From the NCBI GenBank assembly GCA_903839675.1, contig CAIMDB010000020.1:1-41918 (forward strand): 41,918 bases of DNA, written 5' to 3'. Positions 1 through 41,918 of the stretch are shown here, one piece after another. Below the pieces are notes generated by a model. It was not told the DNA's origin. It searched no databases and was given only the letters and a program-made list of their open reading frames with translations. The DNA is from an uncultured Sphingomonadales bacterium (GTDB taxonomy: Bacteria > Pseudomonadota > Alphaproteobacteria > Sphingomonadales > Sphingomonadaceae). The number at the start of each line of letters is the position of its first letter. Within the stretch, counting starts at the first letter, position 1. The position numbers and the translations under genes were made by a program.

Positions 1-1137
1 AACGGCATGTTCTCCGGCGATGACCTGAACGTTGCGACTTCGACCGGTGTGTTTGCAGACAGCCATGTGGCGCAGGGTCTTGTGGTCAGCATCAGCGGTC
101 TCACGCTGGGCGGCACGGATCTGGGCAACTATACGCTGGCCTCTTCAACGGCGAGCGCACTGGCAAACATCACACCCGCACCTCTGATGGTCGCGGCCCT
201 GTCCCAGACCAAGGTTTATGACGGCAGCACGACCGTTACGAGCTCGGCCCTGGGCACAGGATACATTGTGAGCGGTCTGATTGGCAGCGAGAGCCTCAGC
301 AGTGTGACGCTGGCTTATGCGAGCAAGGACGTCAGCCGGTTGAATGGTGTCATCCAGAGCAACAAGACGATCGCGGTGAGTGGTGCGGTTGCGACTTCGG
401 GCACCCGATTGACCGACTATGCGATCAGCTATGTCAACAACACTTCGAGCACGATCACGCCGAAGACAGTCGCGCTTTCCGCCAGCAAGATGTTTGATGA
501 TACCAACAATTTGAACGGTTTTGTGAGCGTTTCGACCGGCGTTTCAGGAGAGGCGCTCGGCTATGCTGGTGCATTGGCCTTCTCTTCGCGGATGGAGTTT
601 GTCGGGAACTATATCAGTCAGATCCAGTTGATTGATAGCGCAACTGCATTGGCCGCCAACTATCAGATCCCGGCGTTGAATGCTGAAAACGCGCCGGTGT
701 TGATTGCCATGGCCACCCCCATGACGGTGGTTAATCCGGATACCTACCAGACGCTTTCCGTGTCCAACCCGACACCGGCCATGGCGGCTGGTGTCACTGG
801 CACAGTTGTCGTGGAAGGGATCGGCGTCGCCATTCCGTCGTCACCCGTTGTCACGGCTCCTGCCACAAACACCGCTCCGGCAGCCATGATGGCGGTGGAC
901 CGTGCCTTCGTCATTCCAATTGAACGGGCCACTCTTTTGAATGTGAATGCCGGATCGCAAATCACATTGGCTGACGGCAGCGCCCTGCCTGCGTGGATAT
1001 ACTACGACGCTGCTCAAGCTACTCTGGTGGGTGAGGCACCCGAAAATGTCACCTCGCTCGCCATCAAGGTCACCGCTGTCGACAAGGATGGCAATTCGGT
1101 CTCGACCGAGTTTGTCCTCCAATTCGAAGCAAAATAA
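1..1137 (+). CDS. C-terminal part of a YDG/MBG-repeat surface adhesin (5' truncated)
   Basis: The frame is open to the first base of the window, so this is the 3' end of a longer gene; the first Met in view (7) is not a trusted start. About 376 residues are visible. Two successive Thr/Ser/Ala/Gly-rich modules begin with a KVYDGST-type and a KMFDDTNN-type motif (roughly residues 68 and 160). These are characteristic of YDG repeats found in filamentous-haemagglutinin-like proteins that carry a TPS secretion domain at the N-terminus. The last ~75 residues (GSALPAWIYYD...FVLQFEAK) resemble a putative Ig/cadherin-like (He_PIG/CADG) domain. Inferred role: a large exported surface protein or adhesin. 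The secretion domain and any partner TpsB pore lie outside the window. The IalB-like gene follows after 15 nt, so co-transcription is likely. Confidence 0.75.
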   Translation, partial: NGMFSGDDLNVATSTGVFADSHVAQGLVVSISGLTLGGTDLGNYTLASSTASALANITPAPLMVAALSQTKVYDGSTTVTSSALGTGYIVSGLIGSESLSSVTLAYASKDVSRLNGVIQSNKTIAVSGAVATSGTRLTDYAISYVNNTSSTITPKTVALSASKMFDDTNNLNGFVSVSTGVSGEALGYAGALAFSSRMEFVGNYISQIQLIDSATALAANYQIPALNAENAPVLIAMATPMTVVNPDTYQTLSVSNPTPAMAAGVTGTVVVEGIGVAIPSSPVVTAPATNTAPAAMMAVDRAFVIPIERATLLNVNAGSQITLADGSALPAWIYYDAAQATLVGEAPENVTSLAIKVTAVDKDGNSVSTEFVLQFEAK

Positions 1138-1152
1138 GTAAGGAACCTCACA

Positions 1153-1737
1153 ATGCATAAACACGTTTTCAATGTCTTGGCGGCTGTTGCTGTTTCCGCT
1201 GGTTTGCTCGCCTCACCTGCGATATCTGCTAAGACCGCCAAGGCCGCGAAGCCTTCAGCAGCGACTGCTGCACCGGCACAGCCTGCCGCTGCGGCGCCTC
1301 CGGCTGCCCCCATTGAATGGGTCCTCAGCAAGACGTTCGATAAATGGGGCTTCATCTGCAACAAGATGAACGCCAAAGACTGCCGAGCGGTGCAGACACA
1401 GAATTACGACAATGCCGAAACGAAGGGGCGACTTCTTCAGGCGATGGTCGGGGTTGAGCAGGGGCGAACATTCCTGACACTCACTCTGCCTTTTGGCGTT
1501 GATTTGCGTGGCGGCGTTGTTGCGCGCATTGATGAAAATGAAGAAGTGAAGTCGGTGTTCGTCACTTGCCTTCCAGATGGCTGTCAGTCCATTCTGGAAC
1601 TCGATGCAAAGCTGCTTGCCCAATTTGACAGTGGCAAAATCATGAAAGTCGGGTTCCGCCCTTGGGGTGGAGATAAAACGTTGGTCGTCGACGTGCCGCT
1701 TGATGGTGCCAAAGCCGCGATCGCAGCATTGAAATAG
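1153..1737 (+). CDS. IalB-family (invasion-associated locus B) periplasmic protein
   Basis: 194 aa. ATG at 1153 is preceded by AAGGA (1140-1144) at 8 nt. A Sec signal peptide (hydrophobic residues 6-25, AxA-like site near 26) is followed by an Ala/Pro-rich low-complexity linker (27-55) and an IalB-type domain to the end. The domain shows the family pattern W-x-F-x-C...C (C69, C77) and a second Cys pair (C139, C144), likely disulfides in the periplasm. IalB was named for invasion in Bartonella, but the family is widespread in free-living alphaproteobacteria, where its job is unclear. Its position 15 nt after an adhesin gene suggests an envelope role. The family call is confident; the function is not. 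Confidence 0.85.
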   Translation: MHKHVFNVLAAVAVSAGLLASPAISAKTAKAAKPSAATAAPAQPAAAAPPAAPIEWVLSKTFDKWGFICNKMNAKDCRAVQTQNYDNAETKGRLLQAMVGVEQGRTFLTLTLPFGVDLRGGVVARIDENEEVKSVFVTCLPDGCQSILELDAKLLAQFDSGKIMKVGFRPWGGDKTLVVDVPLDGAKAAIAALK

Positions 1738-1755
1738 TCAGGCGAAAAGCTGCCC

Positions 1756-1771
1756 GAAAGCGGCGGCTTTC
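1756..1771 (+). terminator. Small stem-loop after the IalB-like gene
   Basis: GAAAGC (1756-1761) pairs with GCTTTC (1766-1771) across a GGCG loop, 18 nt past the stop of the IalB-like gene. The stem is short and no T-run follows, so this could be a weak terminator or chance. The rest of the 124-nt gap to sapC shows only an AT-rich stretch (about 1838-1850) that may hold a -10 element. Confidence 0.25.
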
Positions 1772-1861
1772 CACGAGGGACAACACGTCTGAATTTAAAG
1801 GCTTTCCGAGCTCATTGCGCGCCGGGGCAGTCACATTCTTTATATTTTTAGGAGCATACAC

Positions 1862-2626
1862 ATGTCTAGCGCACCGCAGAACAACTTCCCTCTGTTTTTC
1901 AAAGACCTCGTTCCTTTGTCGTCTATCGACCACGCTACTTGGAAGACACGCCCGATTGAGAGCGCGCCTTGGCTTGCCGCGCAACATGCCGTGCCGGTAA
2001 CCGTTGATGAATTCACCAGTGCCCAGCGCTTCTTCCCGATCATCTTTTCATCCGGTCCGAACCCGGTGCCGCTTGCGTTGATGGGTCTAAACGAAGGCGT
2101 AAATGTTTTCATGGGTGAAGACGGTAAGTTTTCCGAGCAAGCCTACATCCCAGCCTATGTTCGCCGCTATCCGTTCATGCTTGCCAAGTTGACCCCGGAC
2201 AGTGCGGACCTGTCGGTCTGCTTTGATCCAACAGCAGGTGCGATCGGTGAATTCGAAGATGGTGAGGCGTTGTTTGAAGATGGTCAGCAGACCGAAGCCA
2301 CGAAGCGCATCCTGGGTTTCTGTGAACAGTTTGAGCAGGCTGGCCAGCGGACGGAAGCCTTCATCAAGGAGCTCATCGATAATGATCTCCTGATGGAAGG
2401 CGAAATGACGATCCAGCCGGAAGGTGACAAGGCGCCCTTCATCTATCGTGGCTTCCAGATGGTGAATGAAGAGAAATTGCGGGATTTGCGCGGTGACAAG
2501 CTGCGCAAGATGAATAGCTCCGGGCTGCTCGTCTTGGTTCACGCGCATCTTATGTCGCTGTCTTTGCTGCGTGAGCTTTTTGGCCGTCAATCGGCACAGG
2601 GGAAGGTGCCTGTCGCGGCAGCATGA
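1862..2626 (+). CDS. SapC-family protein
   Basis: 254 aa, starting at ATG 1862 with AGGAG (1850-1854) 7 nt upstream. The protein matches the SapC family (PF07277) over its whole length. Visible family features are the N-terminal FPLFFKDLVPLSS segment, an AxxxVPVTVDEF stretch, RFFPIIFS, the central YIPAYVRRYPF motif, and a C-terminal GFQMVNEEKL followed by a hydrophobic LVLVHAHLMSLSLLREL helix. The family is named from a Campylobacter S-layer locus; in alphaproteobacteria it often lies near TonB receptors and its biochemical activity is not established. No signal peptide is evident. Here it follows two envelope genes after a 124-nt gap and faces the FAD-dehydrogenase gene convergently. Confidence 0.85.
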   Translation: MSSAPQNNFPLFFKDLVPLSSIDHATWKTRPIESAPWLAAQHAVPVTVDEFTSAQRFFPIIFSSGPNPVPLALMGLNEGVNVFMGEDGKFSEQAYIPAYVRRYPFMLAKLTPDSADLSVCFDPTAGAIGEFEDGEALFEDGQQTEATKRILGFCEQFEQAGQRTEAFIKELIDNDLLMEGEMTIQPEGDKAPFIYRGFQMVNEEKLRDLRGDKLRKMNSSGLLVLVHAHLMSLSLLRELFGRQSAQGKVPVAAA

Positions 2627-2633
2627 CGAACTA

Positions 2634-2676
2634 CGTGGCAGCGCCCCGAGGCTGTTCGCCGTCGCGCGCTGCCACG
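2634..2676. terminator. Convergent stem-loop between sapC and the FAD dehydrogenase gene
   Basis: CGTGGCAGCGC (2634-2644) and GCGCTGCCACG (2666-2676) form a perfect 11-bp inverted repeat around a 21-nt loop. A smaller TGGCC/GGCCA stem (2679-2692) follows. The element sits in the 74-nt gap between two convergent genes, where it could stop transcription from either side. No clear T-run is present, so it is not a textbook intrinsic terminator. Confidence 0.5.
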
Positions 2677-2700
2677 CTTGGCCTATGGGCCATCAGGTTG

Positions 2701-4338
2701 TCAGCTCTTTCTGACGTCCAGTGTAAGCGCCAGCGCCTCTGCGACTTTGATGCCATCGACAGCGGCGGAGAGAATGCCGCCCGCATAGCCTGCGCCTTCG
2801 CCGGCAGGGTAAAGCCCTGACGTATTGATGCTCTGGCAATCGTTCCCGCGCCGGATGCGGATGGGGGATGATGTGCGCGACTCAACGCCTGTTAGGACAA
2901 CGTCGGGATGGTCGTAGCCGGGCATTTTCCGGCCAAAGACGGGCAGGGCTTCGCGAATGGCCTGGGTTACAAAGTCTGGCAGGCAGGTCGACAGGTCGGA
3001 CGGGTGAACGCCCGGCTGATAAGAGGGCGTGATCGAACCGAGAGCCGTGGAGGGGCGACCTGCCACAAAGTCCTCAAGCCGCTGGCCCGGGGCTTGGTAA
3101 CTGGACCCACCTGCGAGAAAGGCCTGCGTTTCCCAGTGTCGCTGCAGTTCGACGCCTGCCAAGGGGCCGCCGGGGAAATCCCGTTCAGGCGAGATGTCGA
3201 CGACGAGGCCGGAATTGGCGTTGAACTCGGCGCGTGAATATTGGCTCATGCCATTGGTGACGACGCGCCCTTCCTCTGATGCGGCGGCGACCACGCGTCC
3301 GCCCGGACACATGCAAAAGCTATAGACTGAACGGCCGTTGCTGGCCGTGTGGGACAGGCTGTACGCGGCGGGGCCGAGGATCTTGTTGCCGGCGTCCGCG
3401 CCATAGCGTGCGCGATCAATCAAGCTTTGGGGATGTTCAATTCGTACGCCGATGGCGAAGGGTTTGGCCTCCACATGCACGCCGCGTTCGTGTAGTTTGT
3501 AGAAGGTATCCCGCGCGCTGTGGCCCACGGCCATGATGACGTGGCGAGCTTCAAGATAGCTGCCATCCGACAGATGCAGACCGCGCATCGTGCGGTTGCC
3601 TGAAGCATCCGCTGTAATGTCGAAATCTTCGACGCGGGTTTGAAAGCGATATTCGCCGCCCAGTTTTTCAATGGTCTCCCTGATGCTCATCACCATGGTG
3701 ACGAGGCGGAAGGTGCCAATATGCGGGTGCGCCTCGGTCAGGATTTCTTCGGGTGCGCCTGCCTTCACAAACTCGACCAGCACCTTGCGGCCAAGATGAC
3801 GCGGGTCTTTGATCCGGCTGTAGAGTTTGCCATCGGAAAAAGTGCCGGCACCGCCTTCACCGAATTGCGCGTTTGATTCCGGCTTCAGCACGCCCTTGCG
3901 CCACAGACCCCATGTGTCCTTGGTCCGTTCCCGCACCGCAGTGCCACGCTCGATGATGATGGGGCGGAACCCCATTTGGGCAAGGACCAAGGCAGCCAGA
4001 AGGCCGCAGGGGCCTGCGCCAATCACGACGGGCCGTGGGCCTGAATAATCGGAAGGGGCTTGCGTGACGAACTTGTAGCTGATGTCCGGCGTCGGGCGGA
4101 TGTGCGGATCATCGGCGAGACGCGCAGCGACCGCGGCCTCATCCACCAGCGTCACATCAATGGTATAGACCAGCTTGATCGCGCCCTTTTTGCGCGCGTC
4201 ATTGCCGCGCCGGAACATGGTCCAGCTCAGCACCTCAGCCTCACTCACGCCGAGCCGATCATAGATGGCGGCGGGAAGCTCTTCCGGTGCGTGGTGGAGA
4301 GGCAGTTTCAGTTCGTTGATGCGCAGCATGGCGCGCAT
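2701..4338 (-). CDS. NAD(P)/FAD-dependent dehydrogenase (COG2509-like)
   Basis: 545 aa. After an N-terminal domain of about 100 residues (LRINELKLPLHH..., with a FRRGNDARKKGAIKLVYTIDV stretch), a Rossmann FAD-binding motif GAGPCG appears at 107-112, ending in an acidic partner (IIIERG). Further landmarks are FGEGGAGTFSDGKLYSRIKD and the C-terminal YPAGEGAGYAGGI, which normally contacts FAD. This architecture is that of the uncharacterised FAD-dependent dehydrogenases in COG2509, whose substrate is unknown. ATG 4338 has no strong ribosome site; a second in-frame ATG lies 9 nt downstream. The gene follows fdhD by 42 nt on the same strand, so it may be the last member of the formate-dehydrogenase transcript, though no functional link is proven. 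Confidence 0.85.
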   Translation of the reverse strand: MRAMLRINELKLPLHHAPEELPAAIYDRLGVSEAEVLSWTMFRRGNDARKKGAIKLVYTIDVTLVDEAAVAARLADDPHIRPTPDISYKFVTQAPSDYSGPRPVVIGAGPCGLLAALVLAQMGFRPIIIERGTAVRERTKDTWGLWRKGVLKPESNAQFGEGGAGTFSDGKLYSRIKDPRHLGRKVLVEFVKAGAPEEILTEAHPHIGTFRLVTMVMSIRETIEKLGGEYRFQTRVEDFDITADASGNRTMRGLHLSDGSYLEARHVIMAVGHSARDTFYKLHERGVHVEAKPFAIGVRIEHPQSLIDRARYGADAGNKILGPAAYSLSHTASNGRSVYSFCMCPGGRVVAAASEEGRVVTNGMSQYSRAEFNANSGLVVDISPERDFPGGPLAGVELQRHWETQAFLAGGSSYQAPGQRLEDFVAGRPSTALGSITPSYQPGVHPSDLSTCLPDFVTQAIREALPVFGRKMPGYDHPDVVLTGVESRTSSPIRIRRGNDCQSINTSGLYPAGEGAGYAGGILSAAVDGIKVAEALALTLDVRKS

Positions 4339-4380
4339 CTAGTCCGGATACGTGGCTTTCGCCAAGGGTTTCCGTGTGCG

Positions 4381-5157
4381 TTAGCCCAGCTTGAGCATCG
4401 CATCACGCCGGGCGAGGGCGATGAGGGTCAGGCCGGCCGCCTTTGCGCGCTCTGCGGCCAGCGATGTGGCTGTGGAGATGGTCACTAATGTCGGGCATCC
4501 CGCGATGACGGTCTTCTCGACCAGTTCATAGCTGCAGCGGGAAGAGAGCAGGAAGAAGCCCGATGATGGCGAGGTGCCTTTGCGGGCCAGCGCCCCAATC
4601 AGCTTGTCGAGCGCGCAATGGCGGCCAACATCTTCGCGGGCGACGACGATGGCGCCGTCAGGCGTGCAGAAGGCCGCCGCATGGGCACCGCCTGTGGCCT
4701 TGTTGAGCGGCTGGTGGTCATACAAGCCTTCCAGTGCAGCAAAGATGGCGGTTGGCGCTATATCCAACTGCGCCTCGATTGGGGGCAGGGGGCGGGCGAC
4801 CTGTTCTAGGTTCTCCAGCCCACACAGGCCGCAACTGCTCTCCGAGACACGGACGCGAACACGCTCCAACATCGGCTCTATGCGGTCCTGGGCGATCGTG
4901 ATGCGCAGGACGATGCCTTGCGGGGTTTCATGCGCGTTGACGTCCAGAATATCGGATACATGCGGAATGATGCGTTCCGACAGGGAGAAGCCGACAGCAA
5001 AGTCTTCAAGATCAACCGGCGTCGCCATCATCACGGCATAGCCGATGCCGTTATACTCAACGGCAATCGGCATTTCGACGGGCAGAGTGCGCGCGGCAGG
5101 CGTGAGGTCGGTCGGGGTAATCCGATCGACGGGGACGCTGACGGTGCTGTCGGTCAC
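4381..5157 (-). CDS. fdhD: Formate dehydrogenase accessory sulfurtransferase FdhD
   Basis: 258 aa. FdhD passes sulfur from a cysteine desulfurase to the molybdenum cofactor before insertion into formate dehydrogenase. The essential Cys motif is present as SSCGLCG (C109, C112), along with the family segments EYNGIGYAVMMATP, DFAVGFSLSE, GGAHAAAFC and AREDVGRHCALDKLIGA. The start is GTG at 5157, whose G-T-G-A overlaps the TGA of fdsD by 4 nt, so translation is probably coupled to the structural subunits. This placement fits a dedicated maturation factor for the adjacent FdsA. Confidence 0.95.
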   Translation of the reverse strand: MTDSTVSVPVDRITPTDLTPAARTLPVEMPIAVEYNGIGYAVMMATPVDLEDFAVGFSLSERIIPHVSDILDVNAHETPQGIVLRITIAQDRIEPMLERVRVRVSESSCGLCGLENLEQVARPLPPIEAQLDIAPTAIFAALEGLYDHQPLNKATGGAHAAAFCTPDGAIVVAREDVGRHCALDKLIGALARKGTSPSSGFFLLSSRCSYELVEKTVIAGCPTLVTISTATSLAAERAKAAGLTLIALARRDAMLKLG

Positions 5158-5360
5158 GCGCTCGCTTTAAGGGCGTCGATGGCCTTTGCTGCGTCGGGGG
5201 ACAGGCCGGTGCCATCATGCGCAAAGATGATCTGCTTCATCCGAGGGTCCCAGAACAACTGGATGTGTTCCGCCATTGCTGCCGCAGGGTCGGCGTCATG
5301 CTTCAGGTTCGTCGCGATCTGGTTGGCCATCCGCACAAGATTATCGAGCGTGCTGCTCAT
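5154..5360 (-). CDS. fdsD: Formate dehydrogenase delta subunit FdsD
   Basis: 68 aa. This small protein matches the FdsD family (LVRMANQIATNLKHD...AAMAEHIQLFWDPRMKQIIFAH), which accompanies soluble NAD-dependent, molybdenum-containing formate dehydrogenases and is reported to help assembly or Moco handling. The ATG (5360) overlaps the fdsA stop by 4 nt and its stop overlaps fdhD by 4 nt, so it sits in a translationally coupled chain fdsG-fdsB-fdsA-fdsD-fdhD. Confidence 0.93.
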   Translation of the reverse strand: MSSTLDNLVRMANQIATNLKHDADPAAAMAEHIQLFWDPRMKQIIFAHDGTGLSPDAAKAIDALKASA

Positions 5361-8200
5361 TCAGCGGCCTCAGCAGTTTCAATGCGGCGGGCATTGCGGG
5401 CGTGCTGATCATAGCCTTCCTGCCAATTGGTCGGGCCGTTGGAAGAGCTGATCTGAACCGCTGTCACCTTATATTCGGGGCAATTGGTCGCCCAGTCCGA
5501 ATAGTCGGTTGTCACCACATTCGCTTGCGTCATCGGGTGGTGGAACGTTGTATAGACGACACCCGGCGCCACGCGTTCCGTCACTGTCGCCCGCAGCGTT
5601 GTTTCACCGGCGCGGCTGGCCAGCTTGACCCAGTCGCCCGATTTGATGCCGCGGTTTTCAGCGTCTGTCGGATGGATCTCGAGAAGGTCTTCCTCATGCC
5701 AGACAACATTGTTGGTACGACGCGTTTGTGCGCCGACATTATAGTGGCTCAGGATGCGACCCGTTGTGAGCAGCAGCGGGAAGCGCGGCCCTGTCTTTTC
5801 ATCGGTCGGGACATAGTCGGTCACCACAAACTTGCCCTTGCCGCGCACGAACCCGTCGATGTGCATGATGGGTGATCCGTTGGGCGCGGCTTCGTTGACC
5901 GGCCATTGCAGCGAGCCTTCTTCGTCAAGCTTGTCAAAGCTGACGCCGCTGAAGCTCGGGGTCAAACGCGCGACTTCGTCCATGATTTCGGACGGGTGCG
6001 TGTAGTTCCAATCGAGGCCAAGCGCGCGGGCGAGTTCCTGCGTCACTTCCCAGTCTTCCAGCCCGTTCAGCGGTGACATCACCTTGCGGACCATCTGGAT
6101 GCGGCGCTCTGCGTTGGTGAAGGTACCGTTCTTTTCCAGGAAGGTGGAACCCGGTAAGAAGATGTGCGCGTAATTGGCGGTTTCGTTGAGGAACAGGTCA
6201 TGCACGATGACGCATTCCATCGCCGCCAAGCCAGCGGCTACGTGCTGCGTATTGGGGTCGGACTGGAGAATGTCTTCGCCCTGCACATAGAGGGCTTTGA
6301 ACACGCCGTCGGTCGCCGCATCGAGCATATTGGGGATGCGCAGGCCGGGTTCGGGGTCAAGTGCCACGCCCCATTCCGCTTCAAACTCACGGCGCGTTGC
6401 CGCGTCTGAGATGTGCCGATAGCCGGGCAGTTCGTGCGGGAAGCTGCCCATATCGCAGGCGCCCTGCACGTTGTTCTGGCCGCGCAACGGGTTCACGCCC
6501 ACACCACGGTGCCCGATATTGCCGGTCGCCATGGCGAGGTTGGCAATCGCCATAACCGTGGAGGAGCCTTGCGAATGCTCGGTCACGCCAAGGCCATAAT
6601 AGATCGCGCCATTGCCGCCGGTCGCATAAAGGCGTGCGGCTGCACGCAGGTCTGCGGCCGGCACTTGCGTTACAGGTTCCAGTGTTTCCGGGCTATTTCG
6701 CTCCAGCGAAACAAAGTCCGCCCAATCCTTGAATTCAGTCCAGTCACAGCGTTCGCGGACAAAGGCTTCATCAACGAGCCCTTCGGTCACGATGGTGTGC
6801 GCCATAGCCGTGAGCACCGCGACATTGGTGCCGGGACGAAGTGCCAAGTGATGCTGCGCTTCGATATGCGGTGAGCGGACGAGATCGGTTCGACGTGGGT
6901 CAATGACGATCAGCTTGGCTCCTGCCCGAAGGCGGCGCTTCATGCGGCTGGCAAAGACGGGGTGACCATCCGTTGGGTTGGCGCCGATGACGAGGATGAC
7001 ATCGCTGTCCTCAACACTGTCAAAGTCCTGCGTCCCTGCCGATGTGCCAAAGGTCGTCTTCAGGCCATAGCCCGTCGGCGAGTGGCAGACGCGGGCGCAG
7101 GTATCGACGTTGTTGTTGCCAAAGCCCGCGCGGATCAGTTTTTGGACGAGGAAGGTTTCTTCGTTGGTGCAGCGGCTTGAGGTGATGCCACCCAGCGCCT
7201 GCTTACCATACTTCGCGGAAATCCGCTTGAGCTCCGATGCGGCGTAGGCAAAGGCTTCTTCCCATTCCACTTCGCGCCAGGGGTCGCTGGCTGCAGCGCG
7301 GATCATGGGCTTGAGGATACGATCCTGATGCTGGGCATAGCCCCAGGCAAAGCGGCCCTTCACGCAGCTATGGCCGCGATTGGCCTTGCCGTCTTTCCAA
7401 GGCACCATGCGGACAAGTTGTTCGCCCCGCATTTCCGCGCGGAAGGTGCAGCCAACGCCGCAATAGGCACAGGTGGTGACGACAGCGCGTTCGGGCGTGC
7501 CGATCTCCACAACACTCTTTTCAACCAGCGTCGCAGTCGGGCAGGCTTGGACGCACGCGCCACAAGACACGCATTCCGAACCGAGGAAATTGTCGGACGA
7601 AAGGCCCGCTGAAATCTTGGAGTCAAAACCGCGACCTTGCACGGTCAGGGCCAATGTCCCCTGCACTTCATCACACGCGCGCACGCAGCGGGAGCAGGCG
7701 ATGCACTTGGACGGGTCAAAGTCGAAATAGGGGTTGGAATGATCTTTGGTCTGGCCAAGGTGGGTTGCGTCCGCCGCATAGCGCACGTCACGCAGGCCAA
7801 CATTGCCTGCCTGATCCTGAAGCTCGCAATCGCCATTGGCAGCGCAGGTGAGGCAATCAAGCGGGTGATCGGAGATGTAAAGCTCCATGACGCCCTTGCG
7901 CAGCTTGGCAAGGTGCGGCGTCTGGGTGTGGACCACCATGCCGGGTTCAACGGGCGTTGTGCAGCTGGCAGGCGTCCCACGTCGGCCTTCAATCTCCACA
8001 AGGCACAGACGGCAGGAGCCGAAGGAGGCGAGGCTATCCGTCGCGCAAAGCTTGGGGATGGCCGTGCCCTGTTCAGACGCCGCGCGCATCACCGACGTGC
8101 CAGCGGGTACAGTCGTCTCGCGGCCGTCGATCGTCAGGGTTACCTGATCTTCCGACCGAGAGGCCGGGGTCCCGAAATCGGTCTGCGGTTGATAGGTCAT
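5357..8200 (-). CDS. fdsA: NAD-dependent formate dehydrogenase, catalytic alpha subunit FdsA
   Basis: 947 aa, about the usual length. FdsA oxidises formate to CO2 at a bis-MGD molybdenum centre and passes electrons through iron-sulfur clusters to FdsB. Clusters visible in order: a [2Fe-2S] ferredoxin site (C52, C63, C66, C80); a His-ligated [4Fe-4S] site (H112, C116, C119, C125); two ferredoxin-type sites (C166-C176 and C210-C220); and the proximal [4Fe-4S] of the molybdopterin domain (C244, C247, C251, C279). The Mo ligand and catalytic pair is CARVCHSPTGYG with C372-H373, so it is the Cys, not the Sec, type. A molybdopterin-dinucleotide-binding domain occupies the C-terminus. It overlaps fdsB and fdsD by 4 nt each. 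Confidence 0.96.
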   Translation of the reverse strand: MTYQPQTDFGTPASRSEDQVTLTIDGRETTVPAGTSVMRAASEQGTAIPKLCATDSLASFGSCRLCLVEIEGRRGTPASCTTPVEPGMVVHTQTPHLAKLRKGVMELYISDHPLDCLTCAANGDCELQDQAGNVGLRDVRYAADATHLGQTKDHSNPYFDFDPSKCIACSRCVRACDEVQGTLALTVQGRGFDSKISAGLSSDNFLGSECVSCGACVQACPTATLVEKSVVEIGTPERAVVTTCAYCGVGCTFRAEMRGEQLVRMVPWKDGKANRGHSCVKGRFAWGYAQHQDRILKPMIRAAASDPWREVEWEEAFAYAASELKRISAKYGKQALGGITSSRCTNEETFLVQKLIRAGFGNNNVDTCARVCHSPTGYGLKTTFGTSAGTQDFDSVEDSDVILVIGANPTDGHPVFASRMKRRLRAGAKLIVIDPRRTDLVRSPHIEAQHHLALRPGTNVAVLTAMAHTIVTEGLVDEAFVRERCDWTEFKDWADFVSLERNSPETLEPVTQVPAADLRAAARLYATGGNGAIYYGLGVTEHSQGSSTVMAIANLAMATGNIGHRGVGVNPLRGQNNVQGACDMGSFPHELPGYRHISDAATRREFEAEWGVALDPEPGLRIPNMLDAATDGVFKALYVQGEDILQSDPNTQHVAAGLAAMECVIVHDLFLNETANYAHIFLPGSTFLEKNGTFTNAERRIQMVRKVMSPLNGLEDWEVTQELARALGLDWNYTHPSEIMDEVARLTPSFSGVSFDKLDEEGSLQWPVNEAAPNGSPIMHIDGFVRGKGKFVVTDYVPTDEKTGPRFPLLLTTGRILSHYNVGAQTRRTNNVVWHEEDLLEIHPTDAENRGIKSGDWVKLASRAGETTLRATVTERVAPGVVYTTFHHPMTQANVVTTDYSDWATNCPEYKVTAVQISSSNGPTNWQEGYDQHARNARRIETAEAAE

Positions 8201-9660
8201 GCCTTGTTCCTTACCACAAAATCTTCGCGGAAGTGAGTGATTGCGGACAACACCGGATAAGGGGTGAAGCCGCCGAGCGCGCAGAGCGAGCCGAACTTCA
8301 TCGTGTCACACAGGTCTTCGATGAGGGCGAGATTGGCGTCCACATTCTCGCCAGCCAGAACACGGTCGAGTGTTTCGGTGCCGCGCGTTGAACCAAGGCG
8401 GCACGGGGTGCATTTGCCGCAGCTTTCGGCTGCACAGAATTCCATTGCAAACCGGGCTTGGCTCGCCATGTCGACGGTTTCGTCGAACACAACAAGGCCG
8501 CCATGGCCAATCAGGCCGTCGACCCCGGTAAAGGCCTCATAGTCGAACGGTGTGTCGAACTGGCTGGGCGGATGATAGGCGCCCAATGGCCCGCCCACCT
8601 GCACGCAGCGCACAGGGCGGCCGCTTCCAGATCCACCACCGATGTCATTCACCAGTTCACCAAGCGTGATGCCAAAGGCTGTTTCAAACAGCCCGCCATA
8701 TTTCACATTGCCGGCGATCTGGATCGGCATCGTCCCGCGGGATCGGCCCATGCCGTAAGCGGCATAAGCCTCTGCGCCATTGGCCAACACCCATGGAGCG
8801 GTCGCCAGCGTCAGGACATTGTTGACGACGGTCGGCTTGCCGAACAGGCCTTCGAGGGCGGGCAGGGGCGGCTTTGCCCGCACTTCGCCGCGCTTTCCTT
8901 CCAGCGAGTTGAGGAGCGAGGTTTCCTCGCCGCAGACATAGGCGCCTGCGCCAACGCGAATTTCAACGTCAAACGGTGCAATGAGATGCGCGCAGGCTTT
9001 GACGGCCGCTTCCATCTTGGCGATGGCGTGCGGATATTCGGAGCGGATATAGACATAGCCCTTGGACGCTCCGACGGCGTGGCCCGCAATAGCCATGCCT
9101 TCGATCAGCACATAGGGGTCACCCTCCATGACCATGCGGTCCGCAAAGGTGCCACTGTCGCCCTCATCGGCATTGCAGACGATGTACTTCTGGTCGGCCT
9201 GAGCACCAGCGACCGTGCGCCACTTGATGCCCGCTGGAAAACCAGCGCCGCCGCGTCCGCGAAGGCCCGACGTGATCAGCGCTTCGATGGTTGCCGACGG
9301 ACCAATTTCACGCGCCTTGGCAAGGCCTTGCCAGCCGCCTGTCGCGTAATAATCGTCGAGATCCAGCGGACGGGTTTTGCCGGCGCGGGCAAAGGTTAGG
9401 CGCTGCTGTCGGGCAATGAAGGGGTGCGCGGCGACAGGCCCGATGCACAGCGCATCGGCCACGCCTGCAAGAATGTCGGATACGTCCGCAGGGGTTGCCG
9501 GACCAAAGCCGATGCCGTTGATTTCAACCAGCGGCTCCAGCCAGTGCATGCCCCAAGAGGAGACGCGCTCCACGTCGGACCCGGCATCTGAGAAAGCCTT
9601 GGCAACAGCATCGGCGCCGCAAGCGATGGCCAGCGCGTCGTCGGAAATACGAACCTTCAT
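8197..9660 (-). CDS. fdsB: NAD-dependent formate dehydrogenase, beta subunit FdsB
   Basis: 487 aa, homologous to NuoF. It carries FMN, the NAD site and one [4Fe-4S] cluster and reduces NAD+ with electrons from FdsA. An N-terminal thioredoxin-like region of about 100 residues precedes the glycine-rich nucleotide-binding motif GLRGRGGAGFPAGIKW. CNADEGDSGTFADR and ICGEETSLLNSLEGKRG-like segments follow (here VCGEETSLLNSLEGKRG). The C-terminal cluster motif is ESCGKCTPCRLGSTRG with the fourth Cys at SLCALGGF. ATG 9660 overlaps the fdsG stop and its own stop overlaps the fdsA ATG, both by ATGA. Confidence 0.95.
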   Translation of the reverse strand: MKVRISDDALAIACGADAVAKAFSDAGSDVERVSSWGMHWLEPLVEINGIGFGPATPADVSDILAGVADALCIGPVAAHPFIARQQRLTFARAGKTRPLDLDDYYATGGWQGLAKAREIGPSATIEALITSGLRGRGGAGFPAGIKWRTVAGAQADQKYIVCNADEGDSGTFADRMVMEGDPYVLIEGMAIAGHAVGASKGYVYIRSEYPHAIAKMEAAVKACAHLIAPFDVEIRVGAGAYVCGEETSLLNSLEGKRGEVRAKPPLPALEGLFGKPTVVNNVLTLATAPWVLANGAEAYAAYGMGRSRGTMPIQIAGNVKYGGLFETAFGITLGELVNDIGGGSGSGRPVRCVQVGGPLGAYHPPSQFDTPFDYEAFTGVDGLIGHGGLVVFDETVDMASQARFAMEFCAAESCGKCTPCRLGSTRGTETLDRVLAGENVDANLALIEDLCDTMKFGSLCALGGFTPYPVLSAITHFREDFVVRNKA

Positions 9661-10064
9661 AGGGATTTAACCAGCGCTTCCAGCTTTGCGGTGTCAAGTC
9701 GGGCATAGACGTCCGTACCGACCATCGCGGCAGGGCCGACAGAGCACAGGCCCAGGCAATAGACGGTTTCGACTTTGACGGCGGGGTTTGGCGTCATGGC
9801 GGTCACCAAAGCCTCGACACCGCGCGCCTGACAGGCTTCTGCCCGACACAGTTTGATAACCGGTCGTGGCTCCGGCGTGGACCGGTAGTCGTGATAGAAA
9901 CTGACCACACCATGCACTTCTGCACGGGTCAGATTGAGATCATGCGCGATGTCGCGAATGGCGTCCTCGCTGACATGGCCGAACTCCGCCTGCACATCGT
10001 GCAGGATGGGGAGCAGCGGCCCCTCACGCCCCTTATGGCGGGCAAGGATGTCAGCGAGGCTCAT
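9657..10064 (-). CDS. fdsG: NAD-dependent formate dehydrogenase, gamma subunit FdsG
   Basis: 135 aa, homologous to NuoE: a thioredoxin-fold [2Fe-2S] subunit that pairs with FdsB. The cluster Cys residues are visible in LCRAEACQARG and VYCLGLCSVGPAA. The helical N-terminal part (ADILARHKGREGPLLPILHDVQ...HGVVSFYHDY) is typical. The start codon lies only 5 nt after the stop of the upstream VOC gene, and its ribosome site (GGAAG) is inside that gene's last codons, so fdsG expression depends on the VOC transcript. Confidence 0.94.
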   Translation of the reverse strand: MSLADILARHKGREGPLLPILHDVQAEFGHVSEDAIRDIAHDLNLTRAEVHGVVSFYHDYRSTPEPRPVIKLCRAEACQARGVEALVTAMTPNPAVKVETVYCLGLCSVGPAAMVGTDVYARLDTAKLEALVKSL

Positions 10065-10069
10065 TTGGA

Positions 10070-10450
10070 TTAGGCTTCCGGTGCTGCGAAGGCGCAGATC
10101 TTGTTGCCAACGGGGTCGCGCAGATAAGCCCCATAGGGGTTGCCTGGCGCGCCCGCGCGGTGGCCGGGGGCGCCTTCATCGGTGCCACCATTGGCGATGC
10201 CGCCTGCATGGAACGCATCGACAGCTGCCTTGTCTGCGGCCTGAAAGCCGAGGGTGCCGCCGTTGGAATGGGTCGCGGGCGCGCCATCAGCGGGCGTCAT
10301 GACGAGGAGCTTGCCGGTTGGCGTGGCATAAACGCAGGTGCGCTCATTGACTTGGCCGATGCTGGCGACACCGAGCGCGCCGAGGGCTGCATCATAAAAT
10401 TTCTTTGAAGTCTCAAGGTCTTGAGCAGAAACGCAGATATGCGTGAACAT
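10070..10450 (-). CDS. VOC-superfamily protein, first gene of the fds operon
   Basis: 126 aa. A vicinal-oxygen-chelate (glyoxalase/dioxygenase fold) protein: MFTHICVSAQDLETSKKFYDAALGALG at the start and YLRDPVGNKICAF near the end. It is a clear paralogue of the next upstream gene (10513-10890), so the pair looks like a tandem duplication. The usual metal-ligand Glu after DPxGNxI is Cys here, so a glyoxalase I activity should not be assumed. The gene ends 5 nt before fdsG. Its tight link to formate dehydrogenase and proximity to frmA suggest a role in glutathione-dependent formaldehyde/formate metabolism, but the reaction is unknown. Confidence 0.88.
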   Translation of the reverse strand: MFTHICVSAQDLETSKKFYDAALGALGVASIGQVNERTCVYATPTGKLLVMTPADGAPATHSNGGTLGFQAADKAAVDAFHAGGIANGGTDEGAPGHRAGAPGNPYGAYLRDPVGNKICAFAAPEA

Positions 10451-10483
10451 CTAATATTTCCAATCGGTCTGGGGAGGGAGGGA

Positions 10484-10508
10484 GACAGGGGGCACGAGGC
10501 CCCCTGTC
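10484..10508 (-). terminator. Strong stem-loop between the two VOC genes
   Basis: GACAGGGGGC (10484-10493) and GCCCCCTGTC (10499-10508) form a perfect 10-bp GC-rich stem with a 5-nt loop. It begins 5 nt beyond the stop codon of VOC gene 10513-10890 on the - strand. The bases after the stem in the transcript are C-rich, not T-rich, so it may act as an mRNA-stabilising or attenuating hairpin that separates frmA-VOC expression from VOC-fds expression. Confidence 0.6.
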
Positions 10509-10512
10509 AAAA

Positions 10513-10890
10513 TTACATGCGCTTCAGGGCGCAGATCTTGTTGCCCGAAGGATCGCGCAGATAGGCGAGATACATCTTGCCCATATCGCCTTCACGGATA
10601 CCGGGAGCATCTTCGCACGGCGTACCGCCATTGGCAGCGCCTGCGGCGTGCCAAGCATCACCCTGTTCAGGCGACGCGACGTTGAAGCCGATCGTGCCGC
10701 CATTTGCCGCACAAGCAGGTTCACCGTTGATCGGCGTGCTGATGGCGAAAATGCCGGTGTCGGTCATGTAGAAGACACGACCCTTATCGTCCTGATGGCC
10801 AGGGCCGATGCCGAGGGCGCCAAGTGCTGCGTCATAGAACTTCTTCGACGCTGCGAGATCGGTTGCGCCAAGCATGATGTGACTGAACAT
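10513..10890 (-). CDS. VOC-superfamily protein downstream of frmA
   Basis: 125 aa. ATG 10890 has an excellent AAGGAGAG ribosome site (about 6 nt upstream). The fold signature is MFSHIMLGATDLAASKKFYDAALGALG, with NGGTIGFNVASPEQ in the middle and YLAYLRDPSGNKICALKRM at the end. It shares its whole layout with the downstream VOC gene (10070-10450), including Cys in the position of the usual metal-ligand Glu (NKIC). It lies 31 nt after frmA on the same strand, so co-transcription is likely. Function is unknown; context suggests formaldehyde or glutathione-conjugate metabolism. Confidence 0.88.
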   Translation of the reverse strand: MFSHIMLGATDLAASKKFYDAALGALGIGPGHQDDKGRVFYMTDTGIFAISTPINGEPACAANGGTIGFNVASPEQGDAWHAAGAANGGTPCEDAPGIREGDMGKMYLAYLRDPSGNKICALKRM

Positions 10891-10921
10891 TGCTTCTCTC
10901 CTTTAAATTTGATTCGCGGAC

Positions 10922-12034
<1,113 letters not shown>

Positions 12035-12165
12035 GTTCGACTCTCCTCTAACGGGTCTAAAAAATGCTCCCTAGCCGCGCAAAAGCGGGCCGTCCAACAC
12101 CGTTCTAATTTATGTATGCGGCACTTCCAAAAACGCATCGCGGCGTCAACTGTGGGTTGCTGGGG
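12035..12165 (-). promoter_or_regulatory. Probable frmA promoter region
   Basis: This 131-nt gap separates frmA from the upstream alpha/beta hydrolase gene on the same strand. It contains a possible -35/-10 pair reading toward frmA (TTGGAA at 12130-12125, TAGAAC at 12107-12102, 17-nt spacer) and a small CCGC/GCGG hairpin near 12075-12088. This suggests frmA can be expressed independently of the genes upstream. No clear FrmR-like operator was recognised. Confidence 0.35.
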
Positions 12166-13101
12166 CTATCGTCCGGCGCGGGCCAAAAAGCTGAGATGCG
12201 CATCAGCAAAAGCCTTCGGGTCTTCGATCATCGGAACGTGTGCCAGATGGTCAAAAACCACGGATTCGCTGCCTTCTATGCGTGCTTCCAAGACGTCGAC
12301 CGCACTGACGTCGATCAAACGGTCATGCTTGCCCCAGATAATAAGTGTCGGACATTTCACTTCGTGCAAGCGGTCGTTGACCGGGTTTTCGAGCGAATCC
12401 TGCGCGATTGCCAAGAAGATCTTATCGAGGAGCGCTTCGCGTCCCTTTGCTTCGTTGAACATGACCTTCTTGAACTGGCCGGGGATCGGCCGGGGCTTAT
12501 GCGCCACAAAGGCCATGAGTTGATCTATGTCGGCCGGCTTGCGCACGACCAGCGGGTTCTGGCCTTCCGTCACAAGCTTCTGCAACTCGCTCTCATTGGC
12601 GCCGGTTACGCCCGCATTGTTCACTAGGGTCAGCGTGGTGAGCCGATGGCCATGGTCAAGCGCGGCTTGGAGCGCGATGAAGCCACCCATGCTGTTACCC
12701 GCGACGTGGCACTTTTCGATGCCCATTGCGTCCAGGAACTGGATCAGGCGGCCCGTCTGTGCCGCAATTGAATAGTCCCTCTCCGCGGAAACATCACTCT
12801 CGCCAAAGCCGGGTAGGTCAGGTGAGATCATCCGATATTTGTCGGTAAAGTGGTGGGCTGCGAACGACCAACTGTCTTTGTCCGCGCCGAAGCCGTGCAC
12901 AAAGACGATGATCTCTCCATCCGCAGGGCCACCTTCCAGATATGGCCATGCCGCACCATCCACTCGCACGCTCTTTTGCACCAGCCTGCCTTTGCGGCGC
13001 ATCGCCTTTTGGAATTGGCGGTACAGGATGGCAGGGGACACAACATAAAGCAGCACGGGAAGGGCAATGAGAATTGCCGCGGTGATGAGAAGATAGTTCA
13101 T
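12166..13101 (-). CDS. Membrane-anchored alpha/beta hydrolase (lipase/ABHD6-like)
   Basis: 311 aa. An N-terminal hydrophobic helix (residues 3-21) probably anchors the protein in the inner membrane. The hydrolase fold follows: oxyanion HGFG at 69-72, nucleophile elbow GNSMGG with S137, acid D260 (WGKHDRLID) and His H288 (HLAHVPMIED), a complete triad. The overall pattern resembles the monoacylglycerol lipase/ABHD6-type esterases. It lies 25 nt downstream of a second, unrelated-looking hydrolase gene on the same strand. Its place just before frmA raises the question of an S-formylglutathione thioesterase role, but it does not look like the EstD family and the membrane anchor argues for lipid substrates. 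Confidence 0.85.
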   Translation of the reverse strand: MNYLLITAAILIALPVLLYVVSPAILYRQFQKAMRRKGRLVQKSVRVDGAAWPYLEGGPADGEIIVFVHGFGADKDSWSFAAHHFTDKYRMISPDLPGFGESDVSAERDYSIAAQTGRLIQFLDAMGIEKCHVAGNSMGGFIALQAALDHGHRLTTLTLVNNAGVTGANESELQKLVTEGQNPLVVRKPADIDQLMAFVAHKPRPIPGQFKKVMFNEAKGREALLDKIFLAIAQDSLENPVNDRLHEVKCPTLIIWGKHDRLIDVSAVDVLEARIEGSESVVFDHLAHVPMIEDPKAFADAHLSFLARAGR

Positions 13102-13126
13102 AATTTCAGTAGGTTCCGTCTTAATC

Positions 13127-14002
13127 TTAATTCAGGTGCTCAGCGATCCAGCCTGACACCAGATCCAAGACTTCATTGCGTTCGGGTTCATTGAAGACCT
13201 CATGATAGAGGCCCGGCAAATCTTGGAATGTCTTGTCGGTTGAAGCCAGCTTGCCGAACATCTCCCGAGCGCCAGCGGGTGAGGCGAGGCTGTCTTCGCT
13301 GCCATGGACGATGAGCAAGGGCAGGGTGATGCGCTTCGCATTGTCCTGCACCGTCGTCATCGCGTCGAGCATCTCGGCGGCCAGTCGCGCACTCATCTTC
13401 CCTGTATGGACCAAGGGGTCCGCCAGATAGGCCGCAACGACGGACGCGTCCCGGCTGACACCGTTTGAGTCCAACTGCAAGATCCCGGTTTGCGGCGCGA
13501 GGCGTGACAGCAACCGACCGATGATCCGCGTGGCCGCTGAGGGTGCCACGGCCGGTTTGACGGCAGGACCCGACAAAACGGCCCCGAGATAATCCTGTTG
13601 ATGGTCCAGCAAATGTGCGGTCGCGATGAGGCCGCCCATGCTGTGTCCAACAAGGATGCGCGGGAGGTCCGGATGCGCGCCCTTCACAAAGGATAGCAGC
13701 GCGTCCAGCCCATCGAGGAAAACGGAAAAGTCCGGCACAAACCCACGGATACCGTCGGAGCGGCCATGGCCCCAATGATCAATGGCAAAGACGGCAATCT
13801 GGTCCCGTCCAAAACGTTCGGCAACATGGTCGTAGCGGCCGAGGTGCTCTGCATAGCCGTGCGCGAGCAGGACGACAGCCCGCGGCGCATCCGGCATCCA
13901 GCTTTGATAAAACAGCTTGTCCCCAGCGGCACGAGACCCGGTGGTCAATGCCAATGTGCCGGACGAAATTTTCACGGCCTTCTCTCCCCCAATAGCCTGC
14001 AT
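13127..14002 (-). CDS. Alpha/beta hydrolase, monoacylglycerol lipase/lysophospholipase type
   Basis: 291 aa. The Hydrolase_4 (serine aminopeptidase S33-like) pattern is clear: LLAHGYAEHLGRYDHVAERF, DHWGHGRSDG (cap signature), GHSMGG nucleophile with S121, acid D237 (VHGSEDSLASP) and H267 (GLYHEVFNEPE). This matches bacterial monoglyceride lipases or lysophospholipase PldB-like enzymes. The ATG at 14002 has little upstream ribosome site; an in-frame GTG at 13975 is preceded by GGGGGAGAGAAGG and could be the true start, giving 282 aa. It sits between the CoA-lyase gene (47-nt gap) and another hydrolase (25-nt gap), all on one strand, consistent with a lipid or ester catabolic unit. Confidence 0.86.
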   Translation of the reverse strand: MQAIGGEKAVKISSGTLALTTGSRAAGDKLFYQSWMPDAPRAVVLLAHGYAEHLGRYDHVAERFGRDQIAVFAIDHWGHGRSDGIRGFVPDFSVFLDGLDALLSFVKGAHPDLPRILVGHSMGGLIATAHLLDHQQDYLGAVLSGPAVKPAVAPSAATRIIGRLLSRLAPQTGILQLDSNGVSRDASVVAAYLADPLVHTGKMSARLAAEMLDAMTTVQDNAKRITLPLLIVHGSEDSLASPAGAREMFGKLASTDKTFQDLPGLYHEVFNEPERNEVLDLVSGWIAEHLN

Positions 14003-14049
14003 TCAGGTCTATGCCGCAGACTATGCATGGTCAGGCTGCCGGTGTCGAC

Positions 14050-14952
14050 TCAACTGCGGACCGAATAGCTGTCTGCGAGTGCGAGGATGGACTGAGCCTG
14101 CTTCAAATGAGGAATGTCGACCATCTTTCCGTCTAGCCCGATGGTTCCCGCACCGGGGTTGGCGGCAAACGCTTCAACGATGCGCCGCGCCTGCGTGATC
14201 TCGTCCTGTGTCGGCAGATAGCTCTCGTTGATAATCGGCACTTGCGCGGGGTGGATTGCCAAGCGACTGCTGAACCCTTCGCTGCGTGATGCGCGGGAGG
14301 AGGCGCGAAGGCCATCTTCATCGCGGAAGTCCGCATGGAGTGTGTCGATGGCCTGCACACCAGCGGCATGTGCGGCCAGCAAAGTCAGGGATCGAGCCAT
14401 CCGATAGGTGAAGGACCATTCCCCGGTCGCGTCTCGGTTTGTGCTGGCGGCTACCGCTGTTGCGAGATCTTCAGCGCCCCATGTCATCCCGGCGAGGCGG
14501 GTTAGACCGGCGCTTGCAAAGTCCCCGAGATGGAATGGCGCAACCGCCGTCTCGGTCGCGACGGGTACAATGCGTGTCTGCCCTGCGGCAAGGTCATGCT
14601 GCGCCTCAAACGCATCAAGATAGTGGGACAGCGTCCGCACGCAGTTCGGAGTGTTCGTCTTCGGCTGCATGATGCCGTCGGGTTGCATCCCGATGATGGA
14701 TTTCAAATCTGCCAGTGTATCGGCGCTGTCGAGCGGATTGATACGGACCCACAATTGCGACGTGCGCGCGCCGGTTGGGCGGTCTGCAAGAAAGGCTGCC
14801 ACGAGGTCTCGGGCGGCGGGTTTCCGGTCGGCGGCGACAGAATCTTCGAGATCAAGGATCAGCGCGTCGGCACCGCAGCTGTCCGCCTTGGCGAGCTTCT
14901 TCGCACTGTCGCCGGGAATGAACAGCCAGGACCTTGGGGGGGCTTTGTGCAT
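14050..14952 (-). CDS. HpcH/HpaI-family CoA ester lyase (CitE/Mcl-like)
   Basis: 300 aa. A TIM-barrel lyase of the citrate lyase beta/malyl-CoA lyase group. Motifs are SWLFIPGDSAKKLAKA at the start, ILDLEDSVAADRK (metal-site acid), WVRINPLDS, IMQPKTNTP, ATETAVA, GMTWGAEDLATAV and AIHPAQVPIINESY. ATG 14952 is chosen with AGAGG 7 nt upstream; a TTG one codon earlier is less likely. Possible substrates include malyl-CoA, citramalyl-CoA or similar, which cleave to acetyl-CoA or propionyl-CoA plus glyoxylate or pyruvate; the sequence alone does not decide. No CitF/CitD citrate-lyase partners are adjacent, so a stand-alone enzyme is favoured. It is the first gene of the long - strand block. Confidence 0.85.
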   Translation of the reverse strand: MHKAPPRSWLFIPGDSAKKLAKADSCGADALILDLEDSVAADRKPAARDLVAAFLADRPTGARTSQLWVRINPLDSADTLADLKSIIGMQPDGIMQPKTNTPNCVRTLSHYLDAFEAQHDLAAGQTRIVPVATETAVAPFHLGDFASAGLTRLAGMTWGAEDLATAVAASTNRDATGEWSFTYRMARSLTLLAAHAAGVQAIDTLHADFRDEDGLRASSRASRSEGFSSRLAIHPAQVPIINESYLPTQDEITQARRIVEAFAANPGAGTIGLDGKMVDIPHLKQAQSILALADSYSVRS

Positions 14953-15134
14953 CAAATTGCCTCTTGCGCTTCACATTTCAAACGCTGTCTAAACGCCTGC
15001 CGCGAAAAGCCAACTGCCTGTCATGTGGCATGACCTTGTTGATCACGAAAGCAGCGCCCATTTGGCAATCTTGATGGCAATGGCTTGACCATCTTCAGGA
15101 ATGTTATATTTTATAACAAAATAGGAGATCTTCC
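14953..15134. promoter_or_regulatory. Divergent promoter region with two perfect palindromes
   Basis: This region separates the CoA-lyase gene (-) from the aldehyde dehydrogenase gene (+). GTCATG-TGG-CATGAC (15020-15034) is a perfect 6-bp inverted repeat. TGTTATA-TTT-TATAACA (15102-15118) is a perfect 7-bp inverted repeat lying 5 nt before the AGGAGA ribosome site of the dehydrogenase gene. A possible promoter is TTGACC (15085-15090) with a -10 such as TATTTT (15107-15112), inside the second palindrome, so a bound repressor would block it. Confidence 0.5.
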
Positions 15135-16532
15135 ATGAAGTTTGAGCGTATCAACCCGATCACCGGTGCCGTTGCCTCCAGCGCGCCTGCAATGCAGGCC
15201 TCGGACATTCCGGCCATTGCTGACAAAGCGGCCGCGGCATTCCCGATCTGGGCAGCCACAGGCCCGAATGCGCGCCGCGCCGTTTTGATGAAGGCGGCGG
15301 CCGCTCTTGAATCCAAGGCGGACGCCTTTGTGGAAGCGATGATGGCCGAAATCGGGGCGACCAAGGGGTGGGCGCTCTTCAACCTCGGCCTCGCCGCCTC
15401 CATTGTCCGCGAAGCGGCTGCCCTGACCACACAAATTTCGGGTGAAGTCATTCCGTCTGACAAACCGGGCTGTCTCGCCATGGCGCTGCGCGAGCCCGTG
15501 GGCGTCATCTTGGGCATCGCGCCATGGAATGCACCGATCATCTTGGGCGTGCGCGCCATTGCTGTCCCTCTGGCCTGTGGGAATGCCGTGATCCTCAAGG
15601 CGAGCGAGACGTGCCCACGCACACATGAAATCATTGTCGAAGCCTTTGCTGAAGCTGGTTTCCCTGAAGGTGTCGTCAATGTCGTCACCAACGCGCCTGC
15701 CGATGCGGGCGATGTGGTGGGCGCGCTCATCGACGCCCCTGCCGTCAAGCGGATCAACTTCACAGGGTCCACCGCCGTTGGCCGGATCATCGCCAAGCGT
15801 GCGGCGGAACATCTAAAGCCGTGCTTGCTGGAACTGGGCGGCAAGGCGCCGTTGATCGTGCTGGAGGATGCCGATTTGGATGAGGCCGTGAAGGCGGCTG
15901 CCTTTGGTGCCTTCATGAACCAGGGTCAGATTTGCATGTCGACCGAGCGGATTATCGTTGTTGAAGCGGTGGCCGACGCCTTTGCGGCCAAGTTTGCCGC
16001 CAAGGCCAAGAGCCTCGCCACCGGCGACCCGCGCGAGGGGACGACCCCACTTGGCGCTGTGGTGGATCGCAAGACGGTGGATCATGTCAACAGCCTCATC
16101 AACGACGCGACCGCAAAGGGTGCGACGGTCCTTTCGGGCGGCACGGCTGAGTCCGTGCTGATGCCTGCAACAGTTGTCGATGGCGTGACTTCCGCCATGA
16201 ATCTCTATCGCGATGAGAGCTTCGGCCCGATCGTTGCGATGATCCGCGCCAAGGATGAAGCTGACGCGATCCGCCTCGCCAATGACAGCGACTATGGCTT
16301 GTCCGCGTCCGTCTTCACCAAGGACACAGCGCGCGGCCTCGGCGTAGCGCGTCAAATTAAGTCGGGCATCTGCCATGTGAACGGACCGACCGTGCATGAC
16401 GAAGCGCAGATGCCCTTCGGTGGTGTCGGCGCGTCAGGCTATGGCCGCTTCGGTGGCAAGGCCGGGATCGACAGCTTCACAGAGCTGCGCTGGATCACGA
16501 TCGAAACCCAGCCGGGACACTTCCCGATCTGA
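15135..16532 (+). CDS. NAD(P)-dependent aldehyde dehydrogenase, vanillin/salicylaldehyde dehydrogenase-like
   Basis: 465 aa. All catalytic residues of the ALDH superfamily are present: N132 (PWNAPIILGVR), E233 (LELGGKAP) and the nucleophile C267 in NQGQICMSTER. That Cys context, together with a short N-terminus and the APWNAPIIL segment, is typical of aromatic aldehyde dehydrogenases such as vanillin and salicylaldehyde dehydrogenases. The exact substrate cannot be fixed from sequence. ATG 15135 follows AGGAGA (15123-15128). The gene stands alone on the + strand, divergent from the CoA-lyase gene and convergent with folD, with a perfect palindrome over its likely promoter. Confidence 0.9.
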   Translation: MKFERINPITGAVASSAPAMQASDIPAIADKAAAAFPIWAATGPNARRAVLMKAAAALESKADAFVEAMMAEIGATKGWALFNLGLAASIVREAAALTTQISGEVIPSDKPGCLAMALREPVGVILGIAPWNAPIILGVRAIAVPLACGNAVILKASETCPRTHEIIVEAFAEAGFPEGVVNVVTNAPADAGDVVGALIDAPAVKRINFTGSTAVGRIIAKRAAEHLKPCLLELGGKAPLIVLEDADLDEAVKAAAFGAFMNQGQICMSTERIIVVEAVADAFAAKFAAKAKSLATGDPREGTTPLGAVVDRKTVDHVNSLINDATAKGATVLSGGTAESVLMPATVVDGVTSAMNLYRDESFGPIVAMIRAKDEADAIRLANDSDYGLSASVFTKDTARGLGVARQIKSGICHVNGPTVHDEAQMPFGGVGASGYGRFGGKAGIDSFTELRWITIETQPGHFPI

Positions 16533-16542
16533 GCTTGGCGAC

Positions 16543-16569
16543 GCCCCTCAGGCTGCGGTGCTGAGGGGC
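16543..16569. terminator. Convergent hairpin between aldehyde dehydrogenase and folD
   Basis: GCCCCTCAG (16543-16551) pairs with CTGAGGGGC (16561-16569) around a 9-nt loop. The stem covers the last codons and stop of folD and lies 10 nt past the aldehyde dehydrogenase stop. It could serve as a bidirectional terminator, although no T-run is present on either side. Confidence 0.5.
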
Positions 16570-17438
16570 ACGTCAATTTGCGGCGCAAGCCCTGCGACGC
16601 GTTCTGCCGACTTGATCGTGTTTTCCAGTAGCATCGTCACCGTCATTGGCCCGACCCCGCCGGGGACAGGCGTGATGGCCGACGCGCGCCAGCGGACGCC
16701 TTCAAAATCTACATCACCGGTTATGCTGCCATCGGGCATGCGGTTGATGCCGACGTCGATCACAACAGCACCGGTTTTCACCATCTGCGGCAGGATGAGA
16801 TTGGGGACGCCTGCTGCCACCACCAATATGTCGGCAAGGATCGTGTATTGGGCAAGGTCACGTGTCTTGGCGTGGCAGATCGAGACGGTCGCATCGCGGG
16901 CCATCAGCATGAGCGCCATCGGTTTGCCGACGATGTTGCTGGCCCCAACGACGACCACATTCTGCCCTTCAATCGGGATGTTCTCGCTTTCGAGGAGCTT
17001 GACGACGCCATAGGGCGTGCAGGGCGAAAAGACCGTGTTGCCGGTGACGAGCCCGCCGACATTGTAGAGATGGAATCCGTCGACGTCCTTATCGACCGCG
17101 ATGGTTTCCAGCACCTTCGCCATGTCGATATGCGCGGGAAGGGGAAGCTGGACGAGGATGCCGTGGACATTCTCGTCAGCGTTCAGCTCTTCGATGCGAT
17201 TGAGCAGTGCTTCGTTGGTGATGTCAGCCGGATAACGGTCCGTGAAGGAACGGATGCCGACATTTTCACAGGCCTTGATCTTCTTGCCAACATAGACGGC
17301 AGAGGCCGGGTCTTCACCGACCAGGATCACAGCCAGACCCGGTGTCACACCATGCTGGGCAAGCGTCCGCACGCGCGCCGCGCATTCCTTGCGGATTTCT
17401 GCGGCGAGTTTCTTCCCGTCGATCAGCTTGGCTGACAT
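16548..17438 (-). CDS. folD: Methylenetetrahydrofolate dehydrogenase/cyclohydrolase FolD
   Basis: 296 aa from ATG 17438, which has AAGGA about 10 nt upstream; an upstream ATG (17498) in frame would add 20 residues that do not resemble FolD and would run through a palindrome. The bifunctional enzyme interconverts 5,10-methylene- and 10-formyl-tetrahydrofolate with NADP+. Visible motifs are the YVGKK stretch (catalytic Tyr-x-x-x-Lys-type element in DPASAVYVGKKIKAC), QLPLPAHID, DVDGFH, PCTPYGVVKLL, the GASNIVGKPMA dinucleotide segment and TPVPGGVGPMTVTML. It lies downstream of the LysR gene but behind its own palindromic leader. Confidence 0.96.
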   Translation of the reverse strand: MSAKLIDGKKLAAEIRKECAARVRTLAQHGVTPGLAVILVGEDPASAVYVGKKIKACENVGIRSFTDRYPADITNEALLNRIEELNADENVHGILVQLPLPAHIDMAKVLETIAVDKDVDGFHLYNVGGLVTGNTVFSPCTPYGVVKLLESENIPIEGQNVVVVGASNIVGKPMALMLMARDATVSICHAKTRDLAQYTILADILVVAAGVPNLILPQMVKTGAVVIDVGINRMPDGSITGDVDFEGVRWRASAITPVPGGVGPMTVTMLLENTIKSAERVAGLAPQIDVPLSTAA

Positions 17439-17462
17439 GAGTGGCATTCCTTTGTGTGTGAT

Positions 17463-17483
17463 TTTGTATGCGTTACATACAAA
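17463..17483 (-). promoter_or_regulatory. Perfect 21-bp palindrome upstream of folD (candidate operator)
   Basis: TTTGTATG (17463-17470) and CATACAAA (17476-17483) are perfect 8-bp inverted arms with a 5-nt CGTTA spacer. The element is centred about 35 nt before the folD start codon, in the 66-nt gap after the LysR gene. Its AT-rich symmetric form is that of a transcription-factor operator more than of an RNA terminator. The cognate regulator is unknown; the TTGTAT/ATACAA core recalls GntR-type sites. Confidence 0.45.
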
Positions 17484-17504
17484 GTGCGATTCCGGCAAGG
17501 GGCG

Positions 17505-18431
17505 TCAGTGCGCGACGTCGTCTAGAGGGGCCGAGAGGATATGTCGTGCCTGTTCCACCACCACGTCGGCGATCAACCGATAATTGTCCGCAAAGGCGGC
17601 TCCTTCGCGCCAGACAGCGGCGATGGAACGGGCGGCGGCCCAACCTTGGGGCCGCAACCGGGTGACCATGTTTTCTCCGCCGACTTCCGATCTAAGATAA
17701 AGTTCGGGCAGGATCGCAAACCCCAATCCTGATCCGCACATCTGGCGCAGGCTATCAAGGCTGGTGCCTTCATAATCCTCAAGCAGTTCAGCCCCCAGAT
17801 CGTTGCAGATATCGCGGAACTGGCGGTGGGTGTGGTGCCGTCGGTCCATGCTGAGAATGCCTATGCCTTGCAGATCTTCTTTTTCCACCCGCTTGGCCTG
17901 GGCGAGGGGATGGTCCGGCGGGGCGACAATGTGCAGCGGCTCTCGAAAGAGGGGGTCAATATGCAAGCCGCTGCCGGTGACGGGCAGGGGAGAGAGCAGC
18001 ATGTCGAGATCTCCATTCGCCAGATCGCGTGCCTGCTCAATTGGAATGCCTTCGCGAATGTAGAGGCGCAAATCGGGAAAGCGCCGATGCAACTGCGCGA
18101 TGATCTCCGGCATCAGATACGGCCCAAGGGTCGGCGTTATGCCGAAGCGGATCGTGCCGGCAATGGCCTGCCGCGCCCGCCGGGTAAGATCTTCTATGTC
18201 CTTGACCCCGATGAGTAATTTTCGTGCGCGGGCCACCACTTCACGCCCGATCGGGGTGAGCTGTACAGGCGTTTCATTGCGCTCGACAAGTTGGGCGCCA
18301 AGCTTTGCTTCAAGGGTGCGAAGCTGCTGACTGAGCGTGGGTTGTGAGATGTGAACGGCGTCTGCGGCCCGCCGGAAGTTTCCGTGTTCCGAAAGGGCGA
18401 CCAGATATTCGAATTGGCGAAGCATAGACAT
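17505..18431 (-). CDS. LysR-family regulator, OxyR-like but without the peroxidatic cysteine
   Basis: 308 aa. The N-terminal winged helix-turn-helix (FEYLVALSEHGNFRRAADAVHISQPTLSQQLRTLEAKLG) and the effector domain (FGITPTLGPYLMPEII..., TSLDSLRQMCGSGLGFAILP) follow E. coli OxyR closely. Aligned with OxyR, the C199 position is H200 (in RRHHTHRQF), while C209 falls at the resolving C208 position. A reversible C199-C208 disulfide therefore cannot form, and the signal must be sensed another way. ATG 18431 or an in-frame ATG at 18425 could start translation. The gene is divergent from terC, with an OxyR-type site between them, suggesting autoregulation and possible control of terC. Confidence 0.88.
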   Translation of the reverse strand: MSMLRQFEYLVALSEHGNFRRAADAVHISQPTLSQQLRTLEAKLGAQLVERNETPVQLTPIGREVVARARKLLIGVKDIEDLTRRARQAIAGTIRFGITPTLGPYLMPEIIAQLHRRFPDLRLYIREGIPIEQARDLANGDLDMLLSPLPVTGSGLHIDPLFREPLHIVAPPDHPLAQAKRVEKEDLQGIGILSMDRRHHTHRQFRDICNDLGAELLEDYEGTSLDSLRQMCGSGLGFAILPELYLRSEVGGENMVTRLRPQGWAAARSIAAVWREGAAFADNYRLIADVVVEQARHILSAPLDDVAH

Positions 18432-18525
18432 GATAGAATCTATCTATCAAAACTATATGCAAATTGCAATTTGATCAATCAATCGACGGCACCGATATGC
18501 GACCTACGTTTTGCCGGAGATTTTA
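18431..18525. promoter_or_regulatory. LysR/terC divergent region with an OxyR-type site
   Basis: TGATAG-N7-CTATCA (18431-18449) is a perfect 6-bp inverted repeat containing ATAG-N7-CTAT, the half-site element recognised by OxyR. It abuts the start codon of the LysR gene. A second perfect palindrome, CAAATTG/CAATTTG (18460-18473), follows directly and runs into TTGATCAA. The arrangement fits LysR-type autoregulation and control of a divergent target. Confidence 0.55.
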
Positions 18526-19509
18526 ATGTTCGAATTTTTCACCTCCATGTTCCTCGGAACGCCAGTCTGGTTCTGGCTGGCCTTCATCGGGCTGGTCGTG
18601 GCCTTGACGGCGTTTGACCTTGGTCTCCTGCACAAGGAAGACCGGGAGATGGGGATTGCGGAATCCCTGAAGCTTTCGGCTTTTTATATCACCATCGCTC
18701 TTGCCTTTGGGGTCTGGGTCTGGATCGAAAAAGGCGCAGATCTGGGCATGAAATACTACACCGGCTTCTTCATTGAGAAGGCGCTGTCGATCGACAACAT
18801 CTTCGTGATCAGCCTGATCTTCGCCTTCTTCGCGATCCCGGCCAAGTTCCAGTATCGCGCGCTTTTGTGGGGCATCATCGGTGTCATCGTCCTGCGCGGT
18901 CTGATGATTGCGGCGGGTGCTGCGCTGGTGAGTGAGGCCTATTGGGTCCTCTACATCTTTGCCGCCTTCCTGGTCGCGACGGGCGTCAAAATGTTCTTTT
19001 CGAACGATCATGCGCCGGATCTTTCAAAGAACCCCGCGATCCGGTGGATCTCCACGCACATGCGGGTGACCAAGGAACTGCATGATCAGCGCTTCTTTGT
19101 GAAAGTGCCGGACGAGAAGACGGGCCTTATGGTGCGCGCGGCAACGCCGTTGTTCCTCGCGCTTGTGGTGATCAACCTCGCTGACCTTGTCTTTGCGATT
19201 GACTCGGTGCCCGCCATTTTCGCGATCACGACCGATACGTTCGTGGTCTACACATCCAACATCATGGCGATCCTTGGCCTGCGTGCGCTCTACTTTGCGC
19301 TCTCAGCGATGATCGATCGGTTCCACTACCTCAAATTCGCCCTTGCCGCCGTACTGGTGTTCATCGGCTCCAAGATCTTCGTGTCCGATTTTCTGCTGGA
19401 TGGGGCGAAGTTTCCGCCCGTTGCCAGCCTGGCCGTTACCTTCGGCCTGATCGGCGCGGGGATAGGATGGTCGCTCTGGAAAACCCGGACCACCTCCGCC
19501 CTCGACTGA
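18526..19509 (+). CDS. TerC-family integral membrane protein
   Basis: 327 aa from ATG 18526, with GGAGA (18516-18520) 5 nt upstream; a TTG at 18511 in frame is less likely. Several hydrophobic segments span the protein. The two TerC signature regions with membrane-embedded acids are present: KALSIDNIFVISLIFAFF and INLADLVFAIDSVPAIFAIT. TerC/Alx-type proteins act in the inner membrane and are linked to tellurite resistance or to metal (notably Mn2+) export during metalation of exported proteins. A substrate here is not proven. The gene is divergent from the OxyR-like regulator and leads a run of envelope genes on the + strand. Confidence 0.93.
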   Translation: MFEFFTSMFLGTPVWFWLAFIGLVVALTAFDLGLLHKEDREMGIAESLKLSAFYITIALAFGVWVWIEKGADLGMKYYTGFFIEKALSIDNIFVISLIFAFFAIPAKFQYRALLWGIIGVIVLRGLMIAAGAALVSEAYWVLYIFAAFLVATGVKMFFSNDHAPDLSKNPAIRWISTHMRVTKELHDQRFFVKVPDEKTGLMVRAATPLFLALVVINLADLVFAIDSVPAIFAITTDTFVVYTSNIMAILGLRALYFALSAMIDRFHYLKFALAAVLVFIGSKIFVSDFLLDGAKFPPVASLAVTFGLIGAGIGWSLWKTRTTSALD

Positions 19510-19550
19510 AACCCTGATTAATTAATCAATCAAAAGAAGGAGAAGTCATT

Positions 19551-20030
19551 ATGCGTAAATATCTCTATCTGCCGGTTCTCGCTGGTATGGCCATGGTTGC
19601 GGCACAGCCGGCTATGGCGCGCAGCAAAGCGGTTTGCATGAAGCCGACGACGGCGCAATTGGACGCCCAGTTCAACAAGTTCAACAACGCCTGGGCGACA
19701 AAGAGCCCGGACACCGTGACGGCGCTCTTTGCCGACGATGCTGTGCTTCTGGCGACGGTCGCCAATAAGCCGCGCACCGACCATGCCGGTATCCGCGACT
19801 ATTTCGTCAGCTTCCTGAAGAATAGCCCGGTTGGCACGATCAACAGCTCGACGATCAAGACGGGCTGCAACTGGGCGGTGCGCGCGGGTACCTGGACAGT
19901 TGTTCTCACCAATCCCGAAACGGGCGTAAAGACGGACGTAAAGGCGCGTTACAGCTTCCTGTACGAATATGAAAAGGGCCAGTGGAAGATCGAGCACCTG
20001 CATTCGTCCGCAATGCCAGAAAAGATCTGA
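19551..20030 (+). CDS. Exported NTF2-like (SnoaL/DUF4440, SgcJ/EcaC-type) protein
   Basis: 159 aa. ATG 19551 is preceded by AAGGAGAAG. A Sec signal peptide (RKYLYLPVLAGMAMVAAQPAMA) is followed by an NTF2-like cone fold: QLDAQFNKFNNAWATKSPDTVTALFADDAVLLATVANKPRTDHAGIRDYF, then strands ending in YSFLYEYEKGQWKIEHLHSSAMP. This pattern is shared by the SgcJ/EcaC group. Two Cys residues in the mature part (KAVCMK and KTGCNW) could form a disulfide. Members bind small molecules or catalyse varied reactions, so no specific function is assigned. It lies 41 nt after terC. Confidence 0.82.
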   Translation: MRKYLYLPVLAGMAMVAAQPAMARSKAVCMKPTTAQLDAQFNKFNNAWATKSPDTVTALFADDAVLLATVANKPRTDHAGIRDYFVSFLKNSPVGTINSSTIKTGCNWAVRAGTWTVVLTNPETGVKTDVKARYSFLYEYEKGQWKIEHLHSSAMPEKI

Positions 20031-20036
20031 ACCCAA

Positions 20037-20073
20037 GGTGCCGGCCATGCCTCCCCTTTATCTGGCCGGCACC
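20037..20073 (+). terminator. Stem-loop after the NTF2-like gene
   Basis: GGTGCCGGCCA (20037-20047) and TGGCCGGCACC (20063-20073) make a perfect 11-bp stem with a 15-nt loop, starting 7 nt beyond the stop codon. Only a weak T-rich tail follows (CCATTCTT). It probably terminates or attenuates transcription before ompW. Confidence 0.55.
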
Positions 20074-20121
20074 GCCCATTCTTAGTGCGCAAAGCACAGG
20101 ATTGAAGAAAGAGGATAGAAT

Positions 20122-20799
20122 ATGAAGAGCCTTCCCATCAAATTTGCCCTTGCTTCGCTTTTGGCTGCAACGGCATCGGTCGCATCCGCAGAGCCTGTTG
20201 AGGGCAAGATCCAGGTGAAGCTTTTTGGGACGGCAATTCTGCCGGACGGTAAGATCACCTCTGTCGTAACAGATCGCATCGGCCTTCCTGCAGGGGCGCA
20301 GTCGCAGGCCAGCAACAGCTTTGTTCCGACGATTGCGGCAGAGTATTTCCTGAGCCCCAATCTCTCGATTGAAACGATCTGCTGCATCACGCCGCACGAT
20401 GTGAACGGCGCGGGCAGCCTCTCTGGTGCAAAGCTGGTCAACAACGCGATCATCCTTCCGGCGACGGTCACTGTGAAATATCATTTGGCCAACGGCTCGG
20501 CGATCAAGCCTTATGTCGGCGCAGGCCCGACGCGCTTCTTCATCTTCAGCGAAGGTGTTGGCGCAACGGCGAGGACGCTCGGTGCCACCGCCGTCAACCT
20601 TAAGGATGATTTTGGCTTTGCCTTGCAGGCCGGAACGGACATCAAACTCAATGATCGTGGGCTGGGCCTGAGCATTGATGCAAAGCGTTACTTCGTCGAC
20701 ACAACGGCTGTTTTCCGTGCGGGAACAACGACGGTTCTTGAAACGCGTCATAAACTCGATCCCTGGGTGTTGAGCGCGGGTCTCACTTACCGCTTCTGA
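20122..20799 (+). CDS. OmpW-family outer membrane protein
   Basis: 225 aa. A signal peptide (KSLPIKFALASLLAATASVASA) is followed by alternating beta strands and a C-terminal Phe (LSAGLTYRF), as in outer-membrane barrels. OmpW hallmarks are the EYFLSPNLSIETICCITPHDV segment, LPATVTVKYHLANGSAIKPYVGAGPTRFFIF and the late SIDAKRYFVDTTA. OmpW proteins form small 8-strand barrels for hydrophobic compounds. Two adjacent Cys residues (ICCI) are unusual for an exposed barrel. It is separated from the previous gene by a hairpin and from the next by 21 nt. Confidence 0.92.
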   Translation: MKSLPIKFALASLLAATASVASAEPVEGKIQVKLFGTAILPDGKITSVVTDRIGLPAGAQSQASNSFVPTIAAEYFLSPNLSIETICCITPHDVNGAGSLSGAKLVNNAIILPATVTVKYHLANGSAIKPYVGAGPTRFFIFSEGVGATARTLGATAVNLKDDFGFALQAGTDIKLNDRGLGLSIDAKRYFVDTTAVFRAGTTTVLETRHKLDPWVLSAGLTYRF

Positions 20800-20820
20800 T
20801 TGAACTGAAAGGGACCTCTT

Positions 20821-21489
20821 ATGATCCGCTACACATCGCTGGTTGCACTCGCCATTTTGGCTACGGCGCCGCTCCATGCTGCGGAAGAGGACACCCAATT
20901 ATGGGGCGCAGTGATTGTGAGTGCCGATGTCAGCAAGGATGTTTTCATAACGATGGAGGGCGTGGCACGCCTGACAGACGACGCCTCGCGGCTCGGGCAG
21001 ACGATCCTGCGCCCCAGCATTGGATACCGACTGGGGAAGAACACGATTGCCACAGTCGGCTATGCATATGCTGCCACAGATCCTGTCGGGCCGGCCAGTT
21101 CGGATGAACACCGCTTTTGGCAGCAATTGACCTTCAGGGTTGCCGGCAATGGAAGTGGCCTAACGGTCACGGGCAGGACCCGTTTTGAACAGCGATGGTT
21201 TGAAGGCCGGGACGACATGGGCTGGCGGTTGCGGCAGCAACTGCGGGCAACGGCACCGCTCGCTGGCAAAACGCGCGCTGTTGTATGGAGCGAAGCCTTT
21301 CTCTCGCTGGATGATACGAGCTGGGGACAGCGCAGCGGATTGGATCGGTGGCGCAATTCGGTCGGGCTGTCGGTGCCCGTGACTAAAACCGTCACGATTG
21401 AGCCGGGTTATATCAACCAATGGGTTAGCACGCGCGGGCTAGACCGTGTCCACCACATCGCGAATGTCTCGCTGTCAGCCCGGTTCTAA
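20821..21489 (+). CDS. DUF2490-family outer membrane beta-barrel protein
   Basis: 222 aa with a short signal peptide (IRYTSLVALAILATAPLHAA). The mature protein begins with DTQLWGAVIVSADVSKDVFITMEGVARL and contains the typical DUF2490 sequence FRVAGNGSGLTVTGRTRFEQRWFEGRDDMGWRLRQQLRA, ending in a barrel-closing HHIANVSLSARF with terminal Phe. The family has no established function. It follows ompW by 21 nt and precedes sbtA by 32 nt, so the three probably share a transcript. Confidence 0.85.
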   Translation: MIRYTSLVALAILATAPLHAAEEDTQLWGAVIVSADVSKDVFITMEGVARLTDDASRLGQTILRPSIGYRLGKNTIATVGYAYAATDPVGPASSDEHRFWQQLTFRVAGNGSGLTVTGRTRFEQRWFEGRDDMGWRLRQQLRATAPLAGKTRAVVWSEAFLSLDDTSWGQRSGLDRWRNSVGLSVPVTKTVTIEPGYINQWVSTRGLDRVHHIANVSLSARF

Positions 21490-21521
21490 AGACACAAAGT
21501 AACAAGGTGGGGAATTGAAGC

Positions 21522-22493
21522 GTGGCCATTGACGTTGGGATCAGCGCGCTCCTGTCGCCCATGATCCTCTTTTTCATTCTCGGCGGATTTGCCGGGCTCG
21601 TGCGGTCGGACCTCAATGTTCCCGACGCCATGGGCAAGGCGATGTCGATTTATCTGATGGCCGCTATCGGCCTGAAGGGCGGCATCAGTGTTGCTGAGGC
21701 CGGTCTTTCATCCCAGTTCGCGATTGCCCTGCTCGCTGGGGTCGGCCTGAGCCTGCTCCTCCCGGTTCCCGCATTTGCCGCACTACAGCGGGTGGGTGCT
21801 GTTGATCGAACGAATGCCGCGGCGATTGCCGCGCATTATGGATCGGTGAGCGTGGTCACCTTCGTGACGGGTTCCGAGATCCTCAACGCGCTGTCCATGC
21901 CGCCAGCAGGCTATATGGTTGCAGTGATGGCCGCGATGGAGACGCCCGCCATCATCATCGGACTGCTGCTGGCCCGAAGCACGCTCGCCTCCGGGCCATC
22001 TATACCGAAATCGGCGATGTGGCACGAAAGCCTTTTAAACGGCTCTGTGGTGCTTCTGCTTGGCAGTTTCGCGATCGGTCTTGCTGTCGGCAAGGAAGGC
22101 GCAGCACCGGTGCTTCCGGTCTTTGATGCCGGGTTTCGGGGTATCCTGTGCCTGTTCCTGCTCGACATGGGGCTGATTGCGGCGCGACGCTTGCGTGAGA
22201 CACGAAATCTGACCTGGCGGCTCATCGGGCTTGGCATCGCACTGCCGGTTCTTCAAGGCGTGGTCGGTGTCTCGCTCGGGACGGTCATCGGACTTGATGT
22301 GCCGACGGCAGCCGTGCTCGGCATTCTTGCGGCAAGCGCCTCTTATATTGCGGTGCCCGCTGTGATGCGTATGTCCCTGCCTCAGGCAGATCCCGGTCTC
22401 TCGCTGGGCATGGCCCTCGCTGTGACCTTTCCGTTCAATGTGACCATTGGTATTCCCCTTTACATCGCAATGGCCACAAGGATTGGCGCATGA
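21522..22493 (+). CDS. sbtA: SbtA-type sodium-dependent bicarbonate permease
   Basis: 323 aa. GTG 21522 with AAGGTGGGG upstream. About ten transmembrane segments are visible. The SbtA family signatures are clear: FFILGGFAGLVRSDLNVPDAMGKAMSIYLMAAIGLKGGISVAEAGL and VDRTNAAAIAAHYGSVSVVTFVTG. In cyanobacteria SbtA imports bicarbonate with Na+. The function in a heterotroph is probably bicarbonate supply for carboxylation, though related permeases may carry other anions. Its stop overlaps the ATG of the next gene, a PII-like protein, by 4 nt, as expected for an SbtA-SbtB pair. Confidence 0.9.
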   Translation: MAIDVGISALLSPMILFFILGGFAGLVRSDLNVPDAMGKAMSIYLMAAIGLKGGISVAEAGLSSQFAIALLAGVGLSLLLPVPAFAALQRVGAVDRTNAAAIAAHYGSVSVVTFVTGSEILNALSMPPAGYMVAVMAAMETPAIIIGLLLARSTLASGPSIPKSAMWHESLLNGSVVLLLGSFAIGLAVGKEGAAPVLPVFDAGFRGILCLFLLDMGLIAARRLRETRNLTWRLIGLGIALPVLQGVVGVSLGTVIGLDVPTAAVLGILAASASYIAVPAVMRMSLPQADPGLSLGMALAVTFPFNVTIGIPLYIAMATRIGA

Positions 22494-22804
22494 CCCTAAA
22501 TGTCGTCCAACGCCGCAGGATCGAAGTTCTGGTTGACCGCCCGTTGGCGCCGCTCCTTGCCGAACTTGCGCGTAATTCAGGCATCACAAGCTACAGCCTT
22601 TTGCCGGTGCTGGGCGGCGCGGGCCATAATGGCGTCTGGACGGATGAGGAGATTAGCGGGGCTCAGGCCAAGCTTATCTTTTTAACCGTGGCGTCGGAGG
22701 AGAAGACCGACCGTTTGGTGGAACAACTGGCGCCTTTGCTGGACAGTCACGGCCTTGTGTTGTTCCTCAGCGCCGTGGACGTGGTCCGGGGTCAACGCTT
22801 CTGA
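22490..22804 (+). CDS. PII-like protein, probable SbtB partner of SbtA
   Basis: 104 aa, ATG overlapping the sbtA stop (ATGA). The predicted beta-alpha-beta pattern, a glycine-rich central stretch (SLLPVLGGAGHNGVWTDEEISGAQAKLIFLTVAS, corresponding to the PII T-loop region) and a later EKTDRLVEQLAPLL helix fit the PII-like fold. In cyanobacteria SbtB binds adenine nucleotides such as cAMP and inhibits or tunes SbtA. The C-terminal CGPEGC redox loop of some SbtB proteins is absent (ends AVDVVRGQRF). The assignment rests on fold impression plus gene overlap. Confidence 0.75.
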   Translation: MTLNVVQRRRIEVLVDRPLAPLLAELARNSGITSYSLLPVLGGAGHNGVWTDEEISGAQAKLIFLTVASEEKTDRLVEQLAPLLDSHGLVLFLSAVDVVRGQRF

Positions 22805-23001
22805 TCGCAGGACTGTAACGCTGGCTGCTCCCTTAAATCATTAATATTAATTGATTTTATCTGCAGCCACATTGTTGCCGGCTGCCGGAGAGCACATTCA
22901 CAAAGGCTTCAGCAAAGTGACATGATGCCGACGTCGTGACGACCCTTGGCCGTCATTCGCGTGCGTTAGTGGCTCGTTCTCCTGTTATCTGGAGTCGTTT
23001 C
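22805..23001 (+). promoter_or_regulatory. Leader of the TonB receptor gene, with an AT-rich palindrome
   Basis: This 197-nt gap follows the PII-like gene. It contains the perfect 12-bp palindrome ATTAATATTAAT (22840-22851) within a broader imperfect AATCA...TGATT symmetry, a plausible operator or promoter core. The receptor's start at 23002 is supported by GGAG (22991-22994) 7 nt upstream. Nothing else was recognised in the gap. Confidence 0.35.
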
Positions 23002-25272
23002 ATGCGCCGAATGTCCTTGTTTGCTATTCTTCTTTCCTCAACCACGAGCCTGACGGCCCATGCCCAAAGTGTGCCGGCAGATGAGGTTTCGAGAGAAGAC
23101 GACATCATCGTCACGGCCCAGAAGCGTGAAGAACGCCAGATTGATGTGCCGATTACGCTGTCTGCTATAACGGGCACACGTCTGCGCGAAATTGGTGTCA
23201 ATGATTTGGATGAACTTTCAAACTATATCCCGGGCCTCAACATCCAGGAGCAGAGCGCGAACAACCCCGGCATCGTTATCCGCGGCATTACATCTGACTC
23301 CGGCTCAGCGCAGCAAGGTGCGCGTGTCACGCTCTATTATAACGGCGTTGATATCTCTCGCTCGCGCGGTTCGTATCAGGACATTTACGATATGGAGCGC
23401 ATTGAGGTCGTTAAGGGACCACAAGCGACGCTCTTTGGAACCGCCTCTGCGGTTGGCGCGATCAGCCTGATTTCCGCGCGGCCAGAAGAAGGCTATAGCG
23501 GCGAACTGGCCGGCACTTATGGCAACTTCAATCAATATTCAGCGACCGGCTTTATCAATGCAGGTTCGGAAAAGCTCGCGGGACGCGTGGCCTTTGCCTA
23601 CAAAAAGCGTGACGGCTACGTGAACAATCTGGCTGTTGGCCAAGAGGATCTATACGCTCAGGACCAGTTTGGCGCGCGCGGTTCGCTGCGGTTCAAACCC
23701 ACTGAAGCGATGACGGCTGACCTGATCCTGACCTATGACCGTCAGCGGAACTCAGGCACGCCGTTCATCTCGCTCACCTATCCAACCGCGTCGGGCGCGC
23801 CGAATGCCTTTGGCGATGCAGCGCTTGGCGGCACACCCAATTCCCTCCGCGATCTTGGACTGAGCAAGCTTGGTCTGAAGCGCGATGTCTATGATGCCAA
23901 TTTGACGGTCAACTGGGATATCGCAGACGATTGGACGCTCACTTTGGTCAACGGCTACCGCAAGTTTGACTCGCTTGAAGTCTTCGATGCGGACGGGACA
24001 GCCGCTGAGTATCTTGAATTCGCTGAACTCGCCAAAGGCGATCAGTTTAATCAGGAAACGCGCTTCTCCTACAACAGCGACAACTTCCGTGGATCGTTCG
24101 GGTTCAATTACTTCCACGAAAACGGCGTGCAGAATGTGCCCTTCTCCACAAATGAGAACGTGTTCTTTGCCTGCCTTACAGCAACCGCTGCCACGCGCGC
24201 GCAGTGCGTAGCACCAGGGGGTGGCGTTCCTGCTGCCGCTGCACCACGCATCAACTATACGTCATTCTTTGAAAATCAGGGCCGCAACACGAGCTACTCA
24301 GTGTTTGCTGACGGTACTTGGATCCCGACGCCGCGTCTTGAGATTACGGCCGGTGTCCGCGTGCAGATTGAAAAGCGGCTTTCGGGCTTCCGCGCTGGCG
24401 TGCCGCGTTCAACGTTGACGGGCGGCGCTTCGGTCGTCCCCGGGCAAGTCGATACGGCAGGCCGGACGTTCACGTCTGAGGATAGCTATGCCGACGTGCT
24501 TCCGCGCCTCAATGTGCTGTATAAGTTCTCCGACAATTTCAATGGTTATGCCACCGTATCAAAGGGACGTCGCTCTGCCATCGTCAATGTGGGCGCGCGC
24601 GCCACAGCGGGTGGCCCCGTTGCCAACATTTCGCCGGTTCTTGAGGAAGTGCTCTGGAACTACGAGCTTGGGGTAAAGGGCACAGTCGGTATCGTTTCTG
24701 GATCCATCGGCGTCTATTACCTGACATATGACAATTTCCAGGTGAGCATCATCATCCCGCCAAGCATCGTCGGGGTGACGCAAAGCGCGGGTACGGCGAC
24801 GAACAAGGGCATTGAGGCCGAAGTGAACATCCGCCCTGCATCATGGCTGACAATGTTCGCCAATGGCGCTTACATCGATGGCGGCATCGACAATCGGCCA
24901 GATATCGCGGCAAACTTCCGCGGTGCCAAATTCCGGTTGCAGCCTGACTATCAGGCCGCGGCAGGCTTGATCATTGATGCGCCAATCGGTGGCGTTAACG
25001 TGTTTGCGACGCCAAGCATCACTTATCGGAGCAAGCTGTTCTTCGAAACACCAAACCTTGAAGCGCGAAGCCAAGGGCCAGTGACGCTCGTCAATATCGT
25101 TGGCGGCGTTCGGTTCGCTGACAATCGCTACGAAATCTCGGCCTTTGCGCGCAACGTTTTCAATAAGCGCTATCTTCTCGATGCCGGAAACACCGGTGGG
25201 GCGTTTGGTATTCCGACCTTCATCCCGGGTGAGCCACGGTTCTACGGTTTGAAAATGAGCGCAAAATTCTGA
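23002..25272 (+). CDS. TonB-dependent outer membrane receptor, substrate unknown
   Basis: 756 aa from ATG 23002 (upstream in-frame GTG 22936 gives a non-signal extension and is rejected). A signal peptide (MSLFAILLSSTTSLTAHA) is followed by a TonB-box-like segment DDIIVTAQKREERQ. The plug domain carries LREIGVNDLDELSNYIPGLNIQ, GIVIRGITS and IEVVKGPQATLFGTASAVGAISLIS. The rest is a 22-strand-type beta barrel ending in FYGLKMSAKF with the terminal Phe. It resembles the sphingomonad FecA/CirA-like receptors for siderophores or organic ligands. It is monocistronic: an intrinsic terminator follows and no transport or enzyme gene accompanies it, so the substrate stays open. Confidence 0.93.
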   Translation: MRRMSLFAILLSSTTSLTAHAQSVPADEVSREDDIIVTAQKREERQIDVPITLSAITGTRLREIGVNDLDELSNYIPGLNIQEQSANNPGIVIRGITSDSGSAQQGARVTLYYNGVDISRSRGSYQDIYDMERIEVVKGPQATLFGTASAVGAISLISARPEEGYSGELAGTYGNFNQYSATGFINAGSEKLAGRVAFAYKKRDGYVNNLAVGQEDLYAQDQFGARGSLRFKPTEAMTADLILTYDRQRNSGTPFISLTYPTASGAPNAFGDAALGGTPNSLRDLGLSKLGLKRDVYDANLTVNWDIADDWTLTLVNGYRKFDSLEVFDADGTAAEYLEFAELAKGDQFNQETRFSYNSDNFRGSFGFNYFHENGVQNVPFSTNENVFFACLTATAATRAQCVAPGGGVPAAAAPRINYTSFFENQGRNTSYSVFADGTWIPTPRLEITAGVRVQIEKRLSGFRAGVPRSTLTGGASVVPGQVDTAGRTFTSEDSYADVLPRLNVLYKFSDNFNGYATVSKGRRSAIVNVGARATAGGPVANISPVLEEVLWNYELGVKGTVGIVSGSIGVYYLTYDNFQVSIIIPPSIVGVTQSAGTATNKGIEAEVNIRPASWLTMFANGAYIDGGIDNRPDIAANFRGAKFRLQPDYQAAAGLIIDAPIGGVNVFATPSITYRSKLFFETPNLEARSQGPVTLVNIVGGVRFADNRYEISAFARNVFNKRYLLDAGNTGGAFGIPTFIPGEPRFYGLKMSAKF

Positions 25273-25321
25273 AGCGGCATAAGAACGGCGCGGTGACGCC
25301 ATTACGATAAAACACGATAAG

Positions 25322-25356
25322 CGCCTGGCCAGTGCGGATGCTGGTCAGGCGTTTTT
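25322..25356 (+). terminator. Rho-independent terminator of the TonB receptor gene
   Basis: CGCCTGGCCAG (25322-25332) pairs with CTGGTCAGGCG (25341-25351) with a single G-U wobble around an 8-nt loop and is followed directly by TTTTT (25352-25356). It lies 50 nt after the receptor stop and before the convergent oxidoreductase gene. This is the best intrinsic terminator in the window. Confidence 0.88.
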
Positions 25357-25369
25357 CTGTGAATGTGCT

Positions 25370-26734
25370 CTAGGCAATCCGTGCGCCCTGCCGCAGCAGT
25401 TCCGATTGCACTTTTCCGATATCTACCTCGGCAAAGTCACGGGCGGTTTTCACACCGACCGCTGCGGCCACGCCTGCGCCTTGCCCGGCCACTGCGCAGC
25501 ACATCATGTTGCGGACGGCCGCATGGCTCACCTTGTCGCCGCCGATTACGCGGCCAGTGACAATCAGGTTCTTGATACCCTTGGGCAACATCGACCGATA
25601 CGGCACATGGAAATAGCGGCCTGTGGTCGGTAAAATCAGATAGCCATAGCCATCAATGAATTCCGGGAAGATGCCGACGCTATCGTCAAACCGGCCCTGT
25701 TCCATCACGTCATCGGCCGTCATGTTGAAGACGGCGTCAATCTTGCGCGTGTCGCGGATGCCAAGCGTCATGCCGAAGTTGCGCAGCTTGGCATCCTCGC
25801 AGCCGGGCATGAAGGCCTGGAGCGCGGCAATGGCGTGCATCGCCTGTTTGCGCCCCGCCATTTCGCCATGGGTCAGCGCATCGGGATTGGTGCCGTCGAG
25901 ATAGAGGTGGCACATGTTGAGATAGGTCAGGTCACCCTGATCGGAGACGGTGCCCCACGTGCCGGCCATGGTTTTCACACTGTCTGGGATCAGCCCTGCC
26001 TCCAGCGCCTTCTGGAACGGCTTACGCAGGAAGGGGGAGAACATTTCGTCCTCCTTGCCGCTGGTGATCACTTCCCATTCCCCGCCCACGGCCCAGTCGC
26101 CATAAGTCTGCGGGTCAGCTTTGACTGCATCGATGAAGCGGCCCTTGTTGACCCCGCACATGGAGAACATGACGGAGACGGACATCATCTCGTCCACCGG
26201 ATGCATGTGGGTTGGTGCGCCTGCACGGTGGGCGATGTCAGCGTCGCCCGTCGCGTCAATCACCCGCTTTGCAAGGATCGCCTCGCGGCCTGCCTTGCTT
26301 TCGACGATGACGCCTCGGATCGTGTCTCCCTCCATGATCGGCGCGACGCACAGGCGGTGCAGCATGGGGATGACGCCCGCTTCCTCAACCAGCGTATCGG
26401 CGACGAATTTGAACCCCTCAGCATCAAGGCTGTGGCTGATGGATTGCGGTTCCGGCATGGCCGCGCCCATCGCCTTGGCGCGATCTTCAAATTCCCGCCC
26501 AATACCTTCGCTGTCGATGGTCGCGGGGTGGCGATACCAGGCAAAGCCCTCCACGCCGACCTGCGTGATGTTGCCGCCAAAGCAGCCATAGCGTTCGAGC
26601 AGGGTTGTCTCGACACCCGCCCGTGCCGACGCTAGCGCAGCCGCAAGGCCGCCGGGCCCGGAGCCGACCACGAGCACGTCGGTCTCGCGGATCACGTCGA
26701 TCTGGCGGGCGGGCTCGGTGATGGTGGCGGTCAT
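25370..26734 (-). CDS. FAD-dependent oxidoreductase coupled to betA (FAD_oxidored, PF12831-like)
   Basis: 454 aa. ATG 26734 overlaps the betA stop by 4 nt; the open frame extends upstream only as an alternative reading of betA. A dinucleotide fold with GSGPGG (24-29) and [11 protein letters not shown] is followed by [24 protein letters not shown] and a C-terminal [39 protein letters not shown], which matches the FAD-dependent oxidoreductases of PF12831. The substrate is unknown. Because it is translationally coupled to choline dehydrogenase, it probably acts on choline, betaine or a derivative. It is not part of the classical betIBA set, so a new step in this pathway is possible. Confidence 0.86.
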
Positions 26735-28398
26735 CGCTGGCGCGTTTCCCAATCGGGTGCCACGTAGTAAGGGGCGTTGGAGGGGGCCAGCATCGGCTTG
26801 CCGAGGATATGATCGGCGCCCTTTTCCCCGATCATGATCGTCGGCGCATTGAGGTTGCCTGTGGTGATTGTGGGCATGATGCCGCTGTCCACGACGCGCA
26901 GACCCTGAACCCCGATGACGCGAAGTTCGGGATCGACGACGGCCATGGGGTCCTGCGGGCTCCCCATCTTGCACGTGCAACTGGGGTGGAGCGCGCTTTC
27001 GACGTGCTCGGCAATGAACGCGTCGATCTGATCGTCGGTCACGCAATCCGCGCCGGGCTGAATCTCGCGGCCACGGAAAGGCGCGAAAGCGGGCTGCTGA
27101 AAGATTTCGCGCGTCAGGCGGACGCAGGCCCGCATGTCCGCCCAATCATCGGGATGGCTCATATAGTTGAACAGGATTTTGGGCTTTTCGTGCGGGTCGG
27201 TGCTGCGGAGCGTCACCGCGCCGCGGCTCTTGGAGCGCATCGGGCCGACATGGGCCTGAAAGCCATGTTCGGTGGCCAGTGACGACCCATCATAATTGAT
27301 CGCCATCGGGAAGAAGTGATATTGAATGTCTGGATATTTGATCCCGGCGCGGCTGCGGATGAAGCCGCAGCTTTCAAACTGGTTTGACGCGCCGACGCCT
27401 TTGCGCCCGAACAGCCATTGCGCCCCGACCATCGCTTTGCCGAGCAGATTGGCTTTGCCGTAGAGGGTAATCGGCTGGGTGCAGGCCATCTGGAAGTAGA
27501 ATTCCAGATGATCTTGCAGGTTTGCGCCGACGCCCGGGCGGTCTGCGCGCACTTCAATCCCGTGCTCTTTCAACTCCTCTGCAGGGCCGATGCCGGACAG
27601 CTTGAGAAGCTGGACGGAATTGATCGGCCCGCCAGACAGGATGACTTCGCGTGCGGCGCGCAACTGGTGCAGCTTGCCCGCCTGTTCAAATTCGATGCCA
27701 ACAGCGCGTGTGCCCTCAAACAGGATCCGCGTTGCGAGTGCCTGTTCAATGACCTGCAGATTGGGCCGCTTGCGCGCCTCATACAGATAGGCTTTGGCCG
27801 CCGAACAGCGCGTGCCGTTCCGCACGGTCATATCCATCCGGCCAAAGCCTTCCTGAGCGTAACCGTTATAGTCTTCGGTCAGACCATAGCCGGCTTGTTG
27901 CGCGGCATCGAGCCAAGCGTGATGCAGGGGGTTGTCGAGCGGGCCATAGCTTGTCGAGAGCGGACCATCGCCGCCACGATATTCATCGCCGCCTTCGGCC
28001 CGGCCTTCGGCGCGTTTGAAATAAGGGAGCACATCGGCATAGCCCCAGCCGGTGGCGCCGTCCTCATCCTTCCAGCGTTCGAAATCGAGCGCATTGCCGC
28101 GCACATAGACGAGGCCGTTGATCGAGGAGGAGCCACCCAGACCCTTGCCGCGTGGGCAGTTCAGGCGGCGGCCATTGAGGTGCGGTTCGGGCTCACTTTC
28201 ATAGCCCCAATTCCACCTTTTTGTGTTCATGGGGTAGGCAAGCGCTGCGGGCATCTGGATGAAGATGGAACGGTCACTGCCGCCAAATTCAAGCAACACC
28301 ACCTTATGTTTGCCATCCGCGCTCAGGCGGTCGGCGAGCACGCATCCGGCCGACCCTGCACCGACGATGATGTAATCGGCAGCCTCAATAGGGGGCAT
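26731..28398 (-). CDS. betA: Choline dehydrogenase BetA (GMC oxidoreductase)
   Basis: 555 aa, the length of E. coli BetA. ATG 28398 is chosen for its GGAG 7 nt upstream and for [19 protein letters not shown]; it overlaps the end of the preceding gene by 14 nt. FAD motif GAGSAGC at 13-19, the GMC signature [21 protein letters not shown], and the active-site pair H471 (HPSCTCKMG) and N517 (TGNLNAPT) are all present. It oxidises choline to betaine aldehyde, possibly further to betaine, at the membrane. The order regulator-betB-betA matches the classical betIBA operon, supporting BetA rather than another alcohol dehydrogenase. No choline transporter gene lies in the window. Confidence 0.9.
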
Positions 28399-30382
28399 CG
28401 ATCTTCTCCATCGCGACATAGACGCTCTTGAGCTGGGTATAATGCTCGATCGCCGCGCGCCCGTTTTCGCGGCCGAGCCCCGATTGCTTGTTGCCGCCAA
28501 AGGGCATTTCAATCGGGGTGATGTTGTAGGTGTTGATCCAGCAGGTGCCCGCCTCCAGCGCCGCGATCACGCGGTGGGCGCGGGTCAGATTGTTGGTGAA
28601 AATGCCGGCGGCCAGACCGAAGCTGGTGTTGTTGGCGCGCGCCACGACCTCGGCTTCATCTTCAAAGTCGAGCACTGCCATGACGGGGCCGAAAATCTCT
28701 TCGCGCACAATCGCCATCTCATCGGTGCAGCCGGTGAAGATGGTGGGTTCGACAAAGGCGCCTTTTGCCAGATCACCCGTCGTCACACGTTTGCCGCCCG
28801 TTAGCATGGTCGCGCCTTGCTGTTGGCCAAGCGCGATATAGCCGAGCACCTTTTCCAGATGCGCCGGGGAGATCAGAGCGCCCATCTGCGTCGCCGGATC
28901 CAGCGGATCGCCGATCACCATCGCTTCGGTTCGGGCCTTCAGCTTGGCGAGGAAGGCATCGCGGACGGACTTGTGGACAAAGACACGCGTGCCATTGGTG
29001 CACACTTCGCCCGCTGAATAGAAATTGGCGAGCAGGGCGCCCGACACGGCTTCATCCAGATCGGCATCTTCGAACACGATCAGCGCGGATTTGCCGCCCA
29101 GCTCGAACGTCACATATTTGAGCGTGCCTGCGGCATCGACCATCACCTTCTTGCCGGTGCCGACTTCACCCGTGAGCGACACCTTGGCGATGTCGGGGTG
29201 GAGGCTGAGCATGCGGCCCGTATCGGCCTTGCCCTGCACAACCTGAAACAGTCCATCGGGCAGGCCTGCATCGCGATAGGCTTTCTCCAGCTCGATGGCG
29301 GTCAGAGGCGTGAGTTCCGCAGGCTTGAAGATCATCGCGTTGCCACAGGCCAGCGCAGGCGCTGATTTCCAGCAGGCGATCTGGATGGGGTAATTCCAAG
29401 CGCCAATGCCAGCAACCACGCCCAAAGGCTCGCGCCTCGAATAGCCAAATGCGCCGCTGCCGAGATCATGATGTTCGCCGGCGATGGTGCGGGCGAGTCC
29501 GGCATAATATTCGATGCAATCCGCACCGGACAGGACGTCTACGGCAATGGTTTCTTGAATGGGTTTGCCAGTGTCCTGTGCCTCGAGCCGAGCGATCGCC
29601 TCATTGCGCTCAACCAAAAGGGCCGCCGCGCGGTGCAGGATACGCCCACGCTCCACCCCGGGGGTCTTGGCCCAGAGCTTTTGCGCCTCGGCGGCACGGG
29701 CTACGGCCTTGTTGACTTCTGCCTGCCCGTCGATCTGGATTGTCGCGAGCACTTGCCCTGTTGCCGGATTGATCGTGTCAAAGCTCGTGGCGGTGGGGGA
29801 GGGCGGGGCGCCCTTCAGATTGCGGGCGATGAAATCAAAGATCAGATCGCGGGCCAGACCATTTTGCAGGGCTGATCCGCCGTTCATCGCCGCGCGCAGC
29901 CAAACGCCATCGACCATCGCGGCGATGGTGTCTGCCATTGGCTGCACGTCGCTGGCGTCGACCAGTTGGCGCAGATCAAATTTCAGATTGGACAGCATCC
30001 GCTGCTGATGCGCGCGTTGCACCCGTGCCAGTTGGGGCACATGCAGTGCCTCTCCCCAGAAGGATAACCAGACACGCGCCGTTTCCTCAGCATAGTCGTT
30101 GTGGCCAAGGTGGGCGTCCACCAAGGCCTCAATGCGCGCACGGGGCCCAGCGGCGAGCCGAAGTCTTGCTGTGGCGTAAGTGTTCAATTGTCGTGCCACG
30201 GATCGGAAGGCCGCTTCAAGCAGCGCATCCTTGCTGCCGAAATAGTGGACGATCAGCGCTGCCGAGACGTCGGCTCGCTGGGAGACCTTGTTGAACGTAA
30301 ATTCAACGATACCATCCTCAGCCAGTGTGGAGACGGCGGCATCGATGAGGTGTTGGCGGCGGGATGCGGATAAATCAGTCAT
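28385..30382 (-). CDS. BetI-BetB fusion: TetR-type repressor joined to betaine aldehyde dehydrogenase
   Basis: 665 aa in one uninterrupted frame from ATG 30382. Residues 1-190 are a full-length BetI-like TetR protein: HTH about 29-52 ([30 protein letters not shown]), [21 protein letters not shown] and [11 protein letters not shown] as in BetI. A short Pro/Ala/Thr linker (191-200) joins directly to BetB, which starts at [16 protein letters not shown] and lacks the usual first ~20 residues of free BetB. ALDH catalytic residues are intact: N330 (WNYPIQ), E427 (FELGGKSA), C461 ([10 protein letters not shown]). No start codon with a ribosome site lies at the junction (29783-29812). The protein should both oxidise betaine aldehyde to glycine betaine and repress its own operon through the palindrome 18 nt upstream. 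Confidence 0.9.
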
Positions 30383-30399
30383 GTCTGCCGCATAACCGC

Positions 30400-30419
30400 T
30401 ATTGAATATCCGTTCAATA
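30400..30419. promoter_or_regulatory. Candidate BetI operator
   Basis: TATTGAA (30400-30406) and TTCAATA (30413-30419) are perfect 7-bp inverted arms with a 6-nt spacer. The 20-bp element lies 18 nt upstream of the BetI-BetB start codon. Size, symmetry and the TTGAA/TTCAA core fit a TetR-family operator, specifically BetI-like, so the fusion protein is expected to bind here. Confidence 0.7.
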
Positions 30420-30608
30420 TAGAGGCCTCTGAGTCTTCGTTTCTTTAAGCCTGCTGGACGATTGGCGCGAAGCCATCCGCGACCGCGCCCGCATTGCCCA
30501 TCCGTAAAAGTTACAGAAATCACACAAATGTCACAGATCGGACATTCAGCTGTAATGGGTTAATCATAGCCCGTTTTGGCAAACAAAATATGCCAACTCG
30601 GGGGTTTT
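30420..30608. promoter_or_regulatory. Divergent spacer between the bet and phytase operons
   Basis: Beyond the BetI palindrome this spacer holds promoters for both directions. GTTACAG (30510-30516) and GTCACAG (30530-30536) form a degenerate direct repeat in an AT-rich stretch. TAATCA (30561-30566) may serve as a -10 for the TonB receptor, and GGGGG (30600-30604) lies 4 nt before its ATG. No clear Fur site was seen. Confidence 0.35.
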
Positions 30609-33398
30609 ATGCTTTACGGTCGTTCTTCGCTGCGGGTCAGCAGCTTTAAGGGTTTCCTGCTGTGTTCCGCGGTCTTCGCCGGATGTGTCAGCCCTGATGC
30701 GGCATTCGCGGCTGAAGTTGCCGAAGAAGAAATCATCGTCACGGGGTCCCGCCCGATTGCCGAATCTGAAGCGGCGGCACTTGAAGTGCAGAAGAATGCA
30801 GATTCGCTTGTGACCGTTGCCGCATCGGACGCCGTGGGCCGCTTGCCGGACCAGAACATCGCACAGGCCGCCGGTCGACTGCCGGGCGTTGCTGTTGAAC
30901 GCGATCAGGGCCAGGCCCGTTATATTTCGCTCCGTGGCGCCCCGAACTATTGGACGACATTGTCGTTTGACGGGATCAACATTGTCAGCCCGGAAGGCCG
31001 CGACGCGCGCTTTGACTCGATCCCATCCGCCATTGCATCGCAGATCATCGTGTCGAAGGCCGTGACACCAGACATGCCCGGCGAAACTGTCTCCGGTAAT
31101 GTGAATGTCATCACCCGTTCGGCCTTTGATTATTCTGGCCTCCACGTCGCCGGTAAGGCAGGCGCTGGTGTTGCCGAACTCGGCAATCGCAAGCAATATG
31201 AAGGCTCGCTCGTCGTGTCAGACCGCTTTCAGGCGGGCGAAGGCGAAATCGGCGTTCTGGTGTCGGGCAGCTACTATCAGCGCGGCATGATCACGGACAA
31301 TTTTGAAACCGATTATGAGCGCGTGTCGCAGGATCAACGTCCGGGGAACACCACGCGCTTTTGGGCGCATGAAACGGAGAACAAGCTGTACCGTCTGACG
31401 CGCCGGAACTGGTCCGTATCTGGCCGCTTGGATTGGAAGCCTGACAGCGACAATACGATCTCGCTTCGGTCGGTCTACACGATCTTCAAGGACGATGAAG
31501 CCCGCGACAACTTCCGCTTTGACCTTGACGACCGCCAGGGTGATTTGTCGAACAGTTCTGCCGCCTGCACCATCACGGCGAACCCGACGCCGACGAACAC
31601 CGGATATGCCGATGTTTGCATTGGCAACACGCCATTCCAGGGGACGGTTTACGGCATCGACATTCGCCAGCGCTCCACACTACGCGCGTTCCGCCAGTCG
31701 ATCTTCACGAATACACTGACAGGCGATCACGAATTTTCAGATGGCTGGAAGCTGACATGGCTCGGAAACTTCTCGGAATCCAAGGATGACCGTTCGGTTG
31801 TCGGGGAAGCCAGCTGGGACAGCCCGAGCACGCGCACGTTGCGGCCGACCGTTTCCTATGATTTCACCGACCCAAATCGGGGTAACCTGAGCCTGTTCAA
31901 CACGCTACAGCTTTCCGGCCCAACGCGATATCAGGCGGGTACAGCGGTAACGGCCATCGACACCTTTACCAAGCCTCTTTCCTCGTTGACTGTCCTTGAC
32001 GCAGTTGACACGACCAAGGCTTACACGGGCAAGCTGGTCCTGGCTCGTGAAACTGAGTTTCTGGGCGGCGACATGACGTTCCGCGCTGGCTTCCAGTTCG
32101 ACCAGCGCACCAAGACGGTGGACGAAAGCCAGATCACGCTCAATACAGCGGCGCAGTTCACAACGGTAGGGATCCCGACCGACTATAACCAGTTCTCGCT
32201 GGATCAGCCGTTCCTCGGCAAGATCCCAATGGGTTATACGTTCCGTTATTTTGACACGAGCAAGATGGAAGACGTGTCAGAAGCCGCCCGCGCAAACTTT
32301 GCCTTCGCCCCGAATACCGGAAACATCTATGATGTGCGTGAGCAGGTTTATGCCGGTTTCCTGATGGGCAATGCCAAGTTTGACTGGGGCTCCGCCGTCG
32401 GCGGGGTTCGCGTGGAACACGTCAAGAACCGCGGCATCGCTGTCGCAACGGTTGCCGGCGTTACTGGCCCTGTAACCGCGGAATCGAGCCAGACGCTCGT
32501 CTTCCCAAGCATGCACATCAACTACAATGTTGATGACACCAAGAAGCTGCGCCTCTCGTTCAACTCGGGCGCAGCCCGTGCGGATTATGATCAGCTGCGT
32601 CCTAACGTGACGGTCAACGACTCCGACCAAAGCATTTCCGGCGGCAATCCTGCGGTGAAGCCGGAACGCGCTTATGGCCTCGATGCCTACTTCGAATGGT
32701 ATATGAAGCCACAGGGCTATCTGATGGCCGGTGTGTTCGTAAAGAAGGTGAAGGACGTCCTGTATCGCCAGACACGCACCTTTGGTTCGGATGCATTGGA
32801 CAGCAACAACATTGATCGTTCGGGGTATCGGTTCACGGGCATCACCAACGGTGGCGATGGACGGATTTACGGTTTTGAAGCCGCGGCCCAGCTTCAGTTG
32901 GAGCCTTGGACAGCATCGATGGGCCTGCCGGACTGGATGGGTGGCTTTGGGATCAGCGCCAACCTGACCCTCAACGACAGCGAAGTCACGAAGCCCGCTA
33001 TTGGTGCAGTTCCGGCCCGCAAGGTTCGACTGCCCGGCACGTCGGACGTGGTTTACAATGTTGGCGGCTATTACGAAAAATATGGCGTCTCGCTGCGTCT
33101 CCAATATCAGAAGCGGAGCACCTGGCTTGATGGCATCGCAGATGACCTGACCGATGCCGGTGACACCTATTGGGCCTCGGATGACGAGCTCGATTTCTCG
33201 GCGCGTTATGCCATCTCGCCGAACTTCGAAGTCTTCTTCGATGCCACCAACCTGCTGGATCAACCCGGCCGTCGTTACTCGGATCCGGGCAATCTGCTGA
33301 CGGCGTTGGGCACACCGACTGCGGCCAGCACGGCGCAGACGATTGAATGGGAACAGTTTGGCCGTCGCTTCAGCGGTGGCTTCCGGTTCAACTTCTGA
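30609..33398 (+). CDS. TonB-dependent receptor (TIGR01782 type), probable phytate/inositol-phosphate receptor
   Basis: 929 aa from ATG 30609 (an in-frame TTG at 30576 would spoil the signal peptide). Signal peptide through ...AAFAA, then TonB box EEEIIVTGSRP. The plug has VGRLPDQNIAQAAGRLPGVAVERDQGQARYISLRG and SQIIVSKAVTPDMPGETVSGNVNVITR, the pattern of the large Caulobacter-type receptors. The barrel ends in RRFSGGFRFNF. The receptor stop and the phytase ATG share one base (TGATG), so the two are translationally linked. By association it probably takes up phytate or its products across the outer membrane; the sequence alone does not prove the ligand. Confidence 0.92.
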   Translation: MLYGRSSLRVSSFKGFLLCSAVFAGCVSPDAAFAAEVAEEEIIVTGSRPIAESEAAALEVQKNADSLVTVAASDAVGRLPDQNIAQAAGRLPGVAVERDQGQARYISLRGAPNYWTTLSFDGINIVSPEGRDARFDSIPSAIASQIIVSKAVTPDMPGETVSGNVNVITRSAFDYSGLHVAGKAGAGVAELGNRKQYEGSLVVSDRFQAGEGEIGVLVSGSYYQRGMITDNFETDYERVSQDQRPGNTTRFWAHETENKLYRLTRRNWSVSGRLDWKPDSDNTISLRSVYTIFKDDEARDNFRFDLDDRQGDLSNSSAACTITANPTPTNTGYADVCIGNTPFQGTVYGIDIRQRSTLRAFRQSIFTNTLTGDHEFSDGWKLTWLGNFSESKDDRSVVGEASWDSPSTRTLRPTVSYDFTDPNRGNLSLFNTLQLSGPTRYQAGTAVTAIDTFTKPLSSLTVLDAVDTTKAYTGKLVLARETEFLGGDMTFRAGFQFDQRTKTVDESQITLNTAAQFTTVGIPTDYNQFSLDQPFLGKIPMGYTFRYFDTSKMEDVSEAARANFAFAPNTGNIYDVREQVYAGFLMGNAKFDWGSAVGGVRVEHVKNRGIAVATVAGVTGPVTAESSQTLVFPSMHINYNVDDTKKLRLSFNSGAARADYDQLRPNVTVNDSDQSISGGNPAVKPERAYGLDAYFEWYMKPQGYLMAGVFVKKVKDVLYRQTRTFGSDALDSNNIDRSGYRFTGITNGGDGRIYGFEAAAQLQLEPWTASMGLPDWMGGFGISANLTLNDSEVTKPAIGAVPARKVRLPGTSDVVYNVGGYYEKYGVSLRLQYQKRSTWLDGIADDLTDAGDTYWASDDELDFSARYAISPNFEVFFDATNLLDQPGRRYSDPGNLLTALGTPTAASTAQTIEWEQFGRRFSGGFRFNF

Positions 33399-34429
33399 TG
33401 AGCCTCAGCGCATCTGTTGCGCTCTATTTGGCGGCGGGAGCCGGGGCTTTGCCTCCGGTTCCCGCACCGCCTGTGAAGACAGCAACAGTCGTCGCGACGC
33501 AAGAAACTTTTCCGGTGGGGACTGCGGCTGAAGATGCGGCTGACGATCCCGCGATCTGGAGAAACCCGAACGCCCCGGCGCGCAGCCTTATTGTCGCAAC
33601 GGACAAAAAGGCCGGCCTTTACGTCTATGGGATGGATGGCAAGGTTCGCCATTTTGTGGCCGGTGGCCGGCTGAACAATGTTGACCTGGTCGACATGGGC
33701 CGCACTGGCGTGATTGTGGTTGCCAGTGACCGCAATGATGAAGCGCAGGCCCTTCTCCAAATCTATCGGTTGAACACACAGTCAGGCGAACTGACAGCGC
33801 TTGGGTCCGTGACTGGCGGGCAGGGTGAGGCCTATGGCGTTTGCCTGATGCGGAGTGGCCGGGCACTTGATGCGTTTTCGGTTCTCAAGCACGGTGCCAT
33901 TCACCGCGTTTCCATTAGCTTTGGGAAGGACGCCCCGTCAGGACGTGTTGTCCAATCTATGCAGTTGGCCACGCAAACTGAAGGTTGTGTCGCCGACAGC
34001 CGGACTGACACCCTCTATGTGGGGGAAGAAGACCGCGGCATCTGGGCTTTTGATCTCGGCAAAAAGGTCGACCAGCCCCGCCTCGTCGCGCCAGTGGACG
34101 GAAAGCACTTGGTTGCCGATGTTGAAGGGCTGGCGCTTCTTCCCAAGGGAAATCGCGGTGGCTGGCTTGTTGCCTCCAGCCAAGGTGACAATGCTTATGC
34201 GCTCTACCGTTTGCCAGATCTTAAGCCAGATGGTCGCTTCCGCATTGCCGCCGGACAATTTGGCAGCACTGAAGAAACAGACGGTATTGCGCTGATGCCC
34301 GGGCGATTTGGGCCCGGCTTCCCAAGCGGGTTGTTTGTCGCGCAGGATGGCGACAACGCGCCTGCCGCGCAGAATTTCAAGTTCGTCTCCTGGCGGGATG
34401 TGGTAAAGGCAATTGGATCGGTAAAATGA
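33398..34429 (+). CDS. Beta-propeller phytase (3-phytase)
   Basis: 343 aa, with a signal peptide (SASVALYLAAGAGA) for export. The beta-propeller phytase signature is clear: DDPAIWRNPNAPARSLIVATDKKAGLYVYGMDGK (49-82), NNVDLV (93-98), YRLNTQSGELT, TEGCVADSRTDTLYVGEEDRGIW, DVEGLAL (241-247) and EETDGIALMPG. The acidic residues in these loops bind the Ca2+ needed for activity. It hydrolyses myo-inositol hexakisphosphate in the periplasm or outside, yielding phosphate and lower inositol phosphates. It overlaps the receptor gene by 1 nt and the next gene by 4 nt. Link of such phytases to TonB receptors is known in other proteobacteria. Confidence 0.93.
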   Translation: MSLSASVALYLAAGAGALPPVPAPPVKTATVVATQETFPVGTAAEDAADDPAIWRNPNAPARSLIVATDKKAGLYVYGMDGKVRHFVAGGRLNNVDLVDMGRTGVIVVASDRNDEAQALLQIYRLNTQSGELTALGSVTGGQGEAYGVCLMRSGRALDAFSVLKHGAIHRVSISFGKDAPSGRVVQSMQLATQTEGCVADSRTDTLYVGEEDRGIWAFDLGKKVDQPRLVAPVDGKHLVADVEGLALLPKGNRGGWLVASSQGDNAYALYRLPDLKPDGRFRIAAGQFGSTEETDGIALMPGRFGPGFPSGLFVAQDGDNAPAAQNFKFVSWRDVVKAIGSVK

Positions 34430-35940
34430 TGACGAAGCAGGCAAGCCTTGTTTCGACGCCACTCCTGTTGGCGGTGACTTTGATTGCAAGCCCCGCACTT
34501 GGCCATGACGGCCATGCTCTAATGCCCGGTGGGGAAAGTACAAACCCTGCCAGCGCGTCATCGAAACAAGGCCGGACATGGCTCGCCGGTGATCACCACA
34601 TCCACAGCGAATTCAGCGCGGATTATAAGCCGGACCCTGAAAAGCCAGACGCTGTGCCGACGCCTCTCTTTGGCCGCGACGGGCGCTATTCTATCAAGAA
34701 GAATGCGGAAATGGCGCGGACCTATGGTCTGGCTTGGATGGTCTCCACAGATCATGGTGGTCCGAACCATAGCCGGATCAACCATGACTTCGCTTATCCC
34801 GCGCTGGAAGAGTCCCGCCGCGCTGTGCCGGAAGTGCTTCAATTCTTCGGCATGGAACTTGATACACCTGCGGGAGACCATAGCAGCCTGATCATTCCGC
34901 TCAGCGGTCAGGAACGTGCCCAATTGTTCGACATTGAGAGCCGCTTCTCGCAAAAGGAGGCTTGGCCTGCCGATCCGGCGCGGGACCAGCCGTCGCGGAT
35001 GATTGAGGCTTTGAAAGTCATGGGCGCGCAACCGCTTCCGCCCGTTCTGTTTGCCAATCATCCATCGCGATCTGCGCCCGTTGGCAGCAAATATGGGCGC
35101 TACACGCCCGAAGAGTTTCGTAACTGGAATGATGCTGCGCCAAAAGTGTCTGTCGGCATGGAAGGCGCGCCGGGGCATCAGGCAGGGGCCTTGAAGCCCG
35201 ATGGTACTCTTGATCCTGTCGGGCGGCGCGGCGGCTATGCCAAGCTTTCCACCATTGGCGGCTTTGATCCGATGACGGCCAAGTTGGGCGGCCTGTGGGA
35301 TGCGATGCTGGGGGAGGGCCGCCGCTGGTGGATTACCGCGACCTCGGACTCGCACAACAACTGGCGCGATGGCGGGAATGATTTCTGGCCGGGTGAATAT
35401 TCAAAGACCTATGTTCTCGCGCGGCGCGACCATGGCGACATATTGGACGGTCTGCGCCACGGCCGGATCTTCGTGACGACGGGGGATCTCGTTTCAGAAG
35501 TTCATATGTCGGCGCACGGTGCGCGCGCGTCCAAGGTAAAGGCAGGACTTGGGGAACTTCTCACGGTCCCGCGTGGCGACGATGTGGTCATCGAAATTCG
35601 TGTCCGCGATCCCAAAGGCGCAAACAGTGCGAAGTTGTCGCCTGAGGTGCGTCGTATTGATCTTATATCCGGTCGCGTGACCGGACCGGCGCAGGACCGT
35701 TCAACGGATATCAATTCCAGCACTCAGGTTGTGCACCGCTTTACGAAGGCAGACTGGAAACGCGAAGGCGAGGTGCTGGTGATGCGCCATCGACTGCCAA
35801 AGGTGACGGAACCCCTCTATTTGCGGCTGCGCGGCACCAACACGGATGAGTTGGAACCCGCAGAAGACCAGGCAGGGGAGAACCCTTGGGCCGACCTTTG
35901 GTTTTACGCGAACCCCGTGTTCATAGACATCAAGAACTGA
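34426..35940 (+). CDS. Exported PHP-domain phosphoesterase in the phytase operon
   Basis: 504 aa. A signal peptide (LVSTPLLLAVTLIASPALG) targets it to the periplasm. The metal-binding motifs of the PHP fold occur in order: H58-x-H60 (GDHHIHSEFS), D109-H110 (STDHGG), E144 (GMELDTPAGDH, also H152), H212 (FANHPSRS) and D308-H310 (ATSDSHNNW). These would hold a trinuclear metal centre for phosphoester hydrolysis. A beta-rich domain of about 150 residues follows (VHMSAHG...EIRVRDP...FYANPVFIDIKN). The ATG overlaps the phytase stop by 4 nt. I infer that it dephosphorylates the lower inositol phosphates that a beta-propeller phytase cannot finish, but the substrate is untested. Confidence 0.88.
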   Translation: MMTKQASLVSTPLLLAVTLIASPALGHDGHALMPGGESTNPASASSKQGRTWLAGDHHIHSEFSADYKPDPEKPDAVPTPLFGRDGRYSIKKNAEMARTYGLAWMVSTDHGGPNHSRINHDFAYPALEESRRAVPEVLQFFGMELDTPAGDHSSLIIPLSGQERAQLFDIESRFSQKEAWPADPARDQPSRMIEALKVMGAQPLPPVLFANHPSRSAPVGSKYGRYTPEEFRNWNDAAPKVSVGMEGAPGHQAGALKPDGTLDPVGRRGGYAKLSTIGGFDPMTAKLGGLWDAMLGEGRRWWITATSDSHNNWRDGGNDFWPGEYSKTYVLARRDHGDILDGLRHGRIFVTTGDLVSEVHMSAHGARASKVKAGLGELLTVPRGDDVVIEIRVRDPKGANSAKLSPEVRRIDLISGRVTGPAQDRSTDINSSTQVVHRFTKADWKREGEVLVMRHRLPKVTEPLYLRLRGTNTDELEPAEDQAGENPWADLWFYANPVFIDIKN

Positions 35941-35964
35941 TCAGCATTCCGCGCCGCGCCGTCG

Positions 35965-36558
35965 TTAATCAAATGCGCGTCGACAAACATGCTCTAGGTG
36001 GCAGGTGATCAACGCGTTCTGATCAATCCAGGGAAATTCGGGGCGGCTCAGGAGGAGGGCGACGAGGCCGTGCATGCTGGCCCATGCAGACTGCGCCAGC
36101 GCTGCAGTGTTGAGATCATCGCTATTGCGCACCGTTTTGAACAGGTCATGGAGGATCGCGAAACAGCGCATGCCGCTTTCATGAATGGCCTGCTGATCCG
36201 TCGGATGGGCTGTTGTCTTCTCGAGCATGAAGGCAATCCGATAGGCCGCGCTTTGCTCAAGCCCAAATGCCACATATTCTTGCCCCATAGAGTGCAGGCG
36301 TTCATGAGGTGTGCCGGTTGATGCCGCCGCTGCCGCCATTCGCGCACTGAGCTGTTCAAAAGCTCGTTCGCTCAATTTGACGGCGATATCTTCCCGGCTC
36401 TTGAAGTGCGCATATAGGGATGGCTGGCTGATTCCGACGGCTGCTGCAATTTCGCGCGTGGTGACGTTCTGTACGCCGTGATCAAGAAACAGGCGCATGG
36501 CCTCGTTCAAGATCTGCTCTCGGCGGTCTTCGGTTCTCTGGGTTGGTGCAACGGTCAC
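35965..36558 (-). CDS. TetR-family regulator of the adjacent RND pump (WHG domain)
   Basis: 197 aa from GTG 36558. N-terminal HTH at about 33-52 (NVTTREIAAAVGISQPSLYAHFKSREDI). The C-terminal ligand domain resembles the TetR_C_33/WHG type, with SAWASMHGLVALLLSRPEF. It is divergent from an RND adaptor-permease pair, with a tetO-like palindrome between them, the classical layout for a local repressor released by a pump substrate. The inducer is unknown. Confidence 0.9.
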   Translation of the reverse strand: MTVAPTQRTEDRREQILNEAMRLFLDHGVQNVTTREIAAAVGISQPSLYAHFKSREDIAVKLSERAFEQLSARMAAAAASTGTPHERLHSMGQEYVAFGLEQSAAYRIAFMLEKTTAHPTDQQAIHESGMRCFAILHDLFKTVRNSDDLNTAALAQSAWASMHGLVALLLSRPEFPWIDQNALITCHLEHVCRRAFD

Positions 36559-36576
36559 ATTGCTTCATCCCTCTGC

Positions 36577-36609
36577 TTGACAAGGCGTGTCAACCTATCA
36601 ATGATAGGT
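36577..36609. promoter_or_regulatory. Adjacent palindromes between tetR and RND genes, one tetO-like
   Basis: TTGACA-AGGCG-TGTCAA (36577-36593) is a perfect 6-bp inverted repeat that also offers a consensus -35 on each strand. It touches ACCTATCA-A-TGATAGGT (36593-36609), a perfect 8-bp inverted repeat whose CTATCA-N-TGATAG core equals that of the Tn10-type tet operators. The second palindrome covers the region where the -10 of the + strand promoter should lie, so repressor binding would block pump transcription. Confidence 0.7.
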
Positions 36610-36627
36610 AGCGAAAGGCTACTTAAA

Positions 36628-37683
36628 TTGATCTTCCGTCACGGCGCTTTGCCCACCCCATTGCTTAGCGCCTTGCTGCTTGTCGGGTGCGGGAGTGCGT
36701 CTGACGCACCTCCGGCCGCAAAAGCGCTGCCGACAGTCCGCGTCGCCCTTGTCGCGACGGCCGCGTCTGCACAGGAAATTCAGGCGATTGGCACTGCCGT
36801 GTGGCGGCAGGAAACGCCACTTGGATTTACATCTGATGGGCAGATTTCCCGCATATTGGTCAATGAAGGCGATCTCGTTCGCCGTGGGCAGCTTCTGGCA
36901 ACGTTGGACACAACGCCAATCGCAGCTGAACTCTCCGTCGCCCAAGCGGAAGCGCGTCGGTCTCAATCTGAACTGAAGCGCTTGGACCATCTTTATCGTA
37001 ATGGCTGGGTGACGAAGCAAAGGCTGGAAGCAGCACAAGCCTCAGCTCAAGTATCGGCCGCTCAAGTGCGGGCGCGCGGCTTTGCCTTGCAGACGGCTCG
37101 GGTGATCGCGCCCAGCAGCGGCGTCGTGCTGGCCCGCTTGGCCGAGCCCACGCAAGTCATCGCCAAGGGGTCGCCCGTGCTTGTCATTGGGGAAACGGAC
37201 GGCGGCTATGTCATCCGGGTTCCGGTCAATGACCGCGTCGCTGCCTCTTTGACGATGGGAGAGCCCGCGCTTGTGCGGTTCGAGGCTCTGGGCGCAACGC
37301 CGCTCCAAGGCCGCATTGTGGAGATTGGCGGCCGCGCGCGGCAAACGACCGGCACATTTGACGTTGAAATCTCGCTGCCGAATGCACCTGGTCTGCGCTC
37401 CGGCATGATCGGGACCGCGATGTTGGCGATCGCGCCGCGCGGTGCGGCGCCCACCATCACCTTACCCGCCATTGCCATCCTCTCTCCTCGTGCGGGGGAA
37501 GGATTGGTTTATGTGGTGGATGCGAGCGGCACGGCACGGCTGCGTCAGGTGACACTCGGGGACACAAAGGATGCGGGCGTTGAGATACTGTCCGGCGTGA
37601 AAGCGGGTGAGCGCATTGTCCTGTCCGGGTTCGATAAGATCCGCAATGGCGCGCGCGTCAATGCCGTGACACGAACCCCGTGA
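36628..37683 (+). CDS. RND efflux periplasmic adaptor (membrane fusion) lipoprotein
   Basis: 351 aa if translation begins at TTG 36628, which has AAAGG 9 nt upstream and gives a clean lipoprotein signal, PLLSALLLVGC. The upstream ATG 36601 lies inside the operator palindrome and is less likely. The adaptor layout is visible: lipoyl half-motif GFTSDGQISRILVNEGDLVRRGQLLATLD, an alpha-hairpin (AAELSVAQAEARRSQSELKRLDHLYRNGWVTKQRLEAAQASAQ), the returning half-motif RVIAPSSGVVLARL, then the beta-barrel and membrane-proximal domains. It links the inner-membrane pump to an outer-membrane channel, which is not encoded here. Its TGA overlaps the GTG start of the permease gene. Confidence 0.88.
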   Translation: MIFRHGALPTPLLSALLLVGCGSASDAPPAAKALPTVRVALVATAASAQEIQAIGTAVWRQETPLGFTSDGQISRILVNEGDLVRRGQLLATLDTTPIAAELSVAQAEARRSQSELKRLDHLYRNGWVTKQRLEAAQASAQVSAAQVRARGFALQTARVIAPSSGVVLARLAEPTQVIAKGSPVLVIGETDGGYVIRVPVNDRVAASLTMGEPALVRFEALGATPLQGRIVEIGGRARQTTGTFDVEISLPNAPGLRSGMIGTAMLAIAPRGAAPTITLPAIAILSPRAGEGLVYVVDASGTARLRQVTLGDTKDAGVEILSGVKAGERIVLSGFDKIRNGARVNAVTRTP

Positions 37684-40600
37684 ACCTCATCGCATTTGCC
37701 GTAAAGCGCTGGCAGCTTACGGCTGTCATCTTCCTGTTGTTCGCAGCCTTGGGCATTCAGGCGTTCCTCTCCATTCCGCGATCAGCAGACCCGCATTTTC
37801 CGGTTCCAACGATTGTGACGGTCGTCTCCCTGCCCGGCGCTGATGCTGCGGAAATTGAAGAGACCGTTGCCAAGCCGATTGAAGAAGCCGTTCAGGGTAT
37901 CGATCGGATCAAGGAAATCCGCTCCACCAGCAACAGCGGCGTGGCCGTTATTTCGACGGAATTTGATCACGGGACCAATGCAGACCAAGCGCTTGACCGG
38001 GTTGTCCGCGATGTAAACGCCATTCGCGGTCAACTGCCCTCTGGTATCGGGCGCATTGAATTCCGCCGCGTGCGGACGACGGAAGCCGCGGTGATCCAGC
38101 TCGCTTTGGTCAGTGATAACGCCTCCTGGCGGCGGATGGACAAGTACGCGCAGGATGTTCGCGACAGGTTAAATGTCGTGCCCGGTGTCCGGGCGACGAC
38201 AATCTTTGGTTTGGCCAAACCCGAACTTCGCGTTGCGATTGATTCCGGTCGCCTATCTGAAGCCGGCATTCCCGCGACCGCCGTTGCCAATGGTATTTCC
38301 GCAGGTGGCGCAACGATCGCGGCGGGCGCCATAAATTCGGGAGACCGGCGGTTCAATGTTGATGCCGGGGGCGCTTACCGTTCTCTGGAAGCCGTAAGGG
38401 GCTCCATCATTAAGGGGGAGCCGGGCCGCTTCATTACGGTAGGCGACGTCGCCAAGGTGGAGTGGGCCGAAGCCGAGCAGCTTCATTACACGCGCTATAA
38501 TGGCCAAAGAGCCATTTTCATTTCGGTCAAGCAGAAGGATGCGGTTAGCGCGCCGGACCTTCGAAAGCGGCTTGGGGTTGTGGTGGAGTCGCTGAACGCA
38601 TCACTCCCCCCCGATATGAAGCTTGCCACGGCCTTTGATCAGACGCTGGATATCAAGCGGCGCCTCAATCAGTTGGCGACCGATTTTGCCATTGCGCTTG
38701 CCTTGGTGTTGATCACGCTCATCCCTTTGGGCTGGCGCGCCTCTCTGGTGGTGGTGGTGTCGATCCCCTTGTCGCTTGCCATGGGCGTCTTTGCGCTGGC
38801 CCAATTGGGCTACACGCTCAACCAGATCAGCATTTCAGGGTTCATCATTTCGCTTGGTCTGTTGGTCGATGATTCCATCGTCGTGACCGAAAATATAGAG
38901 CGCCACATGCGGGCCGGGGAGGCGCCGACGGATGCTGCCATCAGCGGCACCAAGGAAATCAGTCTAGCGGTTCTTGGGTCAACAGGCGTGTTGCTGTTCG
39001 CATTCTTGCCGCTGACGTTCCTTCCTGAAAGCTCGGGAGATTTTGTCCGGGGATTGCCGGTTGCGGTGCTCGTCACCGTTGCCAGCTCTTTGATCGTGTC
39101 GCTGACGATCATCCCCTTTGTGGCCAGTCGCCTTTTGAAGAACAATCATGGCCCGGACGGCAACAAGGTTCTGCAGGCGATTAACGGTGCTATTCATCGC
39201 TTCTACCAGCCGATCCTGCACTGGGGCCTCCAGAACCCCAAGCTGACTGTTTGGGGCTCCCTTTCGTTTTGCGTGGCGACGCTGGGCACCTTGCCTCTGA
39301 TTGGGGCAAGCCTGTTCCCCGCCTCTGACTCACCCTATTTCATGGTTCGGGTGGAAACCCCCGAAGGCAGTGGCATGGCCGCCACCGACCGTGCCGTTCG
39401 CGACGTTTCACAAATCGTCTCCACCTTCCCGGGCATCACCGGGCGGATGGACAATGTCGGGCGCGGCAATCCGCAGATTTACTACAACAATATCCCGCGC
39501 GAAGATGACACGCGTTATGGCGAAGTCTTCGTCACCATCGACAAATGGTCGCCAGCGGACAGTCCGCGCCAACTCGACGAGTTGAGGCGCAAGCTCGATG
39601 TCTATCCAGATGCCAAGGTAACGGTTGTTCAGTTTGAAAACGGCCCGCCGGTGGAGGCCCCTGTGGCCATTCGTTTGAGTGGTGCCGACATTCCGTCTTT
39701 GCGCGAAGGATCGCGTCAGGTTGCATCGATCATGCAGGCGACGTCCGGCCTACGCGATGTCGACAACCCTCTGGCGATTGACCGGGTCGATCTTGACATC
39801 GGCTTTGACCCTGCATCGGCAAGCCTGCTTGGTGTGACGCCGGGCGACATTCGCCGGTCCGTCCGCATTGCGCTTGCAGGGGAGCGGGCGAGCAGCTTTC
39901 GTGACCCGGAAGGAGATACTTATCCCGTCGTCGTGCGATTGCCGATGGCCAAAGAGCAACCCATTTCAGCGCTCCAGTCCATCTACGTCGCGACGCAGGC
40001 GGGTGGGAGTGTCCCGTTGACGGAAGTGGCAACGCCGCGGTTGAAATCCGTCCCCAGCCAGATCAACCGGTTCCAGCTGGAACGAACGGTGACGGTGAAG
40101 GCCTATAATGAACGCGGCGAGCTGCCATCCAAGTTGAACAAGGACGTCATTGCGAAACTCGAAAAGACGAAGCTGCCCGCCGGTATCACTTGGCAGGTGG
40201 GCGGCGCCGCGGAAGTCGCGGCCCGCAACACATCTGGGCTTGGCGGTGTCATCCTGTTTGCCCTGTTCGGCATTTTTGCGGTGCTCGTGGCAGAGTTCGG
40301 GCGTTTCCGCGAAGTCGCTGTGGTGGCGGGCGTCATCCCCCTTGGACTGTTCGGCGGGATTGTCGCGCTCATCGTCACGGGCAATTCGGTGTCGTTCCTT
40401 GCGATCATCGGATTTGTCGCGTTGATCGGTATCGAGATCAAAAACTCCATCCTGCTCGTCGATTTCACAACGCGCCTGCGCGAAGAAGGGATGGGGTTGA
40501 TTGAGGCGATTGAGCGGGCAGGTGAAATCCGCTTCTTGCCGGTTCTCCTGACATCCGTAACGGCGATCGGTGGCCTGTTGCCCCTCGCGCTGTCGGGCTC

Positions 40601-40730
40601 GCCGCTTTACGCGCCGCTTGCCTGGGTGATCATCGGAGGGTTGATCTCCTCAACCTTGCTCAGCCGTATCGTGACGCCGGTAATGTACTTGCTGATCGTG
40701 CGCCGTCACGCGGGAGAGGCGACAGCTTAA
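37680..40730 (+). CDS. RND-family efflux permease
   Basis: 1016 aa from GTG 37680, overlapping the adaptor stop. The protein is a full-length, 12-helix RND pump: first helix LTAVIFLLFAALGIQAFLSI, large periplasmic loops, and the TM4 proton-relay motif GLLVDDSIVVTENIERH with D397 and D398, equal to the AcrB D407/D408 pair. The second half repeats the layout (GVILFALFGIFAVLVAEF..., FLAIIGFVALIGIEIKNSILLVDF). It uses the proton gradient to export a toxic compound. It belongs to the hydrophobic/amphiphilic efflux type more than to heavy-metal CusA pumps. No TolC-like gene follows. Confidence 0.93.
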   Translation: MNLIAFAVKRWQLTAVIFLLFAALGIQAFLSIPRSADPHFPVPTIVTVVSLPGADAAEIEETVAKPIEEAVQGIDRIKEIRSTSNSGVAVISTEFDHGTNADQALDRVVRDVNAIRGQLPSGIGRIEFRRVRTTEAAVIQLALVSDNASWRRMDKYAQDVRDRLNVVPGVRATTIFGLAKPELRVAIDSGRLSEAGIPATAVANGISAGGATIAAGAINSGDRRFNVDAGGAYRSLEAVRGSIIKGEPGRFITVGDVAKVEWAEAEQLHYTRYNGQRAIFISVKQKDAVSAPDLRKRLGVVVESLNASLPPDMKLATAFDQTLDIKRRLNQLATDFAIALALVLITLIPLGWRASLVVVVSIPLSLAMGVFALAQLGYTLNQISISGFIISLGLLVDDSIVVTENIERHMRAGEAPTDAAISGTKEISLAVLGSTGVLLFAFLPLTFLPESSGDFVRGLPVAVLVTVASSLIVSLTIIPFVASRLLKNNHGPDGNKVLQAINGAIHRFYQPILHWGLQNPKLTVWGSLSFCVATLGTLPLIGASLFPASDSPYFMVRVETPEGSGMAATDRAVRDVSQIVSTFPGITGRMDNVGRGNPQIYYNNIPREDDTRYGEVFVTIDKWSPADSPRQLDELRRKLDVYPDAKVTVVQFENGPPVEAPVAIRLSGADIPSLREGSRQVASIMQATSGLRDVDNPLAIDRVDLDIGFDPASASLLGVTPGDIRRSVRIALAGERASSFRDPEGDTYPVVVRLPMAKEQPISALQSIYVATQAGGSVPLTEVATPRLKSVPSQINRFQLERTVTVKAYNERGELPSKLNKDVIAKLEKTKLPAGITWQVGGAAEVAARNTSGLGGVILFALFGIFAVLVAEFGRFREVAVVAGVIPLGLFGGIVALIVTGNSVSFLAIIGFVALIGIEIKNSILLVDFTTRLREEGMGLIEAIERAGEIRFLPVLLTSVTAIGGLLPLALSGSPLYAPLAWVIIGGLISSTLLSRIVTPVMYLLIVRRHAGEATA

Positions 40731-40731
40731 A

Positions 40732-40748
40732 CGCCTATTCGAAAGGCG
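40732..40748. terminator. Weak convergent stem-loop after the RND operon
   Basis: CGCCT (40732-40736) pairs with AGGCG (40744-40748) around a 7-nt loop containing TTCGAA. It lies in the 32-nt gap between the convergent RND and cyanophycinase-like genes; on the - strand it is followed by TTTAA, a slight T-run. Possibly a shared terminator. Confidence 0.3.
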
Positions 40749-40762
40749 CTCCGGTCAGGTCT

Positions 40763-41764
40763 TCAGGGCACATCCCGCCATTGCCCTTCTGCGACCGCAT
40801 AATATCTTCGAAAGGCGGGATTTTCCACGCGTCTGTCCGGCAAATGAAGCCGCGACGAAAGCCCAATTCCTGTCACCTCCACGCGGGAGAGCTTCAGCGG
40901 CGCGCCCAACTGAACGGTTTCAGAAAATCCACCGCGGACCAGCCAGGCGCCGCCATCCGGCGCGGTGGCATAGATGCGAGCACTGCCGTCAGGTTCCACA
41001 GCAAGGGCTGCACTTTCATCAACGCCTAAACCAAAGAGTGCCGGTGCGCCCTTGGGGCGCATCGTTTCCGCCTTCGCCACAAACGCGAACAATCGTCCCA
41101 GCCGATTGCGTTCCTTGAAGTGCGTATCGGTTATGACACCTTTCAGCAGGGGGAAGTGGACGAAGTCTGTCTCGATTGTGTTTGCAGGGCCAAGCGGGTT
41201 TGCCAAGGCTTCCACGCTGGTGATGCTGCCATCATCCATCGCGCCATAGAGATACTCGCCCTGCATCGCGAGACCGGCGCTTGTGCCGGCAAGGGGCTTG
41301 CCAGCGGCCACATGCGCATCAAGCGACTCTGCGACCGGCGTTCCCTTCCAAAATCGGACATAACGGGCCTGATCTCCGCCAGAGATGAAGATGCCATCTG
41401 CCCGCTTCAATCTGGCGAGCATCTTTGGGTCGTAGGCCGCTTTACGATTGGAAAAGACGAACGTTTCTGCCGAAGCGATGCCGCCGACATCCCTATAGAG
41501 TTCATCGGCGATGCTGGTTGATTGGGATGCGCGCAGGATCACGATGTGCCCGTGCCCTGCCTTTTCAATGAACCATTTGAGCGCGTCCACATTGCGATCC
41601 CCTCCACCCATCAGAAGGAGGCCGCCGGAGACGGGCCCCGGCGTTGGTTTGGAGACATCGCCGATTAGGTAGTGGCGATAGCCTCGGGCGACAACAACCT
41701 GAGGGATGAGCATCGCCACAATGATGGAAGCGAGGAGTAAGGTTATCCAGCGCGCTTGTAGCAT
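40763..41764 (-). CDS. Exported cyanophycinase-like serine peptidase (family S51)
   Basis: 333 aa from ATG 41764, with GGAG 8 nt upstream; a longer frame to 41869 lacks support. An N-terminal hydrophobic segment (WITLLLASIIVAMLIPQVVVA) should export or anchor the protein. S51 motifs follow: LLLMGGGDRN, GIFISGGDQARY, the nucleophile elbow AGTSAG with S162, and ITDTHFKERNRLGRLFAF. Cyanophycinases cleave cyanophycin, a multi-Arg-poly-Asp polymer, to beta-Asp-Arg dipeptides. No cyanophycin synthetase is nearby, so the enzyme may use polymer from outside or another beta-aspartyl peptide. It is monocistronic and convergent with the RND operon. Confidence 0.88.
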   Translation of the reverse strand: MLQARWITLLLASIIVAMLIPQVVVARGYRHYLIGDVSKPTPGPVSGGLLLMGGGDRNVDALKWFIEKAGHGHIVILRASQSTSIADELYRDVGGIASAETFVFSNRKAAYDPKMLARLKRADGIFISGGDQARYVRFWKGTPVAESLDAHVAAGKPLAGTSAGLAMQGEYLYGAMDDGSITSVEALANPLGPANTIETDFVHFPLLKGVITDTHFKERNRLGRLFAFVAKAETMRPKGAPALFGLGVDESAALAVEPDGSARIYATAPDGGAWLVRGGFSETVQLGAPLKLSRVEVTGIGLSSRLHLPDRRVENPAFRRYYAVAEGQWRDVP

Positions 41765-41918
41765 CGGGATCTCCACCAAGGACCAAGACGCAGCAATGTT
41801 ACACACTTGTGTGAATTTTTGACAAGATGATTGCAATTCAATCGACGTTGCCAATAGAAACGTCGGCATTGGGTAGGGGACGGGTGCTGGAAATGGCCCT
41901 GCGGCGGTTGCAGCAGGA
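41765..41918 (-). promoter_or_regulatory. Upstream region of the cyanophycinase-like gene
   Basis: The last 154 nt carry no supported gene. A possible promoter for the - strand gene is TTGTCA (41825-41820) with TGTAAC (41803-41798) at 16 nt. Between them lies the short inverted repeat CACAC-TT-GTGTG (41802-41813), a possible operator. The final 50 nt are GC-rich with no recognisable feature. Confidence 0.3.

What the first reader, a model, noticed from the sequence alone, without database searches (positions are those of the whole stretch)
28385..30382. BetI repressor and BetB dehydrogenase fused into one polypeptide
Seen: one open frame encodes a complete BetI-like TetR protein, a ~10-residue Pro/Ala/Thr linker and BetB with all catalytic residues. 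The BetB part has lost the N-terminal ~20 residues of free BetB, and no start codon with a ribosome site exists at the junction, so this is not just two abutting genes. Known: in classical betIBA operons BetI and BetB are separate, and BetI is relieved by choline. Inference: a fused regulator-enzyme could sense betaine aldehyde or NAD+ state through the dehydrogenase and pass it to the DNA-binding part, as in PutA. BetI is dimeric and ALDHs are dimers or tetramers, so the fusion could also bridge two operators and loop DNA. I do not know of a described example.
Basis: partly seen in the sequence, partly recalled or inferred. Interest (0 to 1): 0.93.

Follow-up and report, generated by a model that had tools for sequence, protein, structure and literature searches.

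The report
Choline repressor fused to its enzyme
A gene switch that shuts off choline breakdown and one of the enzymes it controls are made here as a single protein, and the same joined protein recurs in many other soil and water bacteria, in a few of which the enzyme half has lost its active site but is still kept.

Summary
Window 28385-30382 (-) is one open frame of 665 aa: complete BetI, a linker of about 9-12 residues, and BetB with its catalytic residues; no start codon with a ribosome site was found at the junction. It is no artefact: in 79 of the 80 best genome contigs relatives one frame spans both halves, in Alpha- and Gammaproteobacteria. A joint tree gives one origin, from betI-betB gene pairs that in some relatives overlap. 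betA follows in 76 of 76 loci with room; in 22 of 22 fused genomes tested the fusion is the only close BetB.

Two further findings. Separate BetI genes mostly carry overlapping double operators; fused genes carry single TTGA-N8-TCAA sites (98 of 110 rows), 29 with a second site 91-165 bp away. In one genus BetI is fused to an ALDH domain without catalytic residues, in frame in 6 of 6 species, dN/dS 0.21-0.46.

Best reading: a self-regulating repressor-enzyme, analogous to PutA but of other families. Signalling between the halves is untested. Seven literature searches aimed at it found no description.

The parts
28385..30382 (-). betI-betB fusion gene, 665 aa plus stop
   Evidence: single open frame; Pfam and NCBIfam hits; one frame in relatives
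30209..30349 (-). TetR_N helix-turn-helix domain (residues 12-58)
   Evidence: PF00440, E 5e-11
29816..30145 (-). BetI-type C-terminal domain (residues 80-189)
   Evidence: PF13977 TetR_C_6, E 1.3e-23
29789..29815 (-). linker between the Pfam domains (residues 190-198)
   Evidence: pLDDT below 50 at 191-196; junction scan found no start in this row
28421..29788 (-). aldehyde dehydrogenase domain, BetB type (residues 199-654)
   Evidence: PF00171, E 2.6e-172; NF009725 above cut-off; Asn330, Glu427, Cys461 invariant in the fused set
30401..30418 (.). operator 1, dyad ATTGAA-N6-TTCAAT; its core ends 19 nt and begins 35 nt upstream of the start codon
   Evidence: an exact TTGA-N8-TCAA site between -400 and +150 in 98 of 110 fused rows
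30291..30306 (.). second operator-like site TTGAA-N6-TTCAA inside the coding region, 111 bp from operator 1
26731..28398 (-). betA, choline dehydrogenase; its start overlaps the end of the fusion by 14 nt
   Evidence: NF002550 899.1 bits and TIGR01810 839.5 bits, both above cut-offs; betA next on the same strand in 76 of 76 loci with room
25370..26740 (-). FAD_oxidored family protein (start approximate), probably the third gene of the operon; function unknown
   Evidence: PF12831, E 2.9e-84; a same-strand match somewhere in the locus in 18 of the 76 loci with room
30576..33398 (+). divergent TonB-dependent receptor (true start uncertain); possible second target of operator 1
   Evidence: Plug and OMP_b-brl_3; a TonB receptor also stands divergent from the fusion in Komagataeibacter

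Best explanation
One protein is both the repressor and the second enzyme of choline oxidation. The BetI half binds a single TTGA-N8-TCAA operator at the start of its own operon ([betI-betB]-betA, here plus an FAD oxidoreductase) and is released by choline or a related compound; the BetB half oxidises betaine aldehyde. The fusion arose once, from a neighbouring betI-betB gene pair, and the overlapping double operator of ordinary BetI gave way to single or well-separated sites, perhaps because an ALDH on every subunit leaves no room for two overlapping dimers. Shown by sequence: the fusion, its conservation, its one clade in the joint tree, its catalytic residues, its operators, its gene order, and its being the only close BetB. 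Inferred: DNA binding, choline response, enzyme activity and the steric argument. Open: whether the ALDH half signals to the BetI half.
For: Intact frame and domains; 79 of the 80 best relatives fused in one frame; 30 of 30 aligned members have all three Pfam domains; invariant Asn, Glu and Cys in 112 fused rows; one clade in the joint tree (33 rows, SH-aLRT 88; 99 with the separate sister group); operator in 98 of 110 fused rows, 0 in one shuffle of each; overlapping second operator register in 4 of 81 fused against 28 of 37 separate; betA next in 76 of 76; no second BetB at E up to 1e-120 in 22 of 22 fused genomes; two folded halves with a low-confidence link in the AF2 model.
Against: No biochemistry. 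The linker varies from 15 to 47 residues and is unconserved (0.37 against 0.81 in the ALDH part), so tight mechanical coupling is unlikely. The operator contrast follows the clade, so rows are not independent; the separate sister group has an N4 core (5 of 7) and no exact N8 site, not a clean double N8 one, and 14 of 54 separate genes have no exact N8 site. 12 of 110 fused rows show no exact site. In the single-domain trees the fused label needs 4 changes, in the joint one 1; these are quick trees without bootstrap. BetI-only descendants exist (L209 = L266, and L267), so the ALDH half is dispensable in some genomes. Several Ancylobacter-type fusions keep an in-frame ATG at the old betB start, so some free BetB may be made there.
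Confidence: 0.78

Rival explanations
1. PutA-like trigger enzyme: betaine aldehyde or NAD(H) bound by the ALDH half changes the shape or oligomer of the protein and so switches DNA binding.
For: PutA joins a DNA-binding domain to an ALDH, and its DNA binding is changed by substrate and by NAD+ and FAD (PMC9132996, passages). An ALDH domain without catalytic residues kept in frame with dN/dS below 0.5 in six species suggests that an ALDH fold can stay useful to BetI without catalysis.
Against: Linker long, variable and unconserved in active fusions; the dead domain has also lost the NAD-binding loop, so there it cannot sense NAD+ in the usual way; BetI without an ALDH is described as choline-responsive (passages of PMC12442346).
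Confidence: 0.25
2. Operator bridging: the ALDH oligomer holds two BetI dimers, so that one assembly ties two distant operators into a loop.
For: 29 of 110 fused rows and 3 of 3 dead-ALDH rows have two sites 91-165 bp apart, 0 of 54 separate ones do; overlapping doubles are mostly lost.
Against: 81 of 110 fused rows show fewer than two exact sites; 15 of the 29 come from one clade; no common phase; a BetI-only descendant (L209) also has two sites, 140 bp apart; in divergons each site may serve its own promoter; one dead-ALDH locus (L263) showed no exact site of the tighter pattern.
Confidence: 0.25
3. Neutral tether: loss of a stop joined two neighbouring genes; both halves work as before and the joining itself has no function.
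For: Separate betI and betB can lie in one frame with only a stop or a few codons between (22 loci, 15 distinct gene pairs, some of them fetched because their read-through frame was long), or overlap as ATGA (L200, L205, L206), so joining is easy; the linker is unconserved.
Against: One clade retained over a broad spread, with few splits among the rows seen; the operator pattern differs with the fusion.
Confidence: 0.35
4. Assembly or sequencing artefact.
For: None for the window; one relative (L046) breaks its frame at residue 563 and one (L228) is split at the junction.
Against: One frame in 79 of 80 assemblies, isolates included; annotated as one 2,079-bp gene in a complete Komagataeibacter plasmid.
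Confidence: 0.01

Closest known systems
BetI (TetR family, TetR_C_6) of betIBA operons
   Same: same domains, same half-sites TTGA/TCAA, same operon neighbours betB and betA
   Different: covalently joined to BetB; operator mostly a single N8 site instead of the overlapping box (a published box is ATTGACG*CGTCAAT, PMC12442346 passages)
BetB / ALDH9-type betaine aldehyde dehydrogenase (PDB 3r31, 2wme, 6wsa)
   Same: 56-58% identity to these three over the ALDH part, same fold, catalytic residues kept
   Different: N-terminal ~19 residues replaced by BetI plus linker
PutA (trifunctional proline utilisation A)
   Same: catabolic ALDH and a DNA-binding repressor domain in one chain; represses proline utilisation genes (PMC9132996 passages)
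   Different: unrelated DNA-binding domain (ribbon-helix-helix, recalled), additional proline dehydrogenase domain, different substrate
BzdR (DNA-binding domain plus shikimate-kinase-like domain)
   Same: enzyme domain turned into an effector domain of a regulator (abstract of PMC3602430); the dead-ALDH branch is the parallel
   Different: different families; there a plausible pathway was rebuilt with synthetic chimeras, here active, dead and shortened forms all occur in nature

Membership tests
BetI repressors | TetR_N plus BetI-type C-terminal domain above Pfam cut-offs | tested here: met
   42.6 and 83.8 bits against 24 and 27; both found in 30 of 30 aligned members
BetI repressors | operator with TTGA...TCAA half-sites before the bet operon | tested here: met
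   two sites in the window, 98 of 110 fused rows, but rarely the overlapping double form of separate BetI genes (4 of 81 against 28 of 37)
BetI repressors | choline-responsive DNA binding | not testable with these tools
   needs EMSA or footprinting
BetB betaine aldehyde dehydrogenase | equivalog model above curated cut-off | tested here: met
   NF009725 768.8 bits, cut-off 593; but TIGR01804 657.3 bits is just under its cut-off of 668.6
BetB betaine aldehyde dehydrogenase | catalytic Asn, Glu, Cys | tested here: met
   Asn330, Glu427, Cys461, invariant in the fused set
BetB betaine aldehyde dehydrogenase | betaine aldehyde oxidation | not testable with these tools
   needs an assay
PutA | proline dehydrogenase domain and PutA-type DNA-binding domain | tested here: not met
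   only TetR_N, TetR_C_6 and Aldedh found; it may work like PutA but is not one
trigger enzymes (regulator-enzymes) | one chain is both pathway enzyme and DNA-binding regulator of that pathway | tested here: inconclusive
   architecture and operators fit; neither activity measured
trigger enzymes (regulator-enzymes) | regulation depends on enzyme substrate or cofactor state | not testable with these tools
   no biochemical data

The most novel reading that the evidence does not exclude
BetI-BetB is a TetR-class regulator-enzyme in which the ALDH oligomer is part of the regulatory device: it joins BetI dimers, excludes the ordinary overlapping double operator and bridges separated operators. 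In one genus the same domain has then lost catalysis while staying under selection, so that a natural series exists from separate genes, through an active regulator-enzyme and a regulator with a dead enzyme domain, to a shortened BetI.
Probability: 0.3. Interest if true: 0.88.

Novelty: new variant of a known kind. Interest (0 to 1): 0.74.

Why it matters
Choline-to-betaine oxidation and BetI are well-studied systems, yet a widespread form with repressor and enzyme in one chain goes under the name betaine-aldehyde dehydrogenase in the record opened, and the curated models that name such proteins hit 30 of 30 fusions tested. It gives a family in which to ask how a repressor works when its dose is tied to its enzyme's dose, how operators change when a large enzyme is hung on a TetR dimer, and how an enzyme becomes a regulatory domain. 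The last was approached for BzdR by building chimeras (abstract); here active, dead and shortened forms occur in nature.

Tried and rejected
Artefact, hidden stop and internal start: rejected for the window. Burkholderia multivorans and Indioceanicola hits that tblastn reported as one piece were checked and are separate genes; one-piece hits can read through stops, so only open-frame checks were used to call fusions. Several origins of the active fusion: not needed by the joint tree, although the ALDH-only tree places the seven separate sister genes beside a Caulobacterales group inside the fused clade (SH-aLRT 87). No AU test was run.

DNA-level selection on the second site inside the coding region: third positions there are not significantly more conserved (3 usable codons, P 0.25), although TTGA-N8-TCAA survives amino-acid changes in L045; one of 18 rows (L036) has lost the site; left open. 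PMC7824335 uses the word fused, but the passages shown concern methyltransferases (12 of 14 places shown). Section 20 of PMC12442346, on two BetIs, does not mention a fusion. Solved structures: none of the 60 chains listed (of 269 matched) had a best stretch over both halves; the BetI half alone matched 37 sequences, best 3e7q at E 6e-13. Foldseek gave ALDHs only in the 50 rows shown.

Two of 112 fused rows were dropped from operator counts for short upstream DNA. Identical domain pairs were counted once. From the BetI tree the TetR-only loci below L030 and L173 were left out; from the joint tree L228 and the dead-ALDH rows were left out and 164 rows were thinned to 60 (two of the seven sister pairs remain). 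The separate set of 54 includes L228, which is a split fused-type gene. dN/dS is by Nei-Gojobori, with the BetI part as the only comparison; no active ALDH pair was measured.
Full report
1. The observation. The frame on the minus strand of 28385-30382 is open from ATG 30382 to the stop. It holds TetR_N (12-58), the BetI-type C-terminal domain (80-189) and Aldedh (199-654). The enzyme half passes the NCBIfam NF009725 betaine-aldehyde dehydrogenase cut-off (768.8 against 593) but falls just under that of TIGR01804 (657.3 against 668.6); the NF009725 match begins at profile position 20, so the free enzyme's N-terminus is gone. The genome has 2.9 Mb in 38 contigs, and its other ALDH matches are at most 42% identical to the query.

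2. Conservation. In the genus sample 7 of 13 genomes match across the junction in open frames of 668-724 codons; in the family sample 16 of 397. This set favours fusions by its scoring. In wider samples, which overlap each other, active fusions classified by open frame where a locus was held are: class 3 of 385 (41 matched), phylum 5 of 398 (108 matched), the order of G854, whose fusion groups with Ancylobacter, 8 of 199 (46 matched), the order of a Steroidobacteraceae genome 8 of 147 (9 matched), the order of an Acidocella genome 11 of 150 (13 matched), the order of G750, probably Caulobacterales, 2 of 150 (6 matched). Named carriers include Sphingorhabdus rigui, Ancylobacter, Azorhizobium, Bosea, Acidocella, Gluconacetobacter and Steroidobacteraceae. 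In Komagataeibacter saccharivorans it is annotated as one betB gene of 2,079 bp. All 30 proteins of alignment A1 hit the betaine-aldehyde dehydrogenase models, which would explain why the fusion is hidden by name.

3. Origin. ALDH tree (174 rows): the 112 fused rows lie in a clade of 122 (98*) with eight separate rows and two dead-ALDH rows. BetI tree (202 rows): the fused rows lie in a clade of 117 (91) with three dead-ALDH rows, one BetI-only row and L228; seven separate gene pairs are its sister group (95* for both together). In each single-domain tree the fused label needs 4 changes. Joint tree of 60 thinned rows: 33 fused rows are one clade (88) and the two remaining sister pairs join at 99*; 1 change. 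All three are quick trees with SH-aLRT support only. In three of the seven sister pairs betI and betB overlap as ATGA (L200, L205, L206). Other separate pairs lie in one frame with only a stop or a few codons between (22 loci, 15 distinct pairs, some fetched because their read-through frame was long). Many alphaproteobacterial fusions still carry what looks like the free BetB N-terminus, and Ancylobacter-type ones an ATG at the old start; the sphingomonad and many gammaproteobacterial ones do not. L228 is a fused-type gene split at the junction.

4. Is each half kept? In 112 fused rows the catalytic Asn, Glu and Cys are invariant; mean conservation is 0.74 in the HTH, 0.68 in the BetI C domain, 0.81 in the ALDH and 0.37 in the linker, whose length runs from 15 to 47 residues. 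All 30 members of A1 have all three Pfam domains. betA follows on the same strand in 76 of 76 loci with more than 800 nt downstream (of 80 loci). Of 28 genomes searched for a close BetB (E up to 1e-120), the 22 with an active fusion have one match each, the fusion itself; two sister-group, two dead-ALDH and one BetI-only genome have one separate BetB; one (G661) has none.

5. Operators. TTGAA-N6-TTCAA stands in the 260-nt upstream regions of 51 of 110 fused rows, 0.2 on average in shuffles. In the window it occurs only at 30291-30306 and 30402-30417. With the looser TTGA-N8-TCAA, 98 of 110 fused rows have a site between -400 and +150 and 29 have two separate ones 91-165 bp apart (15 of these with the second inside the coding region, all sphingomonads); separate betI genes have a site in 39 of 54 and two separate ones in 0 of 54; one shuffle per row gave 0. 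In separate genes the site is doubled by an overlapping second register 4 bp away (at most one mismatch) in 28 of 37, in fused genes in 4 of 81, chance about 0.1%. The seven sister pairs have no exact N8 site; five show a TTGA-N4-TCAA core. A published BetI box is ATTGACG*CGTCAAT (PMC12442346, passages seen). My inference: the usual box takes two overlapping dimers, as in QacR (recalled), and a large ALDH on each subunit forbids this. The second sphingomonad site lies inside the coding region; codon third positions do not prove selection on it.

6. Dead-enzyme descendants. In one genus (g378) 6 of the 18 genomes searched in its family carry BetI joined to an ALDH-like domain, and two carry BetI with a short tail. 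The search flagged one TGA in two of the six; translation shows that the frame is open to the end of the protein, so this is the terminal stop. Pfam still sees Aldedh in the two tested, but in the alignment of all six the catalytic Cys is Ala or Ser, the Glu is Asp (three), Gln or Arg, the Asn is Ser or Thr, and the NAD-binding loop is missing. dN/dS of this part is 0.21 (95% interval 0.15-0.28) and 0.24 for two close pairs, 0.44 and 0.37 for two distant ones, 0.21-0.46 over seven pairs, against 0.01-0.19 in the BetI part. The frame would survive neutral substitutions alone with probability 0.15, 0.05, 0.01 and 0.008. In L248 the gene stands divergent from genes read by eye as a choline-type substrate-binding protein, a real betB and betA; L247 has the same substrate-binding protein and betB, and L249 has plain BetI in the same place. 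Two operators lie in front of the gene in L247, L248, L249, L264 and L265, none of that pattern in L263. L114 (G661) is a second, shorter case. So an ALDH domain without catalytic residues can be worth keeping to BetI; slow decay is not excluded.

7. Structure. AF2 from 30 sequences: pLDDT 79.7, pTM 0.62; under 50 at the linker 191-196 but also at 302-316, 456-460 and 618-651 in the ALDH part. Foldseek finds BADHs (best 6wsa, E 1.9e-45). Nothing on domain coupling can be read from it.

8. Literature. Seven searches aimed at the fusion and three at operators, PutA and trigger enzymes, over held open-access papers, showed no description of a BetI-BetB fusion in their listings; subscription journals are mostly missing and no preprints are held. 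Seen: abstract, one section and passages of PMC12442346, passages of PMC7824335 and PMC9132996, abstract and outline of PMC3602430; the rest as search listings only.

9. Verdict. The finding is real and larger than claimed: an old, widespread regulator-enzyme family, with altered operators and with dead-enzyme offspring. It works like PutA in architecture but is not a PutA. Whether the enzyme half informs the repressor half is the open question.

Noticed in passing
L247 8266-10347, L248 7916-9994, L261, L263, L264, L265: BetI fused to an ALDH domain without the catalytic Cys, Glu, Asn and NAD loop but with an intact frame in six species; divergent from a transporter-like gene and a real betB where the neighbourhood was read (L247, L248).
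   Followed up: yes
L114 / L250 (G661): A second BetI fusion with a short, strongly changed ALDH remnant before betA, in a genome without a BetB match at E up to 1e-120.
   Followed up: partly
L266 and L267: BetI proteins with short C-terminal tails that may be remnants of a lost ALDH domain.
   Followed up: partly
window 30291-30306: Second operator-like site inside the BetI coding region, present in 15 of 110 fused rows, all sphingomonads; in L045 the site survives while amino acids change.
   Followed up: partly
L200, L205, L206: Separate betI and betB overlap by ATGA in the sister group of the fusions, a possible pre-fusion state.
   Followed up: yes
L058, L065-L067, L076, L078, L082, L084, L087: Ancylobacter-type fusions keep an in-frame ATG at the old betB start, without a recognised ribosome site; a second, free BetB product is possible there.
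   Followed up: partly
window 22936-25272 (+) and 30576-33398 (+): TonB-dependent receptors flank the bet operon on both sides; a TonB receptor is also divergent from the fusion in Komagataeibacter (L295), which hints at uptake of a choline compound through the outer membrane.
   Followed up: no
window 4381-17498: Genes that look by eye like formate dehydrogenase, class III alcohol dehydrogenase and FolD lie in the same window; perhaps one-carbon units from betaine breakdown are handled nearby. Not searched.
   Followed up: no
window 25370-26740: FAD_oxidored family protein after betA, with a same-strand match in 18 of 76 fused loci with room; role in the pathway unknown.
   Followed up: no
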